Of a DNA stretch of 64,000 nt, positions 1-64,000 are shown piece after piece. The notes beneath the pieces are model-generated. The model was not told the DNA's origin. It saw nothing but the letters and a program-made list of their open reading frames with translations, and did not search any database. The DNA lies in the NCBI GenBank assembly GCA_902610175.1, contig CACLUR010000001.1, positions 124,001-188,000 of the forward strand, written 5' to 3'. The position numbers and the translations under genes were made by a program. The stretch comes from an uncultured Alphaproteobacteria bacterium (lineage in GTDB: Bacteria; Pseudomonadota; Alphaproteobacteria; HIMB59). How positions within the stretch are numbered: position 1 is the stretch's first letter; every line of letters begins with the position of its first letter.

Positions 1-98
1 TTTAAATGGGTGTTTAATTGATGACGTATGTTGCGTTTAACAATAGTGCCTAGTCTTGAATTATAAAAACTATAAATATCGGATGCGTTGATTTCCAT
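1..98 (-). CDS. SAM-dependent methyltransferase, N-terminal fragment (cut by window start)
   Basis: An open frame starts at the ATG at 98 (minus strand) and runs off the window after 32 codons. The visible protein begins MEINASDIYSFYNSRLGTIV and continues with a basic helix. It matches the N-terminus of the methyltransferase (FYxSxLGxxxxRxI) that in many Alphaproteobacteria sits head-to-head with gloB, as here (40 bp between the two starts). No SAM-binding motif is visible because only the first residues lie in the window, so the assignment rests on the N-terminal signature and the neighbour. Substrate unknown. Confidence 0.6.
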   Translation of the reverse strand, partial: MEINASDIYSFYNSRLGTIVKRNIRHQLNTHL

Positions 99-138
99 AG
101 TTGTATTTTAACGAGATTTACATAACATTCTATTTCTT

Positions 139-900
139 ATGCAAAAACCTAATGTGTATTTGTTTCCCCAATTAGATGATAACTATGGATATTTAATTAA
201 AAATCCTCATGAAACAAAAGGAGTGCTAGTTGATCCCTCAGATCTAGATATGTGTTTGAAGATACTTGAACTAAATGATTGCAGTGCTTCTCACATAATC
301 ATTACACATCATCACGATGATCACATTGGTGCTGTTAATGAAATTAAATCAAGATTTAAATCTTTAATCATAGGGTACAAAAATGACTCCAAAATACCAA
401 AACCAGATAAAGAAGTTGAAGATCAGGAAATTTTTGAAATACATGGAAATGAATATAAAGTCATACATACTCCTGGACATACGCTTCAACATATAAATTA
501 TTTTATGCTTAAACATAATATTTTATTTTCTGGGGATACTCTATTTAGCATTGGATGTGGAAGAATGTTTGAGGGAAATCCTGAAGTTTTTTGGGACAGT
601 TTGTCTAAATTAAAACAATTACCTGAAGATACAAAAGTATATTGTGGGCATGAATATACGATGGCTAATTTAAAATTTGCTCTACACATAGATCCTGATA
701 ATGAAAAGCTTAATGAATATTATAAATTGGCCTCACACCAAGAAAAAGAGCATCGACCAACAATTCCAACAACTCTCTCAGACCAATTGCTCTGTAATCC
801 ATTTTTAAGATGTGACACAGATCAATTTATGAAATTTTTTGGCACGCAAGATGCAACAGAGGTATTTGCTAAAATGCGCTCTGCTAAGGATAATTTCTAG
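139..900 (+). CDS. gloB: Hydroxyacylglutathione hydrolase (glyoxalase II)
   Basis: Second enzyme of the glyoxalase pathway: hydrolyses S-lactoylglutathione to D-lactate and glutathione in the cytosol, completing methylglyoxal removal. The 253-residue protein is a metallo-beta-lactamase-fold hydrolase of usual family length. The metal site is complete: THHHDDH at 56-62, His114 in TPGHT, Asp133 in SGDTLF and His171 in CGHEY. The glyoxalase-II C-terminal domain follows, ending with the NPFLR segment near 221-225 that helps bind glutathione. It starts with ATG 40 bp from a divergent methyltransferase gene, a common alphaproteobacterial arrangement. No glyoxalase I gene is in the window. Confidence 0.95.
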   Translation: MQKPNVYLFPQLDDNYGYLIKNPHETKGVLVDPSDLDMCLKILELNDCSASHIIITHHHDDHIGAVNEIKSRFKSLIIGYKNDSKIPKPDKEVEDQEIFEIHGNEYKVIHTPGHTLQHINYFMLKHNILFSGDTLFSIGCGRMFEGNPEVFWDSLSKLKQLPEDTKVYCGHEYTMANLKFALHIDPDNEKLNEYYKLASHQEKEHRPTIPTTLSDQLLCNPFLRCDTDQFMKFFGTQDATEVFAKMRSAKDNF

Positions 901-926
901 AAAATTATTTTAATCTTGGTGTTTTA

Positions 927-1199
927 ATGAAATGTGCTAGTTTCAGAATACCCATGAAAGACACTTTTCAATTAGATAGCGATATTGCGGATGCTTTTCA
1001 AAAAAAGCAAATGGATAAAGTATGCTCTCTTTACTATGAAGCAGCAAATTACTTCGAAGATAAGGCTGATATTGAGGCAGCATGTTTTTTCTATACACAA
1101 GCCTTAGTAATGGCTTTAGAAGAAAATCATGAACTTAAGGAAAAGATTATTTACAAGCTTGAAAAATACGGCAGAAGTAAAGACGCAACTTTAAATTAA
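927..1199 (+). CDS. Small TPR-like protein of unknown function
   Basis: A 90-residue protein, co-directional with gloB and ung (26 bp after gloB, 11 bp before ung). Residues about 25-75 form paired amphipathic helices with the spacing of tetratricopeptide repeats (small and aromatic residues in YYEAANYF and FFYTQALVMAL), so a one- to two-repeat helical adaptor is plausible. There is no signal peptide or membrane segment. The start is uncertain: ATG at 927 has no clear ribosome site, and an internal ATG at 957 would give an 80-residue product. No specific function can be given. Confidence 0.55.
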   Translation: MKCASFRIPMKDTFQLDSDIADAFQKKQMDKVCSLYYEAANYFEDKADIEAACFFYTQALVMALEENHELKEKIIYKLEKYGRSKDATLN

Positions 1200-1210
1200 C
1201 TAAAATCTGA

Positions 1211-1888
1211 ATGGAAAAATCTACCATTCAACTTCCTGATACTTGGCTTAAACATTTAAAAGAGGAATTTAATAAAGATTATATGATTATACTCAAAAGC
1301 AAACTTTTAGAATTAAAAAAAAATAAAATAATTTTTTATCCTCCAGGAAAACAAATTTTTAATGCATTTAATTTAACTCCTTTAGACAAGGTGAAGGTAG
1401 TGATATTAGGTCAAGATCCCTACCATGGACCTGGCCAAGCTCATGGGCTCAGTTTTTCTGTACCAGAAAATATAAAACCACCACCCTCGCTCTTGAATAT
1501 TTATAAAGAACTTCAAGATGACTTAAAAAAAGAGGTTAATTACAACAACGGTAATTTAGATAAGTGGGCTAAGCAGGGAGTATTTCTTTTAAACACAACT
1601 CTTACAGTGGAAAAATCTAAACCTCTATCACATCAAAAGTTTGGTTGGGATATTTTTACAGATAAAGTTATCTCAGTTATCAGTAATGAATTAGAAAATA
1701 TTGTTTTCATATTATGGGGTTCGTTTGCTCAATCAAAGAAAGAGATAATTGATTCGAATAAACATCTCATTTTATCAGCACCACACCCTTCCCCATTATC
1801 GGCTCACCGCGGTTTTTTTGGGAGTAAGCCTTTTTCTAAGACAAATACCTTTCTAAAATCAAAACAAATTGATATGGTTGAATGGTAA
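1211..1888 (+). CDS. ung: Uracil-DNA glycosylase, family 1
   Basis: Base-excision repair enzyme that removes uracil from DNA. The 225-residue protein has the full family 1 signature: GQDPYHGPGQAHGLSFSV from residue 67 (catalytic Asp69, Tyr71 excluding thymine), the Asn-containing LLNTTLTV strand near 126-133, and the DNA-intercalation loop HPSPLSAHRGFFG at 192-204 with catalytic His192. Length is normal for bacterial Ung. Its stop overlaps the start of the next gene (TAATG at 1886-1890), so the two are probably translationally coupled. Confidence 0.96.
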   Translation: MEKSTIQLPDTWLKHLKEEFNKDYMIILKSKLLELKKNKIIFYPPGKQIFNAFNLTPLDKVKVVILGQDPYHGPGQAHGLSFSVPENIKPPPSLLNIYKELQDDLKKEVNYNNGNLDKWAKQGVFLLNTTLTVEKSKPLSHQKFGWDIFTDKVISVISNELENIVFILWGSFAQSKKEIIDSNKHLILSAPHPSPLSAHRGFFGSKPFSKTNTFLKSKQIDMVEW

Positions 1889-2304
1889 TGAAGACTGATG
1901 TTGAAAATCTCGTAGGGTTTATTGAAAAAGCTGTTATTGCAATAATATTAATAGCTACTATTACAGCCATTATGTTTGAGATAATGAGAATGATAGAGGT
2001 TCAGTATGTAGAGTTAGCTGATCTACTTCTCTTATTTATCTATGTTGAAGTTATTGGGATGGTTCGAGTCTACTATGTTTCCAATCGTGTAAGAATGACA
2101 TATCCCTTATTTATTGCTATTACCGCTTTATCTCGTCTTATTATACTTCAAGGTAAAGACTCAAACCCAGAGCTTCTTCTTTACGAAGCAGGAGCAATAG
2201 TCTTAGTTGCGATTGCAGTCATCATTCTTCGACTTAGATATGTCCCAATACTTAGACCTATTGAAGATGTTGATGAAATTAAACCTAGAAGCACAAAAAA
2301 GTAA
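1888..2304 (+). CDS. PsiE-family (phosphate-starvation-inducible) membrane protein
   Basis: Inner-membrane protein of 138 residues (140 if the ATG at 1882 is used; I prefer 1888 because it forms a TAATG overlap with ung). Four hydrophobic segments can be seen, at about 10-30, 40-60, 75-92 and 100-120. The conserved PsiE-family stretch LADLLLLFIYVEVIGMVRVYY occupies the second and is followed by a third segment ending SRLIIL. PsiE is named for phosphate-starvation induction in E. coli; its biochemical role is not established. No Pho-box-like sequence is evident because the gene has no promoter space of its own. Confidence 0.75.
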   Translation: MKTDVENLVGFIEKAVIAIILIATITAIMFEIMRMIEVQYVELADLLLLFIYVEVIGMVRVYYVSNRVRMTYPLFIAITALSRLIILQGKDSNPELLLYEAGAIVLVAIAVIILRLRYVPILRPIEDVDEIKPRSTKK

Positions 2305-2309
2305 TAAAA

Positions 2310-3290
2310 TTGAAAAAAATTGCAGTCATTGGAACTGGGCTTAGTGCGCTTTCTTTTGCATATCACTTGCCTGCACTTGATATTACATTTTTTGAGAAAT
2401 CCTGGAGACCAGGTGGAAGAATAAGCACAAGAAAACATGATCAATATGCTTTTGATCATGGCGCTCACTATTTGAAATTAGATCATGGTGTTATTGGCTT
2501 AAATGAATTTTTAAAAAAAATTGATGCTATTAAAATTTTAAAAGGTCAATTTTGTTCAAACATCTCACAAAATTCTCCAATTGAAGATAAAGAGGTCATT
2601 GTTGGTAAAGATGGAAATGAATCAATCCCTATAAAGATACATAAATCCCTCTACTACCCTACGCATTTTTCAAAACAAATAACCAACATTGAAAGTCATA
2701 ATAATGAATATTTCTTAATCGCAGCAGATGAGAAATTTGGACCTTATGATTATGTTTTTTGTAGCATGCCCTTTGAACAATCAAAAAAATTGTTAGATCA
2801 ATTTATAGATTATAGCGATATTCCTGAAATAGAATTTGACTCCATTTGGACAGTCATGATTGCGTTTAATCAAAGATTGGGAGCTCCGTTTCAATTTGGA
2901 TATCACTTAACACCTGAAATTAGTTTCTTAATGAATCAAAATTTTAAACACGAATTTTTTAATGAAGAGTGCTGGGTTGTAAATATGAGAGCTGATTGGA
3001 CAAAAGAGTATTACAACATAGAAAATTATATTTTAGAGGATTATGTGGTCAATCAAATGAAAAAGTCTTTTCAATCAAAAGCTGATGCAGTTTTTAAGAA
3101 GTCGCATAGATGGAGATATTCTTATACAAAGAAAAGTCTAAGAGATCAAAATTCTAAAAGATTCATTGAGTCCATAGATCAGCGTCTATATGCCTTTGGG
3201 GATTGGTGTGAGGGTCCAAGTATGCAAGATGCTTGGTTATCTGGTAAGAAATTAGCTCAGCATTTCAGTGAAATAAGACTAAAAAATTAA
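2310..3290 (+). CDS. Renalase-like FAD-dependent amine oxidase-fold protein
   Basis: A 326-residue soluble flavoprotein. The N-terminus has the Rossmann dinucleotide motif (GTGLSA at 8-13), the acidic ribose-binding residue in FFEK (Glu29), the GGR of WRPGGRIST (35-37), and FDHGAHYL (48-55), the arrangement seen in renalase-type and other amine-oxidase-superfamily proteins. The C-terminal segment LYAFGDWCEGPSMQDAWLSG is the second FAD-contacting motif. The start is a TTG (2310) five bases after the PsiE-family stop; no ATG fits the conserved N-terminus. Bacterial renalase homologues oxidise aberrant dihydro-NAD(P) isomers; that activity here is only a possibility. Confidence 0.75.
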   Translation: MKKIAVIGTGLSALSFAYHLPALDITFFEKSWRPGGRISTRKHDQYAFDHGAHYLKLDHGVIGLNEFLKKIDAIKILKGQFCSNISQNSPIEDKEVIVGKDGNESIPIKIHKSLYYPTHFSKQITNIESHNNEYFLIAADEKFGPYDYVFCSMPFEQSKKLLDQFIDYSDIPEIEFDSIWTVMIAFNQRLGAPFQFGYHLTPEISFLMNQNFKHEFFNEECWVVNMRADWTKEYYNIENYILEDYVVNQMKKSFQSKADAVFKKSHRWRYSYTKKSLRDQNSKRFIESIDQRLYAFGDWCEGPSMQDAWLSGKKLAQHFSEIRLKN

Positions 3291-3325
3291 ATAAAGATTG
3301 TGCATAATAAAAATTAGGAAGTTCC

Positions 3326-3532
3326 TTAATGCGTTTTGTTATAAATTTTTTTCCATTTCAAATAGTCTTGGTCATTTAACATAAATCTCATCAAGTTTTT
3401 TACATCATTTTTATCAATATTATATTGCGAATTTATTATTTGGTATGGTATCTCGTCATTATGTGCCAAGAACTTGATATGATCTAATTCATAGGGTGTT
3501 AAATATTTCATTAGACTAAAAACATCGGACAT
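3326..3532 (-). CDS. DUF2805 (TIGR03643)-like small protein
   Basis: A 68-residue protein. The pattern of a helix with AHNDEIPY, then QYNIDKNDVKNLMRFML and a C-terminal YLKWKKIY resembles the small conserved family DUF2805/TIGR03643, in which two helices look like a helix-turn-helix (D-x-P-F/Y ... Q-[FY]-G-L-x-E-x-[DE]-V ... L-M-R ... W). No function is known for the family. It lies convergent to the renalase-like gene with 35 bp between stops. Confidence 0.55.
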   Translation of the reverse strand: MSDVFSLMKYLTPYELDHIKFLAHNDEIPYQIINSQYNIDKNDVKNLMRFMLNDQDYLKWKKIYNKTH

Positions 3533-3629
3533 TTTAATTAAAAACTATACAAAAAATGGTATTTAAGTCTAGTTAGTGAAAATGTATTACCTAAAAAATT
3601 AATAAAAGAGGATTTTTCTGTATTCTATT

Positions 3630-4016
3630 TCAAAGCAGCAAAAAACTATCTAATTTATTGCAATCCCCGTAATAAGTTTTTTTCAAATTTACAGTATCAG
3701 GATTAAATATGTTTCTCTCATATCTAAGGATTTTTTTATAAAGGATAAGGGTGTTAAAGGAGAAGTCTGTCTCAATTCTAAAATGATAGCTTACTTCATC
3801 CTCCCCCATGTACTCATATTGTAAATCTTGAAATCTTTCCTCTAAAATAAAGAGGTTTTGGTTAAATGAGTATTCAAATTCATTTATATCCTCATTTTTA
3901 AATTCAATAATTTGTACTTTTGAATAATCAATAAGAGATGTTTCTTGACAAGCTAATTTTATACTCTGGCCGAAAGATAAAGTTGGAATAAAAAATAATA
4001 TAAAAAAAAATCTCAT
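3630..4016 (-). CDS. Unknown small secreted protein
   Basis: A 128-residue protein with a clear Sec signal peptide: Met-Arg, a phenylalanine/isoleucine-rich core and a cleavage-like site after SFG (residues about 1-16). The mature part contains two cysteines (one near the N-terminus in LACQE, one near the C-terminus in GDCNKL), compatible with a periplasmic disulfide. No family is recognised. It starts 3 bp after the stop of the upstream 124-residue gene, so the two may be co-transcribed. Confidence 0.5.
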   Translation of the reverse strand: MRFFFILFFIPTLSFGQSIKLACQETSLIDYSKVQIIEFKNEDINEFEYSFNQNLFILEERFQDLQYEYMGEDEVSYHFRIETDFSFNTLILYKKILRYERNIFNPDTVNLKKTYYGDCNKLDSFLLL

Positions 4017-4019
4017 AAT

Positions 4020-4394
4020 TTAATCCATTATACTTGCTCTAAATCCATACTCTGAGATAGCTTTTTTTCGAAAAAAACCCTCAATTTTTATCATCGTTAC
4101 AAAATTGTTTGAACATTTAAGAAGAGCTTTAAAAGGTTTAGCAGATCCTTTACAACTTACATCTTTACCATTAGCATCATGTGTTTCACCACAGGCACAT
4201 TCGTATTTAATTGAACCATATCCATTGAGTCTGAGTAAATGGGCAGCTTGTAAGGGGTTGTTTTTTAGTTTTTCTCTTACTTCCTCTTTATTGTTTAATA
4301 TCTCCATTAAGGAATTAATTTTATTTAATCCCCTCTCATTATCCACATAAAAAAAGTAGCTAGTAGTATAAGAGAGATTGTTAAATCTACCCAA
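4020..4394 (-). CDS. Unknown protein with a possible Cys/His metal site
   Basis: The open frame is 124 residues from a TTG at 4394; an ATG at 4307 would give 95 residues and neither has a good ribosome site. The C-terminal half contains ECACGETH followed by Cys81 and Cys94, a spacing that could bind zinc. The segment NNPLQAAHLLRLNGYGSI is helical. No family recognised. The next gene downstream encodes a small secreted protein. Confidence 0.4.
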   Translation of the reverse strand: MGRFNNLSYTTSYFFYVDNERGLNKINSLMEILNNKEEVREKLKNNPLQAAHLLRLNGYGSIKYECACGETHDANGKDVSCKGSAKPFKALLKCSNNFVTMIKIEGFFRKKAISEYGFRASIMD

Positions 4395-4417
4395 AGAGTA
4401 CCGGTAAACATATAATT

Positions 4418-4609
4418 TTAATTTTGAATTGGTATGGCGTTTTCTTCATTCATTAGTATAGGTCTGCCGTCATGTGCAGTATTTAAGGGTATGATTTTAC
4501 CTTTATATTTAACACATAAAGTTGGGGCGTTTCTAACTTCTTTTCCTAAGTTCACTTCTATATCTACAAGTATCAGCTCAGCCTTATCCAATATTTTTAG
4601 TATTTTCAT
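4418..4609 (-). CDS. Unknown 63-residue protein
   Basis: A short open frame with ATG at 4609 preceded by GGAG about 11 bases upstream, which supports translation. The predicted protein is a beta-rich fold with a thioredoxin-like look (LDKAELILVDIEVNLGKEVR, then APTLCVKYKGKIIPL), but it lacks a CxxC active site. It could be a minimal glutaredoxin-like or redox-fold remnant; I cannot assign it. It lies between other small minus-strand genes. Confidence 0.4.
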   Translation of the reverse strand: MKILKILDKAELILVDIEVNLGKEVRNAPTLCVKYKGKIIPLNTAHDGRPILMNEENAIPIQN

Positions 4610-4700
4610 TAAAATAATTCTCCAATATTACTTTTTAGTCTCAAAGTAACCTTTGGATCTTAAAAAAATAGTATAAGGATTAGTGTCGGTTAAGTGAGAG

Positions 4701-4886
4701 CTAGTTTTCTACGCAGACATCTTTGATAACTGGTGTATTTGTGCACTCAACACATTTAGTGATTTGAACTACACAGCCATCAGCTAATTGAGATACCTCT
4801 ACTTCTTTGTTACACTTTGAACAAATAGAAGATACGGATAAGTCACACTTTGGACAGGATATTGTTTTTAAGTTTTCCATTGCCAT
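4701..4886 (-). CDS. Small zinc-ribbon protein
   Basis: A 61-residue protein with four paired cysteine motifs: CPKC near 11-14, CSKC near 22-25, a lone Cys near 38, CVEC near 45-48, and a Cys near the C-terminus. The first two pairs could hold one zinc as a rubredoxin-like knuckle. Such mini zinc ribbons are common as nucleic-acid- or protein-binding modules; the target is unknown. The start is ATG at 4886 or 4880. Non-coding DNA of 138 bp separates it from the divergent cupin gene. Confidence 0.5.
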   Translation of the reverse strand: MAMENLKTISCPKCDLSVSSICSKCNKEVEVSQLADGCVVQITKCVECTNTPVIKDVCVEN

Positions 4887-5024
4887 ATATTACTTAAATA
4901 ATACATTTTTAGATGAAAAATGGAATTGATTCCTAAAAATAGGAAATAATCAATAAATTCAGTATTTTTAATTAAATAAATTTATATTTTGTAAGCATAA
5001 AATAAAAATGTACTTTTAATTGGG

Positions 5025-5432
5025 ATGGACACAGTTAAATCTTTAATAAAAAGGCATAAAATGATACCTCATCCTGAAGGCGGTCATTACGTAGAAATTT
5101 ACAAAGATAAGTATGTTAGCCACATATACTATTTGTTAGAAAAAGGGCAATATTCACATTGGCATCGCATTAAAAAAAACGAAACAATACACTTTTATGC
5201 TGGTAGTCCTTTGAGAATATATACATCGAAAAATGCCGAAGAATATGAAATAAATGAAATAGGATCTAAAAATAGATATATTTACAGCGTTGAAAGTAAT
5301 GTGTGGTTTTCTTTAGAATCGACAGGATTATTTAGTTTAATTGGTTGCACAGTTGCTCCAGCTTTTGAATTTGAGGATTTAGAAATTGCTCCCAAAAATT
5401 GGAAACCTAGTAAATTTAGTGGTTATCTCTGA
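5025..5432 (+). CDS. Cupin-fold protein, DUF985 family
   Basis: A 135-residue single-domain cupin. The family hallmarks are present: the N-terminal helix leading into HPEGGHYVE, the strand with SHWHRIKKNETIHFYAG, then VWFSLESTGLFSLIGCTVAPAFEFEDLEI and a C-terminal Gly-Tyr-Leu. DUF985 proteins have a jelly-roll barrel with a conserved pocket and sometimes bind metal or nucleotide sugars; no enzymatic role is established. It stands alone, followed by the long A+T-rich gap. Confidence 0.8.
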   Translation: MDTVKSLIKRHKMIPHPEGGHYVEIYKDKYVSHIYYLLEKGQYSHWHRIKKNETIHFYAGSPLRIYTSKNAEEYEINEIGSKNRYIYSVESNVWFSLESTGLFSLIGCTVAPAFEFEDLEIAPKNWKPSKFSGYL

Positions 5433-5740
5433 AAAAATTAAATATTTACAAGTAAATTATAATATTTTTAAATTTTATAATTTACACACATAATTAATAA
5501 AATTTAGTGTAATAAATTTTTTAATAATCACAGATAATCTTCAAAATGGGAACCAAGGATTTAAAAAAATTAATCATGATTTTTTTTTAAATTTATCCTA
5601 AATTTAAAATTTTTTCTATTTTTTCGATTTTATTGAAAAATTGTTGATTTTATTGATAATTTTTCTATTTTTTTCATAAGTTACACATAAATTATTTAAT
5701 AGTTTGTGTATAAATTAAAAATAATATAAGTTTAAAAGAA
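5433..5740. repeat. Extremely A+T-rich intergenic region with nested direct repeats
   Basis: This 308-bp stretch has no gene and about 13% G+C by hand count, far below its surroundings. GATTTTATTGA occurs twice, at 5626-5636 and 5646-5656, with 20 bp from start to start (about two helical turns). The pair is flanked by near-identical TTTTTCTATTTTTTC elements at 5611-5625 and 5660-5675. Beyond it, TTACACA (5681) and TGTGTAT (5705) form an imperfect inverted repeat, and TGTGTATAA at 5705-5713 is the complement of a DnaA-box-like TTATACACA. It could be a regulatory, replication-related or nucleoid-protein-binding region; none is proven. Confidence 0.55.
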
Positions 5741-6394
5741 TTGAAAGATATAAAAATCAAACCTTGGGAAGAATTAAAACAAATTCATAAGGAAAAATTT
5801 AAAAATGAGTCAGATTACTTATCTTTTTTCCGGGATGTAGTTTTACATGACACCTCAACAAGAGAAAAGTACACCTCTCAAACTAAAGATAGGGTAATTG
5901 AGGGAGTAACTTGGGCTAAAGAATTCTCAAAGTTTCATCAAAGATATAAAGATGGTTACTCTTACAAGTTTTCTGAAAATAATACAATTTTGAATATTGG
6001 ACACCAAACTACATATTTAATTAAACCACAATTTGCAGCTTATCATGCGGTTAGAAAAATAATGAGAAATTGGCTAATAAAGAGACTCAAAGATGAGTAT
6101 GTCAAAAAAAAGCCAGTGATCTACAATCCTCCTAAAAGTCTCAACCAAGGTGAGAGTAACTTTATTACAAGGCGGACAAAAGTTGCTTATTTAGTATATA
6201 TGGGTGACTTAGCTGTTAGAGATAATTTACTTTACTCTATTAGAGATAATAAAACTCTAGTACCCAAACCAGCTTCGCTATCTTGGTGTGTGTCACAATT
6301 TGATGATAAATATATATCTGATGGTATACTAACTTACCCTAAAAATTTAGGCACCTTGAATGAAAACTTATTGTCAGAATCATTGTCTTTTTAA
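5741..6394 (+). CDS. Unknown 217-residue protein
   Basis: First of four tightly packed plus-strand genes downstream of the A+T-rich repeat region. Translation apparently starts at TTG 5741. The protein is soluble and basic, with no signal peptide or membrane helix; the middle (about 105-125) is a strongly basic helix containing RKIMRNWLIKRLKDEYVKKK, which could contact nucleic acid or a membrane surface. No family recognised. The next gene begins at the base after its stop, so they are one transcription unit. Gene content and composition mark this block as accessory. Confidence 0.5.
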   Translation: MKDIKIKPWEELKQIHKEKFKNESDYLSFFRDVVLHDTSTREKYTSQTKDRVIEGVTWAKEFSKFHQRYKDGYSYKFSENNTILNIGHQTTYLIKPQFAAYHAVRKIMRNWLIKRLKDEYVKKKPVIYNPPKSLNQGESNFITRRTKVAYLVYMGDLAVRDNLLYSIRDNKTLVPKPASLSWCVSQFDDKYISDGILTYPKNLGTLNENLLSESLSF

Positions 6395-6604
6395 ATGTCA
6401 GAAGTAATTAAAGTATTATTATCGTCATACGGCTTTGCTATTTTACTATGGGCAGCTTTTATCTATACTCAAAAAAGATTTGGTAAATTAACAAAAAATG
6501 TTAGTTCCAAAAGAATATATATTAAATATTTCATTATAATTGTTTTAGGGTACGGGACATTCTCACTAGTTTTAATTAGTGTTTATAGCGATTGGTTTAA
6601 ATAA
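6395..6604 (+). CDS. Unknown small two-helix membrane protein
   Basis: A 69-residue protein starting with ATG immediately after the previous stop. Two hydrophobic segments (about 4-24 and 47-65) are separated by a basic loop (QKRFGKLTKNVSSKR), suggesting an inner-membrane hairpin with the loop in the cytosol. No family recognised. A second two-helix protein of similar size lies at the end of the same block. Confidence 0.5.
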   Translation: MSEVIKVLLSSYGFAILLWAAFIYTQKRFGKLTKNVSSKRIYIKYFIIIVLGYGTFSLVLISVYSDWFK

Positions 6605-6613
6605 TCTAAACTT

Positions 6614-6955
6614 ATGAGTACTGATGATATTGAAACTCCAGATTACATGTTTATGAAGTGTCTCCAGGAAAAAATATGTAAAAGACATGTCACATTAAAA
6701 TCAATAGGTAAACAGGTAAACAATGAGTCTTTAATTTTAAAAAATGTGATTAATGCTTTTGACTTGGATGAGATTTCATTTTTGACAGGATTAAATTTCA
6801 ATATTGTGAGTGATACTGGGGCAAAACTTATAAGAATGAATCTAGCAAATAAAATTATGTGGGAAGATCATCAAAATAATGAAAAGCGATATCTTTGGTA
6901 TTTGTCTAAGAACGGTGAAAAATATTTAGAGAGAAATTCATACAAAAGCACATGA
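6614..6955 (+). CDS. Unknown protein, possibly a divergent winged-helix (MarR-like)
   Basis: A 113-residue protein. The region from about 57 to 108 reads like the recognition helix plus wing of a MarR-type regulator: FNIVSDTGAKLIRMNLANKI, an acidic/polar turn with EDHQNNEKRYLWYL, then SKNGEKYLE, where MarR proteins have L-T-x-x-G-x-x-x-L. The N-terminal half is less typical. It could be the local regulator of this block. The final four bases overlap the next start (ATGA). Confidence 0.4.
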   Translation: MSTDDIETPDYMFMKCLQEKICKRHVTLKSIGKQVNNESLILKNVINAFDLDEISFLTGLNFNIVSDTGAKLIRMNLANKIMWEDHQNNEKRYLWYLSKNGEKYLERNSYKST

Positions 6956-7140
6956 ACATAGAATTAGTGGTAAATACATTTTGGTTTTTTTCGATTTTTA
7001 CAGCAGCTATTTACATTATAAAAAAGAGGTATGTTGGTAAAAAGGAATATTCTATTATAGATAAAGCTTTTAAATTGGGCTTATCTGTATCAATAGTTTT
7101 AATATTTTTAAGTTTATATTTCTTACTTACAAAATCCTAG
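6952..7140 (+). CDS. Unknown small two-helix membrane protein
   Basis: A 62-residue protein whose ATG overlaps the stop of the winged-helix-like gene, so translation is likely coupled. Hydrophobic segments at about 5-25 and 40-60 are separated by a Lys/Arg-rich loop (KKRYVGKKEY). Its 3' end overlaps by 4 bp the convergent gene on the other strand. Function unknown. Confidence 0.5.
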   Translation: MNIELVVNTFWFFSIFTAAIYIIKKRYVGKKEYSIIDKAFKLGLSVSIVLIFLSLYFLLTKS

Positions 7141-7412
7141 TTTCCACCCTCAAGTAAAATAAATTTTTGTGTATCTAGATCAACTCCTGCTTCTGTTCTA
7201 AGTTTTATCATTTCAGGAAGTTTTAACATTTCTTGCATTTTATCCATCGACTCTACTTCTATAACTGTATAAATTTCTTCATCGTTATCTTTTGGATGTC
7301 CATAGGCTAATACATTAAGACCATATTCCTGTCTCAGATTTTCATTTTCTTCAAACATTTGTTTCCAATGTTCATAACCTTTAATTATTTTAGCATTTGT
7401 AATAATTTTCAT
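7137..7412 (-). CDS. Small DUF3764/ABM-like alpha-beta barrel protein
   Basis: A 91-residue protein with the beta-alpha-beta pattern of the dimeric alpha/beta barrel fold: KIITNAKIIKGYEHWKQMFE, then a strand with VLAYGHPKDNDEEIYTVIEV and a helix SMDKMQEMLKLPEMIKLRTEAG. It resembles DUF3764 or antibiotic-biosynthesis-monooxygenase-like stand-alone domains. AAGGA seven bases before the ATG supports the start. It is divergent from another small protein of similar fold pattern at 7508. Substrate unknown. Confidence 0.5.
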   Translation of the reverse strand: MKIITNAKIIKGYEHWKQMFEENENLRQEYGLNVLAYGHPKDNDEEIYTVIEVESMDKMQEMLKLPEMIKLRTEAGVDLDTQKFILLEGGN

Positions 7413-7507
7413 AGTTATCCTTTCTATAAATTATTATAAAATTTATTTAAAAATAATTCATTCTAAAATTGGACTATTATTATTCTTCTATATAGGAGGA
7501 AGTGATT

Positions 7508-7762
7508 ATGAATTTATGTGTTGTATCTACTTATAACGGAACTAAAGAAGACTACTTAAAATTGTATGAATCTTTTAAAGATGACATTGCAAAATATACT
7601 GATGGATTTGAGATGGGATTTGTCAGAGATGGAAAAGTGATAATTGTAGCAAATGTCATTGATGAGGAAAAATTTTATGCTTTGTTTGAAGATCCAAGAT
7701 CAAAGGAATTTGATGCTAAGTTTAATAATGTAGATGACGTGTATAAATTGGAAAAAATGTAG
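7508..7762 (+). CDS. Small dimeric alpha/beta-barrel-like protein
   Basis: An 84-residue protein. The ATG at 7508 is chosen over an in-frame GTG at 7502 because AGGAGG (7494-7499) then has an ideal 8-base spacing; for the GTG it would be only 2 bases. Sequence order is strand (NLCVVSTYNG), helix (TKEDYLKLYESFKDDIAKY), strands (FEMGFVRDG and VIIVANVID), helix (EEKFYALFEDPRSKEFDAKF), consistent with a ferredoxin-like dimeric barrel. The strong ribosome site suggests high expression. No catalytic assignment is possible. Confidence 0.55.
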   Translation: MNLCVVSTYNGTKEDYLKLYESFKDDIAKYTDGFEMGFVRDGKVIIVANVIDEEKFYALFEDPRSKEFDAKFNNVDDVYKLEKM

Positions 7763-7843
7763 TAATACCTAAATTGATCAACCAATATTTTTACGACAAC
7801 TTTTAAAATTGGTGATAAAAATTCTTGTTAGAAAATCAATCAA

Positions 7844-8578
7844 TTATTTTTTATTTAGCTTTTCTATACAGAGTTCAGCAACATCTTTGGATAAGTCCCC
7901 TAAATTAGAATTTTTACAAAAATCTAAAAAGTTTTCAGATTGAGAGTCATCTTTTGAGCTACTTGGAGATTTAATATTTTCATTTTTTAAATTATTATTG
8001 GAGTATGTTGCTTTAATGATACCGGGTATATTGATTGAGGAATAAATATCTCTGATTAGTTGTTCATCAATAACTTTCTTTGGGTTATCTGTAAAATACC
8101 CTAATGAAAAAATACTACTTCTATCTTGTCTTGCTATAACAAAACCCTTACCAAGATTAGTTTCATATTTTTTGTAGTGTGAACCAAATCCCTTTAATTT
8201 TGTTGAGTCATAGTCTAATTGAACTTCTGTTCCTAATTGATATCTTTGTATTAAATCTTTTAAATTGTCATTTTTTAATGTTTGGTAAGCCCAGTCATTG
8301 GTCCAGTAAAGATTTGAAGCTGTAAAGTAATCATGTTGAATGTATATACCTTCATAAGGATTTCCATTAAAGTTATCTATTTCTAAAAATTCTGAGTTTG
8401 AGTTAGTAGAAGGTTGTACGGTGCATCTGTATGTCTCATATTGATTATTTTTAAAGCTGAGTTTTAGATTAGAACAATTTACCTCTTTCCATGCATATGC
8501 CATTTGATTAAAAAATATTGAAAATATTGTAAATATTAAAAAAAGACTAATATTTTGGATTAATCTAAAATTTTTCAT
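7844..8578 (-). CDS. Unknown secreted protein with C-terminal two-cysteine motif (paralogue 1)
   Basis: A 244-residue protein with an N-terminal signal or anchor segment (hydrophobic to about residue 28, ending YAW). The body is similar to that of the next gene at 8707: both have NDWAYQ/NDYAYQ followed by a helix and a Y-x-LGT segment, then GKGF...GYFT/GFFT. A Ser/Asn-rich linker (about 195-215) precedes the C-terminal module FLDFCKNSNLGDLSKDVAEL plus CIEKL. Two more cysteines near the N-terminus (CSNL and YRCTV) could pair. No known family is recognised. Confidence 0.6.
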   Translation of the reverse strand: MKNFRLIQNISLFLIFTIFSIFFNQMAYAWKEVNCSNLKLSFKNNQYETYRCTVQPSTNSNSEFLEIDNFNGNPYEGIYIQHDYFTASNLYWTNDWAYQTLKNDNLKDLIQRYQLGTEVQLDYDSTKLKGFGSHYKKYETNLGKGFVIARQDRSSIFSLGYFTDNPKKVIDEQLIRDIYSSINIPGIIKATYSNNNLKNENIKSPSSSKDDSQSENFLDFCKNSNLGDLSKDVAELCIEKLNKK

Positions 8579-8706
8579 TATTGAATATTATATTCAACTT
8601 TTGGATAATTTTCTTTTAAAAAATTTATAAGAGAAACTTTTTCATTGATTTAGTTCAGTAAAATTTAATTAATTCTAGGTTAATTCTTGAAGGGGTAATT
8701 AGATAA

Positions 8707-9474
8707 TTAATTCATTTTTTCTAAACATAACATCGCAACATCTTTATCTAAGTCTGATAACTTAGAACTTTTACACATTTTTAAAAATGAGTCTCCACTT
8801 AAAGAGCTATTGTTATTATCACTATTAGCTGTATTCTGATTATCAGTATTATTGTTTATATTAGTGCTATTAGTATTACTAGAAGAACTACTTGGAAGCA
8901 CAGATGAATTTACACCTTTGTTCAAAGCGCTTATATTTAGACTTGAGAGAATTTCGCTAACAAAATCTTTGTCTAAGTTATGATTCATATTGCTTGTGAA
9001 AAACCCAAATGTAAAAAATGTTGGACCTTTAGACTGACCTCCAAAAAAACCTTTACCAACAGATGTTTCAAAATTTCTATAATTAAATTTTATTCTATCA
9101 TTGGTAGATCTGACGTTGCTGTGATCTGAGTCAATGTATTGATAAGTACCCAAGTTATAATCATTTATAATTCTTTTTATGTTATCTATCTTGGTATTCT
9201 GATAAGCATAATCATTGCCCCATATTGTTCTGCCATCGATTATTCTTTGTACATCAAGCCAAAGATAAACTTCTCCATCATCAAAATCAAAAAACCATGC
9301 TTGAGCAGAAGAAGAGGTTGATTTCCAACATTTTTCAGCTTTATAGTAACTATGGTTAATATCAGCATTCTTTTTGATTTGATTACAGTCAGTCTCAAGC
9401 CACTGTGTCCAAGATGCAAAAGATACAGATGATGTAAATACTAAAATAAATAATATTATTAAGTTTCTTAACAT
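8707..9474 (-). CDS. Unknown secreted protein with C-terminal two-cysteine motif (paralogue 2)
   Basis: A 255-residue protein with a classic signal peptide (MLRN, hydrophobic core, SVSFA cleavage-like site). The globular part is paralogous to the 7844-8578 product. A long Ser/Asn/Thr linker, almost only those residues from about 197 to 230, connects it to FLKMCKSSKLSDLDKDVAML plus CLEKMN. The linker and tail suggest a tethered exported domain. The two paralogues are 128 bp apart and co-directional, so they look like a tandem duplication. Confidence 0.6.
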   Translation of the reverse strand: MLRNLIILFILVFTSSVSFASWTQWLETDCNQIKKNADINHSYYKAEKCWKSTSSSAQAWFFDFDDGEVYLWLDVQRIIDGRTIWGNDYAYQNTKIDNIKRIINDYNLGTYQYIDSDHSNVRSTNDRIKFNYRNFETSVGKGFFGGQSKGPTFFTFGFFTSNMNHNLDKDFVSEILSSLNISALNKGVNSSVLPSSSSSNTNSTNINNNTDNQNTANSDNNNSSLSGDSFLKMCKSSKLSDLDKDVAMLCLEKMN

Positions 9475-9529
9475 TTAGCCTGTTTTTTTTATAATTTTAT
9501 CATATACCTAAAATTTAAGTAAAACACAA

Positions 9530-10063
9530 TTATTTCATCTTTTCCAAACACAGGATGGCTACGTCTTTATCTAAATCAGATAATTTGGAGTTTTTGCAAA
9601 GTTCTATAAAAGAATTGCTATTTAAATTATTATTTTTGTCTGATGACTCAGAAATACTTACTGTGCAAACAGGCAAGTTAAGGTTTTCTTTACTTAAGTT
9701 TATATTTAAAATTTGATTTATCCATTTTACACCACATTTGTTCAACCTATTATATTCTATAGGGCCATATTTTTTACATTCTTGAACAAAGTTATCGTAG
9801 ACACTTCCTGATCCAGATGAAAAAAGACTACCTTGTTTAAACTCATTAATTATAAGTTCTTTTATCTCTTGTTTTGAGATACCCAGGTCTCTAATTGACA
9901 TTTGAACTTGCATTTTTAATTCATTAATTACGTTCTGAGTTATTATATCACCAGATGGGAGTTTGTATGGAAGTTTACAATTTTCATCAGAATAAACCTT
10001 ATTAATATTAAAAATACTTAAAAGAACTATGACAATTAAAAATTTTTTGGAGCATCCAAGCAT
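9530..10063 (-). CDS. Unknown secreted protein with C-terminal two-cysteine motif (third member)
   Basis: A 177-residue protein with an N-terminal signal segment (MLGCSKK, hydrophobic run to about 24). The body (PYKLPSGDIITQNVINELKM and a helical region) is not visibly related to the two downstream proteins, but the end, FIELCKNSKLSDLDKDVAIL plus CLEKMK, is almost identical to theirs after a short Asn/Ser-rich linker. So this is the same C-terminal module on a different exported domain. First gene of the three-gene run. Confidence 0.55.
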   Translation of the reverse strand: MLGCSKKFLIVIVLLSIFNINKVYSDENCKLPYKLPSGDIITQNVINELKMQVQMSIRDLGISKQEIKELIINEFKQGSLFSSGSGSVYDNFVQECKKYGPIEYNRLNKCGVKWINQILNINLSKENLNLPVCTVSISESSDKNNNLNSNSFIELCKNSKLSDLDKDVAILCLEKMK

Positions 10064-10177
10064 ATATTAATGGTATCAAATTATTTATTAATTTACCTGG
10101 AATATTTCGGAAATGTTTCGGAGATACAGTTTGAACTAACTACCAAATACTCTATTATGCTTATTCTACGCATAATT

Positions 10178-10253
10178 GGGGCCATAGCTCAGCTGGGAGA
10201 GCGCTACGCTGGCAGCGTAGAGGTCAGGGGTTCGATCCCCCTTGGCTCCACCA
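10178..10253 (+). tRNA. tRNA-Ala (anticodon GGC)
   Basis: A full 76-nt cloverleaf. The acceptor stem GGGGCCA pairs with TGGCTCC and has the G3:U70 wobble that marks alanine tRNA. The anticodon stem CTACG/CGTAG encloses the loop CTGGCAG, with anticodon GGC at 10211-10213. The T arm contains GGTTCGATCC, and CCA is encoded at 10251-10253. It is transcribed on the plus strand, 16 bp before a small membrane-protein gene. Confidence 0.97.
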
Positions 10254-10268
10254 AATTAGAATAAGAAA

Positions 10269-10475
10269 ATGGAACAAAACTTAGATAAACTTTTTTCAAT
10301 TAATTTTTTGGGGACATGGCTTATTACTCTTGTATTAATAGCTCTAGTAATTTTTGCTAGCTATAAAATGTTTAATATTTTATTTAAATCAGAGATATAT
10401 TTTAAAAAATCGGCAATCAGCTATTTTTTAATTTTTATATTTATTTTTGGCTTCTTTATTTACTTCTATAGTTAA
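10269..10475 (+). CDS. Unknown small membrane protein
   Basis: A 68-residue protein directly after tRNA-Ala. Two hydrophobic segments (about 15-37 and 47-66) are separated by a short polar loop (FKSEIYFKKS). It may be read through from the tRNA transcript, since only 15 bp separate them. No family or function is recognised. Confidence 0.4.
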   Translation: MEQNLDKLFSINFLGTWLITLVLIALVIFASYKMFNILFKSEIYFKKSAISYFLIFIFIFGFFIYFYS

Positions 10476-10521
10476 TTTAGATTACGAAAAAAATTAAATT
10501 TTTTTAAAGGTAATTTTTAAC

Positions 10522-11091
10522 TTAAAACTTTATTCCGTAAAAAAATACAAAAAGGTCTGCTTCATCCATACCGCCAACAGCACTATAAAAAGTTGCACCA
10601 TATCGAGTGCCATCTGTTTCAATACCCCCGCCTAAAAGGAAACCCGTGCCTGACTGAGATGCTTTTGCTGCATATGTTGTACCACCTATAGTTATTGAGG
10701 CTTTACCATCAACCTGACTTTGGTGAATACCTCCTTTGAAGTAAGCACCGTCTGTTTTAAAACCATAAGATGCTTCAATACCATTCATTGAATAGGCCTC
10801 TGTAGCGCTAGCACCTGATAATGTGTACTTTGCATCTAAAGATCCAGTTAAAAAATAGCCAACATCAATAAATGTATCTTTGCTGATTTCTTCTTCATAA
10901 AAAAGTCTTCCATACCAAGTTGCGCGATCATATTCAACTTTTACTGTTGAACCTGAGAGATTTGCTATTGTTTGAGCAGTATCCTCTGCGCCAAAGTCCA
11001 TACTACCAAGACCACCTTCAATACCAGCAGCACCCTCAGCAAATGATTTATAAGAAACTAAAATTAAAATTAAGGTTATTAAGCTTTTCAT
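10522..11091 (-). CDS. Small outer-membrane beta-barrel-like protein
   Basis: I start this at ATG 11091 (189 residues), because from there the protein begins with a typical signal peptide (MKSLITLILILVSYKSFA, cleavage before EGAAG); the longer frame upstream adds no plausible sequence. The mature part alternates aromatic/hydrophobic and polar residues in about eight strands (VKVEYDRATWYGRLFYEEE, TFIDVGYFLTG, GAYFKGGIHQS and others). It ends with FYGIKF, the terminal phenylalanine recognised by the outer-membrane insertion machinery. Size suits an eight-stranded barrel of the OmpA/OmpW kind. Cargo or role unknown. Confidence 0.65.
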   Translation of the reverse strand: MKSLITLILILVSYKSFAEGAAGIEGGLGSMDFGAEDTAQTIANLSGSTVKVEYDRATWYGRLFYEEEISKDTFIDVGYFLTGSLDAKYTLSGASATEAYSMNGIEASYGFKTDGAYFKGGIHQSQVDGKASITIGGTTYAAKASQSGTGFLLGGGIETDGTRYGATFYSAVGGMDEADLFVFFYGIKF

Positions 11092-11252
11092 ATCTAGATT
11101 ATAATCAATTACCAAATAAAAATAAATAACTCTTTTATATTTCGTAACATCTAATATGCTAAATAACAAATTAGTAATAAGTTTTAATTAATATTTATGT
11201 GCAATATCATATTATTTATTTAGAAATAAATCCAAAAATTGAGGAGGATTAA

Positions 11253-11540
11253 ATGAGCATAGCAAGAGTAACAACAGTAAAAATGGATTCAAAGGAGGCA
11301 GCTGACGAACAAACACAAGGGTATGTGCAAAATGCGCCATCAGAATTTCCACAAGCAAGTCAGTTAATTGGCATTAGAATTGATGATGTTACATTGATGG
11401 CAGTTACAATTTATCCTGATGCTGAAACTATGAAAGCAGCAGATGCAGCTCGAGAAAAAAGATTAAATACTAATATAGAAAATAGGGTCTCAGTCGAGAC
11501 AATAGTTGGCGAGGTTACATTAGATCATCGTAATCACTAA
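11253..11540 (+). CDS. Small ABM-like alpha/beta protein
   Basis: A 95-residue protein with a strong ribosome site (GAGGAGG about 8 bases before ATG). The pattern strand (IARVTTVKM), helix, strand (QLIGIRIDD, VTLMAVTIYPD) and helix rich in Ala (AETMKAADAAREKRL) fits the antibiotic-biosynthesis-monooxygenase-like ferredoxin barrel. It is monocistronic, bounded by a strong terminator hairpin. A heme-degrading or quinol role cannot be inferred from sequence. Confidence 0.5.
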   Translation: MSIARVTTVKMDSKEAADEQTQGYVQNAPSEFPQASQLIGIRIDDVTLMAVTIYPDAETMKAADAAREKRLNTNIENRVSVETIVGEVTLDHRNH

Positions 11541-11565
11541 TGATGAAGGTAATGAGACAAATATA

Positions 11566-11593
11566 AAAGCCTTTAGATCTGTCTAAAGGCTTT
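11566..11593. terminator. Bidirectional intrinsic terminator
   Basis: AAAGCCTTTAGA (11566-11577) and TCTAAAGGCTTT (11582-11593) form a perfect 12-bp stem with a 4-nt loop, followed on the plus strand by ATGATTTTT. It sits between the convergent 11253-11540 gene and dhaK and can serve both transcripts. Confidence 0.85.
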
Positions 11594-11600
11594 ATGATTT

Positions 11601-12593
11601 TTAGACACCCCATCTCATAGCTGCTGTGTGAACAGATGAGTCCCAATGCTTTAAAAGCTCTTCGTCAAGCTTTGTAAGAGTAATTGAAGCTCCCTGCATC
11701 TCAAGAGAAGTACAATAATTTCCAACGAGAGACCTTGATATCTTTATATTTTTTTTGTCTAACATGTTTTTAGCGTTATCATAAATTAGGTATAGCTCTG
11801 TTAAAGGAGTTCCTCCCATACCGTTAACAAATAAAAGAATTTCTTCGTTTGCCTCAGGTTTTAAGTCCTCATTAATCGCCTCTAATAACTCGTTTGTAAT
11901 CTCTTGAGCAGATTTCATTTTATCTCTTCTTCGTCCAGGTTCGCCATGAATACCAACACCAAATTCCATTTCATCATCGCCTATATCAAAATTTGGTTTT
12001 CCGGCAGCCGGGACAGTGCAGCTTGAAAATGCAACCCCCATAGAACCTGAATTTTTATTTACCTTATCTCCCAAGGCTTTACATTCTTGTAAGCTACCTC
12101 CATGCTCAGCTAAAGAACCAACTATTTTTTCAACAACAACAGTGGCAGCAACACCTCTTCTACCAGTTGTAAATGAAGAGTCCTCCACAGCAACATCGTC
12201 ATTTGTCAGCACAGACTCATTTGGACCTTGCATCATCTCAGCTGCCATTTGGAAATTCATTACATCTCCAGAATAGTTTTTAACGATAAATAAAACTCCT
12301 GCTCCACTGTCTACTTTTTCAGCAGCAGCTAACATTTGATCAGGTGTGGGTGATGAAAAAACAAATCCGGGGCAGGCTGCATCCAGCATACCGTAGCCGA
12401 CTAAGCCACCATGCATGGGTTCGTGTCCACTCCCCCCTCCACTGATCAGAGCTACTTTACCCTCTTTTGTGGGAGTGGCTCTGGTGATGAAGTTGGGGTC
12501 GTAGTGGCAGTTAACAATATCTTGATGCGCAGCACCAAAACCTTGCAGACTCTCCTTTAGAAAATCATCCGCTGAATTCATAAATTTTTTCAT
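11601..12593 (-). CDS. dhaK: DhaK-type dihydroxyacetone kinase subunit
   Basis: Substrate-binding subunit that holds dihydroxyacetone or a related ketose as a hemiaminal on a histidine. All key elements are visible: GGGSGHEPMH at 52-61 (His57), KNYSGD at 105-110 (Asp110 general base) and GIHGEPGRRRD with the covalent His216. The 330-residue length equals PTS-type DhaK rather than the fused ATP-dependent enzyme. It follows dhaL by 10 bp with AGGAGG before its ATG. No DhaM is in the window. Position at the end of a sugar/polyol ABC-importer operon suggests that it phosphorylates the imported compound or a ketose derived from it, possibly a tetrulose. Confidence 0.9.
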   Translation of the reverse strand: MKKFMNSADDFLKESLQGFGAAHQDIVNCHYDPNFITRATPTKEGKVALISGGGSGHEPMHGGLVGYGMLDAACPGFVFSSPTPDQMLAAAEKVDSGAGVLFIVKNYSGDVMNFQMAAEMMQGPNESVLTNDDVAVEDSSFTTGRRGVAATVVVEKIVGSLAEHGGSLQECKALGDKVNKNSGSMGVAFSSCTVPAAGKPNFDIGDDEMEFGVGIHGEPGRRRDKMKSAQEITNELLEAINEDLKPEANEEILLFVNGMGGTPLTELYLIYDNAKNMLDKKNIKISRSLVGNYCTSLEMQGASITLTKLDEELLKHWDSSVHTAAMRWGV

Positions 12594-12602
12594 AGTATCC
12601 TC

Positions 12603-13232
12603 CTAACTATTTAACACTGACTCACAGACAGTTTTTATCATTAATTGTGAAGACCTGGCTCCAGGATCGATATGACCTTTCGCTCGCTCTCCTAAAAAAG
12701 AAGCTCTCCCTTTTGTAGCTAAAAGATCTTTTGTTGAAAACATCCCTTTTTCCGCCACTTCTATAGCTTCTTGAAATATCTCTTTAACATCTTTGTTATC
12801 CTCGACACCTTTTTTAAGGCAGTTAGATACAGGTATGAGAACATCCATCATTGTTTTTTCACCTACATCTGCTTTACCTCTTTGCTTTACAGCTTCCACG
12901 CCATCTGCAAAAATTTCGATTGCCTTTTTGTAATCAACACCATTATCTATATCGTTTCCTTTGGCCATGGTCATAAACAATGTTCCAAACAGGGCTCCAG
13001 ATGAGCCACCAATACCAGAAAGAACTTTCATTGCTATTTGGTTTAGAGCTTTAGACATTGGCAAATCTTTTATTACAGCTTCTAATTCTAAAACCAGCTT
13101 GATCCCTCTTTGGACATTAAAAATATGATCCCCATCTCCTATTTCTTGGTCCAATTTTTCTATTTCACTTGCATTTGCATCAATTACAGCCTGAATTTCT
13201 TTTGCTCTATGGATTAAAAAATTAACACTCAT
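12603..13232 (-). CDS. dhaL: DhaL-type kinase subunit (nucleotide-binding)
   Basis: Partner of DhaK that carries the adenine nucleotide and transfers phosphate. The magnesium/nucleotide motif is intact: LDQEIGDGDHIFNVQRG from residue 27 (Asp28, Asp33, Asp35, His36), the GGSSG loop at 75-79, and DPGARSS near the C-terminus. Its 209 residues match stand-alone DhaL. The start overlaps the stop of the upstream ATPase gene (ATGA at 13229-13232), placing it in the transporter operon. Without a visible DhaM, the phosphate donor (ATP or a PTS relay) is open. Confidence 0.9.
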   Translation of the reverse strand: MSVNFLIHRAKEIQAVIDANASEIEKLDQEIGDGDHIFNVQRGIKLVLELEAVIKDLPMSKALNQIAMKVLSGIGGSSGALFGTLFMTMAKGNDIDNGVDYKKAIEIFADGVEAVKQRGKADVGEKTMMDVLIPVSNCLKKGVEDNKDVKEIFQEAIEVAEKGMFSTKDLLATKGRASFLGERAKGHIDPGARSSQLMIKTVCESVLNS

Positions 13233-14239
13233 TGCACGCTCATTCCTTTTTCGTCAAAAAATAAAATTTTATTTTGATCTATTGCAAAATTTACTTTGTC
13301 CCCTTTTTGTCCTTGGAATGCTCCTTGATATAAGGATAAAATTTCTGCTCCATTAAAATCTAACTCTACCACAGTTTCTGCACCGAGAGACTCAACAGTT
13401 TTAATTGAGCCTGAAAGTTCACCCTCTCCTATCTTAATGTGCTCAGGTCTTAGACCAAGTTGACTTGCTTTATCTGGTGATGAAGTATTTAAAGAAGCTC
13501 TGTTGAGAATATTAATTTTTGGTGAGCCTAATCTATTTGCAACATAAATAGATTTTGGATTATTATATATATCTTCTGGTTTATCAATCTGTGCGATCTT
13601 ACCATTTTCTAATACTCCAATGCGATCTGCCATAGTTGTAGCTTCAGCTTGATCATGTGTGACGTAGAGAATTGTGGAGCCTAAATTTAATTGGATTTTT
13701 TTCAGTTCGACTCTCAAACTTTCCCTTAATTTTGCATCAAGGGATGAAAGGGGCTCATCCATTAAATATATACTTGGGTCTCTAACTAGAGCACGACCTA
13801 TTGCAACTCTTTGCATTTCTCCCCCTGATAATTCAGTAGCTTTGTTGTCTAATTTAGCTGAAATCTTCAACATCTCGGCTATTTTTGTCACTTTTTCTCT
13901 AATCTTATCTTCTGGGATTTTTCTAAGAGGGGATCGAAGAGGAAAAGCTAAATTGTCGTAAACCTTATAATGAGGGTATAAAGAGTATTGTTGAAAAACA
14001 AACGCTGTGTCTCTTGCTGCAGGTTGTGCTTGTGAGAAATCTTCATCATCAAAAAGGATCTTTCCTTTATCAATTTTTTCTAAACCTGCTATTGATCTTA
14101 ATGTTGTTGTTTTACCTGCACCGGTTGGGCCCAATAATACAAAAAACTCTCCATCATTTACTGTGAAGCTAATATCATCTAAAGCCTTTATAGTTTTATC
14201 ATATATTTTTGTAATATTTTGTAGTTCTACTTTAGACAT
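13229..14239 (-). CDS. Carbohydrate ABC transporter ATPase (UgpC/MalK type), second copy
   Basis: Cytosolic ATPase of the adjacent importer; 336 residues. Walker A GPTGAGKTT at 37-45, signature LSGGEMQR, Walker B IYLMDEP and the switch THDQAE are all present. A C-terminal TOBE-like domain (about 240-336, containing LGLRPEHIK) is typical of MalK/UgpC proteins. It overlaps the upstream ATPase gene by TAATG and the downstream dhaL by ATGA. Two different ATPase genes suggest that the importer uses a heterodimeric nucleotide-binding pair. Confidence 0.9.
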   Translation of the reverse strand: MSKVELQNITKIYDKTIKALDDISFTVNDGEFFVLLGPTGAGKTTTLRSIAGLEKIDKGKILFDDEDFSQAQPAARDTAFVFQQYSLYPHYKVYDNLAFPLRSPLRKIPEDKIREKVTKIAEMLKISAKLDNKATELSGGEMQRVAIGRALVRDPSIYLMDEPLSSLDAKLRESLRVELKKIQLNLGSTILYVTHDQAEATTMADRIGVLENGKIAQIDKPEDIYNNPKSIYVANRLGSPKINILNRASLNTSSPDKASQLGLRPEHIKIGEGELSGSIKTVESLGAETVVELDFNGAEILSLYQGAFQGQKGDKVNFAIDQNKILFFDEKGMSVQ

Positions 14240-15321
14240 TAACTCATAAACTCACTTTGAAGTGCCTTATCATTTGAACCATCAAAAATTATTTGATTAT
14301 TATTAAGAGTATCAAATTGAATTTGCTCATTAATATTAACTTGTGTGTCACTATCAACTCTAATTTTTATATTTCCAAGTTGAGTTTCAATTGTAAGAAT
14401 TTTTCTTGAACCTAAATATTCAACACCAAAGACATTGCCTTTTACGCCGTTTTCAGAAACTAATTTTAAATTCTCTGGCCTTACACCTAAAAAATTTTCA
14501 TTTGAGTCTGTTCCTTCTTTTTGTTCAGGGATATTTAATGAAGAGTCTAATAATTTAATACTTGATTGACTTGGAGAAATTTTTTCATTTATTGGTATGA
14601 AATTCATTCCTGGGGATCCAATAAAATTGGCAACAAACTTTGTTTTAGGTTTATTATAAATAACTTTTGGTGAGTCTGCCTGCAAAACCACTCCCTCATT
14701 CATTACTGCTATTCGATCAGCCATCGACATTGCCTCTTGTTGATCGTGTGTTACATAAACTGTAGTTGCATCAATATCATCGTGAAGTTTTCTTAATTCC
14801 AAACACATCAATTCTCTAAATTCTGCATCAAGTGTCCCTAAAGGTTCATCCATTAAAAATGCTTTAGGTCTTCTGACTAGTGCTCTTCCGAGTGCAACAC
14901 GTTGGCGATCACCTCCTGCTAAAGAGGAAACTTTTGATTTTAATAAGTGATCAATTCTAAGAAGCTTTGCAGCTTCCAATACTTTAGCATCTACTTCGCT
15001 TCGTGAGAGCTTTTGCATTTTCAGTGGGAAAGCCAGATTATTTCTTACATTCATGTGTGGATAGAGTGCAAAAAGCTGAAAAACAAAGGCTATATCTCGC
15101 TGAGAGGCCCTTAGATAGCCCACATCCTCCTTATCCAAATATATATTTCCAGAAGTTGGTAGCTCTAAACCAGCAATCATTCTCAAAGTGGTAGTTTTTC
15201 CACAACCTGAAGGACCGAGTAAAACGAAGAATTCTTTATTTTCAATAATAAGATTGGATTTTTTCACTGCTACGAAATCTCCAAAAGATTTATGTAAATT
15301 TTTGATTTCTATTTCTGCCAT
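14239..15321 (-). CDS. Carbohydrate ABC transporter ATPase, first copy
   Basis: 360 residues from ATG 15321; the open frame extends further upstream but the family N-terminus is MAEIEIKNLHKSFG. Walker A is GPSGCGKTT (36-44), Walker B is AFLMDEP and the switch is THDQQE. The signature is LAGGD instead of LSGGQ, a mild departure that may make this ATPase site asymmetric to the neighbouring subunit. The C-terminal TOBE-type region contains LGVRPENLK. It starts 2 bp after the small membrane-protein stop. Confidence 0.88.
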   Translation of the reverse strand: MAEIEIKNLHKSFGDFVAVKKSNLIIENKEFFVLLGPSGCGKTTTLRMIAGLELPTSGNIYLDKEDVGYLRASQRDIAFVFQLFALYPHMNVRNNLAFPLKMQKLSRSEVDAKVLEAAKLLRIDHLLKSKVSSLAGGDRQRVALGRALVRRPKAFLMDEPLGTLDAEFRELMCLELRKLHDDIDATTVYVTHDQQEAMSMADRIAVMNEGVVLQADSPKVIYNKPKTKFVANFIGSPGMNFIPINEKISPSQSSIKLLDSSLNIPEQKEGTDSNENFLGVRPENLKLVSENGVKGNVFGVEYLGSRKILTIETQLGNIKIRVDSDTQVNINEQIQFDTLNNNQIIFDGSNDKALQSEFMS

Positions 15322-15323
15322 GG

Positions 15324-15515
15324 CTAATCTGGGAAATGACTTGTGATCACAAATCCTATAGTTCCCACCAAAATAACGATAAATGAATATGTATACATCC
15401 ACATAGCAAAAGGCTGCATCAGCATAAATACTCCCAATAAAATTAAAACAGTTGATGCATTTTCCCAAATGGATCTTCTAAAAATTCTTCTCAATAAACT
15501 TTTTTTCTCAGCCAT
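15324..15515 (-). CDS. Small membrane protein embedded in ABC importer operon
   Basis: A 63-residue protein starting at ATG 15515, which overlaps the permease stop (TAATG). A basic N-terminus (EKKSLLRRIFRRS) is followed by two hydrophobic segments (about 20-38 and 40-58). Small membrane proteins sit at the same operon position in some polyol/glycerol importers (for example GlpU of rhizobial glycerol uptake), but I see no clear sequence match to that family. It may be an accessory subunit or stabiliser of the permease pair. Confidence 0.6.
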   Translation of the reverse strand: MAEKKSLLRRIFRRSIWENASTVLILLGVFMLMQPFAMWMYTYSFIVILVGTIGFVITSHFPD

Positions 15516-16459
15516 TATTTTCTTACCGCTCCAAATGTTATTCCCCTTAGAAGATGCTTTCTCAATACAACTGTAAATATCATCACCGGGATTAAAAATA
15601 ATGTTGTCCCTGCTCCAATAGCAGGCCAATCAAGACCACCCTCTCCTATAATAGTCGGAATAAATGGTGGTGCAGTTTGTGCATTAAATTGTGTTAGTAG
15701 AACAGCAAATGCATATTCATTCCAAGAAAATATCATACAGAAAATTGCTGTTGCAGCAATACCTGTAGTTGCTTGCGGAAGGACCACTTTAAAAAATGCT
15801 TGCATTCTAGAGTAACCATCTATCATTGCAGCCTCCTCATACTCTCTCGGTATCTCATCCATGAAGCCTTTTAATAGCCAAACTGACAAACTTAAATTTA
15901 CAACTGTGTACAGGATAATCATGCCAACGTGAGTATCACCGAGACCAAGTTTTCTATACATAATAAATATTGGTACTGCTACTGCTATAGGTGGGAACAT
16001 TCTCGTAGATAAAATAAAAAATAATAAATCATCTTTCAGTGGGACTTTAAATCTTGAAAGGGCGTAGGCAGCCAAGGAACCTAAAAATACCGAAAAGAAC
16101 GTGGCACCAAATCCAATTATCAAAGAATTGGAATATCTCGGTAAAAATTTTGATGGTCCTGTTATGACCATTTCTCTGCTGCGAACTAACTCCTCATACC
16201 ATGTATCTGGTGGCGGAAGAGAGTCCAAATAATCCTTGGGTTGTCTTGATCGATTTGTAAATAAATTCACATAACCCTCTAAAGATGGTTCAAAAAAGAC
16301 CTCAGGAGGGTAAGAAATAGCACTATCAACACTTTTAAAGCTTGTAGCAACCATCCATGTGATCGGTATAAGGGTTACAATCATGTAAACGATGATGATA
16401 GTTGCAGCTAATTTCCTTGAAAATCCTGTTGCTTCTAGTGGTGATCTTGAAGTGTCCAT
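15515..16459 (-). CDS. Carbohydrate ABC transporter permease, MalG type
   Basis: Inner-membrane permease of 314 residues with six hydrophobic segments. The ATPase-contacting EAA loop is EEAAMIDGYSRMQAFFKVVL in the C-terminal half. The end, PPFIPTIIGEGGLDWPAIGA followed by KHLLRGITFGAVRK, is characteristic of a polyol/sugar CUT1 permease group in Alphaproteobacteria. A large periplasmic loop (about 45-110) lies between the first two helices. Its start overlaps the MalF-type gene by TAATG at 16457-16461. Confidence 0.92.
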   Translation of the reverse strand: MDTSRSPLEATGFSRKLAATIIIVYMIVTLIPITWMVATSFKSVDSAISYPPEVFFEPSLEGYVNLFTNRSRQPKDYLDSLPPPDTWYEELVRSREMVITGPSKFLPRYSNSLIIGFGATFFSVFLGSLAAYALSRFKVPLKDDLLFFILSTRMFPPIAVAVPIFIMYRKLGLGDTHVGMIILYTVVNLSLSVWLLKGFMDEIPREYEEAAMIDGYSRMQAFFKVVLPQATTGIAATAIFCMIFSWNEYAFAVLLTQFNAQTAPPFIPTIIGEGGLDWPAIGAGTTLFLIPVMIFTVVLRKHLLRGITFGAVRK

Positions 16460-17361
16460 TATCTCTCTTTAATTTTGTTCATAACTTTTACGTACACATT
16501 TCCAAAGCCGAATATAGTGACAAATAGTATTACAGCAAAAGCAGAGCTGTAACCTGTTTTCCATTTTTCAAATGCTTCACGTTTTAAATTGATTGATGCA
16601 AGTTCAGTCGCCGATCCTGGACCCCCTGAAGTAAGTTCAGCTACCAGATCAAACATTTTGAAATTCTCGATCCCTCTAAATAATAATGCAAGAAGTAGAA
16701 AAGGAAGGACAGATGGTAATGTGATGTGGATAAATTGCTGCCACTTACTAGCCCTGTCAACTTCTGCAGCCTCGTACAAATAATTTGGAATTGATCTTAA
16801 TCCTGCCAGACAAATTAACATGGTAAAAGGTGTCCACATCCACGTGTCGACAATCACAATTGACCAAGGGGCTAAAGTGCTTGAACCAATCATATCAAAA
16901 ATACCAAAGTCATAGAAAAAATTAACTACGTAATTAAACAAACCTACTTGAGGATTATATAAGTAAGTCCAAAATACACCTACGACTGCAGGGGAAAGCA
17001 TCATTGGTAAAACTATTAAAGTAGTGAGTAGTTCATTGCCTTTAAATTTTTTATTTAAAAGAAGAGCAAGACCCAATCCAATTAATGCTTGTAAGACTAA
17101 TGTCCAACAAACGAAGTGGGCAGTTATCTGCATCTTTTCCCATATCTCTTCTTTTCCTAAAATCTTTTTATAGTTTTTTAAACCCACAAATTTTACTTCT
17201 CTACCTATTTTATTGGCATAAAAATTGGTGAATGACATTCTTATGGCATAGATTAGAGGATAAATATTTATAGCAAGTAATAGAATTAAAGTTGGTGCTA
17301 TGAAAATCCAGGCTATTGCTTTATCAGATAAGCCTTTGAACTTTTTAGCAGCACTTTTCAT
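16459..17361 (-). CDS. Carbohydrate ABC transporter permease, MalF type
   Basis: Inner-membrane permease of 300 residues with six hydrophobic segments; the first follows a basic N-terminus. The EAA loop is YEAAEVDRASKWQQFIHITL. Pairs with the MalG-type permease next to it to form the channel for the solute bound by the 17417 product. It begins 55 bp downstream of the binding-protein stop, with a strong hairpin in between that probably sets the ratio of the two. Confidence 0.92.
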   Translation of the reverse strand: MKSAAKKFKGLSDKAIAWIFIAPTLILLLAINIYPLIYAIRMSFTNFYANKIGREVKFVGLKNYKKILGKEEIWEKMQITAHFVCWTLVLQALIGLGLALLLNKKFKGNELLTTLIVLPMMLSPAVVGVFWTYLYNPQVGLFNYVVNFFYDFGIFDMIGSSTLAPWSIVIVDTWMWTPFTMLICLAGLRSIPNYLYEAAEVDRASKWQQFIHITLPSVLPFLLLALLFRGIENFKMFDLVAELTSGGPGSATELASINLKREAFEKWKTGYSSAFAVILFVTIFGFGNVYVKVMNKIKER

Positions 17362-17376
17362 ATATGTTTTAGATTG

Positions 17377-17400
17377 AAGGGTGGGATTAATCCCACCCTT
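17377..17400 (-). promoter_or_regulatory. Intercistronic stem-loop between binding protein and permease genes
   Basis: AAGGGTGGGATT and its exact complement form a 24-bp palindrome (about a 10-bp G+C-rich stem with a TTAA loop) in the 55-bp gap after the binding-protein stop. In many importer operons such a structure protects the 3' end of the abundant binding-protein mRNA and attenuates transcription into the permeases. On the minus strand it is not followed by a long T run, so partial read-through is likely. Confidence 0.75.
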
Positions 17401-17416
17401 TATATTAATTTAGTGA

Positions 17417-18727
17417 TTAAATTTTACCGTCGTCTTCGAAGACTTCAGTCCAATCATCAATGATTTTGTCTAATGCGTCTTTTGCAGAACCTTTTCCATT
17501 CACAACGTAGTCATGAATTCTCTCCTGCATTGGAAGCATTAATTCAACAAATGTAGGCTCTTGCCAAAAGTCTTTGACAATGCCCATTGAGTCAAGGAAG
17601 CCTTGTGCGTACACAGCTGAGTCAACGAAATCAGGTGATCCAAGAACATCCATATGACATGAATATCCTCCTAAATCCCACCATTTTTGTTGAATATCTG
17701 GCTTTGCAAACCACTTCATGTATTCAAGAGCCAAGTCTTGTTTATCAGAGTAACTCACAACTGAGATACCTTGACCACCAAGAGTAGCTGCACATACGTT
17801 TTGACATGGGTTAGCAAAGAAACCAGAAACTCTTCCGTCACTGTCCTCTTTAGAAACACCCGGCCAGAAAGCATACCAGTTCATTTGAAATGCAACCTGT
17901 CCTGATTTATATGCATCAAGATTTGCGACCATATAAGCATCTGAGTGCCCTGGAGGTGCACAGTCTTCGTACATTTTTCTGTAAAATTCAACAGCCTCTA
18001 CAGAAGCATCTGAGTTAAAATAACCGTCCATCTCGTATGGGTTATCAGGATTTTCATACTGCATACCCCATGCATACATGGCTGCTGTTACACCCATGGT
18101 GATACCTTCAGATCCACGCTCTGTATTGATAGCTGCACCATATCTTACTTGTCCATCAATTTCTCTTCCTTGGAAGAAAGTACACATGTCATATAACTCG
18201 TCCCAAGTTTTTGGAACACCTAGATCATATCCATGCTTACTTTTAAATTCAGCTTGAAGCTCTGGTCTATCAAACCAGTCTTTTCGATAAGCCCATGCTA
18301 AAGCATCACCCATTGCTGGAAGAGCGTAATAGTTAGGTGATCCTTTTGGCCATGTTGAATAAGCGTAAACAGTCGCTGGGTTAAAATCATCCATTGAAAT
18401 TCCGTTGGCATCAAAGAAATCATTTAACTTAACATAGTGACCATATTCGGCTCCTTGTCCAATCCACTGTGAGTCACCGATTAACAAGTCAAAAGTTTTA
18501 CCTTGGTTATTTAACTCGTTAAGCATCCTCTCAGCAAAATTTGGCCATGGCACAAATTCGAAGTTCATTTCAACGCCTGTTTCAGCTGTAAATTCTTTAC
18601 TTAATTCTTGTAAGGCATTAGCAGGATCCCAAGCGGCCCAGCCCAAAGTCAAAGACTCAGATTTAGCATTCAAAGAAAAAAGTAAGGCAAAAACAGGAAC
18701 TAGAAATACAGATAGTATTTTTTTCAT
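17417..18727 (-). CDS. ABC transporter substrate-binding protein (CUT1, sugar/polyol)
   Basis: Periplasmic solute receptor, 436 residues from ATG 18727; GGAGG nine bases upstream decides this start over an upstream in-frame one. The signal peptide is MKKILSVFLVPVFALLFSLN with cleavage near KSE. The mature protein has the extracellular solute-binding family 1 pattern (LGWAAWDPANALQELSKEF, VPWPNF, LLIGDSQW, YALPAMGDALAWAYRKDWFD, GQVAFQMNWYAFWPG). Many aromatic residues line the likely ligand pocket, as in sugar and polyol receptors. The ligand is not determined; the operon's DhaK/DhaL pair hints at a polyol or ketose route. Confidence 0.9.
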   Translation of the reverse strand: MKKILSVFLVPVFALLFSLNAKSESLTLGWAAWDPANALQELSKEFTAETGVEMNFEFVPWPNFAERMLNELNNQGKTFDLLIGDSQWIGQGAEYGHYVKLNDFFDANGISMDDFNPATVYAYSTWPKGSPNYYALPAMGDALAWAYRKDWFDRPELQAEFKSKHGYDLGVPKTWDELYDMCTFFQGREIDGQVRYGAAINTERGSEGITMGVTAAMYAWGMQYENPDNPYEMDGYFNSDASVEAVEFYRKMYEDCAPPGHSDAYMVANLDAYKSGQVAFQMNWYAFWPGVSKEDSDGRVSGFFANPCQNVCAATLGGQGISVVSYSDKQDLALEYMKWFAKPDIQQKWWDLGGYSCHMDVLGSPDFVDSAVYAQGFLDSMGIVKDFWQEPTFVELMLPMQERIHDYVVNGKGSAKDALDKIIDDWTEVFEDDGKI

Positions 18728-18875
18728 GTTATTATTCCTCCTCTTTAATAACAAAACTAGCTGATTATACAGTCTTTTTACATATTTATAAATGCAGATT
18801 ATTCATATTTTTAAAAACATTTTAAATAGCAGTTAACTGTAATATTATAGTTTGTCGCAGGAGGGGGGTTAAGCG
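18728..18875. promoter_or_regulatory. Divergent promoter region between importer and isomerase operons
   Basis: A 148-bp A+T-rich gap between two head-to-head operons, each with a strong ribosome site (GGAGG for the binding protein, AGGAGGGG for the isomerase). The only clear symmetric element is CAGTTAACTG at 18830-18839. No regulator gene is adjacent. I cannot place -35/-10 boxes with confidence. Confidence 0.4.
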
Positions 18876-19928
18876 ATGTCTATAAAAGGTCCAGCTATAT
18901 TTTTAGCTCAATTTGCAGGTGATGATGCTCCGTTTAACAATTTAGAGAATATCTCAAAATGGGCTAGTGATTTGGGATACTTAGGTGTTCAGATACCTAG
19001 TTGGGATGAGAGGTTAATTAATTTAAAACAGGCATCTGAAAGCAAAGATTACTGTGACGAAATAAAAGGGACTCTTAAAAGTTTTAATTTAAATCTAACT
19101 GAGCTTTCGACACATCTCCAAGGTCAACTTGTAGCTGTTCATCCTGCATATGACTCTGTATTTGATGGTTTTGCAACCTCAGAGGTAAGAGGAAATCCAT
19201 CTGCAAGGCAGCAATGGGCAGTTGATCAATTAATGATGGCCGCTAAGGCTTCGAAAAATTTTGGATTGACTGAACATGTTACTTTTTCAGGAGCATTGGC
19301 TTGGCCATATGTTTATCCATGGCCTCAAAGACCAGAAGGGTTAGTTGAAACTGCATTTGATGAACTGGCTAAAAGGTGGAAACCTATTCTTAATGAATTT
19401 GATGAGTGTGGGGTGAATTTATGTTATGAAATTCATCCAGGCGAGGATCTTTTTGATGGAATAACTTTTGAAATGTTTCTAGATAAAGTAGGCAATCATG
19501 AGCGCTGCAACATGTTATATGATCCTAGCCACTTTGTTTTGCAGCATTTAGATTATTTGCAGCATATTGATATTTATCACGAGAAAATAAAAATGTTTCA
19601 TGTGAAAGACGCAGAACTCAATCCCACTGGTAAACAAGGGGTCTATAGTGGATTTCAATCTTGGAAGAACAGAGCAGGTCGATTTAGATCTTTAGGAGAT
19701 GGGCAAGTCGATTTCAAGTCAATTTTCTCCAAACTTACTACTTACGGCTTTGATGGATGGGCTGTTTTAGAATGGGAATGTGCTTTGAAACATCCTGAAG
19801 ACGGAGCTAAAGAGGGTTCTGTATTTATTAAAGATCATTTAATTAGAGTTACCGAGAATGCTTTCGATGATTTTGCCGATGCTGGTACTGATCAAGATGC
19901 AAACAAAAAAATGCTTGGAATTGAATGA
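18876..19928 (+). CDS. Xylose-isomerase-like TIM-barrel sugar isomerase/epimerase
   Basis: A 350-residue soluble enzyme with the family's four metal/acid-base sites in order: YEIHPGED near 189-196, DPSHF near 215-219, HVKDAE near 241-246 and LEWE near 299-302. These are the Glu/Asp/His/Glu ligands of the divalent metal in sugar-phosphate isomerase/epimerase (AP endonuclease 2-type) proteins. AGGAGG at 18859-18864 gives a good start. It is paired with a Gfo/Idh/MocA oxidoreductase 4 bp downstream, a frequent pairing in catabolism of modified sugars and inositols. Likely substrate: a keto-sugar or keto-inositol from the divergent importer. Confidence 0.82.
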   Translation: MSIKGPAIFLAQFAGDDAPFNNLENISKWASDLGYLGVQIPSWDERLINLKQASESKDYCDEIKGTLKSFNLNLTELSTHLQGQLVAVHPAYDSVFDGFATSEVRGNPSARQQWAVDQLMMAAKASKNFGLTEHVTFSGALAWPYVYPWPQRPEGLVETAFDELAKRWKPILNEFDECGVNLCYEIHPGEDLFDGITFEMFLDKVGNHERCNMLYDPSHFVLQHLDYLQHIDIYHEKIKMFHVKDAELNPTGKQGVYSGFQSWKNRAGRFRSLGDGQVDFKSIFSKLTTYGFDGWAVLEWECALKHPEDGAKEGSVFIKDHLIRVTENAFDDFADAGTDQDANKKMLGIE

Positions 19929-19932
19929 TAAT

Positions 19933-21090
19933 ATGACCAAAAAATTAAAATTAGGAATGGTTGGTGGTGGCTCAGGAGCATTTATTGGAGAAGTTCACCG
20001 TATAGCATCTAGAATTGATGACCGCTTTGAACTGGTCGCTGGTGCCTTTTCATCTAATCCTGAAAAAGCTCAAGCCTCTGGCAGAGATATTGGAATAGCA
20101 GATGAAAGGAATTATAAGGACTACCTTGAAATGGTCGAAAAAGAATTGATCAGAGAGGATAAAATAGATGCTGTAGCCATAGTGACACCAAATCATATGC
20201 ACCATCCGATAGCTAAAGCTTTCATGGAGAAAGGTTTTAACATAATTTGTGACAAACCCCTTGCCATGAATGTTAATCAATGTGAGGAACTAATAAAATG
20301 TAAAAAAGACAATAACGTTCTTTTTGCTTTAACTCATAACTACACTGGTTATCCCATGATTAGGAATGCCAGAGCTCTTTGTAAGAGAGGTGACTTAGGT
20401 GAAATAAGAGTAATTCAAGCAGAGTATGCTCAAGATTGGCTGACCGAAGATTTAGAAAATAGAATTAATGATGGGGGAAACAAACAGGCCTCTTGGAGAA
20501 CTGATCCTAATCAATCAGGTGCTGGTGGATGTATTGGTGACATTGGAACTCATGCTTACAATCTGATTAGGTTTATAACTGATCTCAATACTGAGGAGAT
20601 ATCTGCAGAGTTAACATCTTTTGTGCCTGGGAGAAAATTAGATGATAATGCTCAAATATCAATACGATTTAAAGGAGGAGCAAAAGGTACTATTTGGTCT
20701 TCTCAAGTAGCCCCAGGAAATGAAAATCATTTACAAATAAGAATTTATGGTAATAAGGCCGGACTAGAATGGTGTCAAGAAGATCCAAATTACCTTTACT
20801 TTACAAAATTTGGAGAACCCAAACAAAAAATTACAAGGGGTGGATCAGGTGCTATGAGCGATGCAGGAGATGTTACTAGAATTCCTGCTGGACACCCCGA
20901 GGGATATTTAGAGGGCTTCGCAAATATCTATACAGATGTAGCTAATGCGCTAATTGATCAGAAAAATGGCAAATTTAATGAGGAAAATCACCATTTTCCA
21001 AGTGTAGAAGATGGACTTGAAGGTATTAAATTTATCGAAAGGTCAATCGCCTCTAGCTCATCAAATTCAAGCTGGGTAAGTTTCAATTAA
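19933..21090 (+). CDS. Gfo/Idh/MocA-family oxidoreductase
   Basis: NAD(P)-dependent sugar or polyol dehydrogenase, 385 residues from ATG 19933; the open frame reaches further back into the isomerase gene, but the Rossmann strand KLKLGMVGGGSGAF fixes the start. The second-fold markers are the EKP-like CDKPLAMN near 117-124 and the GGCIGDIGTHAYN stretch with the catalytic histidine near 200-212. It follows the TIM-barrel isomerase by 4 bp. The stop overlaps a convergent aldo/keto reductase gene by 4 bp. Substrate not identifiable. Confidence 0.88.
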   Translation: MTKKLKLGMVGGGSGAFIGEVHRIASRIDDRFELVAGAFSSNPEKAQASGRDIGIADERNYKDYLEMVEKELIREDKIDAVAIVTPNHMHHPIAKAFMEKGFNIICDKPLAMNVNQCEELIKCKKDNNVLFALTHNYTGYPMIRNARALCKRGDLGEIRVIQAEYAQDWLTEDLENRINDGGNKQASWRTDPNQSGAGGCIGDIGTHAYNLIRFITDLNTEEISAELTSFVPGRKLDDNAQISIRFKGGAKGTIWSSQVAPGNENHLQIRIYGNKAGLEWCQEDPNYLYFTKFGEPKQKITRGGSGAMSDAGDVTRIPAGHPEGYLEGFANIYTDVANALIDQKNGKFNEENHHFPSVEDGLEGIKFIERSIASSSSNSSWVSFN

Positions 21091-22040
21091 TTCCAACTTA
21101 GTTTTTTACGTGTTTCCCAATAATCTTGAGTGGACAGGCTAAAAGACTCAAGAGAGGGCAATTCGGTATCTATTTTTTCAAGACAACTTAAATTTTCATC
21201 CAACTGTTTGATTGTTGATGCTCCTGTTAGACAAATTTTAACAAACGGTAGTCGATAAACCCAGAGATAAGACAATTGCTCCAAAGTTAAATCCATAGAT
21301 GAGGCAACTGACTTTAATTCTTTAATTTTGTTTTGATGCAATTCTTTATTTGAATTAGTTAGTCTTCCATTTGAGAAAATCTCTTTTGCAATTACATTGA
21401 TCTTTTTTTTAGATACTTCTTTTAAAATGGAAATACAAGATTGGTCAAAGATATTAATGGTCGTTTGTAAATAAGAAAATAGATTAAGCTTTTCATTCTT
21501 AATTAAAAGTTCATTAATAGTTTTCTCTTGATCTGGGCCACTTGTTGAGATTCCTATTTCTATTCCATTTTTTTTTATTGTCTCAAGCTCCTTTAGAACA
21601 TTAATATCATCTAAGACTTTACTTTCTGAATTGACAGAATGGATGTGGTAAAGATCAATACTTTTTCCTAAATTAAGTCTTGTCTCCACCCATTGTTGTT
21701 TTAAAAATTCAACTGAGTGATCTTTTCTTTCATGTTGATCTGCCTGAACTTCCCAATTTGCTAAATATTCATAGCCCCACTTAGACCCCACAAAACCATC
21801 AAATTGTTTTTGAGCTCTAATCCAACTAGATAAAAATTCCTCAGCATCTCCATATACCCTTGCCGCATCGAAATATCGAATACCTCTCTTGTAAGCATGA
21901 CTAAGTACTTCGTGACAATGAGATCTCATAGAATTTTTTGATATGTCGCTGCCTAAATCTGAACTATGACCAATGTTTATATATCCGGGCCTCCCAAGAG
22001 AAGCCAATCCTAGGCCTATTTTATTGTCTAATTTAAACAA
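21087..22040 (-). CDS. Aldo/keto reductase
   Basis: A 317-residue NADPH-dependent (beta/alpha)8 oxidoreductase. The catalytic tetrad can be read: Asp58 in YFDAARVYG, Tyr63, Lys87 in GSKWGYE and His134 in DLYHIHS. The C-terminal part includes LTGASTIKQLDENL, close to the usual cofactor-binding segment. The start is a TTG at 22040 that overlaps the HAD gene end by 8 bp. It is the last gene of the long minus-strand run. It may belong with the sugar enzymes on either side; substrate unknown. Confidence 0.85.
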   Translation of the reverse strand: MFKLDNKIGLGLASLGRPGYINIGHSSDLGSDISKNSMRSHCHEVLSHAYKRGIRYFDAARVYGDAEEFLSSWIRAQKQFDGFVGSKWGYEYLANWEVQADQHERKDHSVEFLKQQWVETRLNLGKSIDLYHIHSVNSESKVLDDINVLKELETIKKNGIEIGISTSGPDQEKTINELLIKNEKLNLFSYLQTTINIFDQSCISILKEVSKKKINVIAKEIFSNGRLTNSNKELHQNKIKELKSVASSMDLTLEQLSYLWVYRLPFVKICLTGASTIKQLDENLSCLEKIDTELPSLESFSLSTQDYWETRKKLSWN

Positions 22041-22638
22041 TTATATGATTTGCTATTTGACTTTTTATTGTCAGTGGGTCAGTTAAATGAATAGTTTGAA
22101 AGCCAAGTGATTGCGCCGCCTCAATATTTTCAATACGATCATCAATGAAAAGAGTTTGTTCAGGTGTTAAATTAAATCTTGAAATCGCTAATTTATAAAT
22201 TTCAGGGTCTGGTTTTACTAAAAACTCTCTACCAGAGATAATTTTATCATCAAATTCTTTCAGGAATGGGTGTTGATCTTCCATACCCTCATAAGTCTCA
22301 TCTGACCAGTTTGACAAGACATAGCAGGGGTAACCACTTGATTTTATTTTTCGAAAAATATCAACTGTATCTTGATAAACCCCGTTAACCATATTCCTGT
22401 GATTTGGATAATATTGCTTTATTTCATTCTCATAATTAGGGAAATTTTTTATTGCATCTTTAACTGCGTCATCAATTTTTACTCCAGCATCGCATCTCAT
22501 ATCTAAATGAGGGAACGCGATTGTATTCATAAAATATTCTCTTTTAGTTTGATCAGGAATGATATTTTTAAATACATAATGTGGATCCCAATCAAAAAAA
22601 ACATTACCTAAATCAAATAGAAATTTTGTAATTTTCAT
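22033..22638 (-). CDS. HAD-superfamily phosphatase (YihX-like)
   Basis: 201 residues from ATG 22638; a TTG 15 bases upstream also opens the frame but would overlap xylA. The motif FDLGNVFFDWD near residue 8 contains the nucleophilic Asp and matches the YihX type (FDLGNV) rather than the usual DxDGT. Motif II is LSNWSDE, motif III lies in KPDPEIY and motif IV is LFIDDRIENI. YihX of E. coli acts on alpha-D-glucose 1-phosphate; substrate here unknown. It starts 4 bp after the xylA stop. Confidence 0.8.
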   Translation of the reverse strand: MKITKFLFDLGNVFFDWDPHYVFKNIIPDQTKREYFMNTIAFPHLDMRCDAGVKIDDAVKDAIKNFPNYENEIKQYYPNHRNMVNGVYQDTVDIFRKIKSSGYPCYVLSNWSDETYEGMEDQHPFLKEFDDKIISGREFLVKPDPEIYKLAISRFNLTPEQTLFIDDRIENIEAAQSLGFQTIHLTDPLTIKSQIANHIIV

Positions 22639-22642
22639 CGAC

Positions 22643-23950
22643 TCAATCGACAAAAGAATTAATTAGATTTTCAAGATATTCTTGGCGACCGGACTTTGGT
22701 TGAGGGTTTAAATTTTTAGCAATGACATTTTTATGAATATCTTCAAGAGACATTGAAGTCATGAGTTGTTTTTCAGAGGCCCACTGTTCATATCTTTGTT
22801 TTAAAAAATTTTCATAACTTCCATCATTAATCATTTTTTCAACAGCAATAAGAGTTCTAGCACAAGTATCCATAGAGCCAATATGCGCATAGAATAGATC
22901 CTCAGGATCTATTGATTGTCTTCTAATCTTAGCATCCATGTTGAGACCTCCTGAAGAAAAACCACCATTTTTAAAAATGTAGTAAAAAGGCAAAACTAAT
23001 TCTTCTACATTGTTTGGGAATTGGTCTGTGTCCCATCCTACTAAATAGTCTCCTCTGTTAATATCAATACTCCCAAAGATGTCATTGGAAAGTGCATATG
23101 CAATCTCGTGCTCGAATGAATGTTTTGCTAAAATAGCGTGATTTTGTTCGATATTTAGCTTGAATTCTCTCTCTAAACCATATTTTTGAAGAAATGCAAA
23201 AACATTAGCAGAGTCAAAATCATATTGATGTTTCGTTGGCTCATGGGGTTTCGGCTCAATGAGGAGTAGACCCTTAAAACCAATTTTGTGCTTATGCTCA
23301 GCTACCATGTTCAAAAATCTACCAAGCTGATCATATTCTTGTTTCATATTAGTATTTAAAATTGTTTCGTAACCCTCTCTGCCTCCCCATAAAACATAAT
23401 TTTGTCCACCTAAAAACATTGTATTTTCCATACACATCTTCACTTGAGCAGCTGCATATTGAAAAACATCAGGATCAGGATTAGTAGCAGCACCAGACAT
23501 GTACCTGCGGTGGCTAAATAAATTTGCTGTTCCCCAAAGAAGTTTTACTTTACTTGTTTCAAGTTTTTTTGAAATTTCATCGATAATGGTTTTTTGAATT
23601 TTTTCTGTCTCCAAAAAACTTTTACCCTCTGGGGCAACATCTACGTCATGAAAACAGAAATATGGTATTCCTAATTTTTCAAAAAAATCGAATGCATTAT
23701 TGAGCTTATCTTTTGCTTGTTCTATTTTATCTCCTGCTTCCATCCATGGTCTTAAAAATGTCTGTCCTCCAAAAGGGTCACCCCCTGGCCAATTAAAAGT
23801 GTGCCAGTAACATACTGCCATTCTCAGATGTTCCTCTAATGTTTTTCCTAGAATTTTTTTATTAGCATCATAAAATTTAAATGAAAGTGGATTAGTAGAG
23901 TCTCTACCTTCATATTTAATTGTAGGTATATCTTTGAAATAATCAGACAT
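22643..23950 (-). CDS. xylA: Xylose isomerase
   Basis: Interconverts D-xylose and D-xylulose (also D-glucose and D-fructose). Length (435) fits class II enzymes. Active-site segments are present: [12 protein letters not shown] with the ring-opening His near 100, [16 protein letters not shown] near 187-202, the Glu of [18 protein letters not shown], the metal-binding [17 protein letters not shown] and INRGD. No xylulokinase or xylose transporter is in the window. It lies 3 bp after the lactonase-like gene within an operon that begins with an amidohydrolase, an unusual setting. Confidence 0.96.
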
Positions 23951-23953
23951 AAA

Positions 23954-24907
23954 TTAGTCGTAATAAAACATTGGGGCTTTTTTAAATTCTTCCCAAGCAT
24001 GCGGGTCGTGCCCTGTGACTACTGTAGCATTTTTGTCTTTTGCAATTTTTTTGAGTTTTTTTACAGAGTCAACAACGTCAACGGCAGAGCAAACAAGACC
24101 TGGTAGTGTTAAATTGTTCCAATGATCCATTGTGTAAGCTGCATCTATAGTAAGCAATACATAACCTGAATTTGGTAAATTAACTAAAAAAGACTGATGG
24201 CCCGGTGCATGCCCCGGAGTAAAAATTACAATTATTGATCCGTCGCCATATAAGTCATAAAAATCATCATTTTTATCTCTTAAAAATTTCCAATTAATTC
24301 CAGGTTTATCAAAGTCTTTTCTTATATATGCAGGCTTTGAGAACCAATCAGGATTAAAAGCATAATCATATTCCTTTTGTTGAACTAGGTGTGTTGCATT
24401 AGGAAACCTTCCAACACCACCTGAGTGATCGAGGTGAAGATGAGAATGTAAGACATATCTTATACCTGCTGGATTAACCCCAATAGAGTTAAGTTGATCA
24501 ATACAATTTTCAGTTTTTCCCATAATTGGATCATAAGCCGCAACAACAGAACCCCAATGAGCATGTTTATCTTCACTGACCTCTTTTGCATTGCCTCCGT
24601 CAATGACCACATCCCCTTTTGGGTGTCTTATCAAAAACCATGGAACAGGTATCTCAAAGTCCTCATTAGATTGATTCATTTTTATATATTTCATTTTCGT
24701 TTTTAGAGTTCCGGTCTGGAACATATAGAGCCTCATGTCAGTAGAAACTTGTGAGTTCGTTAAGTGACTATATTCTTTTTTTGACTCTTCAATTGCTTCT
24801 TTTATGGAATATTCTTTAACCTTTTGATCTGTTTGTTTATTTGTAATAATTTTATCAAATTGATCTAAATCAGATTTTTTGTAACTAACGCTTAATTTTT
24901 TTTCCAT
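23954..24907 (-). CDS. Lactonase-like metallo-beta-lactamase-fold hydrolase (AHL lactonase family)
   Basis: A 317-residue dinuclear-zinc hydrolase. Metal ligands: HSHLHLDH at 154-161 (HxHxDH is 156-161), the histidine in TPGHAPGH near 233-237, Asp255 in TIDAAY and the His of VTGHDPH near the C-terminus. The pattern matches the AttM/BlcC-AiiA group, which opens gamma-butyrolactone or acyl-homoserine lactones. There is a 55-residue N-terminal extension with low similarity to that group. It is flanked within 4 bp by a cupin and xylA. In this operon a sugar lactone or small lactone is as likely as a signal molecule. Confidence 0.8.
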   Translation of the reverse strand: MEKKLSVSYKKSDLDQFDKIITNKQTDQKVKEYSIKEAIEESKKEYSHLTNSQVSTDMRLYMFQTGTLKTKMKYIKMNQSNEDFEIPVPWFLIRHPKGDVVIDGGNAKEVSEDKHAHWGSVVAAYDPIMGKTENCIDQLNSIGVNPAGIRYVLHSHLHLDHSGGVGRFPNATHLVQQKEYDYAFNPDWFSKPAYIRKDFDKPGINWKFLRDKNDDFYDLYGDGSIIVIFTPGHAPGHQSFLVNLPNSGYVLLTIDAAYTMDHWNNLTLPGLVCSAVDVVDSVKKLKKIAKDKNATVVTGHDPHAWEEFKKAPMFYYD

Positions 24908-25183
24908 CTACTTAAATTCTATCTCAATAAATTTATAAATAAAATCATTGTTATTAAATACATTGTGGTTAACTCCCTTTTCTCTAAAGTAGGATCCACC
25001 TTTTGCTAATTTTGAAATTGTTTCCTCACCATCATGATTAACAATTTTTAGTTCCCCATCTAACAAGGGCACTACCACATAATCGTATTCATGAATATGC
25101 TGGCCAGTTGAGTCCCCAACTTCAAAAGACCACTCTGTAACTCTAGTTTTTTGATTATCAATCATGACATTGGCTTTAGCCAT
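24908..25183 (-). CDS. Small cupin protein
   Basis: 91 residues from ATG 25183, which lies 4 bp after the stop of the preceding gene; a longer frame upstream only shadows that gene. Cupin motif 1 is present as VGDSTGQHIHEYDYVVVPLL followed by a Gly-Glu strand, and motif 2 is near GVNHNVFNNNDF. The two histidines and glutamate could bind metal. Single-domain cupins of this kind often act on small acids or sense ligands. It abuts the lactonase-like gene with no gap. Confidence 0.7.
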   Translation of the reverse strand: MAKANVMIDNQKTRVTEWSFEVGDSTGQHIHEYDYVVVPLLDGELKIVNHDGEETISKLAKGGSYFREKGVNHNVFNNNDFIYKFIEIEFK

Positions 25184-25187
25184 GTCG

Positions 25188-25547
25188 TTAGATATTTCTA
25201 CAGGGTACGCTCTCAGCTTTTTCAGCCTTAAGAGCTTCGGCAGCTTTTGTTGCTTTTTCAACTGAGTCGAAAACAAGTTCAGGAAAAAGAACAAAAGGTT
25301 TTGCTCTATCAGCACTGAGCTGTCCAACACACCAGGTTTTACCGGGTTCAACACACATGACCATATATGTCCCAGGAATAGGACCATAATGTCTATTATT
25401 CAAAGCAAAAAGGCACTCTGCCATATCGTTTAATTTATCGATGTCTAGATTTTGAAGTGCTTTTTTTTCTAATTCATTTAACGGAGTATCCAGAGCGCCA
25501 AGTGTCTCTTTCCCCCATGGAATCTCCTGCATATTTTGTTTTTTCAT
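25188..25547 (-). CDS. Unknown protein within the amidohydrolase operon
   Basis: A 119-residue soluble protein starting 3 bp after the large amidohydrolase subunit. The middle (HYGPIPGTYMVMCVEPGKTW plus CVGQLSADRAKPF) looks like two beta strands with a GxY turn; the N-terminus is helical, and the C-terminus has an Ala/Lys-rich helix and ends CRNI. No family recognised. Tight spacing on both sides argues for a role with the amidohydrolase or the cupin. Confidence 0.6.
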   Translation of the reverse strand: MKKQNMQEIPWGKETLGALDTPLNELEKKALQNLDIDKLNDMAECLFALNNRHYGPIPGTYMVMCVEPGKTWCVGQLSADRAKPFVLFPELVFDSVEKATKAAEALKAEKAESVPCRNI

Positions 25548-25550
25548 AGT

Positions 25551-27905
25551 TTAAGGTAAAGGCCCGTCCTTTAAGAAACCTTTAAGCGTATTTTCCATTA
25601 TTCTAGAGACATTATTATTGTAATTATTATGTGAGAGACTACCGCACCAAGCCAAAGACCCTGGTGCAAACATTGCTCCATTGTTAGGTGTTTTATAGTA
25701 AATCATATCAGCTCTGACCATTGGATTTTCATGACCACCACCATAGTAACCACGAACAGCAAAATGTATTTCCTCGTTAACTTGCAACATCATATTAGAG
25801 TGATCCTGCGAGCGAGCCAAATAATAAGCATTATGTGGGGTTCCAAATTCTAAGTCGTATCTGTCTAACTCCAAACCGGCAGCTCCTCCACCAACTAAAC
25901 CAAAATCACCAATCACCTCATCTGCTCCAATCCCCTCAAAGATCCATGAACATTCAGGTTTAAAACTATCTTCTTCTCTTTTGTAGTATGAGGACACGTC
26001 AAATCCATAAGATGTGAAAGTTAACCCACAAACTTTAGAAGGTATTCTTCCTCGAGCTCTCCACATACCTCCATATTTACCATCAAAAGCATTATTGTAT
26101 TCACCTGGGTTAGATGTCCATGCTCTTGTGCCTGCTTCACCTTTTCGAACTTCGGTAATATTAGGGTTGTCAGGATGATACTCACTAATCCAATAAAATC
26201 CATCTGATCCTAGATAAAAACATCTACCACCCTGCATTTGATATGACTCTAGAGCATCCATATATTTCTCAGATGAATACTCAGGGTGACTTCCAGTCAT
26301 CACAACTTTATAACGATTTAATAAATTTATACCTTCATGTTCCAAATCCTCGTCTGTCAGAACATCAAAATCAAAACCTTTTTCTTCTAGCCAATCAGTA
26401 AGATGTAAGTCGGCATTGAGTTGCCATAATGAAGGAGAAAGCCAATGTCTGTATTTGGGTCTCATATTAAGGATTGGTCTTAGTCTTGATGATATTGATA
26501 CACCATGTCCGTCTGAGTGAAGTGAATAAGTTGATAGCCCGTATTCTCTATGTTCATTTAAATATAAATCTGCTGGCTCAAGCACAGGCACTTTACCTGC
26601 AAGCAATTGTGCTACCACAGAGTTGGTTCCAAGATTATCATTGGAGTAAGCCATGTAACTATTAGTAGGCAATAAGAATAAAGTTTTTGCAGTTGCTGTC
26701 CCTTTGGGAGGTTTAACACAAAATGGAATATAGTCCTCATTTTCTGATTCCTCTCGTCCGTCTACTCTTAGTCTTGCAGCGTAGACACCACTTTTTAATC
26801 CCTCAGGTACTTTTAAAGTAAAGTCTACATCCCATCTTGCATCGTCTATATCATCGTCATGAAAATGAATTGCACCGTATTCCTCAGGTTTATGATGGAA
26901 AACCATTTCATCCGCTGTCCAGTTATGTCCTGTCATACCTCTGTTTGGCATATTAATAATAAATCCGTGGTGATTATTTGGAGAAGTATCAACAATCTTT
27001 GTTGAGGCAATGTTTTTGCCAATATTCGCATGAAAATCCCAGGCACCTACGACTGTTGACCTGACAGTGGTATTACACTCATCATAGCTTGATGCAAGTG
27101 TTTCAATTTCAGCCTTCGATAGCGCAATATTAGATAATCTAGGTCTGTCTATCTTTCCATTAAATGTCTTTGTTTGCTCAGGTAATTCAATAGGGTGAGG
27201 TACCTCTTTAAAATGTCCGCCAGAAATATGTCTGCCTGATCTATTGTTGAGTGTTGTGGCAGCAATTAGCAATGGAGCGTCATTAGCAGCAGGTAAAACT
27301 GAGCTAGTGGTCTCAATAATAGCTGAGGTTTCTTCAATTGGATTCAAAATAGCCATACCCAAGCCACCATTTGTAGATGTAACTCTAGGTTCTTGATGAA
27401 GGGTAAGCCTTCTCGATTGAGCATCAAATTTTGCAATAACCAGATACCAGACCTTTCTTAAAAGCTTTTTTTCTGAGGAGACAGTAACAACCTGAGAACC
27501 ATCACCAATTTCTACAGATAAACAGCCTTCATCATTAACGAAAAGGCCATAGCCTTTTTTTTCTTCTTCATTAAATTTGGTGAAAATTCCTTGTCTGCCT
27601 TTGTCAGGGGTGGTTGGGAAAATGTAAGCCTGCATAGTGAAGCTTTCTAAATTTAAATTATCGTGTTGGGGCATGATGATATATGATCCACCATGTATTC
27701 TCTGGTTTTTCCCTTGATAGGTACCATTGCAACTAGCATCTATTTCGGCCTCTTTATATCCTGGGCCTTCAGGATTTGTATCACCGTGTATTAAGCGGAC
27801 TAATTGAACTTCATAACTGTCATTGTATTCAGCATTAATATAAAATTTAACCTCTTCGCCAGGGTGAGCTGAGTACTTATCACTATAACCTGTTATTTTT
27901 AACAT
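25551..27905 (-). CDS. dmfA2: N,N-dimethylformamidase-type amidohydrolase, large (beta) subunit
   Basis: A 784-residue soluble protein with the architecture of dimethylformamidase large subunits: a beta-rich N-terminal half with a concanavalin/LamG-like domain (about 80-275) and a C-terminal catalytic half. The 2-Tyr-1-Glu mononuclear iron site of the Paracoccus enzyme (Tyr399, Tyr440, Glu521 from memory) is preserved in residue and spacing: Tyr420 in NSYMAYSND, Tyr460 in GLSTYSLHSDGHG and Glu542 in TGSHPEY. Other family segments include GGRCFYLGSDGFYWI and RIPSKVCGLTFTSYGFD. It hydrolyses an amide, classically dimethylformamide to formate and dimethylamine; the natural substrate here is open. 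TAATG overlap with the alpha-subunit gene. Confidence 0.88.
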   Translation of the reverse strand: MLKITGYSDKYSAHPGEEVKFYINAEYNDSYEVQLVRLIHGDTNPEGPGYKEAEIDASCNGTYQGKNQRIHGGSYIIMPQHDNLNLESFTMQAYIFPTTPDKGRQGIFTKFNEEEKKGYGLFVNDEGCLSVEIGDGSQVVTVSSEKKLLRKVWYLVIAKFDAQSRRLTLHQEPRVTSTNGGLGMAILNPIEETSAIIETTSSVLPAANDAPLLIAATTLNNRSGRHISGGHFKEVPHPIELPEQTKTFNGKIDRPRLSNIALSKAEIETLASSYDECNTTVRSTVVGAWDFHANIGKNIASTKIVDTSPNNHHGFIINMPNRGMTGHNWTADEMVFHHKPEEYGAIHFHDDDIDDARWDVDFTLKVPEGLKSGVYAARLRVDGREESENEDYIPFCVKPPKGTATAKTLFLLPTNSYMAYSNDNLGTNSVVAQLLAGKVPVLEPADLYLNEHREYGLSTYSLHSDGHGVSISSRLRPILNMRPKYRHWLSPSLWQLNADLHLTDWLEEKGFDFDVLTDEDLEHEGINLLNRYKVVMTGSHPEYSSEKYMDALESYQMQGGRCFYLGSDGFYWISEYHPDNPNITEVRKGEAGTRAWTSNPGEYNNAFDGKYGGMWRARGRIPSKVCGLTFTSYGFDVSSYYKREEDSFKPECSWIFEGIGADEVIGDFGLVGGGAAGLELDRYDLEFGTPHNAYYLARSQDHSNMMLQVNEEIHFAVRGYYGGGHENPMVRADMIYYKTPNNGAMFAPGSLAWCGSLSHNNYNNNVSRIMENTLKGFLKDGPLP

Positions 27906-28333
27906 TACTCTTCCCCGCTATACTCCTCAAGTAGTCTGTTAATTCTTTTTAAAAATATTGCATGTTCACATGCTTCCTCAGATGAATAAGAGTCTTCAGT
28001 AATTTCAACTGGCTCACCTCTAACTCCTGTTGTTATTCCAACTCTATAATCTTCATGCCTTCTTAAACAAACAGTTACAAAACCATTTTCTTTACTTCCT
28101 CTTCTTAACTTATCTAATAATGTTTGGAGATCTTGACTGTGCTGAATAACGCCGTGGTCTCGAGTAGCAGCCCTTCCAATTGGAGTTGCTCTATGCTCTT
28201 CAATTAGAGATTTTAATTTTTGAGGATCTCTCAACATTTTTAATATGTATTTTTTGGTAATAAAATCATCAGTGTGTTTATGCCCTTTATTTAATTGGAC
28301 GTTTGACGGGTGCTTATAGCTGTAATCAGACAT
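27905..28333 (-). CDS. dmfA1: N,N-dimethylformamidase-type amidohydrolase, small (alpha) subunit
   Basis: A 142-residue helical protein that matches the small subunit of dimethylformamidase in size and in its C-terminal signature: here DSYSSEEACEHAIFLKRINR, in the family D-S-[FY]-[AS]-[ST]-E-E-E-A-x-x-A-[VI]-F-L-K-R-I. A middle helix-turn with HRATPIGRAATRDHGVIQHS and the strand YRVGITTGVRGEPVEIT fit the same family. It starts the operon segment after a 105-bp gap and overlaps the large-subunit start by TAATG. The known enzyme is an alpha2-beta2 or higher assembly. Confidence 0.8.
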   Translation of the reverse strand: MSDYSYKHPSNVQLNKGHKHTDDFITKKYILKMLRDPQKLKSLIEEHRATPIGRAATRDHGVIQHSQDLQTLLDKLRRGSKENGFVTVCLRRHEDYRVGITTGVRGEPVEITEDSYSSEEACEHAIFLKRINRLLEEYSGEE

Positions 28334-28438
28334 AATTCTATTTTAGATATAGTTAACCTTTCGCACAGTTTTTTGTTCCAAATAATGAAACACAATACGA
28401 AAAATTCTTATTCCTCCTCAGTTTTAAGTACTTTATCA

Positions 28439-30493
28439 TCATAATGCATAAACGGAAAGTATTACAGTTGCCACAGCCATACCTATTAATATAAGTGGCC
28501 AACCATACCCTCCTCCCATTCTGTCAATATAGTTTCCTTGCTCCTCAACATCGTCAGGTGCCAAATATTCATCACCATTTAGTATGGGTTTTTTTGGCAA
28601 AGTCGATAAGTCCATCTTATTGGCTAAAAACCAAATTAGAAATATACCCGCTACCCACCAAATTATTTGGTAAGCCCATAGTGAAGGGACTCCCATCACC
28701 CAATTATCATAACTTTGATCCGCACTACCAAATATTAAGTTTCCGAAAATTAAACCCGGGCCGATAGAGAAGAATGCCCATATTAAAAAGAAGACATAAG
28801 CAAGAGATTTTATTTTTTTTCTTGATGGGTGAATACCCATATGTTCATTTAAAAAATTATGAAATGACGCTCGATGTTCTTTATCTGTATCATTACTTGC
28901 AAATATAGAGGATAAAAAACATACAATCACATTAAAGAATAAACCCCATAACCCAGAGTAGATTGTTAGTGGCCATCGCCCCCAAGGAAGAGAATTTCCT
29001 GTTAGCTTATGACCAAAAGTTTCAGCTAAAGTTACAAAACCTAATCCGGTGATGAGTCCAAGAATTGCCCCACCTCTTGTGATCCATTTAAACCAAAGCA
29101 TTCCAAGTAAAACAGGAAACAATTGGAAACCAAAAGCGATTGCTAATCCACCAAGTAGTATTAGAGAAGTTTCAAAAAAAGTTGCAAGATACAGTGCCGC
29201 TAGGCTTAATAACAACATCGCTAACCTAGCAACTAATAACTCCCTTTTCCATGTAGGGTTACTATCGATATATGGTCTATAGAGATCTCTTGCCACCATG
29301 CTGCCTGAAGTCATTAAAAAAGCAGATAATGTAGATTGAAGAGCAGCAATTATGGATATTGCCAAAAATCCAACAATGATTGGTGAGAGATTACTGAAGC
29401 TTTCAACAAACACATAAATTAAAGATGATATATTTTGTAGACTTAGCTCAGGGAATATTTGGTTAATGGCAAAACCATTTGAATTAACAATACTATTAGC
29501 TCCAAGAAGATGTGCTCCTACACCTAATAAAGGGGCGAATATAAATAAAAATATTCCAACAACAGCACCTGAACCCCAAACTTGATAAAAATAAAATGAC
29601 CTCGGTGATTTTACTGAATAGCTCCACATCGAAAATGTAGGAGAAAGCACAATACCCATATAAGAGAGAGTAAAGGATAAAATCATAACTGCTGTCCAAG
29701 GTCCTCCTAATGGGTTGTTTTTTCCAATACCTGCAACCCACTGAATTACACCAGGAACGTTGAAATATCCTGATATATCACCGCCTCCGTAACCTCCAGT
29801 AGTTCCCCAAGCTCCGAAAGATATAAAGCTATTCGCCATAGATAGGTCTTCAAAAAAACTTAAACCTCCTAAGTAATTAAATACACCAACACCAAGTGCT
29901 AAGAAAAAAACAAAAAATAACCATGATTGAACAACGCTTACACTCACCATGGGTTTAAATCCACCAGATACTATATAAAATAAGACAACAGCAGTTAGTG
30001 CCCACATTGCAGAGTCTCTAGTTATTTCACCTCCACTAATAAACTCTACAACATTACCTGTTGATCCAATAATTATACCAAGAAATGGAACAGCAAAAAA
30101 TAATCCGATTATTAGTACTACAATTCTAAGAGTATTACTTTGATAATATTTATAATACATCTCTCCTGGAGTGATAAAATTAAATTTTCTACTTAGCATC
30201 CACTGCCTTTTAAAAAATAGTATACTTCCGAGAGGAATTGTTATTACAATTGCAGCAGTAGCTAGAAAAGAGTATCCATCTGCATAAATTAATGATGGAA
30301 AAGAAATGATAGTTATGCCTGCAAATGTAGTTACTGTTGCAGAGAAAAAGAATACCCAAGGAGATACACTTCTATCTGCTAAATAGTAAGCCTCAGGGGT
30401 TTTATTTTTTCTAAGAGTTCTAGCTCCCCAAAAAAGACAAAAGCTTATATATAGGACAAGAAAGAAAAAAAACCAATAAAGATTAGCGACCAT
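28439..30493 (-). CDS. Sodium/solute symporter (SSS) family transporter
   Basis: Inner-membrane secondary transporter, 684 residues, longer than the usual 500-550 because of a C-terminal region with two or more extra membrane segments (about 570-590, 615-635, 660-684). At least 14 hydrophobic segments are visible. The family core is recognisable: FFSATVTTFAGITIISFPSL, GGFKPMVSVSVVQSWLFF and the AALQSTLSAFLMTSGSMVARDLY stretch that carries Na2-site serines/threonines. It ends 105 bp before the amidohydrolase genes, so it may import their substrate. Start at ATG 30493, 14 bp after the alpha/beta hydrolase. Confidence 0.88.
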   Translation of the reverse strand: MVANLYWFFFFLVLYISFCLFWGARTLRKNKTPEAYYLADRSVSPWVFFFSATVTTFAGITIISFPSLIYADGYSFLATAAIVITIPLGSILFFKRQWMLSRKFNFITPGEMYYKYYQSNTLRIVVLIIGLFFAVPFLGIIIGSTGNVVEFISGGEITRDSAMWALTAVVLFYIVSGGFKPMVSVSVVQSWLFFVFFLALGVGVFNYLGGLSFFEDLSMANSFISFGAWGTTGGYGGGDISGYFNVPGVIQWVAGIGKNNPLGGPWTAVMILSFTLSYMGIVLSPTFSMWSYSVKSPRSFYFYQVWGSGAVVGIFLFIFAPLLGVGAHLLGANSIVNSNGFAINQIFPELSLQNISSLIYVFVESFSNLSPIIVGFLAISIIAALQSTLSAFLMTSGSMVARDLYRPYIDSNPTWKRELLVARLAMLLLSLAALYLATFFETSLILLGGLAIAFGFQLFPVLLGMLWFKWITRGGAILGLITGLGFVTLAETFGHKLTGNSLPWGRWPLTIYSGLWGLFFNVIVCFLSSIFASNDTDKEHRASFHNFLNEHMGIHPSRKKIKSLAYVFFLIWAFFSIGPGLIFGNLIFGSADQSYDNWVMGVPSLWAYQIIWWVAGIFLIWFLANKMDLSTLPKKPILNGDEYLAPDDVEEQGNYIDRMGGGYGWPLILIGMAVATVILSVYAL

Positions 30494-30507
30494 AACTCAA
30501 ACTTGAA

Positions 30508-31371
30508 TTAAGAGTTGTAATCAGTCTTTTCCTTAATAATTCTGAGTGCCTCTAATAAATATACTCTAAAGACTTCATGGTTTTCACTCATCGGGAAATG
30601 ACCAATATCTCTCATTTCAATATAAACTCCTCCTTTTATTTGTCTGGCAGTATCTTCTGTTGCTTCGGGAGGGGTTAGGTAGTCATAAGTACCAGTTAGC
30701 ATGATAACAGGGCACTTGTGACCATCGATATTTTGAAGCTCATCTCTTAAATCATGATCAACTGAATAAAAATGAAGGTCTCCTTTAAAAGCCTCTGATC
30801 CTTGAGTGTAATAATGCCAAGTTAACCATCTATCCATATCTGGAGATTGTGGGGCCATTAAATCCCAAACACCACTACCACACACTTGAGCTGCATTGGC
30901 ATGAGGATGCCTCCACCAATCAATATAAAAGCCAGGGGAATAATGCGCAGCCTCGACAGGGATCACAGCTTTAAATTTATTAGGATACTTCAGAGCTAAT
31001 TGAAGAGCCACGTTTCCTCCAAAAGAAGAACCCATAAATATAGGGTTTTCAAGGTCTAAGGCCTTACAAAGTTCTACAATAAAATTACAGTAATGCTCTG
31101 CTGTTAATTTGTACTCCTCTTTCCACCATTCTGTATTATGAGGTGGATCTGATTTACCATGTCTTGGAAGGTCGTAAGCGATAACTTGATAATTTTGAGT
31201 AATTTCTTCATCTTCCAGTAATCCTCTCCACTGATGATTGTGGCATCCAGCAGTATGCTGACATACTAATGGAGTGCCTTTTCCATTTGAAAGATAAAAG
31301 ACTTTATACTGTTGACCATCTACCTCGATGGTAACGTATCTACCTATTGGGTCATGATGTTTTACTGCCAT
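30508..31371 (-). CDS. Alpha/beta-fold hydrolase
   Basis: A 287-residue serine hydrolase. The nucleophile elbow is GSSFG with Ser116; the oxyanion region is CQHTAGCHNHQWRGL; the acid is probably the Asp of TGTYDYLTPP; the base is the His of RDIGHFPMSE. The order and spacing fit the family that includes esterases, C-C hydrolases and dienelactone-type enzymes. It lies between the SCP2-like gene and the SSS symporter (25 and 14 bp gaps). Substrate unknown; amide, ester or lactone cleavage would suit the operon. Confidence 0.85.
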   Translation of the reverse strand: MAVKHHDPIGRYVTIEVDGQQYKVFYLSNGKGTPLVCQHTAGCHNHQWRGLLEDEEITQNYQVIAYDLPRHGKSDPPHNTEWWKEEYKLTAEHYCNFIVELCKALDLENPIFMGSSFGGNVALQLALKYPNKFKAVIPVEAAHYSPGFYIDWWRHPHANAAQVCGSGVWDLMAPQSPDMDRWLTWHYYTQGSEAFKGDLHFYSVDHDLRDELQNIDGHKCPVIMLTGTYDYLTPPEATEDTARQIKGGVYIEMRDIGHFPMSENHEVFRVYLLEALRIIKEKTDYNS

Positions 31372-31396
31372 AAATTTTTCCTTTCAATTCTCTTGA

Positions 31397-31786
31397 TCAT
31401 ACTGGGACTCCTGATTGTCTTAGCAATTCAAATTGAACAGTAAAGTTTCTAAGATTTTGCATTAAGACTAAATGATTGCCCTCGATTTTAAGGTCTTCTC
31501 TAAATGAGGCTGCATAGATACCATGAAACATAGGTTTTGGAACAGGCTTTGCAAACTCTCTCCATGTTTGCTCTGATGCCCTTAATGCAAAGTCATATGG
31601 ATCTAAACCTCCAGGGTTGGTATTAATATTTTTTACCTTTCCATCATGCATCTCGATAATTACTTTCACACTACCCATGTCGAAAAGAAATGAACAAGTA
31701 TAATATTTAGCCATCGCTTTTATGGTCTCATCTTTTTCAGTAAGCTCTTTATATTTTTTTGCCCAGGATTTTACATCTATACTCAT
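31397..31786 (-). CDS. SCP2-like (sterol-carrier-fold) small protein
   Basis: A 129-residue soluble protein. The sequence runs strand-rich YTCSFLFDMGSVKVIIEMHDGKV, then DFALRASEQTWREFAKPVP, then a glycine-turn helix and KIEGNHLVLMQNLRNFTVQF. This is the pattern of SCP2 domains (strand core, W-x-x-[FL]-x-x-P, then G-[DN]-x-x-x-[LA] and a C-terminal hydrophobic helix), which bind lipids or hydrophobic acyl groups. The match is by pattern only. It is 9 bp after the flotillin gene and 25 bp before the hydrolase gene. Confidence 0.5.
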   Translation of the reverse strand: MSIDVKSWAKKYKELTEKDETIKAMAKYYTCSFLFDMGSVKVIIEMHDGKVKNINTNPGGLDPYDFALRASEQTWREFAKPVPKPMFHGIYAASFREDLKIEGNHLVLMQNLRNFTVQFELLRQSGVPV

Positions 31787-31795
31787 GTTTTATAC

Positions 31796-33784
31796 CTATT
31801 TCTTTTTCCTGGGTGTCTTTGTGGCTTGTTCATCAAATCTCATATGCTTGTCCTTCTTAGGATCATCGTAGTCACCTAAAATATTCCTGATATTACTTGC
31901 CTCACCGGGCGACATACCAATTTCTTTTAAAAGACTATCTAAGAACGGTTGTTGTGCTCTATATCGAAGAGCAGAATTCACAACATTATCTGCTAAAGAT
32001 CCTTTTTTGGAATATCCACCTGAGGACGCAGAGGGGTTATCAGCGTTGCCGCTTCCTTCGGCTCCTCCTCCTTGACTAAATCCAGGTAATCCATTTACAT
32101 CGACAACTTTAATTGAGTCAATGTTTTGCATTGGTCTAACCCATTCTCTAATAATACCCTCAATTTTTTCAGCGAGTTTTTGTCTAAGTGCACTTCTTCT
32201 ACTTGCGTCACTTCTAGCATTTTCCGCTTCATTTAGGGCTTTTTTGCCAGCTGCTTCAATTTCATATCTAATTTTCGCAGCCATCGATGCTAACTTTTCT
32301 CTCTCAGCATTTTTACTAGCGTCTATTACTCCAAGAGCTTTTGTCTTCTCAGCTTGTTCAACATCTCTAATGGTGTTGACTTTTTCCTCAGCTTCTACAG
32401 CCTTAGCGCGAGCATTTTCTTCTTCCATTTTAGTTTTTAAGACTGACTTAGATTTTTCTAGGACTTCCATTTGTTTTTGCTTTTCTTCAATTTCTATTCT
32501 TTTTGCCTTTTCAATATCTAAGACTCTTGTCTCTTGCTCAGCAGCAATTTTGAACGCATCAACATTTTTCTGTTGAGCAGTTTTTGCATTTTTAATTTGC
32601 TCCTCAGCCATAATATAAGCCTCTTCAGACTCATATCTTTTTCTAGCCTCTTCTTTTGCTGTTTGAGCTTTTTCCTCAGCAAGTTTAATATCAACTGATC
32701 TTTGTTTTTCTAGACGACTGAATTCAACATCTCTTTCCAATTCAAGAATAGTTTTTTCTGTCTCAATATCTTTCTGTTTAATCTCGATAGAAGTTTGTTG
32801 TTTAAACTCATTTTGTTCTTTTCTTCTTTTCTCAATTTCTTGGATAAGTTTAGTTTCTTGTAAACTTTTTTCCATCTCAACAAAGTCTTTCTTGCTAATC
32901 TTAGCAATCTCAATATCTTTTTCTGAGGAGATTTCAGCCAGCTCAGACTCTTTGTCTTTCTCAGCTTTTGTTTTTACTGTCTCAGTATTTTCAATAGCTC
33001 TTTGTTGTTCGATTTCACGTTTTTGTTGATACTTTGAAAATTCTTCCTCTTTTTCAATTTCAAGAGTTTGCTTGATAGATTGGAGGTTTTTATTTCGAAT
33101 ACTTACCTCTGTATCTTTCTCAATATCATTTCTTTTCTTTTTACGTGACTGAGTAAATTCTGTTATTTGAGTTAAACCCTCAGCATCAAATGTATTTGAA
33201 GGGTCGAATACACCCACGGGAGCTTGGTTAAGAGATGTCAAAGACACGGTCTCTAACTCCAAACCAGTGTGCTTAATTGCTTCTTCAACATGAGATGCAA
33301 CATTTTTAATGTACTCAGATCTATTCTCTTGAATTTCATCAAGGCTCATTTTTGCGGCAACAACACCTAATCCATCAACAAAACGACCTTGAACAAGTTC
33401 TTTTAAATGATCAGGCTCTAGTGTTCTATTTCCCAATGTTTGCGCGGCTATTGAGACAGCTTCAGTTGTAGGCGCTACTCTAACGTAGAATTCAGCGGTT
33501 ACTTCAGCCCTCATTCTATTTTTTGTGATAAAAGATTTACTCCCGTTTCGTTGAACCTCTATACAAAGAGTTTTCATACCCACTGAGGTAATGTTATGAA
33601 TAATAGGCAAAACGAAGGCACCTCCGCTGATCACAACTTGTTCACCTCCCATACCAGTTCTAACAAACGCTATTTCCTTTGAGGAACGCCTGTACAGCCA
33701 ATGTAGCAAGTAAACTATAATTGCTATTGCTAACGCTATTAAGATTATTATTGCAATAATATCTGCACCACTAGTAATGTTCAT
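31796..33784 (-). CDS. Flotillin-family (SPFH/Band 7) membrane scaffold protein
   Basis: A 662-residue protein anchored by one N-terminal membrane helix (about 9-29), followed by the SPFH domain (about 35-215; FVRTGMGGEQVVISGGAFVL, MRAEVTAEFYVRVAP) and a very long Glu/Lys/Ala-rich coiled coil (about 220-560) containing repeated E-K-x-x-E patterns. The C-terminus has a Gly/Ser-rich tail after MSPGEASNIRNILG-like sequence. Flotillins organise membrane microdomains. The usual partner NfeD is not in the window. It lies 27 bp downstream of the rhodopsin gene, suggesting co-expression. Confidence 0.9.
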   Translation of the reverse strand: MNITSGADIIAIIILIALAIAIIVYLLHWLYRRSSKEIAFVRTGMGGEQVVISGGAFVLPIIHNITSVGMKTLCIEVQRNGSKSFITKNRMRAEVTAEFYVRVAPTTEAVSIAAQTLGNRTLEPDHLKELVQGRFVDGLGVVAAKMSLDEIQENRSEYIKNVASHVEEAIKHTGLELETVSLTSLNQAPVGVFDPSNTFDAEGLTQITEFTQSRKKKRNDIEKDTEVSIRNKNLQSIKQTLEIEKEEEFSKYQQKREIEQQRAIENTETVKTKAEKDKESELAEISSEKDIEIAKISKKDFVEMEKSLQETKLIQEIEKRRKEQNEFKQQTSIEIKQKDIETEKTILELERDVEFSRLEKQRSVDIKLAEEKAQTAKEEARKRYESEEAYIMAEEQIKNAKTAQQKNVDAFKIAAEQETRVLDIEKAKRIEIEEKQKQMEVLEKSKSVLKTKMEEENARAKAVEAEEKVNTIRDVEQAEKTKALGVIDASKNAEREKLASMAAKIRYEIEAAGKKALNEAENARSDASRRSALRQKLAEKIEGIIREWVRPMQNIDSIKVVDVNGLPGFSQGGGAEGSGNADNPSASSGGYSKKGSLADNVVNSALRYRAQQPFLDSLLKEIGMSPGEASNIRNILGDYDDPKKDKHMRFDEQATKTPRKKK

Positions 33785-33811
33785 ACCTATTTATCACCTC
33801 CTAAGTTGATG

Positions 33812-34513
33812 TTATTGTCCATTAACTCTCATGTCTTGTATTGCTGCTTTGTAAATTATTAAACCAAAAACTATTTTATTTAAAAAGTCTGCTAAATTAT
33901 AAATCACATTAACACTATTGGGGTCAATGCCCCCGCCCAAATGCTCTATAAAATATCCCATTGGATATATAGCCCATCCAATTGTAATAATAAGTCTGTT
34001 CGAGAAGAAAACCATTTGTACATTTTCGTTTCCGCATCTAGCATTTGCTCTTCCGGCCTCTCCAACATATAGCTCACCGAGGATGTACAACCATCCAGCT
34101 AACCAAACGATGAAACCTAATGTCTTACTCATATAACCCGCTGCACCTAAGAAACCTGCTACAACAAAAACTAAAGTTCCAACCAATAATCTCCAGAACA
34201 TGCCTTGTTTAACTTTGACAACTGACATAAGCATTGCATAAAAAATAAGCACAAGCATTGGAAAGTTAAGAAACCAATCTATATATCTTAATAAAGTCGG
34301 GGCGGTGCCGCTGACTACCCAGAGATTTTTTACGAAAAAATAATGTATAGAGGACATCAAGCATACAACAGCTATCATTGTCATCGGTGTATGAAATCTT
34401 GTGCTTACTTTGCTACGCTCAAAAAAGAAAAACAATGTGGCGCCAATCATGCCAACAGAAATTAACCAGAAAGACCCCCCTACAATATCGTAAGGGAGAA
34501 GCATTTTATTCAT
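33812..34513 (-). CDS. Microbial (proteorhodopsin-like) rhodopsin with non-canonical D-N-I motif
   Basis: A seven-helix retinal protein of 233 residues. Schiff-base Lys213 lies in NLADFLNKIVFGL, with Asp209 as the second counter-ion. Helix C reads RYIDWFLNFPMLVLIFY: Asp79 equals the primary acceptor, but the threonine (PR 101) is Asn83 and the proton donor (PR Glu108) is Ile90. His57 (PR His75) is kept. Leu87 at the spectral-tuning site suggests green absorption. GAGG lies 11 bases before ATG 34513. No retinal- or carotenoid-synthesis gene is in the window. Loss of the donor carboxylate makes standard fast proton pumping doubtful; slow pumping, sensing or another ion are possible. Confidence 0.93.
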   Translation of the reverse strand: MNKMLLPYDIVGGSFWLISVGMIGATLFFFFERSKVSTRFHTPMTMIAVVCLMSSIHYFFVKNLWVVSGTAPTLLRYIDWFLNFPMLVLIFYAMLMSVVKVKQGMFWRLLVGTLVFVVAGFLGAAGYMSKTLGFIVWLAGWLYILGELYVGEAGRANARCGNENVQMVFFSNRLIITIGWAIYPMGYFIEHLGGGIDPNSVNVIYNLADFLNKIVFGLIIYKAAIQDMRVNGQ

Positions 34514-34636
34514 TAAAACTTATTCCTCTTAAGTACATATTACCCGTCCTCTTTAACTAATAATAATTTTTGTTTCATATTTTGAAATAAATATTCATTG
34601 TAAAAACAACAAAATCTGTTGATTAAAGACATTTTT

Positions 34637-36028
34637 TTATATTTGCTCCCTAATATGGGGTGCTCTGGAGTAAAGAGCAACAAGAGGTAAAATAAGAAGA
34701 CCAAATATAAATTGCTGACCCTCAAAACTTAAGCCTAGACCTGCCAAAAATGTACTAATTACTTGCAGTGCAAGAACACCGATTACTGTAAAGCCGTATC
34801 CTCCATATCCACCTAATAAGGAAGTTCCTCCTACAGCCACAGCTGCCACTGTTAAAAATAAATATTGATCACCTACACCAATGAACCCTCCACCACTCCA
34901 ACCCAGTAACATTGCCCCGGTTGCTGCAGAGGTAAATCCACTAATGACATAAACTCCGACCCAATATGCTCTCTCAGAAATTGACAATCTGTCAGCAGAT
35001 AACCTTTTTCCACCAACAGCATATAAATTCCTTCCCCACTTAGTGTGTCTAAGTCCAACAATTAATAAAATTGAAATCAATATCCAAATTAAAATAACTG
35101 GAGGTATTGGAAGACCAAAAAATTTTCCATTTAATGAGGCCAAATTTTTTAACCAATCTGGAACAACACCAAACACAGTTCCACCTGTAACAGTAGGAAG
35201 TGATACCAATATCTGTACTCCACCTACTACCATGAAGCCAACTCCAAGCGTGACTATTAGTGATTGACCTTGAAGGTTAAAACTTATCAACCCATTAAAA
35301 AGCCCGACGATCGTGCCAAATGCAAGAATAACTATAAACGCAAGCCAAGGAGGAACTCCAAGTGAAATAAGTGACATTAATCCTAAATTAGTCGCTCCGA
35401 TTAAAAATGGTATTGATAAATCGAGGCCGCCTAACATCACAACTAATGTCTGTCCAATTGTTGCAATTCCTAAGAAAGAAGCAAAAACTAACATAGATTT
35501 AATATTCTGTAATGATAAGAAGCCATCAATAGAAACTGATCCTATTATAAAAAGACCAACCAGTACGGCGACTCCTATAATTACGCTTTTGTTAATGTTT
35601 AAAAATTTGTAAGCAAGAAATGCTAAGATTAAAAAACCTAATAATATGATTGCTGATACGACTGTTCTACCTGAGAAGAACCCGGGTACCAAAAAACATA
35701 GTAATATAAAAAGGCCTAAAAGAAGTAAAAATCCCGTAACAGCTATCCAGTTCTTTGCAATGAGGTCCCAAAAAAGGCTTCTTTTACTTGTAGTTTCAGT
35801 AGTTTCAGGAGGTTGAGATCCATCTTCCTTTACTAAAGATCGATAAGACCATCTAACTAAGAAAAAATGCCAGCCCCAAAGAATAATGGCAACAACAGCA
35901 ACAGAGTAAAATGCAACCTGTATCCAATCAGTTCTATCTACATAACCAAGAACTGCGGTACCTATCCCAGCAGCAACAGCAAAAAGAATTCCAAGTCCTT
36001 TTAAAAAATTATGAGTTCTTTTCTCCAT
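34637..36028 (-). CDS. Sugar-type ABC transporter permease (RbsC/BPD_transp_2 family)
   Basis: Inner-membrane permease of 463 residues. The core from about 165 to 460 is RbsC-like: SMLVFASFLGIATIGQTLVV followed by MLGGLDLSIP, then AYWVGVYVISGFTSAATGAM and GGTSLLGGYGGYGFTVIGVL. About 150 extra N-terminal residues add several membrane segments and a cytosolic stretch, beyond the usual 320-residue size. It lies 3 bp downstream of a second, larger permease and probably forms a heterodimeric channel with it. Confidence 0.88.
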   Translation of the reverse strand: MEKRTHNFLKGLGILFAVAAGIGTAVLGYVDRTDWIQVAFYSVAVVAIILWGWHFFLVRWSYRSLVKEDGSQPPETTETTSKRSLFWDLIAKNWIAVTGFLLLLGLFILLCFLVPGFFSGRTVVSAIILLGFLILAFLAYKFLNINKSVIIGVAVLVGLFIIGSVSIDGFLSLQNIKSMLVFASFLGIATIGQTLVVMLGGLDLSIPFLIGATNLGLMSLISLGVPPWLAFIVILAFGTIVGLFNGLISFNLQGQSLIVTLGVGFMVVGGVQILVSLPTVTGGTVFGVVPDWLKNLASLNGKFFGLPIPPVILIWILISILLIVGLRHTKWGRNLYAVGGKRLSADRLSISERAYWVGVYVISGFTSAATGAMLLGWSGGGFIGVGDQYLFLTVAAVAVGGTSLLGGYGGYGFTVIGVLALQVISTFLAGLGLSFEGQQFIFGLLILPLVALYSRAPHIREQI

Positions 36029-36031
36029 TTA

Positions 36032-38305
36032 CTAAACTTTTCTATCTTCTGATAGACCTCCCCATTTTTCAAGTCCTTCTTGAGATTTTAATTTTATTTT
36101 ATAAACACCAAACGCTTGCCATATCAGAGGCGAAATAGCTATTCCAATTGCTGTGATTAAAATCATTTTCCAATAAGGATAACCAATTGCGAAGAACATC
36201 GCAGACCATGTTAATGCAGCTATACTTAAAATAGCAATGTAAGGTCTGAATCTAGCAAATGATATTTTTGCTCCCATCGTTAAATATGTAAAAAATTGAA
36301 ATACAAATATTGCAAATATAATTAGAGCTGCTTCTTTAAGCCAAGTAACATCACTTGTGATAAATTCTCCTCGTATAGGTCTTGTATAGTTGATTGATGA
36401 AGTATCGCCGACAATTAATTCTGTAATAATTGGAGAGTAAAACTTACTTCCATCATCAGTAATAATTGTCCCAGATGGTGAGGCTAAAAAGTATACAGCG
36501 AGTATTGCTAATACACCGAGGAAAATAATGAAAACATTATTCAAATTGATATTCGAAAAAAGAGTTGGTGCTGTGAGTAAAAAAAGTAAAAATAAAATTA
36601 GTATTACGGCGTATCCATCTATGCCGAAGAAACTCTGTCTATTTGACTCAATTCCGTAATAAGATATTGCAGCAAATACAATAAATGAAATTGCTATTGC
36701 AAATAATACCAATGTTTGTGTTTTGATTTCTTTTCTAAATCTTGGCATAGCAATTATTACTATCGCAGATGTAAAGAAAACTATTCCTCCTAAAGTTGCG
36801 ACAGCGTAAGCGAGGCCAACCAAAGCACTCGAGGAAGATGAAAAATCAGGCAATCCTGCACCAACTCTTAGATATTCAGATGTAAAATACTGAGGAGCAT
36901 AATTTAAAATATATTGTAAGTTGGTACCCAAATCAGCGTTAACGAAATAAGCCTCTCTCGTGCCACTCCAAACACAACCGAAGAAAATAACAATTGCTGC
37001 AATAATAAAAGACACTGTTGGGCCATCTCTATGTTTAACAAGCAAATAAACAAGATAAATCAAGGCTGCTATTCCGATAGCAATAAACATCCACACTGTA
37101 GAATTTCCACCCTCTGCGCATGCCTTACCTGTGATTAAACAATCACTCCCGGACTCGAGAGCTTTTTCAAAAATTTCAGCATCTTTAGATTTACCTCCAA
37201 AACCTCCCACAGTCCCTCTGGTTACTTGATCAAATTTCATATGAATTTGAACAGCAGCAGCACTTAATGTTCCAATAATAAAAAATACAAAAACTGATAA
37301 ATTTTTGAATGCTTTTTGAATATAAGGAAGCGCAATAAGTATTAAAAGAGAAGCCACCAATACCGCACCATATGATAAGTCTGTTACGAAACTTTGAAAT
37401 CTTTCAAACCTAAAAGTTGATAGAATAAAATTTATCAAATAAATGTTAACTGAACCTAGAATAGCTCCAAACGCACCGCCTCTTCCACCAATTAAACTTG
37501 ACCCACCTAATACAAGTGCTGTAACTGCCATCAATGTATAAGTAGTACCTTGAGTTGGGTCTCCGGAACCAATCAAACCTGTAAAAGCAATAGCTGCGAG
37601 TGCAGCGTAAACTCCACCGATAATATGAGCACCAATTCTTACAATGTAAATTCTCACTCCACTTGTATAAGCAGACTTTTCATCTGAACCCATTAATTTT
37701 AAATGTTGCCAGTAAGCAGTATGAGTTAGTGCATACCAAATGAGTGTCGAGAAAATTAAAAGTATCAGTGTGGGTTGTACTACCTCAGTTCCAGCACTCC
37801 AAGATAACATCCAATCAGGTGCTCTTCCTCCTGGTCTTGGTAAAATAACTAAATTGATACCAGAGAAAGCAAGAAACATACTTAAGGCAACTATTATTGG
37901 TTGAACTCTGATAAAAATTACGATTAAGGCATAAAGAAATTGGTAAATTACTCCTATTGCAAGAGCACATATGAAATACGCAACTGGCGATTGAATGTAA
38001 CCTGCAGCATAAAGTTGTATTGTCGTTACATTAATAAAACCAATAAGTGGTCCTATTGATAAATCGACTGTCACTCTGCCGGCTAAAGCCAACGCAGTAA
38101 GAGCATAAGTAGCAAGAATAAGAGGTGTTGAAACCATAATTGCAGTTCCAATACCCGAGCCTGAAATTATTTGTGGTCCTCTAATCATTGCAAAAATCAT
38201 TAGGGCAAAAAATATAAATATTGGAACGATTAAGTATTTTGTTGACTGGGGATCAGAACCTGGAATTTGAGAGGGTTTTATTGCTGCTACAAGTTGATTA
38301 ACCAT
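36032..38305 (-). CDS. Very large ABC transporter permease (RbsC-type core plus extra membrane domain)
   Basis: A 757-residue membrane protein. Residues about 35-330 are a complete RbsC/BPD_transp_2 permease (MVSTPLILATYALTALALAG, GRVTVDLSIGP, MAVTALVLGGSSLIGGRGGA). Then come a periplasmic loop with two cysteines (near 390-400; GSDCLITGKACAEGG) and about eight further hydrophobic segments to residue 735, with no recognised second ATPase-contact loop. That is more than twice the usual length. It starts 5 bp after the biotin carboxylase gene and 3 bp before the other permease. Confidence 0.85.
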   Translation of the reverse strand: MVNQLVAAIKPSQIPGSDPQSTKYLIVPIFIFFALMIFAMIRGPQIISGSGIGTAIMVSTPLILATYALTALALAGRVTVDLSIGPLIGFINVTTIQLYAAGYIQSPVAYFICALAIGVIYQFLYALIVIFIRVQPIIVALSMFLAFSGINLVILPRPGGRAPDWMLSWSAGTEVVQPTLILLIFSTLIWYALTHTAYWQHLKLMGSDEKSAYTSGVRIYIVRIGAHIIGGVYAALAAIAFTGLIGSGDPTQGTTYTLMAVTALVLGGSSLIGGRGGAFGAILGSVNIYLINFILSTFRFERFQSFVTDLSYGAVLVASLLILIALPYIQKAFKNLSVFVFFIIGTLSAAAVQIHMKFDQVTRGTVGGFGGKSKDAEIFEKALESGSDCLITGKACAEGGNSTVWMFIAIGIAALIYLVYLLVKHRDGPTVSFIIAAIVIFFGCVWSGTREAYFVNADLGTNLQYILNYAPQYFTSEYLRVGAGLPDFSSSSSALVGLAYAVATLGGIVFFTSAIVIIAMPRFRKEIKTQTLVLFAIAISFIVFAAISYYGIESNRQSFFGIDGYAVILILFLLFLLTAPTLFSNINLNNVFIIFLGVLAILAVYFLASPSGTIITDDGSKFYSPIITELIVGDTSSINYTRPIRGEFITSDVTWLKEAALIIFAIFVFQFFTYLTMGAKISFARFRPYIAILSIAALTWSAMFFAIGYPYWKMILITAIGIAISPLIWQAFGVYKIKLKSQEGLEKWGGLSEDRKV

Positions 38306-38310
38306 TATAA

Positions 38311-39813
38311 TTAGTCAAAATAAACGACTTTGATACCCCCTCTGTCAGACTGCGATCTTCCATGACCTACTTTAAGTTTGTCTGTTTCAACAATTTTAAT
38401 TCTCTTTGAGTCCAAATCAATATTTTTAGTAAAGCCATTTTTAAAAGATATATTACTAATAAGAGTGTTTAAATTATTTTCGATATATTTAGTGTTGTGT
38501 TTACCATCTATGAAGTTTTTGTCTTTAAGAAGACAAATTAAAAAAGGGATGTTTGTCTTAATGCCCTCAATCTGAGTGCCTTCTAAAAATTTTATTAATT
38601 TGGATATAGCATCGTCTCGAATTAAGTCGTGAGATATAATTTTTCCTATCATCGGATCATAATAGAAACTTACTTCATCTCTTTCATCGTATCCCCAATC
38701 TAATCTTATGCCATTTGGTATTTTAGGAAACTTTAATTTAGTTATTTTTCCTGGAGATGGTAAGAAATTTTGAGATGGATCCTCTGCATAGACTCTGCAT
38801 TCAATTGAATGTCCGTAAGTTTTAATTTTATTTTGATTTAAAAATTTATTTTTTCTATTAAAAGCAAAATTTATTTGCATAGAAATTAAATCATTATTTG
38901 TCACTAACTCTGTAACCGGATGTTCAACTTGAATTCTTGTATTCATCTCAAGAAAATAATATTTCATTTCTTGAACATCATATATGAACTCTACAGTTCC
39001 GGCTCCTTCGTAATTTACATCAGAAGATAATTTGACAGCGGCTTGTGCCATATTATTTATTAATTCTCTATCTACCTCAGGTGCCGGAGACTCCTCAATT
39101 ATCTTTTGATATCTTCTTTGCATAGAGCAATCTCTTTCGAACAAATGCACAGATCCTTTTGCACCAAATCCAAAAACTTGTATTTCAATATGTCGGGCGT
39201 TGGTTATAAATTTCTCAATAAAAATATCTCCGTTACCAAAAGATTTTGCAGCAAGATTACTAGTTTTTTCAATTGCATTAGCTAGGTCGTTAAAGTTTTG
39301 AACGACGCTCATGCCTATCCCCCCACCACCAGCACTTGATTTTACAAGTAAAGGGTAACCTATTGCTTCACATTTTGTCTTAAGTTGTTCATCACTTAAT
39401 TTATGAACATTATTTATACCCGGACATATAGGAATATTGGAATTTAAGGCCAATTCACGAGCAATATCCTTATTTCCCATTGATTTTATTGATTTTGGTT
39501 TTGGGCCAATCCATGTGATACCTTTGTCTATAACCTCTTGAGCAAAAGTATCGTTTTCTGATAAAAAACCAAAACCAGGATGAATAGCATCCACATTTGA
39601 TTTTGTAGCTATTTCTAAAATCTTATTGTAAGAAAGATAACTTTCCTGAGCTTTACTAGGTCCTATATGATAAGACTCGTCAGATAATCTTACATGCTTT
39701 GAATTCTTATCTGCATCTGAATAAACAGCTACAGATTTGTGACCTAATATTTTACAACTTTTTATAATTCTATTTGCTATTTCACCGCGATTAGCAATTA
39801 AAATTTTTTTCAT
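38311..39813 (-). CDS. Biotin carboxylase subunit (AccC/urea-carboxylase type)
   Basis: ATP-grasp enzyme of 500 residues that carboxylates biotin on a carrier protein. The N-terminal MKKILIANRGEIANRIIKSC, the ATP loop VKSSAGGGGIGMSVV, HIEIQVFGFGAKGSVHLFER, the DCSMQRRYQKIIEESPAP segment and EMNTRIQVEHPVTE are all canonical. No acetyl-CoA carboxyltransferase genes are nearby; instead pxpA overlaps it by 4 bp upstream, and pxpB, pxpC and a biotin carrier lie across the divergent promoter. So it likely serves a biotin-dependent lactam or urea-like carboxylase, not fatty-acid synthesis. Confidence 0.9.
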   Translation of the reverse strand: MKKILIANRGEIANRIIKSCKILGHKSVAVYSDADKNSKHVRLSDESYHIGPSKAQESYLSYNKILEIATKSNVDAIHPGFGFLSENDTFAQEVIDKGITWIGPKPKSIKSMGNKDIARELALNSNIPICPGINNVHKLSDEQLKTKCEAIGYPLLVKSSAGGGGIGMSVVQNFNDLANAIEKTSNLAAKSFGNGDIFIEKFITNARHIEIQVFGFGAKGSVHLFERDCSMQRRYQKIIEESPAPEVDRELINNMAQAAVKLSSDVNYEGAGTVEFIYDVQEMKYYFLEMNTRIQVEHPVTELVTNNDLISMQINFAFNRKNKFLNQNKIKTYGHSIECRVYAEDPSQNFLPSPGKITKLKFPKIPNGIRLDWGYDERDEVSFYYDPMIGKIISHDLIRDDAISKLIKFLEGTQIEGIKTNIPFLICLLKDKNFIDGKHNTKYIENNLNTLISNISFKNGFTKNIDLDSKRIKIVETDKLKVGHGRSQSDRGGIKVVYFD

Positions 39814-40595
39814 TTCTTATCAACGATATAAGGCATTTTGGTATGATTGCCGTTTGAAGTTTTTAGTGGAATTTTTTTATCAGAGGAAATTTTTTCTCTC
39901 AGAGCCTTTAAGATTTCTACAGCATTAGGAGTGTCAGAGTGGACACAAATTGTTTCACATCCTACAACTACATCGTTTCCTTGAACAGTTTTAACTTTAT
40001 TTTCATTCATTGCTCTTAAACAACGCTCCACAGCTCTATCAGTTGGATAATATTTATTTCGACCCTTGGCTATAACCAAATAACCTGTTTCATCATATTC
40101 CAAGTCAGAGTAAAATTCTCCGTAAAATTTTATTCCTCTTTCTTTGTATACTTTTTCGTGAAAAGTATTAACCATTCCAAAAATACCAACATTAAAAATT
40201 TCAGCTGCGTCAGCAATTCCATGAGCCACATCTTCCTCTTTCGCGGAGACACCATATAAAGATCCATGAGGTTTGATATGGTTTAATGGCATTCCATACT
40301 CATCAAGAAAGGCTTTGATGGCACCAGTTTGATACATCACAAGATTTTTGATTTCATCACGTTTCATTTTCATCGGCCTTCTTCCAAATCCTACTAAGTC
40401 AGGATAGGCAGGGTGCGATCCAACTTTCACATCATATTTTTTTGCAAGCTCGACAGTTTTCCTCATTGTGTTTGGGTCTGAGGCGTGAAACCCACAGGCT
40501 ACATTAGCAGCATCTATATAAGGCATTATTTCTTCGTCATCTGCGAAGGAGTAAATACCAAAACCCTCACCCATATCGCAATTTAAATCGACCAT
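39810..40595 (-). CDS. pxpA: LamB/YcsF-family 5-oxoprolinase subunit A
   Basis: A 261-residue protein with the family signature at the start (MVDLNCDMGEGFGIYSFADD), then IDAANVACGFHASDP, VGSHPAYPDLVGFGRRPM and HIKPHGSLYG. PxpA works with PxpB and PxpC in ATP-dependent opening of 5-oxo-L-proline to glutamate in characterised bacteria. The metal-like residues Asp/Asn/Asp and His of the GFHASDP loop are intact. It is the first gene of the leftward arm and overlaps the biotin carboxylase start by 4 bp. Confidence 0.92.
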   Translation of the reverse strand: MVDLNCDMGEGFGIYSFADDEEIMPYIDAANVACGFHASDPNTMRKTVELAKKYDVKVGSHPAYPDLVGFGRRPMKMKRDEIKNLVMYQTGAIKAFLDEYGMPLNHIKPHGSLYGVSAKEEDVAHGIADAAEIFNVGIFGMVNTFHEKVYKERGIKFYGEFYSDLEYDETGYLVIAKGRNKYYPTDRAVERCLRAMNENKVKTVQGNDVVVGCETICVHSDTPNAVEILKALREKISSDKKIPLKTSNGNHTKMPYIVDKK

Positions 40596-40742
40596 GAATA
40601 ATAAATTCCTCTCATTTATAATTTACAGAAAATCAGGCTTTTATGTGAAAATCTTTTCCACATGTTGGAACAATTTTGCTTATATTTTTCAGAATATAGG
40701 TATTATTATAGATACTTATATATAAGTAAGGAGGATAAAACT
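40596..40742. promoter_or_regulatory. Divergent promoter region with a 16-bp palindrome
   Basis: A 147-bp gap between pxpA (leftward) and the binding-protein gene (rightward). TACTTATATATAAGTA at 40713-40728 is a perfect palindrome and runs straight into the ribosome site AAGGAGG (40728-40734) of the binding protein. It could be an operator or a weak mRNA hairpin that gates the ribosome site. No regulator gene is adjacent. Confidence 0.5.
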
Positions 40743-41903
40743 ATGACATTGCTTAAAAAGTTCATAGCTATTTTAGCTGTTAGTTTTGTCGGTGTCGCAG
40801 GTAACTTAAATGCTGACATTTTAGACGAAATTCCAGCTGATATTAGAGACTTCGTTTATAATCCTGACTTTATGGATCCTAACCAACCGCTTGGTGAAAG
40901 TGTATACAGAAATTGGAAAAGTGATAGACCACTTCCTTGGACTATCGGTTATGCAAGTTCTTACGCAGGTAATCTATGGAGAAAAGGTGTGATGGAGAGA
41001 TTGTATGGTGACTATTTACCAAAAATGAAAGCAGCAGGTATTCTTAACGATATCGTTGTTACACAATCTAATCTAAAAGACGCGGTTCAAATTCAACAAA
41101 TGAGACAGTTAACTGATCAAGGAGTTGATGGATTAATAGTCTGTTGCTCAAATCCTGTTGCATTAAATCCAACTATTGAGTATGCGTACGGAAAAGGTGT
41201 TCCTACTGCATCAATGACAGGATACTTAACTTCAGAATATGCTATCAGTACATCTGTTAACTACAAATTGACCGGATATTATATTGCACAATGGTTAGCA
41301 GAAACTATTGGTGGTGAAGGTAATGTTGTTATCATGGAAGGAATTCCTGGAACATCAGCATCTGACTCACAGCACCAAGGTATGCTAGATGGATTTGCAG
41401 AATATCCAGACATTACTGTTGTTGCTGAAATTGCACACATGTGGACACCACAAATTGCTCAAGCTGAACTTCAAAAATGGTTATCAGCTAACACAACTCA
41501 AGTTGACGGATTTGCTGTTCAGTCTTCAGGAGAGTCCGGAGCACTTAACGCTCTAGAATCATCTGGAAGACCAATGGTGCCTATGGCTTTGGGTGGAGAA
41601 ATTGGTGCATTCTGCTATTGGAGAAATAATCCAGACTTTATCGACAGAGCGGTCTATGCATGGCCTCCTGGAGATGATGCAGAGTTTGCGATGAATGTTC
41701 TTTTAAGAACTATGTATGGTCAGGGCCTTAAAATCCAGTCTATTTTAGTTCCTCCATATGAAGAAGATGTTGAGACTATTCAGTCTTTTGTTCCTGAAGA
41801 TTGTGACAGAAACTCAAGTGAGTTTAGAACTGTTGGAATTGAAAACTGGGCAAGTGATGAATATCTAAATAATTTCTTCGATCGTGGAGAAGCATTACTT
41901 TAA
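40743..41903 (+). CDS. ABC transporter periplasmic substrate-binding protein (Peripla_BP_4 type)
   Basis: 386 residues from ATG 40743; AAGGAGG with 8-base spacing and the signal peptide MTLLKKFIAILAVSFVGVAG (cleavage near NLNA) decide the start. The mature protein has the ribose-binding-protein pattern: IGYASSYAGNLWRKGVMERL, QMRQLTDQGVDGLIVCCSNP, GNVVIMEGIPGTSASDSQHQ and a final lobe with several Trp. Three cysteines could form a disulfide. The matching permeases are on the opposite strand across the shared promoter. Ligand unknown; the linked enzymes point to a lactam, ureido or related compound rather than a plain sugar. Confidence 0.9.
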   Translation: MTLLKKFIAILAVSFVGVAGNLNADILDEIPADIRDFVYNPDFMDPNQPLGESVYRNWKSDRPLPWTIGYASSYAGNLWRKGVMERLYGDYLPKMKAAGILNDIVVTQSNLKDAVQIQQMRQLTDQGVDGLIVCCSNPVALNPTIEYAYGKGVPTASMTGYLTSEYAISTSVNYKLTGYYIAQWLAETIGGEGNVVIMEGIPGTSASDSQHQGMLDGFAEYPDITVVAEIAHMWTPQIAQAELQKWLSANTTQVDGFAVQSSGESGALNALESSGRPMVPMALGGEIGAFCYWRNNPDFIDRAVYAWPPGDDAEFAMNVLLRTMYGQGLKIQSILVPPYEEDVETIQSFVPEDCDRNSSEFRTVGIENWASDEYLNNFFDRGEALL

Positions 41904-41915
41904 TTTAAGTAATTA

Positions 41916-43700
41916 ATGAATGAAGAAAAAACTTTGGACAGTGCCCCAAACGGGAATGGGGCACAGTCTAACTCCTCTAAAGTTGGAGGGGATATTTATG
42001 TTCAAGATGCATCAAAATCCTTTGGTGTTACAAAAGCTCTAAACGGTGTAAATTTTAAAGCTAACTTTGGTGAAATCCACGCCATTGTTGGTGGTAATGG
42101 ATGTGGTAAGAGCACATTGGCAAAGGTTATTTCAGGAGTTTTACCTTTGGACAAAGGAAAGGTCTCTATTATGGGTCATTCGCCCAATTCCCCAATTGAA
42201 GCCCAAAGAGTTGGCATTGCAACAGTTTTTCAAGAAGTAATGATAGCTGAAGAGGCTACTGTTTATGAAAATTTATTTATTGGATATGACTCTTTTTTTG
42301 GAAAAAAATTAGCACATCGAGATAGGGTCGAAAAAGCTGCCTCTATAATGTTAGAGCTATCCGGTGAATTTGTCGATCCATATACAATAGCAAGTCAATT
42401 ATCGCTTGGTATGAAAGCTTGGATAACTATTGGTAGAGCATTTTTAAGAAATCCTAAAGTACTAATTTTAGATGAATCATCAGCTGCACTCGATTTTGAC
42501 TCTACAGAAAGACTTTTTGCAAAAATGAGAACATTAAGAGATCAAGGTGCAGCAATATTTATAGTAACTCACAGAATTGCAGAACTAGTTAGAATAAGCG
42601 ATAGAGCAACGGTTATGAGAGATGGGGTTGATGTTGGAGTTTTAGCAGGAGAGGAAATTACTGAAAAAAATCTTCTCGGACTTATGACAGGTGATAAAAA
42701 ATTTTCTACAGCATCAGAAATAAAAGCTACACCTCCAGACTCAATCTTAGATGAAATAGTTTTGTCTGCTAAAGATTTAAAAGTTTGGGACAATGGAGAT
42801 GTTATTAACTTTGACCTACCAAAAGGTGAGATACTTGGAGTCACAGGACTTGATGGACAAGGACAAGATAATTTTGTTAAGGCTCTGGCAGGTATTGATC
42901 AACCACTTAGCGGAGAAGTAATTGTTAAACAGTCTGATGAGGAACGAGAAAGAACCAAGAAAGATTACACAACTGTAAATAGCTTGTTAGATGCCAAGAA
43001 AAGTGGAGTTGGATACGTATCTGGAGATAGAAAAAAAGAGGGTATTTTTCCTAACATGAGCATATATGAAAATATGGTGATACCCTTATATAAAGGAAAA
43101 CAAGCTAAAACATCAGGTGGATTTATTGGTTTTATTAAATGGATGGAATTAAACGGTATTTTTGATTGGGAAGTAGAAAGATTAAGTATTAAGACAGGTC
43201 CAAAAAATAATCTAATTACATCATTGAGTGGAGGAAATCAGCAAAAAGTCATGATTGCCAGAGCTTTCACAACAACTCCAAAGATACTGATACTTAACGA
43301 TCCAGCGCGAGGTATTGATGTTGGTGCAAAACGAGACTTATATAAGCACTTAAGAAATTTTGTAAATGAAGGTGGTACAGCGATATTTCTATCAAGTGAA
43401 CTCGAGGAATTCATAGGACTATGTCATCGAGTTTTGGTTTTTAGGGATGGGAGTATATTTGAGACATTTGAAAAAGAGGATATCAATCCAAATACTATCC
43501 TTGAGGGAATGTTTGGTCATACTCAAAAGAAATCTAATGATAATAATTTATCAAGCGCAAAAAATTCAAATCATAATTCTAATAGTAATGCAGAAATTCA
43601 AAATAAAATAATTAAACCGACAGTACCTACAAATGTCAAAGTAGTGGATTTTACAGATAAACCTAAGAGCAAAGAAAAAATTAAAGTTAAATATTTTTAA
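41916..43700 (+). CDS. Double-domain ABC transporter ATPase (RbsA type)
   Basis: 594 residues with two ATPase domains. Domain 1: Walker A GGNGCGKST at 59-67, unusual signature LSLGM, Walker B VLILDES and the switch THR. Domain 2: degenerate Walker A region GLDGQGQDNF without the GKT, but signature LSGGNQQK and Walker B ILILNDP, as is common in RbsA proteins, where only one site is fully active. A low-complexity Asn/Ser/Lys tail of about 50 residues follows the domains. The 12-bp gap after the binding-protein gene indicates one operon. Confidence 0.9.
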   Translation: MNEEKTLDSAPNGNGAQSNSSKVGGDIYVQDASKSFGVTKALNGVNFKANFGEIHAIVGGNGCGKSTLAKVISGVLPLDKGKVSIMGHSPNSPIEAQRVGIATVFQEVMIAEEATVYENLFIGYDSFFGKKLAHRDRVEKAASIMLELSGEFVDPYTIASQLSLGMKAWITIGRAFLRNPKVLILDESSAALDFDSTERLFAKMRTLRDQGAAIFIVTHRIAELVRISDRATVMRDGVDVGVLAGEEITEKNLLGLMTGDKKFSTASEIKATPPDSILDEIVLSAKDLKVWDNGDVINFDLPKGEILGVTGLDGQGQDNFVKALAGIDQPLSGEVIVKQSDEERERTKKDYTTVNSLLDAKKSGVGYVSGDRKKEGIFPNMSIYENMVIPLYKGKQAKTSGGFIGFIKWMELNGIFDWEVERLSIKTGPKNNLITSLSGGNQQKVMIARAFTTTPKILILNDPARGIDVGAKRDLYKHLRNFVNEGGTAIFLSSELEEFIGLCHRVLVFRDGSIFETFEKEDINPNTILEGMFGHTQKKSNDNNLSSAKNSNHNSNSNAEIQNKIIKPTVPTNVKVVDFTDKPKSKEKIKVKYF

Positions 43701-43705
43701 ACTCA

Positions 43706-44968
43706 ATGGTTCAAGAATATAAAAATACAGATTTAGATTTATTTGATAAAATAGATTTATCCAATCCTAAAGATGAGTTATTAAAAAAAAACAAGATAGG
43801 TTCCTCGCAAAAAGAAAATAATAATATTGAATTTAATTATTTAAATCACGAGATTTCAAAATTTGAAAATTTAGAGAGCCATTTATCTCAAGACAAATCG
43901 AAAAAACTTGATGATATTTTATTCTCTCAACTCGATGTTGACGATTATGCTAGTTTCAAAAATATGTATCCTCATAATATCTCTCAACCTAAATTAAATG
44001 TTAGTAAACTCTCTGTAAAAAAACATATAAACGAGGATGGCTCTTATCCCAATTTAGATTCAAAGAATACAAAAGATAAAACCTCAGAGATATTTCAAGG
44101 AATTTACCCTGAGCCAAAGTTTTTACCAGGTGGTGATAAGTATTTATTAATAGAATTTGGTAATGTGATGAATTTAGAATTGAACTTTAAAGCGCAGGGA
44201 CTATCAAATTTAATTAAGACAGCAAATATAAAGGGAGTTTACGAAACACTCCCATGTTTTGCCTCAATGATAGTTCATTACAATCCAGATGATATCGGCT
44301 ATCAAGATTTAATTAATGAATTGAAGTCATTGCTTAAAGATATGAAAGATAATGATGATACAGTTGTAAATAGCAGACTTTTTCATTTCCCGACTGTCTA
44401 TCTTGACAAATGGACTAAAGAAGCAATTGAAGACTATATAGCTAAAATTACAATGAAAAAGCCAGATCCTGAGTTCATTACAGAGTTAAATCAATTAGAT
44501 GATGTTAATCATTTTGTCAGAGTTCACTCTGGAACTGAGTATTGGGTGGCTTCGCTCGGTTTTTGGCCTGGTTTACCATTTACAATGCCGCTTGACCCTA
44601 GGTGTAAATTAACCGCTCCAAAGTATAACCCACCTAGAACATGGACACCAAAAGGAACTGTGGGTATGGGAGGATCGTCCACAGCTATTTATCCTGATAG
44701 ACTACCTGGAGGTTATCAAATTTTTGGAAGAACCCCTGTTCCCATTTGGGATCCTGACAAAAATTTTGATGTTTTCAAAGATAGTATTTGTCTATTTAGG
44801 CCAGGAGATAGAATTAAATTTGTGCCTTGTGATTATGATGAGTTTGAAATGATTGAAAAAAAAGTTGAAGATAAATCATATCGATATGATTTAATTGAGG
44901 AGCATAAATTTTCTATCAAAAAATATAAAAACTGGTTGTCTAAACTAGATTACAATAAGAAGTTTTAA
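43706..44968 (+). CDS. pxpB: 5-oxoprolinase subunit B / KipI-type protein with long N-terminal extension
   Basis: The C-terminal portion (about 135-370) is the AHS1/KipI domain: LLIEFGNVMNLELNF near the start and VASLGFWPGLPFTMPLDPRC, then GTVGMGGSSTAIYPDRLPGG and YQIFGRTPVPIWDP. Typical PxpB is about 220 residues; this one is 420, with about 130 polar, Asn/Lys/Asp-rich residues in front and a 50-residue tail. In urea carboxylase the same domain forms part of the carboxyltransferase. It lies 5 bp after the ATPase gene, and pxpC begins directly after its stop. Confidence 0.88.
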   Translation: MVQEYKNTDLDLFDKIDLSNPKDELLKKNKIGSSQKENNNIEFNYLNHEISKFENLESHLSQDKSKKLDDILFSQLDVDDYASFKNMYPHNISQPKLNVSKLSVKKHINEDGSYPNLDSKNTKDKTSEIFQGIYPEPKFLPGGDKYLLIEFGNVMNLELNFKAQGLSNLIKTANIKGVYETLPCFASMIVHYNPDDIGYQDLINELKSLLKDMKDNDDTVVNSRLFHFPTVYLDKWTKEAIEDYIAKITMKKPDPEFITELNQLDDVNHFVRVHSGTEYWVASLGFWPGLPFTMPLDPRCKLTAPKYNPPRTWTPKGTVGMGGSSTAIYPDRLPGGYQIFGRTPVPIWDPDKNFDVFKDSICLFRPGDRIKFVPCDYDEFEMIEKKVEDKSYRYDLIEEHKFSIKKYKNWLSKLDYNKKF

Positions 44969-45937
44969 ATGTTTGAAGTTATTAAACAAGGACTAGAAAC
45001 ATCAGTGCAAGATTATCCTGGGAGAGTCGGTTATCTTAACCAAGGGTTTCCTCCCTCAGGGCCAATGGATAGTTGGTCTTTTCGACTTGCCAATTTACTT
45101 GTAGGTAACGAGGAGAGTTTTGCAGCACTTGAATGTCAGTACACTGGTCCAACTTTAAAATTTGAAAAAGATCACGTCATTGCAGTCTGTGGTGCGGATA
45201 TGCAACCCAAAATAAATGGTAATTCTATTCCTATGTGGGAGAGTGTTTTAATAAAATCTGGACAAACTCTTGAAATGGGTTTTACAGTATCTGGTGCAAG
45301 ATCTTATGTGTCTTTTGCTGGTGGCATTGAGTCAGAAAAATGGCTAAACTCTCAATCAACTTTTCACAAAGCAGGCGTTGGTGGCATTGATGGTCATGCT
45401 TTGAAAGACGGTCAAAGAATTCCTTTAGGTCAAGCAAATGGGAAGATCGGCAGAAAAATTAGAACTGACTCAATTCCAGAGATTAGCAATAGTGGTATAT
45501 GGGAAATTGAGGTTGTACGTGGTCCAAATGATGATTGGCTTGACGATGAAGGATATGACACTTTTCTAAAAGCAGAGTGGAAACTGCAAGCAAGAAGTGA
45601 TCGTACTGGATTTAGGTTGGATGGACCCACTTTAAGTTTTACCGAAAAAGCTACAAATAAATCTCCTGAACATGGCTATGAACCCTCAAATATAATAGAT
45701 CAGGGCTACCCAATTGGTGGTATTAATTTGGCGGGTCAAACGCCAATAATACTTGTAAATGATGGGCCTAGCATGGGTGGGTTTATTGTACCTTTTACCG
45801 TTCCATCAGCCTCTTTTTGGAAATTAGGTCAAGCTAAACCAAATGAAAAATTTAAGTTTAAAGAAATAAGTGTGCAAGAGGCACAGGAAATGAGATCTGA
45901 ACAAACCTCCATCTGCTCAATGGGAAGTGTCATATAA
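44969..45937 (+). CDS. pxpC: 5-oxoprolinase subunit C / biotin-dependent carboxyltransferase (KipA/AHS2 type)
   Basis: A 322-residue AHS2-domain protein. Hallmarks: GLETSVQDYPGRVGYLNQGF followed by PPSGPMDSWSFRLANLLVGN, ALECQYTGPTLKF, RTGFRLDGP, and the C-terminal GQTPIILVNDGPSMGGF. Equivalent to the second half of the urea-carboxylase carboxyltransferase domain. It begins at the base after the pxpB stop, and the biotin-carrier gene begins 1 bp after its own stop, so the three proteins are likely made in fixed ratio. Confidence 0.92.
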   Translation: MFEVIKQGLETSVQDYPGRVGYLNQGFPPSGPMDSWSFRLANLLVGNEESFAALECQYTGPTLKFEKDHVIAVCGADMQPKINGNSIPMWESVLIKSGQTLEMGFTVSGARSYVSFAGGIESEKWLNSQSTFHKAGVGGIDGHALKDGQRIPLGQANGKIGRKIRTDSIPEISNSGIWEIEVVRGPNDDWLDDEGYDTFLKAEWKLQARSDRTGFRLDGPTLSFTEKATNKSPEHGYEPSNIIDQGYPIGGINLAGQTPIILVNDGPSMGGFIVPFTVPSASFWKLGQAKPNEKFKFKEISVQEAQEMRSEQTSICSMGSVI

Positions 45938-45938
45938 T

Positions 45939-46157
45939 ATGTCTACAGAAGTTTTAACGTCAGTTCCAGGTAACATATGGAAAGTTTTAGTAGAAGTTGG
46001 TGATGAAGTAAGTGAGGGGGATATATTATTTATTATGGAAGTTATGAAATCAGAGGTCAATCATAACGCTCCAGTTAGTGGAACGATAACTCAAGTTAAC
46101 ATTAGGAACGACCAAGAGGGTGTAAGCCCTGGTACTGTTGCTATAATCATTGATTAA
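45939..46157 (+). CDS. Biotin carboxyl-carrier protein (single-domain)
   Basis: A 72-residue biotinyl domain from ATG 45939, one base after the pxpC stop (a GTG at 45927 also opens the frame but overlaps). The biotinylation site is EVMKSEV, with Lys37 predicted as acceptor; the serine after MK replaces the Met of the common AMKM motif. The flanking GDEVSEGDILFIME and AP-x-SGT patterns are typical. With the biotin carboxylase, pxpB and pxpC it supplies all parts of a urea-carboxylase-like enzyme in separate chains. Confidence 0.9.
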   Translation: MSTEVLTSVPGNIWKVLVEVGDEVSEGDILFIMEVMKSEVNHNAPVSGTITQVNIRNDQEGVSPGTVAIIID

Positions 46158-46772
46158 ATGACAGATACTCCACTTTTATATAATGGGCCTACTTCTCCTT
46201 TTGGAAGAAAATGTAAAGTATCTGCTCTTGTATTAGATGTTGATCATAAAGAAGAAAAGATAAATATCTATAAATCAAGATTTCTAGATGAATTTAATCC
46301 ATTAAGACAAGTTCCTACTTTAATAGTTGGTGATAAAACGATCACAGACAGTGATAATATTTGTTTGTACTTTGATAGTATTTCAAAAAAAGACTCTATA
46401 TATCCAAAAGATCGTTATTGGGAAAGTATGACAATGATAAGTGTTTCAAATGGAATTATGGAAAATGCAGTTAATCGTTATATAGAAATGTCCGCTATAC
46501 CAGAATTAGAGCAAAGACATAAATCTATAGAGCGATATGAGAAAAAAATTTTAAGATCCATTGATTGGATTGAAAAAAAATATGATGAGTTCGTGACTGA
46601 CAGGTTAACGATTGATCAAATATCTGTTGCCTGTGCATTAGACTATACATCTTTTAGATTTACTGATGCTTGGGGAGACAATAATATTAAATTAAAAAAA
46701 TGGTTAGAAAATATTACCAAGAATGATTTTATGAAATCAACCTTACCTGGAGAGAGTTTTAAGTATGAATAA
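46158..46772 (+). CDS. Glutathione S-transferase family protein
   Basis: A 204-residue cytosolic protein starting directly after the biotin-carrier stop. The N-terminal thioredoxin-like domain has YNGPTSPFGRKCKVSALVLD (Ser in SPFGRK as likely thiol-activating residue), the cis-proline loop RQVPTLI and the glutathione-contacting DSDNICLYFD. The helical C-terminal domain follows from about 90. It may act on an electrophile or as a maleylacetoacetate-isomerase-like enzyme; no specific evidence. Last gene of the right arm operon or the first of the next set. Confidence 0.88.
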   Translation: MTDTPLLYNGPTSPFGRKCKVSALVLDVDHKEEKINIYKSRFLDEFNPLRQVPTLIVGDKTITDSDNICLYFDSISKKDSIYPKDRYWESMTMISVSNGIMENAVNRYIEMSAIPELEQRHKSIERYEKKILRSIDWIEKKYDEFVTDRLTIDQISVACALDYTSFRFTDAWGDNNIKLKKWLENITKNDFMKSTLPGESFKYE

Positions 46773-47313
46773 AAGATTTAGAAAATTTTTTCTACAAATG
46801 ATACATTATAAGTTGATGAGATATATTTTTGTACTTCTTCTAAGTTTGCCATTATTGTCGATGAATTTGAATGCAGAGTATGAGATGCACATCCCAAATT
46901 GTACTCAAAAAGGTGTTGAAAATTGTGGTGGTTTTTTATTTGATAATGAAACTGGGGATGTCCTTTTTTGCGGTTCTGAGAGTTGTATCGATTTAAAACT
47001 ACCAAAATCTTGGAAGGCAAAACAGAAAGATAAACTATCAAAACAAGATCAAATATTAGAAATGCTCTCTAATATTCAGGTTGGATCTGTCAACACAGTT
47101 CAAAATGTTGAGCCTTCCTCAGATACAAAAATTGTAAATCAGGAAGTAAAATCAGAAGAAAAGAAAGAAGAAAAAGAGGTTGTCAAAAAAGAAGAGAAAA
47201 AAGAGAAGAAGATAGAAAAGTGTGACAAAGAAAAGAAAAGTTTGTGTAAAGGTTCTGGTGGCATGCAACTTGGAGGAACTGGAATGAAACTTAAGAAACC
47301 AACAAAAAAATAG
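46765..47313 (+). CDS. Unknown exported protein with Lys/Glu-rich segment
   Basis: 182 residues from ATG 46765 (overlapping the GST gene by 8 bp); an internal ATG at 46816 would give a cleaner signal peptide (MRYIFVLLLSLPLLSMNLNA). The mature N-terminus has four cysteines in two C-x7-C or C-x4-C pairs (NCTQKGVENC, CGSESC), then a highly charged Lys/Glu run (about 130-160), then CDKEKKSLC and a Gly/Met/Lys tail. It looks like a periplasmic disulfide mini-domain on a flexible charged stalk. No family recognised. Confidence 0.55.
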   Translation: MNKRFRKFFLQMIHYKLMRYIFVLLLSLPLLSMNLNAEYEMHIPNCTQKGVENCGGFLFDNETGDVLFCGSESCIDLKLPKSWKAKQKDKLSKQDQILEMLSNIQVGSVNTVQNVEPSSDTKIVNQEVKSEEKKEEKEVVKKEEKKEKKIEKCDKEKKSLCKGSGGMQLGGTGMKLKKPTKK

Positions 47314-47314
47314 T

Positions 47315-47542
47315 TTGAAAAAAAAACAAAAGAGATCGATAGCTTCTTTTATATTAATAAGGGAAAAACTTGCCCATGACCTATGTAATGAGATTTATAT
47401 GAATAAAGATGAAGCTTATGAAATTATAGAATTTGCTTTCCAGCTTAGTGATAAATTACCTGAAACCTATGATCAACTGAAATCAGAAATAAAGTCTTAT
47501 ATAATTATTAATATGTTATCTCTAGTTACTAAATTCCACTAG
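47315..47542 (+). CDS. Unknown 75-residue helical protein
   Basis: Starts with TTG at 47315, 2 bp after the preceding stop, so probably translated with it. Mostly helical with a basic N-terminus (KKKQKRS) and an aromatic/hydrophobic C-terminus. The last 14 bases overlap the convergent gene at 47529. No family recognised. Confidence 0.4.
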   Translation: MKKKQKRSIASFILIREKLAHDLCNEIYMNKDEAYEIIEFAFQLSDKLPETYDQLKSEIKSYIIINMLSLVTKFH

Positions 47543-48131
47543 TATCAATTTCTTCTTTTGAAATATTTTCTTTATTTTCATTAAGTAAATTTTCATAGTT
47601 CGAATTTTCATTACTCAAATAAGCACTATCAGTTAAAATTATATCCATTCTCCTATTATTAAAGCTATAATCACAAGTAACTGAGAAAATTAACTCACTA
47701 CTATTAGATTTATTACTAAGATAAATTTCCCAAGTTGTTTTACTTTTAAGTTTATTTGGAAATTGTTTAACTTCAGTTTGAAATAATTCGGTGTTTTTCT
47801 TTTGAAATGAATTAATAAAGCTATCTTGAATGTCAAGGCACTCAACAGGACTGAGTTGCAATTGATTATTTGAGCCGTGAATTTCGTAAATATTTCCTGT
47901 TTTTGTTGATTTTAATGTGTATTCAGTAAGATATTTGTTTGCTATCAAGACGTTGTCCTCTTTAATAGAAATGCTCTCAATATTACCTTTCTTTAATTTT
48001 ATACTCCCATCATTTTCATACCTAAGAATGTCCTCGTACAATTTATAACCAAAAAGCTCAATTGATTGTGCATTCAAACAAAAAAGCATGCTTACTGTGA
48101 ATAATGTCTTAAACATAAGGAATTTTAACAT
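47529..48131 (-). CDS. Unknown secreted protein
   Basis: 200 residues from ATG 48131 (an upstream in-frame ATG at 48206 overlaps the previous gene); the signal peptide MLKFLMFKTLFTVSMLFCLN with cleavage near AQS supports this start. The mature part is beta-rich with two cysteines (VECLD and VTCDYS) that could pair. It is co-directional with and 4 bp from the 149-residue gene that follows parA. No family recognised. Confidence 0.5.
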   Translation of the reverse strand: MLKFLMFKTLFTVSMLFCLNAQSIELFGYKLYEDILRYENDGSIKLKKGNIESISIKEDNVLIANKYLTEYTLKSTKTGNIYEIHGSNNQLQLSPVECLDIQDSFINSFQKKNTELFQTEVKQFPNKLKSKTTWEIYLSNKSNSSELIFSVTCDYSFNNRRMDIILTDSAYLSNENSNYENLLNENKENISKEEIDTSGI

Positions 48132-48135
48132 TGAT

Positions 48136-48585
48136 TTAGTTCTTTGAAATAGTGTTGAGCGGATATGGAACATCTTTGATAGAAAATTTATGACAATATT
48201 CAACACCCTCTAAAAGTTTTGACCATAGTTCGTTTGCATCCTTTTCTAATTCTGGGATCGAATATGATGCTAAGCTTAAAAACCATATCTTAAAAGAGTC
48301 CTTTGATAGTCTATCGACATTTGAATTGACTAATGTTGAAAAAGTATCTTTCCACTGTAGTAAGAGAACATCAGCTTCTTTTTTTGATAAATTCTGCGGT
48401 GATGTAAAGTATTTTTTTTGAAGAGTTGATTTATCTTGTTCTAGGATAGATGTTTTAAATTGGAATGCATTATCGAGAATTGATGCTTTTTCTTTACTAT
48501 CATTTATTTCAATCCAATTAATAAAGCCTTTCAATAATCTTGAGCATATGTCATGGAGTTGGTCATTATCTATTTCTTCATTCAT
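48136..48585 (-). CDS. Unknown protein encoded next to ParA-like ATPase
   Basis: A 149-residue helical soluble protein with no signal peptide. It starts 15 bp after the ParA-like gene and could be its partner; no ParB or helix-turn-helix motif is visible. The central part (STLQKKYFTSPQNLSKKEAD, WKDTFSTLVNSNVDRLSKDS) is polar helix. Tryptophans at regular positions suggest a helical bundle resembling phasin-type proteins, but this is only an impression. Confidence 0.5.
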   Translation of the reverse strand: MNEEIDNDQLHDICSRLLKGFINWIEINDSKEKASILDNAFQFKTSILEQDKSTLQKKYFTSPQNLSKKEADVLLLQWKDTFSTLVNSNVDRLSKDSFKIWFLSLASYSIPELEKDANELWSKLLEGVEYCHKFSIKDVPYPLNTISKN

Positions 48586-48600
48586 ATAATTTATTAAAAT

Positions 48601-49239
48601 TTAAAATTTCAAGAATGACTGTATCTCTTTTGCTAGAGCCAACATTTCTAAACACCCTTTTCCAGTTCTTTGTTTTTCTACTACTGTTAACCCTAATCCC
48701 ATAGTTGATACAAATATTTGTCTATTACCCAAAATCGTCTTTGCTTTTTTAACATTCATTTTATTAACAAATTTATGTGCTTCTTGAATAAGTTTAGATT
48801 TTGCATTTGCTCTATTAATGAGTATTAATATCTCTCTTTTTTCTCTTTTTGCTAATTCAATTATGGACTCTGTGGCCCAAAAATCCACTTGAGAGGGAGA
48901 TATTGGTATAATGACAAGGTCAGCTATTTCAATTGCTGGTCTTCCATCAGCGTCAATTTTGGGAGGAGTATCAATTATTACTAAATCAGATTTTTCTTTA
49001 AGCGTTTTAGCCTCATACTGTGCGCCCCAGAGGCTTGCTGTTTTAAACTGAATCATATTTTTATTTTTAAGTTTTTCATTTCTGGTAAGAAACCACTTAC
49101 CTAAACTGCCTTGAGGGTCTGTGTCGAGTAATGTCGTGGATAAATTATTTTTTAAAGAATAAACAGCAGCTAAATTTGCAGCTATAGTGGTTTTTCCAGA
49201 GCCTCCTTTTTGTTGAGCGATGGTAATAACCTTAGACAC
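48601..49239 (-). CDS. ParA/MinD-superfamily partition ATPase
   Basis: A 212-residue P-loop ATPase. Deviant Walker A KGGSGKTT at 11-18 (signature Lys11), Walker A' LLDTDPQGSLGKWF, and Walker B VIIDTPP. Its small size and absence of an N-terminal helix-turn-helix match short ParA-like (type Ib / VirC1-like) proteins that position plasmids or protein cargo. No parB lies nearby. The partner could be the 149-residue protein directly downstream. The chromosomal ParA is usually larger and beside ParB, so this is likely an orphan cargo-positioning ATPase. Confidence 0.85.
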   Translation of the reverse strand: MSKVITIAQQKGGSGKTTIAANLAAVYSLKNNLSTTLLDTDPQGSLGKWFLTRNEKLKNKNMIQFKTASLWGAQYEAKTLKEKSDLVIIDTPPKIDADGRPAIEIADLVIIPISPSQVDFWATESIIELAKREKREILILINRANAKSKLIQEAHKFVNKMNVKKAKTILGNRQIFVSTMGLGLTVVEKQRTGKGCLEMLALAKEIQSFLKF

Positions 49240-49368
49240 AATTCAAGTATAAAAATAAAAAACTCTTAAGAAAGCCTTATTAAAAAAAAGTTGTGGGTTG
49301 ATAGGTGCTCAGAATAGGTTTGGTAAAATTATATAGGAAATAAACCTCATATCATCTATATTGCTATC

Positions 49369-50532
49369 GTGAAAGCGTTTCAATTCAACACTACTCCTGG
49401 AATAAGATTTGGAAGTGACTATTCAGTAGGCACAGCAGAGGAAGTTTCTAAAAAACTTGGTAACAAAATACTATTTGTAACTGATCCGGGTTTAGTAAAA
49501 ATTGGGTTACACGAAAAAACAATTACTGAGCTTCAAAAATACTCTGAAATTTTAATTTTTGATAATGTTGAAGCTGACCCATCTATAAAAACACTTATGA
49601 GTTGTGTACAACAGGGAAGAGATTTTGATGCAACAGGTGTAATTGGATTTGGTGGTGGATCATCAATGGACGTATCAAAATTAACTGCACTTTTGATTGG
49701 CTCAAACGAAAATATTCATGAAGCTTGGGGAGTGGCTAATGCTAAAGGGCCTAGGCTTCCTCTTGCACTTTACCCAACAACTTCTGGTACTGGTTCTGAA
49801 GTAACTCCAATTTCTATTATCACACAAGAAGATTTAGAAAAAAAAGGAGTTTCCTCTCCTATTATACTTCCAGACCTTGCAATTCTTGATCCATCATTAA
49901 CACTCGGTCTTCCCCCTCACATTACTGCTGCTACCGGTATTGATGCAATGGTCCACGCGATAGAGTCTTATGCTTCAAAAAGTGTGAACAATAATTTGAT
50001 CTCACAAACACTTGCAAAGGAAGCATTGAAGCTTTTAGGTAGTTCTATAAGACAAGCTGTTATTAACGGAAAGGATATTGAAGCAAGATCAAATATGCTT
50101 GTTGGCTCTATGTTAGCAGGTGTCTCCTTTGGAAACTCTCCAGTTGCTGGCGTTCATGCTTTGGCATATCCGATTGGAGGAACTTATCATGTCCCTCACG
50201 GTCTTTCCAACGCACTTGTCCTGCCATATGTGTTAAGATTTAATATATCTGATCAAAATGCATCAAAACTTTACAGTGAAATAGCCCCAATTGTTTTTCC
50301 AGATATTGATACAAGCACCAGCACTCAAGATATTTCCTCAAAATTCATTGAAAAGTTGTCAGATCTATCAAGCGAATTAGGTTTAGAACAAAGATTAAGA
50401 GATCTCGACATCCCTGAAACTGCATGCGAAACAATGGCTAGAGATGCTATGAAACAAACCCGATTACTAATCAATAATCCAAGAGAAATATCTGAAAAAG
50501 ATGCTTTTGATATTTATAGGTCTGCATGGTAA
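49369..50532 (+). CDS. Iron-containing alcohol dehydrogenase
   Basis: A 387-residue cytosolic NAD(P)-dependent oxidoreductase of the group III (iron) family. NAD-binding GGGS at 95-98, TTSGTGSEVTP at 137-147, and the metal ligands Asp192, His196 (DAMVHAIES), His263 (GVHALAYP) and His277 (HVPHGLSNA) are all present. It starts with GTG at 49369 (a good match to the family N-terminus). Alone on the plus strand, with 128 bp of A+T-rich DNA upstream. Substrate may be a lactaldehyde, butanol or hydroxyacid; undetermined. Confidence 0.92.
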   Translation: MKAFQFNTTPGIRFGSDYSVGTAEEVSKKLGNKILFVTDPGLVKIGLHEKTITELQKYSEILIFDNVEADPSIKTLMSCVQQGRDFDATGVIGFGGGSSMDVSKLTALLIGSNENIHEAWGVANAKGPRLPLALYPTTSGTGSEVTPISIITQEDLEKKGVSSPIILPDLAILDPSLTLGLPPHITAATGIDAMVHAIESYASKSVNNNLISQTLAKEALKLLGSSIRQAVINGKDIEARSNMLVGSMLAGVSFGNSPVAGVHALAYPIGGTYHVPHGLSNALVLPYVLRFNISDQNASKLYSEIAPIVFPDIDTSTSTQDISSKFIEKLSDLSSELGLEQRLRDLDIPETACETMARDAMKQTRLLINNPREISEKDAFDIYRSAW

Positions 50533-50606
50533 AAACTTCATCTGATAAGAGATGGTAAATTTATCATCTTGAATTATTAAGATTTTAAACTAAATAATAT
50601 GAAAAA

Positions 50607-51308
50607 ATGTTAAGTGTAATAGATATTTCTAAAAATTTTGGCGATTTTACTGCCATTAATAAACTCTCTTTTGAGGTCAAAGTTGGTGATGTGATGGGGT
50701 TCCTTGGACCTAATGGTGCTGGCAAAACAACTTCTATGAGGGTAATAACAGGTTATCTGAAATCTGACAGTGGAAACGTTATCATAAACAATAAAGACAT
50801 TGAAATAGATCCCATTCACACAAAGTCAATGATTGGCTACTTACCTGAAGGAGTTCCCCTTTATTTGGACTTTTCGCCATATCTTTACCTAGACTACGTT
50901 TGCCAGGTAAGAAATATAAAAAATTCAAAAACAGCAATCAAAAAAGTAATTAATGATCTACAATTAGAAGAGGTAAAAGATGTTCCCATTGAAACTTTAT
51001 CAAAAGGTTTTAAAAGACGTGTTGGAATTGCACAGGCTCTTATACATAATCCCAAATTACTGATCTTAGATGAGCCAACTGATGGATTGGATCCCCTTCA
51101 AAAATTTGAAGTAAGAAAATTAATTAAAAAATTATCTAAAACAAAAGCAATTATAATTTCTACACACATTCTTGATGAAGTCCCAGAGGTTTGTAATAAG
51201 TGTCTTATTATTAATGATGGACAAAAAGTCTTTGAGGGAACTCCAGCACAGCTTAAGAAAAAAATTGGTAAATCCCTAGATGAAAAATTTAGAAAGTTAG
51301 TAAGCTAA
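50607..51308 (+). CDS. ABC transporter ATPase (GldA-like)
   Basis: A 233-residue ATPase of the ABC-2 export type. Walker A GPNGAGKT at 34-41, the signature LSKGFKRR, Walker B LLILDEPTDGLDP and the switch STHILDE. It belongs with the following three genes: the permease starts at its stop, and GldG-like and DUF4340 proteins follow. In gliding Bacteroidetes these are GldA/GldF/GldG, but the set is widespread in non-gliding bacteria, where its cargo is unknown. Confidence 0.9.
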   Translation: MLSVIDISKNFGDFTAINKLSFEVKVGDVMGFLGPNGAGKTTSMRVITGYLKSDSGNVIINNKDIEIDPIHTKSMIGYLPEGVPLYLDFSPYLYLDYVCQVRNIKNSKTAIKKVINDLQLEEVKDVPIETLSKGFKRRVGIAQALIHNPKLLILDEPTDGLDPLQKFEVRKLIKKLSKTKAIIISTHILDEVPEVCNKCLIINDGQKVFEGTPAQLKKKIGKSLDEKFRKLVS

Positions 51309-52027
51309 TGTTGGCGCTAATTAAAAGAGAACTTAAATTATATTTCATTACTCCTGTTGCCTATATTTTTACTGCAATATTTATTTTGACCTCTATGTCC
51401 TTGACATTTTATTTTGGCTCGTTTTTTTCCTCAGGAGTTGCAGACTTAACGGTTTTTTTTAGTTTTATTCCATGGGTTTTTATTTTCTTTGTCTCTGCAG
51501 TTACTATGAAAAGTTGGTCCGAGGAAAAGAGACTTGGTACTATTGAATTATTAATGACTTTGCCAATTCCTTTGTGGAAGATAGTGTTGAGTAAATTTTT
51601 TGCAACTTGGGCTTTTGTTGTATTCTCTGTTGTATTGACGTTTCCTATTTGGATTACAGTAAATTATCTTGGAAACCCTGATAACCTTGTAATTATTGGC
51701 CAATATCTTGGTGTTATTATCATGGCAGGTGCTTATGTCTCTCTTGGAATTTTCTTTTCTTCGTTAACTAACAATCAAATAATTGCCTTTATTTTATCTA
51801 TTTTAGTCTCATTTCTTTTTACTATAAGTGGGTTTCCTCTTATGATTAATTTTATAACTGGGATTTTACCTATTGAAATAGTAGAACTCATTTCTAGTTT
51901 TAGCTTTTTGACTCACTTCTCAAGTATCCAAACGGGTTTCTTCTCAATTAAAGGATTGTTTTTCTTTTTATCCTTTATTGCTCTTTGGAATTATTTAACA
52001 ATTATAAAATTTTTAAATCGAGACTAA
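51308..52027 (+). CDS. ABC-2 family permease (GldF-like)
   Basis: A 239-residue inner-membrane permease with six hydrophobic segments. The conserved cytosolic patch MKSWSEEKRLGTIELLMTLP lies after the second helix and is diagnostic for ABC-2/GldF permeases. Its start overlaps the ATPase stop, and its stop overlaps the next start (TAATG at 52025-52029). With the ATPase it forms the core of an exporter or cell-surface remodelling machine. Confidence 0.9.
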   Translation: MLALIKRELKLYFITPVAYIFTAIFILTSMSLTFYFGSFFSSGVADLTVFFSFIPWVFIFFVSAVTMKSWSEEKRLGTIELLMTLPIPLWKIVLSKFFATWAFVVFSVVLTFPIWITVNYLGNPDNLVIIGQYLGVIIMAGAYVSLGIFFSSLTNNQIIAFILSILVSFLFTISGFPLMINFITGILPIEIVELISSFSFLTHFSSIQTGFFSIKGLFFFLSFIALWNYLTIIKFLNRD

Positions 52028-53862
52028 TGAATAAATTTTTACAAAAAAACTATCTTATAGTATCTATACTAAGCACTGTTATTTTATTTTTGTCCTTTAA
52101 TTTTATAATCCAAAAAATCAACTTTAATTTGGGAGTTGATTTTACCTCTACCAAAACTTTTACTCTTTCAAGTGGTACTAAGAGAGTTATCGACGAAATA
52201 GAAGAGCCAATAAAAATTACTTTTGTGTATAGCAGAGACTTGTCTAAAAATATTCCAATTATTCAAAATTACGCTAATCAAGTTCAAGGTCTATTAAACA
52301 GATATTCAGATCTAGCCTCAGGTAAAATTGAATTAAACTTTATTGAACCAGAGCCTTATTCAGATGATGAAGATTATGTAAATAGATATGGTGTGCAGGG
52401 TTTTCCTATAGATCAAGAAGGGTCCAAAGTATATTTTGGATTAATTGCTTCAAATACAACAGATGACATAGAAACTGTTCCCTTTTTTGATCCCTCAAAA
52501 GCTGGCACATTAGAAAAACAATTAACTGACATTGTATACAAACTAAATAGATCAAAAAAACCAATGATTGGTTTTTTATCATGGGTGGACACTACACCAC
52601 CAATGATGCCAAATAATCAACTTGGACAAGGAGAATACACAATACTTGAGGAGCTTAGTTATTTTTATGATTTTGAGTTTTTAGATACAGACATAGAGAG
52701 TTTTGAGGGTATAGACTTATTAATAGTTTATCACCCCTCTGATATTAGTGACAAAACTGAATATGCAGTTGAACAATTTATCTTAAATGGGGGAAAATCA
52801 GTTATTTTTGTTGATCCATTTTTTGAGAAAAATGACCATTCAAATAAATCATCAAATTTAGAAAATGTCTTAAAAACCCTCAATATTAACTATAATAGCA
52901 ATGTTATTTTAGATGGTGCTCAAGCAACAAGACTGCAAACACAACAAAACATAACTGAAAATACATCTTTGCAAACTATGTTGAAATTGAATTGGCCTGA
53001 AGTCAGAGGACAGTTCATCAATCAAGCTGAAGAAATTGGAGACGGTTTATCTTTAATTAGACTTGTGTCTCCGGGTGGTCTTTCCCCATTAAATGATGAA
53101 AGTGAAATTTCTTACACTCCTATTATGTCATCTAGTGAGGTAACAATGGATCTACCTATGAAAGAAGTACATGATCCAATTAAGCTCATTAATAATTTTC
53201 AGCCAACAGGTATTAGCTATGACTTTGGAGTAAAATTAAGTGGTATCGCAAAAAGTAATTTTAATGATTTTGAATTTAAAAATGATAATCATTTAGAAAC
53301 ATCCTCAAAAAATATAAGTGTGGTAGTTTTCAGTGACGCTGATTTTATAAGAAATGCCTTTTGGGCAAGAATTCAAAAGTTTTTAGATACCAATGTAATA
53401 GAGGCGACATCTGATAATGGAAGTTTAGTTACAAATGTGTTTGACTCAATGACAGGTTATGATGAATTTATTGATCTGAGAAACAAAGAAGCTCCATTTA
53501 GACCGTTTGTTGTAGTTCAAAAACTTCAAGCAGAAGCAGAACAGATGTATCTAGGACAAGAACAGCAATTACAAGCTCAACTTGATAATACATTAAATCA
53601 AATTCAAAATTTATCAGGCGGTAGAGATGTAGAAAGTGTCAATTTATCTGACAAACAATTAATGGAATTGGCAAATTTTCAATTACAAGTAGAAAATACT
53701 CGTAAACAACTAAGGGAAGTTAGAAGAAATTTAAGTAAAGACATAGATCGATTAGCAAATCAAATAAACATATTAAATACTTTTTTAATCCCTGTTCTTT
53801 TAATTCTACTAATGTTTTTTATTCCAAGACAACTCGGTATCAGAAAAAGAAAAAGTAGATAA
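52027..53862 (+). CDS. GldG-like ABC-associated membrane protein
   Basis: 611 residues from ATG 52027 (the frame opens a few codons earlier but this ATG forms a TAATG overlap). One N-terminal membrane helix (about 8-28), a large periplasmic domain with the GldG/IFT52-like pattern (QVQGLLNRYSDLASGKIELN; DLLIVYHPSDISDKTEYAVE), a coiled coil (about 500-590), and a C-terminal membrane helix followed by a basic tail (RKRKSR). Ends exactly where the DUF4340 gene begins. Confidence 0.85.
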   Translation: MNKFLQKNYLIVSILSTVILFLSFNFIIQKINFNLGVDFTSTKTFTLSSGTKRVIDEIEEPIKITFVYSRDLSKNIPIIQNYANQVQGLLNRYSDLASGKIELNFIEPEPYSDDEDYVNRYGVQGFPIDQEGSKVYFGLIASNTTDDIETVPFFDPSKAGTLEKQLTDIVYKLNRSKKPMIGFLSWVDTTPPMMPNNQLGQGEYTILEELSYFYDFEFLDTDIESFEGIDLLIVYHPSDISDKTEYAVEQFILNGGKSVIFVDPFFEKNDHSNKSSNLENVLKTLNINYNSNVILDGAQATRLQTQQNITENTSLQTMLKLNWPEVRGQFINQAEEIGDGLSLIRLVSPGGLSPLNDESEISYTPIMSSSEVTMDLPMKEVHDPIKLINNFQPTGISYDFGVKLSGIAKSNFNDFEFKNDNHLETSSKNISVVVFSDADFIRNAFWARIQKFLDTNVIEATSDNGSLVTNVFDSMTGYDEFIDLRNKEAPFRPFVVVQKLQAEAEQMYLGQEQQLQAQLDNTLNQIQNLSGGRDVESVNLSDKQLMELANFQLQVENTRKQLREVRRNLSKDIDRLANQINILNTFLIPVLLILLMFFIPRQLGIRKRKSR

Positions 53863-54867
53863 ATGTATATTAAAAATTTAAAAATATTGGTTTTACTATC
53901 TTTTGGATTTTTAATTATTGCCCTTGGTATGTATTTTGATGGCAAAAATATCTCTAACAAGTCATCATCTGAAGTATTATTTCCCAGTTTTGATGATGTT
54001 TTACCAGAAATAGCATACATTGAATTTTCTAATCAAAATGGAAAATCTGTTATTGAAATCATTGATAATCAATGGCTTATTTCAAGCTCAAATAATTTTC
54101 CGGCAAATACTGAGCTTTTAAGTAGGTTTTTTATTCAACTTCGTGAAGCAAATATTTTAGATGCTAAAACTAATCGTGAAGATCTTTTATACAAATTGGG
54201 TCTAGATGATGAAAATAAAATGCAATTAATATTAAAATCTGAAGACGATGTAGTATTGTATTCACTAGATATTGGTATTTATAATTATAATATCCCAGGA
54301 TCTTACATAAAGGACCCTAGGTCTAATCAATCCTATTTAGTTTCAACAAACTTAACCGCCGATGTATCTGATTTCTACTGGGTGCCCACTGATTTAATAA
54401 ATATTGGTAAATCTCAAATTCAATCAATTCAAATTTATAATCAAAATATGATTAACTTAAGTGTCAAAGAAGGAGAGCTGAAACATACAAATTTGACCTC
54501 TCAATTTAATGAAATTGATAATGATAAAATTATTGATGCTCAAAATATATTAACTGATCTTCAACATAATGGCTTTATACTTAAGACAGAATTACCTAAC
54601 TCTCCAGATTTAAAAGCTAGGTTTACACTCAATAATGGAACTATAATTTTTGTAAATCTTTACGATATTGAGGGTAAAGGTGTTCACGCTACTTTTGATT
54701 GGAATTATGTCGATGATAAAGTTCAAATATCAAAGTTTATAGATCCATTGCTAGATGGAAATCAAATACAAGTTAGTTCGGTTACTTTTTTAAATAATTT
54801 TGCTTTTAGCGTTCCTCAAATATTTTTTGATACATTGAATATAAAATTAAGAGAAAAAACCGAATAA
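53863..54867 (+). CDS. DUF4340 membrane-anchored protein of the Gld-like system
   Basis: 334 residues with an N-terminal membrane anchor (about 7-25), then a periplasmic beta-rich domain. The pattern IEIIDNQWLISSSNNFPANT followed by LSRFFIQLREANILDAKTNR and LLYKLGLDD matches DUF4340 (tandem W-x-[LI] and L-G-[LV] units). It begins at the base after the GldG-like stop and ends where the convergent galM begins. DUF4340 proteins regularly accompany GldA/F/G; role unknown. Confidence 0.8.
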   Translation: MYIKNLKILVLLSFGFLIIALGMYFDGKNISNKSSSEVLFPSFDDVLPEIAYIEFSNQNGKSVIEIIDNQWLISSSNNFPANTELLSRFFIQLREANILDAKTNREDLLYKLGLDDENKMQLILKSEDDVVLYSLDIGIYNYNIPGSYIKDPRSNQSYLVSTNLTADVSDFYWVPTDLINIGKSQIQSIQIYNQNMINLSVKEGELKHTNLTSQFNEIDNDKIIDAQNILTDLQHNGFILKTELPNSPDLKARFTLNNGTIIFVNLYDIEGKGVHATFDWNYVDDKVQISKFIDPLLDGNQIQVSSVTFLNNFAFSVPQIFFDTLNIKLREKTE

Positions 54868-55821
54868 TTATTTAATTTCTCCAATATCAAACTTCATTTG
54901 ATGTTTATAAATTTGCGATGGGTTTAATTGTGTTGAAGGAAATTTTCGATTATTGGGTGCGTTTGGAAAACCCTGAGTTTCAAAACACATACCTTGATAT
55001 TTTTTAATTTTAATACGATTACTGGAATATCTTAAATGCTGACCAGTATAAAATTGAACACCAGGTTGATTTGAAAAAATTTTTAGGGATATATTGCTTT
55101 TTGGTGATTGTATTTGAGCTGCAAACTTAGAATTTTTTTTTATGATGAAATTTTCATCAAATCCCTTGAATTTATTAGTAAATTTATCGCGTATCCTAGT
55201 TAATTTTTTAAAATCAAAACGTGTTCCTTTTACATTCATTACCCTACCAGTAGGTATATTTTCAGAGTCATTTTCTAAATACTGATTTGAATTGATTTGG
55301 ACGTGGTGATCAAAAATATCTTTTTTAATTTTATCTAAATTCCAATAGGCGTGATTTACCAAATTAACGTGAGTAGTTTTTGATGTTTGTGCACTTATAT
55401 TGATTTTGAGAGTCGAATTTGCAATTGAGTAATCACAACTGGAATATAATTCTCCTGGGAAACCCTGATCTTTATCTGGTGATATACAATAATAGCTAAT
55501 ATGAGATTTGGAGAAGCTCTTAACTTGCCAAATTTTTGAGTCAAACCCTTTTTTACCACCATGTAGTATATTTTTTCCTTCATTTCTAGTTAATTTGTAT
55601 TTTACTCCTTTGATCTGAAATTGAGCTTTTTTTATTCTATTTGCATACCTGCCACATGTTGCGCCTAAGTAATTTTTATTATTTTTATATGATGAGATAT
55701 TTCCTAAATTTAGAATTAAATTGATTTTTTTCTTTTTATAAAAAACTTCAAATAATGTTGCGCCAATATTAAGAGTCTTAACTCTTAAAAACTTATTTTC
55801 AATTGTGTGCGATTTAATCAT
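54868..55821 (-). CDS. galM: Aldose 1-epimerase (mutarotase)
   Basis: Interconverts alpha and beta anomers of aldoses. 317 residues, a little short for the family. Visible landmarks: GATCGRYANRI near 53-63 (Arg/Asn), NILHGGKKGFDSKIW with His87, VNHAYWNL with His157, and the base in CFETQGFPNAPN near the C-terminus. It is the last gene of the ten-gene minus-strand operon, 6 bp after the aldolase. The high Lys/Asn content suits the A+T-rich genome. Confidence 0.9.
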   Translation of the reverse strand: MIKSHTIENKFLRVKTLNIGATLFEVFYKKKKINLILNLGNISSYKNNKNYLGATCGRYANRIKKAQFQIKGVKYKLTRNEGKNILHGGKKGFDSKIWQVKSFSKSHISYYCISPDKDQGFPGELYSSCDYSIANSTLKINISAQTSKTTHVNLVNHAYWNLDKIKKDIFDHHVQINSNQYLENDSENIPTGRVMNVKGTRFDFKKLTRIRDKFTNKFKGFDENFIIKKNSKFAAQIQSPKSNISLKIFSNQPGVQFYTGQHLRYSSNRIKIKKYQGMCFETQGFPNAPNNRKFPSTQLNPSQIYKHQMKFDIGEIK

Positions 55822-55827
55822 GAATGA

Positions 55828-56658
55828 TTAAATTTTTGAAATATTCTCTAAAACTTTTTTTGTTACTTCTTTTAATCTCGGGATAGTTGAATTGATTAAT
55901 TTAATACGGTCATAAGTATTTGGATCTTTTACAATTTCCTCTCTTAAAGTATCACCAAAAGTTTTTCTGAGTTCAGTGCCAATATTAAACTTACAAACAT
56001 TCGTTGTATTTGCTATCGTTCTTTTAAGTGTATCGTCGATACCGCTACTTCCGTGCAGCACCAATGGTACTTCAGTTAAGGTTTCTATCTTCTTTATGAC
56101 TTGCATATCAATAGAAGAGGATTTGTTTGTCTGTAAGTGTACGTTTCCTGCACTGATGGCCATTGCATCACATTTGGTTAATTCAGCAAATGTCTTCGCT
56201 TCTTCTGGATCTGTGCTTTGTGACTTAGCCCCATCATTGTAACCAACAAATCCAATTTCTCCCTCAACGGAAATATTTTGTTTATGAGCTAATTCAACGA
56301 TTTCACTTGTTTTATCAACGTTTTCATTAAGTGAAAGCTTGGATCCATCAAACATTACAGATGTGAATCCGTTGTCAATTGCCTGTAAACACTCTTCTTT
56401 CGTATAGCCATGATCTAAATGACAAACTATTGGACTAGATGATTGCTCAGCCAAGTATCTAAACATTTTACCTAAAACTGGTAGAGGTGTATTTGCTCTA
56501 CAACCTGGTCCTGCTTGAAGAATGACAGGTACCTTGAGCTCTTCGGCTGTTTCTGCATAACATCTTGCATCTTCCCAACCTAGTACTACTAATCCTGCAA
56601 CGGCATAATTATTTTTTTTTGCTTCTTGTAAAACTTCTGAGAGGCTAGCTATCGTCAT
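55828..56658 (-). CDS. Class II ketose-bisphosphate aldolase (IolJ-like)
   Basis: Zinc-dependent aldolase of 276 residues. Zinc ligands are His83 in HLDHG and later His residues, with Asp82 and Asp104 nearby; GEIGFVG, the NVHL motif and HGSSGIDD with FNIGTEL follow in the usual order. Homologues in inositol clusters (IolJ) cleave 5-dehydro-2-deoxygluconate 6-phosphate to dihydroxyacetone phosphate and malonic semialdehyde; the position next to iolB and iolC supports this. Its start overlaps the iolB stop by 4 bp (ATGA). Confidence 0.9.
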   Translation of the reverse strand: MTIASLSEVLQEAKKNNYAVAGLVVLGWEDARCYAETAEELKVPVILQAGPGCRANTPLPVLGKMFRYLAEQSSSPIVCHLDHGYTKEECLQAIDNGFTSVMFDGSKLSLNENVDKTSEIVELAHKQNISVEGEIGFVGYNDGAKSQSTDPEEAKTFAELTKCDAMAISAGNVHLQTNKSSSIDMQVIKKIETLTEVPLVLHGSSGIDDTLKRTIANTTNVCKFNIGTELRKTFGDTLREEIVKDPNTYDRIKLINSTIPRLKEVTKKVLENISKI

Positions 56659-57497
56659 TTATATTTTGCTATCATATCCTTAATACCTGGGATTGTTTCT
56701 AATTGGTAAGCATGAGTTTTTTGGAAAGATTGAATAAGTGATCTTTGAGAAAGACCTACTAGGATTGTAAAATAGTACATCTCATATCCTGGGGCAACCA
56801 CACATGGATGATATCCTTTATTAATCGCAATCGTAGAGCCATTAAAAAGTTGATAACCGTGACCCTCTTTTTCATCTTCTGATTGCATAATTTGAACACC
56901 AAAACCATGTCCTGGTTTAAATCGATAATTATAAACTTCATCATGACGAGTTTCTTGAGGGAGATCATCTGTGTCGTGTTTGTGAGGAGGGAAGCCTGAC
57001 CACCCTCCAGCGCCAACAGTATATAGTTCATTTACTAATAATCGACCAACTTGATCATGATGTTTTGCACCTAAGATATGTTTAATTTTTCTGTGAGTTT
57101 TAGTATCGTCCGAGCCATATTGAACAACATCTAGTTCTTCTTTTAAAACGAGAAATGGCTCTAATTTTTTTTCATAAATTCCACCAGCTATGAAACACTC
57201 AGAGGAGTCAGATAAACAAGTAATTTTACATTTAGAATTTGTAGGAATATAACTACCCTCAGGTTCACCATCCCAAACATCAGTTGTTCTTTTTCCAATC
57301 TGTCCTAACTTATTATCCTCCACGGTAATCTCGACGATACCTGTTGCTGGGACTACGCTACTTTCATGTTTTGATAGTTGGTATTCATAGGACTCACCTT
57401 TTTTTAAATTGATAATATTAAAATAAACTAAAGGTACTGTTTTATTTGTTTCTCCAAATAAAGCTTGATTTTTATTATCTGAATAAGGGATGTGCAT
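56655..57497 (-). CDS. iolB: 5-deoxy-glucuronate isomerase
   Basis: Isomerase of inositol catabolism that converts 5-deoxy-glucuronate to 5-dehydro-2-deoxygluconate. 280 residues with a bicupin fold. The metal-binding signature is GGWSGFPPHKHDTDD followed by RHDEVYNYRF, and the second half contains KGYHPCVVAPGYEMYYFTIL. It abuts iolC directly and overlaps the aldolase start by 4 bp. No iolD or iolE is recognised in the window. Confidence 0.92.
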   Translation of the reverse strand: MHIPYSDNKNQALFGETNKTVPLVYFNIINLKKGESYEYQLSKHESSVVPATGIVEITVEDNKLGQIGKRTTDVWDGEPEGSYIPTNSKCKITCLSDSSECFIAGGIYEKKLEPFLVLKEELDVVQYGSDDTKTHRKIKHILGAKHHDQVGRLLVNELYTVGAGGWSGFPPHKHDTDDLPQETRHDEVYNYRFKPGHGFGVQIMQSEDEKEGHGYQLFNGSTIAINKGYHPCVVAPGYEMYYFTILVGLSQRSLIQSFQKTHAYQLETIPGIKDMIAKYK

Positions 57498-58460
57498 CTA
57501 TAACTCCTTTTGATTTTGGTTAATAAATTTTTCTAATTCCTGATTATTGGGCATAGCTGAGGAACAACCTACTCTTGTTACAACTATTGCAGCATTTGCG
57601 GAACCCCGAATTACTGCATCCTCTAAACTAAGGCCATTGTATAGGGAGCTTATAAAACCTCCATTGAACGCGTCACCTGCACCCGTAGGTTTAATAGCTT
57701 CGACATTAAATATCCCGTATTGGCTCTCATTTTCTTTAGTAAATACTTTAGATCCCTCTTCACCCATTTTGTAGACAATCACTGATGGTTTTTTTTTAAT
57801 ATACACTTTTGCTAATTCAAGTCCATTTGTGGAATTATCAGCCACATTAAATTCTAAATCATTTCCAATGATAATATCCATTTCATTCATAATTTCCTTA
57901 TAAACATCTGATTTGATTGTATCAGACTCCCAGTTGTAAGGCCGATAATCAAGATCGATTATTAATGGTATCTTGAGATCTGAAGTTAATTTTGAGGCAA
58001 CTAAAACAGCATTCCTTGAAGGTTCTCCTGAAAGCGCAGTTCCAGAGATGAATACTGCAGAGTAATTATTAAAATTAATTTTATTAATATCCTCCTTATT
58101 AAGTTGTAGATCACAAGGATTACTTCTGTAAAGAATAGATTGGTTATTTTTTAAAATAGTTTCAACAACAGCTATTTGTGTTTGAAATGATTTATTAACT
58201 TTTCTGCAGTGTTCTACACCAACTTTGAATTCATTAAGTTTGTTAATTATGTATTCTCCGATTGCATCGTCAGATATACAAGTAAGTAAATCAGTGCTGA
58301 CGCCCAAGTTCGATAGAGCAACACAAGTATTTGCCGCCGAGCCTCCTAAATGAGAAGAAAAGTTATTTACATCAGAGATTTTTGTACCGGGTGGCTCTGG
58401 GTAAATATCTAATCCTGCTCTCCCTATTACAAGAATTTTTTTTGTATTATCAAATTTCAT
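57498..58460 (-). CDS. iolC: 5-dehydro-2-deoxygluconokinase (PfkB family)
   Basis: A 320-residue sugar kinase. PfkB signature 1 is GGSAANTCVALSNLG near 38-52 and signature 2 is KPTGAGDAFNGGF near the C-terminus with the catalytic Asp. The N-terminal VIGRAGLDIYPEP and the DLDYRPYNW segment are close to IolC proteins. It phosphorylates the product of IolB, setting up the aldolase step. Gap of 34 bp to the upstream Gfo/Idh gene; 0 bp to iolB. Confidence 0.9.
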   Translation of the reverse strand: MKFDNTKKILVIGRAGLDIYPEPPGTKISDVNNFSSHLGGSAANTCVALSNLGVSTDLLTCISDDAIGEYIINKLNEFKVGVEHCRKVNKSFQTQIAVVETILKNNQSILYRSNPCDLQLNKEDINKINFNNYSAVFISGTALSGEPSRNAVLVASKLTSDLKIPLIIDLDYRPYNWESDTIKSDVYKEIMNEMDIIIGNDLEFNVADNSTNGLELAKVYIKKKPSVIVYKMGEEGSKVFTKENESQYGIFNVEAIKPTGAGDAFNGGFISSLYNGLSLEDAVIRGSANAAIVVTRVGCSSAMPNNQELEKFINQNQKEL

Positions 58461-58494
58461 TTAATGAAAATTAAGTCTAGAGGAATTATTGGAA

Positions 58495-59652
58495 TTACTT
58501 AAGAATTTTTTGTATTTCCTCTAGTGAAAAATAATCTGCCTTCTTAAAAGTAGTCTTTATCTCTTGGGGTGTTTTGGTGTCTGCTGCCTTCATTGTTGAT
58601 TCAATAATATCCAAAACATGTAACGATAATTCTCCGCTACATCTGTGTTCAAGGTCCTTATCAATACAGTATGCCATTTCAGCTAATCCGATACCACGGT
58701 AGTTCGCATTAGTTGGCGACTCATTAGCCCTACCACTATGAGATGTAATATTAATTTTACCAAGGGGCATATCATCAGTTTTGTGCTCTTGCCAAACACC
58801 ACTATCATCAGTACTTGTGTATACCGAACCTCCAAACATATTTGGATCAGGCACAATCATAGAACCTTTATCGCCGTAAAGCTCGATGTGATTACGTTGA
58901 TGAGCTACAACATCAAACGATAAAGTTATTTGAATTAGAGCCCCGTTATGAAATTCTAAATTAACTAAATAGCTAGTTTGACATTCCACATCAAACTCCT
59001 GATCTTTTTTTGGACCTATGCCTATAACTCTTTTATCGAAAACTTTAGTAGAAATACCATGAACACCTTTAGCAGGGCCAAGTAAATTTACTAACGCTGT
59101 TAAATAGTATGGTCCCATATCTATAACTGGGCCTCCTTCATTATTTGCAAACCAAGGTTCAGGGTTGGGATGATAAGATTGAACTCCTGGATAAGCAAAA
59201 ATAGCATTTCCAAGCCGAACATTTCCAATTTTATTATCGTTTATTAATTCAATAGATTTTTGAATTCCACCACCTAAAAAAGTATCAGGAGCATTACCGA
59301 TGTATAAGTTTTTACTTTTAGATAATTTTAAGAGATTTTCACCATCTAAAAAATTCACAGCCATTGGTTTCTCACTGTAAACATGTTTACCGCTTTCCAG
59401 CGAATTTTTTGCTACCTCGTAATGAGCCTTTGGAATGGTTAAATTTAAAATAATATCGACTTCACTATCATTTAATATTTCATCAACGGAACAAGAGTTT
59501 ATATTATAAGTTTCAGCACATTTTTTAGAGTTTTCATGATTAATATCAGCGCACTTAATTATGCGAAAATTATTAAAATAATCATGCCCTCTAAAATATG
59601 TTTCAGAAATATGACCACATCCTATTAAGCCAACATTAAAGACTTTATTCAT
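58495..59652 (-). CDS. Gfo/Idh/MocA-family oxidoreductase
   Basis: A 385-residue NAD(P)-dependent dehydrogenase. The Rossmann strand is VGLIGCGHISETYFRGHDYF near residue 7, the EKP motif is YSEKPMAVN near 93-101, and GGPVIDMGPYYLTALVNLLG near 172-191 carries the catalytic region. In this operon it may be an inositol dehydrogenase (IolG-like) or act on a related keto-inositol, but that is by context only. 9 bp from gabD. Confidence 0.88.
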   Translation of the reverse strand: MNKVFNVGLIGCGHISETYFRGHDYFNNFRIIKCADINHENSKKCAETYNINSCSVDEILNDSEVDIILNLTIPKAHYEVAKNSLESGKHVYSEKPMAVNFLDGENLLKLSKSKNLYIGNAPDTFLGGGIQKSIELINDNKIGNVRLGNAIFAYPGVQSYHPNPEPWFANNEGGPVIDMGPYYLTALVNLLGPAKGVHGISTKVFDKRVIGIGPKKDQEFDVECQTSYLVNLEFHNGALIQITLSFDVVAHQRNHIELYGDKGSMIVPDPNMFGGSVYTSTDDSGVWQEHKTDDMPLGKINITSHSGRANESPTNANYRGIGLAEMAYCIDKDLEHRCSGELSLHVLDIIESTMKAADTKTPQEIKTTFKKADYFSLEEIQKILK

Positions 59653-59661
59653 AAATATGAA

Positions 59662-61119
59662 TTATTTATCTAGGCCGCACATATTGATGTATTTTATTTC
59701 AATAAAATCATCAATTCCATACTTTGAGCCTTCTCTGCCAAGACCGGACTCTTTTACTCCTCCAAATGGTGCCTCTGCTTTTGAAGTTAATCCAGTATTG
59801 ACTCCAACCATTCCGTATTCAAGTGCCTCAGCAACTCTCCATATTCTTCCGATATCTCTAGAATAAAAATAGGATGCAAGTCCGTATGGTGAGTTATTTG
59901 CAAGTTTAATTACTTCTTTTTCATCTTTAAATTTATAAATTGGAGCCACTGGCCCAAATGTTTCTTCAGTTGTAATTTTCGCTTCTGGTGCGACTTCAGT
60001 TAGAATTGTAGGCTGATAAAAGTTCATTCCCAAAGAATGCTTAGATCCACCAATTGCAACTTTTGCACCATATTGTAATGCATCTTGGACATGCTCCTCT
60101 ACTTTATTTAAAGAGTGTTCATCAATCATGGGTCCAGAGGCATTTTCCTCGTTTAAACCATCTCCTACTTTTATTTTAGAAACAGCATCAACAAATTTTG
60201 AACAGAACTCATCATGAACTTTTTCTTGGACATAAATTCTATTTGCACAAACACAAGTTTGTCCAGTATTTCTAAATTTGCTTTGGATTGCACCCGCAAC
60301 TGCATCATCAATATTTGCATCATTAAATACAATGAAGGGTGCGTGACCACCAAGTTCCATTGAGACTTTCTTTACAGTTCCAGAGCATTTCTGTAAAAGT
60401 ATTTTTCCAATTTCTGTTGAACCTGTAAAAGATAATTTTCTGACAATTGGATTTGTGGCTAATTCCTCTCCGATTTCAGAGGCCTTTCCTGTAATTACAT
60501 TTAAGGTACCTTTTGGGAAGCCTGCCTCCTCAGCCAAAACAGCTAGTGCGAGTGCAGAATAAGGAGTTTGACTTGCTGGTTTAATTACAACTGGGCACCC
60601 AACAGCTAAAGCTGGTGCACATTTTCTTGTAATCATAGCATTAGGAAAATTCCATGGGGTAATGGATGCCACTACACCAACAGGTTGCTTCAAAACAACA
60701 ATTCTTCGATCGGTCATGGGATCTGGAATTGTGTCTCCATAAACCCTCTTGGCTTCTTCTGAGAACCATTCAACAAAAGAGGCTCCATAGCCTATTTCTC
60801 CACGTGATTCATTTATTGGTTTTCCTTGTTCAACTGTCATGATTTGAGCTAATTCCTCTTTATTTTCAATCATTAAATCAAACCATTTTCTGAGTATATC
60901 TGATCTTTGACGTGCAGATTTTGCCCTCCATTCAGGCCAAGCATTATTTGCTGCTTCTATAGCATTTCTAGTTTCAGATGTTCCGCATTTAGGGACAGTG
61001 CCGATTTCTTTCAAGTTAGCTGGATTGTTTACAGATATTGTCTCACCTGAGTCAGCATTAACCCATTCACCGTTAATGTAGCACTTATCTCTATAAAATT
61101 TTGAGTCTTTAATTTCCAT
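59662..61119 (-). CDS. gabD: NAD(P)-dependent succinate-semialdehyde dehydrogenase
   Basis: A 485-residue aldehyde dehydrogenase closely matching E. coli GabD along its length (start MEIKDSKFYRDKCYINGEWV, then VNPAN, EQGKPI, GDTIPD, ITPWNFPNAMITRK). Catalytic Glu255 in MELGGHAPF and Cys289 in GQTCVCANR are present. It oxidises succinate or similar semialdehydes; beside the inositol genes it could also accept malonic semialdehyde in place of the missing IolA. The upstream gene is the lipoyl-domain protein (24 bp gap). Confidence 0.92.
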   Translation of the reverse strand: MEIKDSKFYRDKCYINGEWVNADSGETISVNNPANLKEIGTVPKCGTSETRNAIEAANNAWPEWRAKSARQRSDILRKWFDLMIENKEELAQIMTVEQGKPINESRGEIGYGASFVEWFSEEAKRVYGDTIPDPMTDRRIVVLKQPVGVVASITPWNFPNAMITRKCAPALAVGCPVVIKPASQTPYSALALAVLAEEAGFPKGTLNVITGKASEIGEELATNPIVRKLSFTGSTEIGKILLQKCSGTVKKVSMELGGHAPFIVFNDANIDDAVAGAIQSKFRNTGQTCVCANRIYVQEKVHDEFCSKFVDAVSKIKVGDGLNEENASGPMIDEHSLNKVEEHVQDALQYGAKVAIGGSKHSLGMNFYQPTILTEVAPEAKITTEETFGPVAPIYKFKDEKEVIKLANNSPYGLASYFYSRDIGRIWRVAEALEYGMVGVNTGLTSKAEAPFGGVKESGLGREGSKYGIDDFIEIKYINMCGLDK

Positions 61120-61143
61120 AAATATTTATAACAGTTTTAATTA

Positions 61144-61371
61144 TTATTCTACAGTGGCAATTTTACCACCTACAGGGATCGTATCTCCCTCTTGTGCAAT
61201 TATCTCTGTTAATTTACCATTAACTGTTGAAGGTATCTCAGCAGCTGTTTTATCAGTCTCAACTTCACAGAGGATATCTCCCTCTTTAATTTCATCTCCG
61301 ACTTTTTTAAGCCACTTTACTACTTTTCCCTCATCAACTGTTTCTCCAAGGGATGGCATTATTATTTCCAT
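61144..61371 (-). CDS. Free-standing lipoyl-domain protein
   Basis: A 75-residue protein that is a complete lipoyl domain and nothing else: MEIIMPSLGETVDEGKVVKW start, lipoylation site EVETDKTA (Lys41), end GGKIATVE. 2-oxoacid dehydrogenase E2 enzymes normally continue with an E1/E3-binding and a 230-residue catalytic domain, both absent here. It overlaps the E1 beta gene by 38 bp and probably carries the acyl group made by the E1 pair to an acceptor encoded elsewhere. Confidence 0.9.
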   Translation of the reverse strand: MEIIMPSLGETVDEGKVVKWLKKVGDEIKEGDILCEVETDKTAAEIPSTVNGKLTEIIAQEGDTIPVGGKIATVE

Positions 61372-62356
61372 AATTATTCTCCTTTAGTTTTTTTACAACT
61401 TCATTTACAATTAGTTCCACTGAGGGAATTGTATTGTCTTCGAGTATGTCGGCACTTGGTAATGGTACATGTGGTGTAGTTACTCTAGTGACAGGGCCTT
61501 TTAAATTTTTAAAACAATGTTCTGAAATTAAAGATGATATTTCCGCACCCCATCCACAAAGTCTTGGATTTTCTTCTACTGTCAAGACATGACCTGTCTC
61601 GATAACAGATTTTTTTATTGTTTGTAAATCTAAGGGCACTAGAGATCTTAGATCGATTACCTTTGCATTAATATCGTGTTTGTCTTTCAAAATTAATGCA
61701 GCCTCTTTTGCTCTTTGTGCCATTAGAGCTAAACCAATAATAGTAATATCTTTTCCCTCGTGAAGAGTATTAGCCTCCCCGATAGGAATGGATATATCAG
61801 TTTGTTCAATTTCTTCTTTAAATGCATAAAGTGATTTATGTTCATAAAATATAACTGGATCAGGGTCCTTTACAGCGCTATCCATCAAACCTAACACGTC
61901 ACTAGGGCAACTTGGTGCGACTACTTTTAAACCTGGTATCATCATAGACCAATTTTCTAAACTTTGAGAGTGTTGCGCACCAAATTTTGAACCTCCACCA
62001 TTTGCAGTCCTAATGACCAATGGAATGTTGATTTGACCATCTGACATATATCTAGTTTTAGCAATTTGATTTGCCACAATATCCCAACAAACAGCTAAAA
62101 AATCTGAAAACATTATTTCTGCTATTGGTCTTAAGCCTGTCATTGCTGCGCCCATAGCTGCACCTAAAATCGCCTGTTCTGAAATTGGTGCATCCATAAC
62201 TCTCTCTTTACCAAACTCCTCTAAAAGACCAACCGTCGCTTTAAATACTCCACCCGCAGCACCTACGTCTTCGCCTATAAAAAAAACTTTTTGATCTTTT
62301 CTCATGGATTGAGCTATAGCAAGTGAAACACTTGCTCTGTATGTTAATTGTGCCAC
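61334..62356 (-). CDS. 2-oxoacid (pyruvate/acetoin-type) dehydrogenase E1 component, beta subunit
   Basis: 340 residues, starting with GTG at 62356 (AQLTYRASVSLAIAQSMRKD), overlapping the E1 alpha stop by 13 bp. Landmarks: GEDVGAAGGVFKATVGLLEE, APISEQAILGAAMGAAMTGL, EIMFSDFL, and VIDLRSLVPLD and VEENPRLCGWGAEI in the transketolase C-terminal domain. Similar to pyruvate, acetoin or branched-chain E1 beta. Which oxoacid is used cannot be told from sequence. Confidence 0.92.
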   Translation of the reverse strand: MAQLTYRASVSLAIAQSMRKDQKVFFIGEDVGAAGGVFKATVGLLEEFGKERVMDAPISEQAILGAAMGAAMTGLRPIAEIMFSDFLAVCWDIVANQIAKTRYMSDGQINIPLVIRTANGGGSKFGAQHSQSLENWSMMIPGLKVVAPSCPSDVLGLMDSAVKDPDPVIFYEHKSLYAFKEEIEQTDISIPIGEANTLHEGKDITIIGLALMAQRAKEAALILKDKHDINAKVIDLRSLVPLDLQTIKKSVIETGHVLTVEENPRLCGWGAEISSLISEHCFKNLKGPVTRVTTPHVPLPSADILEDNTIPSVELIVNEVVKKLKENNYGNNNAIPWRNS

Positions 62357-63348
62357 TCAGAACCTCCATTAGCCCATACATCAGTATATATTTCTTTAAT
62401 TTCTGGAATTGGAGAAGCCATGGAAATTTCAGTTGCTTTTTCAACTTGATCTTTAATTTTCTCCTCAATTTCAGAAATTATTTTTTCATTGATATTAAAA
62501 TCTAATAACTTTGCTCTGTAATTTTTTATTGGGTCTTTGTTTTCCATCCAATCTTTTACTTCCTCATCAGGCCTGTACTTACCTGGGTCAGCTCTTGAAT
62601 GCCCACTATGTCGATAAGTCTTGGCTTCAATTAAACTTGGACCTTTACCCTCTCTTGCTTTTGAGATAGCTTTTTCTGCTATCCTTAACATTTCATCAGC
62701 ATCATTTCCGTCCACAATAACTCTGTCTAAATCGTAAGCACTTGCTCTATCAGCAGCTGGGTGCTCAACAGCAGTAACTTCATGAATTGGTGTGTATTCC
62801 ATGTATAAATTATTTTCGCAAACAAACACTATGGGTAAATTCCAAATTTTTGCCATGTTCAGTGCTTCATGGAATGCTCCGATGTTTGTAGTACCATCTC
62901 CAAAAAAGCAAACACTTACCTCATTTGTTTTATTATATTTTGATGCTAAGGCAGTTCCATTGGCTATAGTTAAATGAGCACCTATAATAGCATATGAACC
63001 CATAACTCCCTTATCTACATCTGTAAGATGCATTGATCCTCCTTTACCTTTCATCAAGCCACACTGTCTACCCATTAATTCTCCTAAGACTCCCTCGATT
63101 GAAGATCCTCTTGCGAGTGTATGTGCGTGCCCACGATATGTGCAAAATGTGTAATCACCCTGTTTCAGGGCGACACCGAAAGCACCTGCAATAGCTTCCT
63201 GACCGAGAGCTAAATGGCTAGTGCCCTTAATAAGGTTTTGAAGAAAAAGATCATATGCTTTTTTTTCGACTAGCCTTAATTTTAGCATCATCTCCCATAA
63301 TTGAAGTCTTTTCTTCTCTCCTATATCGTCATTTAATTTATCTACCAT
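62344..63348 (-). CDS. 2-oxoacid (pyruvate/acetoin-type) dehydrogenase E1 component, alpha subunit
   Basis: 334 residues. Thiamine-diphosphate motif GDGTTNIGAFHEALNMAKIW begins at Gly150 and ends near Asn179-Asn180 (CENN). Other family segments are TSHLALGQEAIAGAFGVALK, CTYRGHAHTLARG and SMHLTDVDKGVMGSYAIIGA, plus KTYRHSGHSRADPGKYR. Forms an alpha2-beta2 E1 with the next gene. Start overlaps the M24-family stop by TAATG at 63346-63350. Confidence 0.93.
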   Translation of the reverse strand: MVDKLNDDIGEKKRLQLWEMMLKLRLVEKKAYDLFLQNLIKGTSHLALGQEAIAGAFGVALKQGDYTFCTYRGHAHTLARGSSIEGVLGELMGRQCGLMKGKGGSMHLTDVDKGVMGSYAIIGAHLTIANGTALASKYNKTNEVSVCFFGDGTTNIGAFHEALNMAKIWNLPIVFVCENNLYMEYTPIHEVTAVEHPAADRASAYDLDRVIVDGNDADEMLRIAEKAISKAREGKGPSLIEAKTYRHSGHSRADPGKYRPDEEVKDWMENKDPIKNYRAKLLDFNINEKIISEIEEKIKDQVEKATEISMASPIPEIKEIYTDVWANGGSEWHN

Positions 63349-64000
63349 TAATATTTATTAGCAATAGGTAGATCTTCAGCAGGGAACAAGGAAATTACTT
63401 GGCATCCTTTATCAGTAACAATTAATTCTTCTTCAATTCGCGCAGCAGAATAACCATCTTTTGCAGGACAATAGGTTTCAAGAGCAAAAACCATTCCTTC
63501 TTTAATTTCATCAGGTGAGTCCATTGAAACCAATCTACTGATTATTGGTCTTTCATGAATTGCCAAACCTAAACCATGTCCAAACTGTAATGCGAATGCT
63601 GACATTTCATTTGCAAAACCAAATTCCTCAGCCTTCGGCCATACTGATGCAATTTTATCTGTAGATACTCCAGGTTTTACAAGTTCAATGGCTTTGTCTA
63701 GCCACTCTCGACACTGCTTGTAGGCATCATTTTGAGAGTCTGATGCCCGTCCAATATTGAAGGTTCTATAATAACAGGTCCTGTAGCCCATATAAGATTG
63801 AAGTATGTCAAAGAAAGCTTGATCACCAGGTCTAAAAATTCTATCTGTAAAATTATGTGGATGCGGATTACATCTTTCACCTGAAATGGCATTTATTGCC
63901 TCGACATCATCTGAACCAAGTTCGTATAAAAGCTTATTTGCATTAGCAACTATTTGGGCTTCACTAACGCCTGGCTTCATAGTCTCATAAATTTGATGAT
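63348..64000 (-). CDS. M24-family (Xaa-Pro peptidase/creatinase-fold) protein, N-terminus beyond the window
   Basis: The frame is open to the window edge (HQIYET precedes the Met at 63980), so this is a 3' fragment of about 217 codons. It has the pita-bread fold: metal-site Asp in FFDILQ, His in FGHGLGLAIHERP, Glu in MVFALETYCP and Glu in ARIEEELIVT. The second Asp (usually GYxxDxTR) is missing: here GYRTCYYRTF. That loss is typical of creatinase-like or ectoine-hydrolase-like members rather than true aminopeptidases. First visible gene of the operon. Confidence 0.8.
   Translation of the reverse strand, partial: HQIYETMKPGVSEAQIVANANKLLYELGSDDVEAINAISGERCNPHPHNFTDRIFRPGDQAFFDILQSYMGYRTCYYRTFNIGRASDSQNDAYKQCREWLDKAIELVKPGVSTDKIASVWPKAEEFGFANEMSAFALQFGHGLGLAIHERPIISRLVSMDSPDEIKEGMVFALETYCPAKDGYSAARIEEELIVTDKGCQVISLFPAEDLPIANKY

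Follow-up and report, generated by a model that had tools for sequence, protein, structure and literature searches.

A HIMB59-type flotillin-associated rhodopsin, probably retinal-free, in a gene cluster with a sugar-type ABC importer

Flotillin-associated rhodopsins (FArhodopsins) have been described in Pelagibacterales (motif DTT), Pseudothioglobus (DTL), and HIMB59 (DNI) by Haro-Moreno et al. 2023 (PMC10308929). The traits given there are a flotillin gene as neighbor, an N terminus about 23 residues shorter than that of the pump paralog, and a DTE pump at a separate genomic locus, which was always found in the FArhodopsin single-cell genomes; several rhodopsins per genome have also been reported for the HIMB59 group (PMC10308909). 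According to PMC10308929, AlphaFold-based analysis points to FArhodopsins as possibly lacking retinal, the D-N-I branch shows its highest recruitment in the upper photic zone, and freshwater members, whose genomes could not be examined in that study, are diverse and mostly lack the Schiff-base Lys. In Escherichia coli, relatives with a DTT motif (other than D-N-I, and possibly misfolded) were unpigmented, and functional DTE rhodopsins altered to DTT-T lost function (PMC5864233). Structures of one member are deposited as 9r21 (titled PsFAR wild type) and 9r23 (titled double mutant H84V/E120G); a literature search did not find a paper describing 9r21 through 9r23 or any experiment with a D-N-I rhodopsin.

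The DNA analyzed here (the window, 64,000 nucleotides from an uncultured HIMB59 alphaproteobacterium) encodes a rhodopsin of 233 residues on the minus strand (33812..34513), with an ATG start codon; the plus strand over 33812-34513 contains stops in frame 1. Pfam Bac_rhodopsin matches the protein with an E value of 1.1e-31 (110.5 bits, cut-off 24.6). Helix C reads RYIDWFLNFPMLVLIFY. Alignment with bacteriorhodopsin (BR) and proteorhodopsins places D79/N83/I90 at BR D85/T89/D96 (D97/T101/E108 of green proteorhodopsin, GPR), as read in an initial annotation of this DNA, and puts I90, not a carboxylate, at the donor site (GPR 108) once gaps are accounted for. L87, D209, and K213 align with BR L93, D212, and K216, and the His57 site is nearly invariant across the aligned rhodopsins; the conservation claimed earlier for these four residues is borne out. 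Because many congeneric genomes carry the protein at 97 to 100% identity, a sequencing accident is ruled out. The motif is D-N-I in 16 of 17 distinct proteins of the HIMB59 type (D-N-V in the other), DTT in eight of nine of the Pelagibacter type (ETT in one), and DTV, DTI, and DTT, one apiece, in the three distinct proteins of a sister clade described below; all 23 pump rows read DTE. Across these distinct proteins the donor site thus varies, with a carboxylate in 0 of 29 of the FArhodopsin type. The window-type rhodopsin is under strong purifying selection: by a simple counting method dN/dS is 0.010 to 0.036 in eight of 10 pairs (several of these values are rough because dS exceeds 1), and dS is saturated in the other two.

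The protein is almost certainly a HIMB59-type FArhodopsin, an already described kind. In the phylogenetic placement, which the initial annotation had suggested as a check, 27 FArhodopsin rows including PsFAR form a single clade (100/98) and all 26 pump rows fall outside it. The nearest PDB sequences are 9r23 and 9r21 (E 1.6e-91 and 9.7e-91; next best 1.8e-58), which are also the top two Foldseek matches by fold, and an AlphaFold2 model of the window rhodopsin is a seven-helix bundle (mean pLDDT 86.7, pTM 0.84). Relative to the pump of the same genome, 23 leading alignment columns are empty; the helix G Lys is retained as K213, as in marine FArhodopsins. All 82 FArhodopsin-type loci (with many genes counted twice, once per genome collection) have a same-strand flotillin gene downstream; none of the 26 pump loci does, within flanks of at most about 1.5 kb. 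As no DTL protein turned up in the sequence sets searched, the Pseudothioglobus branch is represented by PsFAR alone. A pattern search of viral contigs, which detects close relatives only, returned none, and in a phylum-wide sample of 398 genomes (E <= 1e-66) the single match besides the genome itself, G176, is a DTE pump.

Nothing sets the window protein apart from the HIMB59-branch FArhodopsins of PMC10308929, which likewise read D-N-I, carry either Gln or Leu as the tuning residue, and have a flotillin downstream, a short N terminus, a second rhodopsin of the DTE pump kind, and the same surrounding transporter, carboxylase, dimethylformamidase, and hydrolase genes. D-N-I, which the initial annotation did not recall among characterized groups, is therefore a published motif. 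PsFAR (9r21) belongs to the same clade (57 to 58% identity in the Foldseek alignment), aligns in register through helices C and D, and has likewise lost the donor (D-T-M); it differs in having H84/E120 where the window protein has F84/G120, Q at the tuning site, and an S in helix C at a site that is P in the other rows. The Pelagibacter DTT-T rhodopsin (PMC5864233; 66 to 69% identity) shares F at site 84 and the downstream flotillin, SCP2-like, and hydrolase genes but differs in its D-T-T motif, in W at 116 and Q at 120, and in helix F, where W becomes F and P becomes H. Green proteorhodopsin and the DTE-Q pump of the same genome (39 to 49% identity) share the fold, Lys, Asp79, Asp209, and His57, whereas they keep the donor Glu, the helix D Glu (GPR E142), an open pocket, and a longer N terminus, and have no flotillin neighbor.

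The genes around the rhodopsin comprise an importer and several enzymes. The flotillin gene (31796..33784, minus; 662 residues, Band_7 and Flot domains) starts 27 nt past the rhodopsin stop, compared with 16 nt in Pelagibacterales (PMC10308929), and a strong ribosome-binding-like site, GGAGGTGATAA, precedes its ATG. It is followed on the same strand by genes for an SCP2-like protein of 129 residues (31397..31786; Pfam SCP2 E 0.043 and PoNi_C 0.018, both below cut-off, so that the name leans on the sterol-carrier-type gene annotated in the cluster in PMC10308929), an alpha/beta hydrolase of 287 residues (30508..31371), a sodium:solute symporter (SSF; 28439..30493), a 142-residue protein with no Pfam family that is kept in HIMB59 and Pelagibacter clusters (27905..28333), an N,N-dimethylformamidase-like protein with a LamG domain (25551..27905), and an AttM-family lactonase (23954..24907; NCBIfam 426.9 bits, cut-off 390). 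The hydrolase has no solved relative at E <= 1e-12, and its best NCBIfam match, 3-oxoadipate enol-lactonase, is far below cut-off. Upstream of the rhodopsin, also on the minus strand, lie two sugar-type ABC permeases (34637..36028, BPD_transp_2; and 36032..38305, 757 residues with BPD_transp_2 in 64-319 and a long C-terminal part), a biotin carboxylase-like protein (38311..39813), and a PxpA-type 5-oxoprolinase subunit (LamB/YcsF; 39810..40595). Divergent from these, on the plus strand, are the periplasmic binding protein of the importer (Peripla_BP_4; 40662..41903), its sugar-type ATPase (41916..43700), and two carboxyltransferase-type subunits (43706..45937; CT_C_D 43706-44968, CT_A_B 44969-45937).

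Several further features of the window were recorded. Promoter-like sites are fewer than in shuffled sequence (31 against a mean of 39.9), and terminator-like sites number nine against 5.5 in shuffles (sd 2.8). The GC fraction is 0.27 to 0.31 over window positions 1-10000, up to tRNA-Ala (10178-10253), compared with 0.33 to 0.38 over 10-30 kb. A MipZ/ParA-type ATPase gene lies at 48601-49239, about 14 kb upstream of the rhodopsin; its relatives border the Pelagibacter FArhodopsin cluster (L069 7140-7757, L120 6348-6980), and it is perhaps a cluster boundary gene.

In a class-wide sample of 385 genomes, five encode a rhodopsin with an identity of 54% or more: the genome itself, a congener, and three of one family with genomes of 4.0 to 4.5 Mb. 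FArhodopsin occurs in six of 11 genomes of that family (G262, G355, G432, G819, G820, and G821; loci L081-L083, L110-L112, L116-L118, and L158), each 95 to 97% complete. In the tree this group (three rows) is sister to the remaining FArhodopsins (100/99), with which it shares A at GPR E142 (BR126), G at BR150, and S at BR53, together with E at BR192 (N in PsFAR); flotillin is again downstream. None of the six genomes has a second rhodopsin at E <= 1e-10, and the BCD/blh profile, which matched the window's own genome, found nothing in seven family members, one of them without FArhodopsin. The sister-clade genomes carry phytoene/squalene synthases, and RPE65-type carotenoid oxygenases are present in all seven family genomes, FArhodopsin-less G143 included, so some source of retinal there is possible. 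The Lys is kept, and the pocket holds less side-chain bulk than that of the pumps (W to G at BR145); coupled with the flotillin link, this indicates that pocket filling probably came after that link. The clade departs from the "streamlined genomes" named in the title of PMC10308929 and from the pump that was present there in every FArhodopsin single-cell genome. It may belong to the freshwater FArhodopsins of that paper, most of which lack the Lys that the sister clade keeps. A pump-less, blh-less sister clade with an importer operon was not found in the literature searched, although the freshwater supplements of PMC10308929 may include it, nor was any work from 2023 on that joins flotillin, proteorhodopsin, ABC transporter, and retinal.

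The operon of the sister clade was read in four of its six genomes (three regions first, then a fourth). On one strand it runs binding protein, ABC ATPase, permease, permease, rhodopsin, flotillin, SCP2-like protein, hydrolase, and a lactonase relative. The first eight genes are 47 to 82% identical to their window counterparts, the longer permease over 328 to 352 of its 757 residues only. The ninth, a metallo-beta-lactamase-fold protein in the single copy scanned, is 32 to 33% identical to the AttM-type lactonase at 23954-24907; that copy (L116 13836-14693), directly after the hydrolase, falls in the same Pfam family as the window lactonase. Among 48 genome-contig loci, the order rhodopsin-flotillin-SCP2-like-hydrolase on one strand holds in 45 of the 45 long enough to read (L033, L040, and L067 are too short for gene order), and the Pelagibacter loci keep this four-gene core. 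Beside the Pelagibacter rhodopsin no ABC gene was found in flanks of 8 kb at most, shorter at some loci, so the importer does not directly adjoin it; it may sit further off, since PMC10308929 lists an inner membrane translocator in the 26-kb Pelagibacter cluster. Identity between groups is highest for the hydrolase (82 to 88% to the Pelagibacter and sister-clade copies), followed by the SCP2-like protein (75 to 79%), the rhodopsin (54 to 69%), and the flotillin (47 to 65%). An adjacent SCP2-like/hydrolase pair without rhodopsin or flotillin was found in four alphaproteobacterial stretches of 9 to 19 kb (L153, L154, L155, and L159; 25 to 55% and 44 to 63% identity); it thus seems that importer, rhodopsin, and flotillin were added to an old pair. 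The gene neighbors of the pair in other genomes point to no substrate.

At BR90, BR118, BR122, and BR141, positions of the retinal pocket, all 23 pump rows carry V, M, G, and G. In the window type these are F84, F116, G120, and W137; the sister HIMB59 type (L060-L063) has F, F, E, and G; the Pelagibacter type has F, W, Q, and G, with W182F and P186H in helix F; and PsFAR has H, M, E, and G. These residues (F84, F116, and W137 as against E120/G137) are named from our alignment; PMC10308929 also figures clashing residues. W137 and E120 alternate in the aligned proteins, which we interpret as what may be two ways of plugging one cavity. The tuning site covaries with the plug, Leu occurring with W137 and Gln with E120, so Leu87 tells little about color. 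The first site of the PsFAR double mutant (H84V) corresponds to F84.

Pocket volume was taken as the summed side-chain volume of 22 positions, which we take to represent the pocket of bacteriorhodopsin structures. It is 3612 Å3 in the window type compared with 3318 to 3456 Å3 in the 23 pump rows, 3526 to 3553 Å3 in the window's sister type, 3546 to 3597 Å3 in Pelagibacter, 3387 Å3 in PsFAR, 3295 Å3 in its mutant, and 3102 Å3 in the sister clade. With the variation among pumps as the yardstick, the window type has a z score of 8.1, which none of 2000 randomly drawn sets of 22 other columns attained, and the sister type and the Pelagibacter type have z scores of 5.3 and 6.0 (1 of 2000 sets each); the sister clade, with z −8.5 (one protein), has a larger pocket. 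A control lacking this standardization was weak: the change of the window type was equaled in 5% of 5000 random sets, that of the sister type in 17%, and that of the Pelagibacter type in 12%. Volume alone is not decisive, because PsFAR is itself unfilled and unremarkable by this measure (z 0.8). Conserved columns changed at a like rate in the pocket (6/19) and elsewhere (24/66); those enlarged by more than 30 Å3 number 2/19 in the pocket vs. 1/66 outside it, and those clearly smaller 0 vs. 5.

On these alignments the window rhodopsin probably binds no retinal in its native state. From the conserved residues the initial annotation had deduced retinal binding and probable absorption of green light; both are now doubtful: with F84, F116, and W137 filling pocket positions, FArhodopsins possibly retinal-less, and the DTT relatives unpigmented, a conserved Lys is no proof of retinal. 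Against a retinal-free reading, conservation of the Schiff-base Lys, Asp79, Asp209, and His57 would be odd if retinal were never bound, and binding is possible because the organism, by its genes, makes retinal. Retention of this Lys and of the two Asp residues calls for caution: they may have a structural role, or some ligand may still bind.

The second rhodopsin of the genome lies at C1:424 kb, about 236 kb beyond the window end; its sequence, RYVDWLITVPLQMIEFY, reads D-T-E with Gln at the tuning site and appears to be of pump type. It is followed by a phytoene-synthase-type gene and blh, and ORFs in between resemble crtI and crtY (named from reading their translations). Both blh (BCD) and phytoene/squalene synthase have one match each in the genome, outside the window, which for these two families agrees with the earlier remark that no retinal-synthesis genes are near.

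Within the genus, FArhodopsin occurs in 36 of 49 genomes including the present one: 29, again including it, carry FArhodopsin and pump, 12 the pump only, and one neither. In the other family of the order (31 genomes) no match exceeds 46% identity. The single-contig genome G029 has a pump (DTE-L, as HIMB59 carries; PMC5864233) and no FArhodopsin, no flotillin at E <= 1e-30, and no hydrolase at E <= 1e-60. FArhodopsin-less G001, G026, and G032 hold flotillin pieces at 100% identity (within the first five bases of a contig in G001 and G032), so the absence of FArhodopsin is partly an assembly artifact. Seven genus genomes have FArhodopsin with no pump, blh, or phytoene synthase detected. We dropped them as proof of a retinal-free role because the contig of G016 ends where the pump cluster would start, G014 shows 4% contamination, and completeness is 50 to 79% in the others. 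In G014, moreover, FArhodopsin genes with flotillin occur on two contigs (G014:C125 and G014:C23, the latter L120); of the two genes one is HIMB59-like (87%) and the other Pelagibacter-like (66%), a pair that reflects either contamination or two copies. G012 has a flotillin-like stretch (42%) containing a stop, and in L077, downstream of 8699, the flotillin ORF is split into two pieces, probably by sequencing error.

Taken as a whole, the best explanation, to which we give a probability of roughly 0.7, is that the protein is a HIMB59-type FArhodopsin acting as a retinal-free membrane component of a flotillin-organized uptake cluster. Folded as the predicted seven-helix bundle, it would hold no retinal and would neither pump nor sense light; together with the sugar-type ABC importer, the SCP2-like protein, and the alpha/beta hydrolase in a flotillin-organized cluster, it would help to organize or regulate substrate uptake and breakdown. 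That its role belongs with the uptake cluster and not with a proton pump is, on its own, a tentative proposal that we hold at a little under even odds. The hypothesis of PMC10308929, in which FArhodopsin and the bona fide pump of the same cell form mixed oligomers in flotillin domains and so tune the pump, seems unlikely to us. It draws on the co-occurrence of both rhodopsins in the 29 genomes, on the constant presence of the pump in that paper's single-cell genomes, and on the defects of the seven FArhodopsin-only genomes; yet the pump also occurs without FArhodopsin, as in G029, and the six sister-clade genomes have FArhodopsin and flotillin with no other rhodopsin. The original partner was therefore probably no pump, and since none was found in the sister clade we judge the importer link the likelier of the two.

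The remaining alternatives give the protein either a light-driven task or none. The initial annotation saw something other than an ordinary pump, possibly linked to its neighbors, and this much stands; flotillin, the defining neighbor, went unmentioned. Its idea of a slow photosensor or regulator that binds retinal is decidedly improbable in our view: the kept Lys213, Asp79, Asp209, His57, and helix F Trp/Tyr, the blh- and phytoene-synthase-type genes of the genome, and the upper-photic recruitment of the D-N-I branch speak for it, but the pocket positions are filled, the unpigmented DTT relatives count against it with the provisos given above, and the Pfam matches of the 37 distinct window proteins scanned, a subset of the window genes, include no transducer family. 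Donor-less pumps of the DTG/DTS kind exist, and the acceptor Asp79 is kept; a weak or alternative-ion light-driven pump nevertheless requires retinal, whose pocket appears filled, and the loss of function in DTE rhodopsins changed to DTT-T (PMC5864233) also makes this reading very remote. Decay to a functionless paralog, as loss of the donor and pocket might suggest, has practically no likelihood given the dN/dS values and the same gene order in distant genomes.

A bolder extension of the retinal-free uptake reading concerns origin, and we regard it as speculative and rather doubtful. A donor-less proteorhodopsin and flotillin would have joined the importer/SCP2-like/hydrolase operon in pump-less, blh-less, non-streamlined alphaproteobacteria, so that FArhodopsin would not have arisen as a dim-water light protein. 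The fold would have been kept as a blind subunit or gate, and the empty pocket plugged later in streamlined marine lineages, differently by branch (F84+F116+W137, F84+F116+E120, and F84+W116+Q120).

The D-N-I protein and its motif are already known; some of the comparative evidence on the origin of the family is new. For annotation, this means that retinal use by a rhodopsin should not be concluded from a conserved Schiff-base Lys, and F84, F116, and W137 are the residues whose exchange should reopen the pocket of the D-N-I branch. The pump-less, blh-less sister clade, the importer operon, and the alternative plugs point to testable partners, namely the importer, the SCP2-like protein, and the hydrolase, and so give leverage on the question that this family poses, what job a rhodopsin does without pigment, beyond "perhaps a pump helper."
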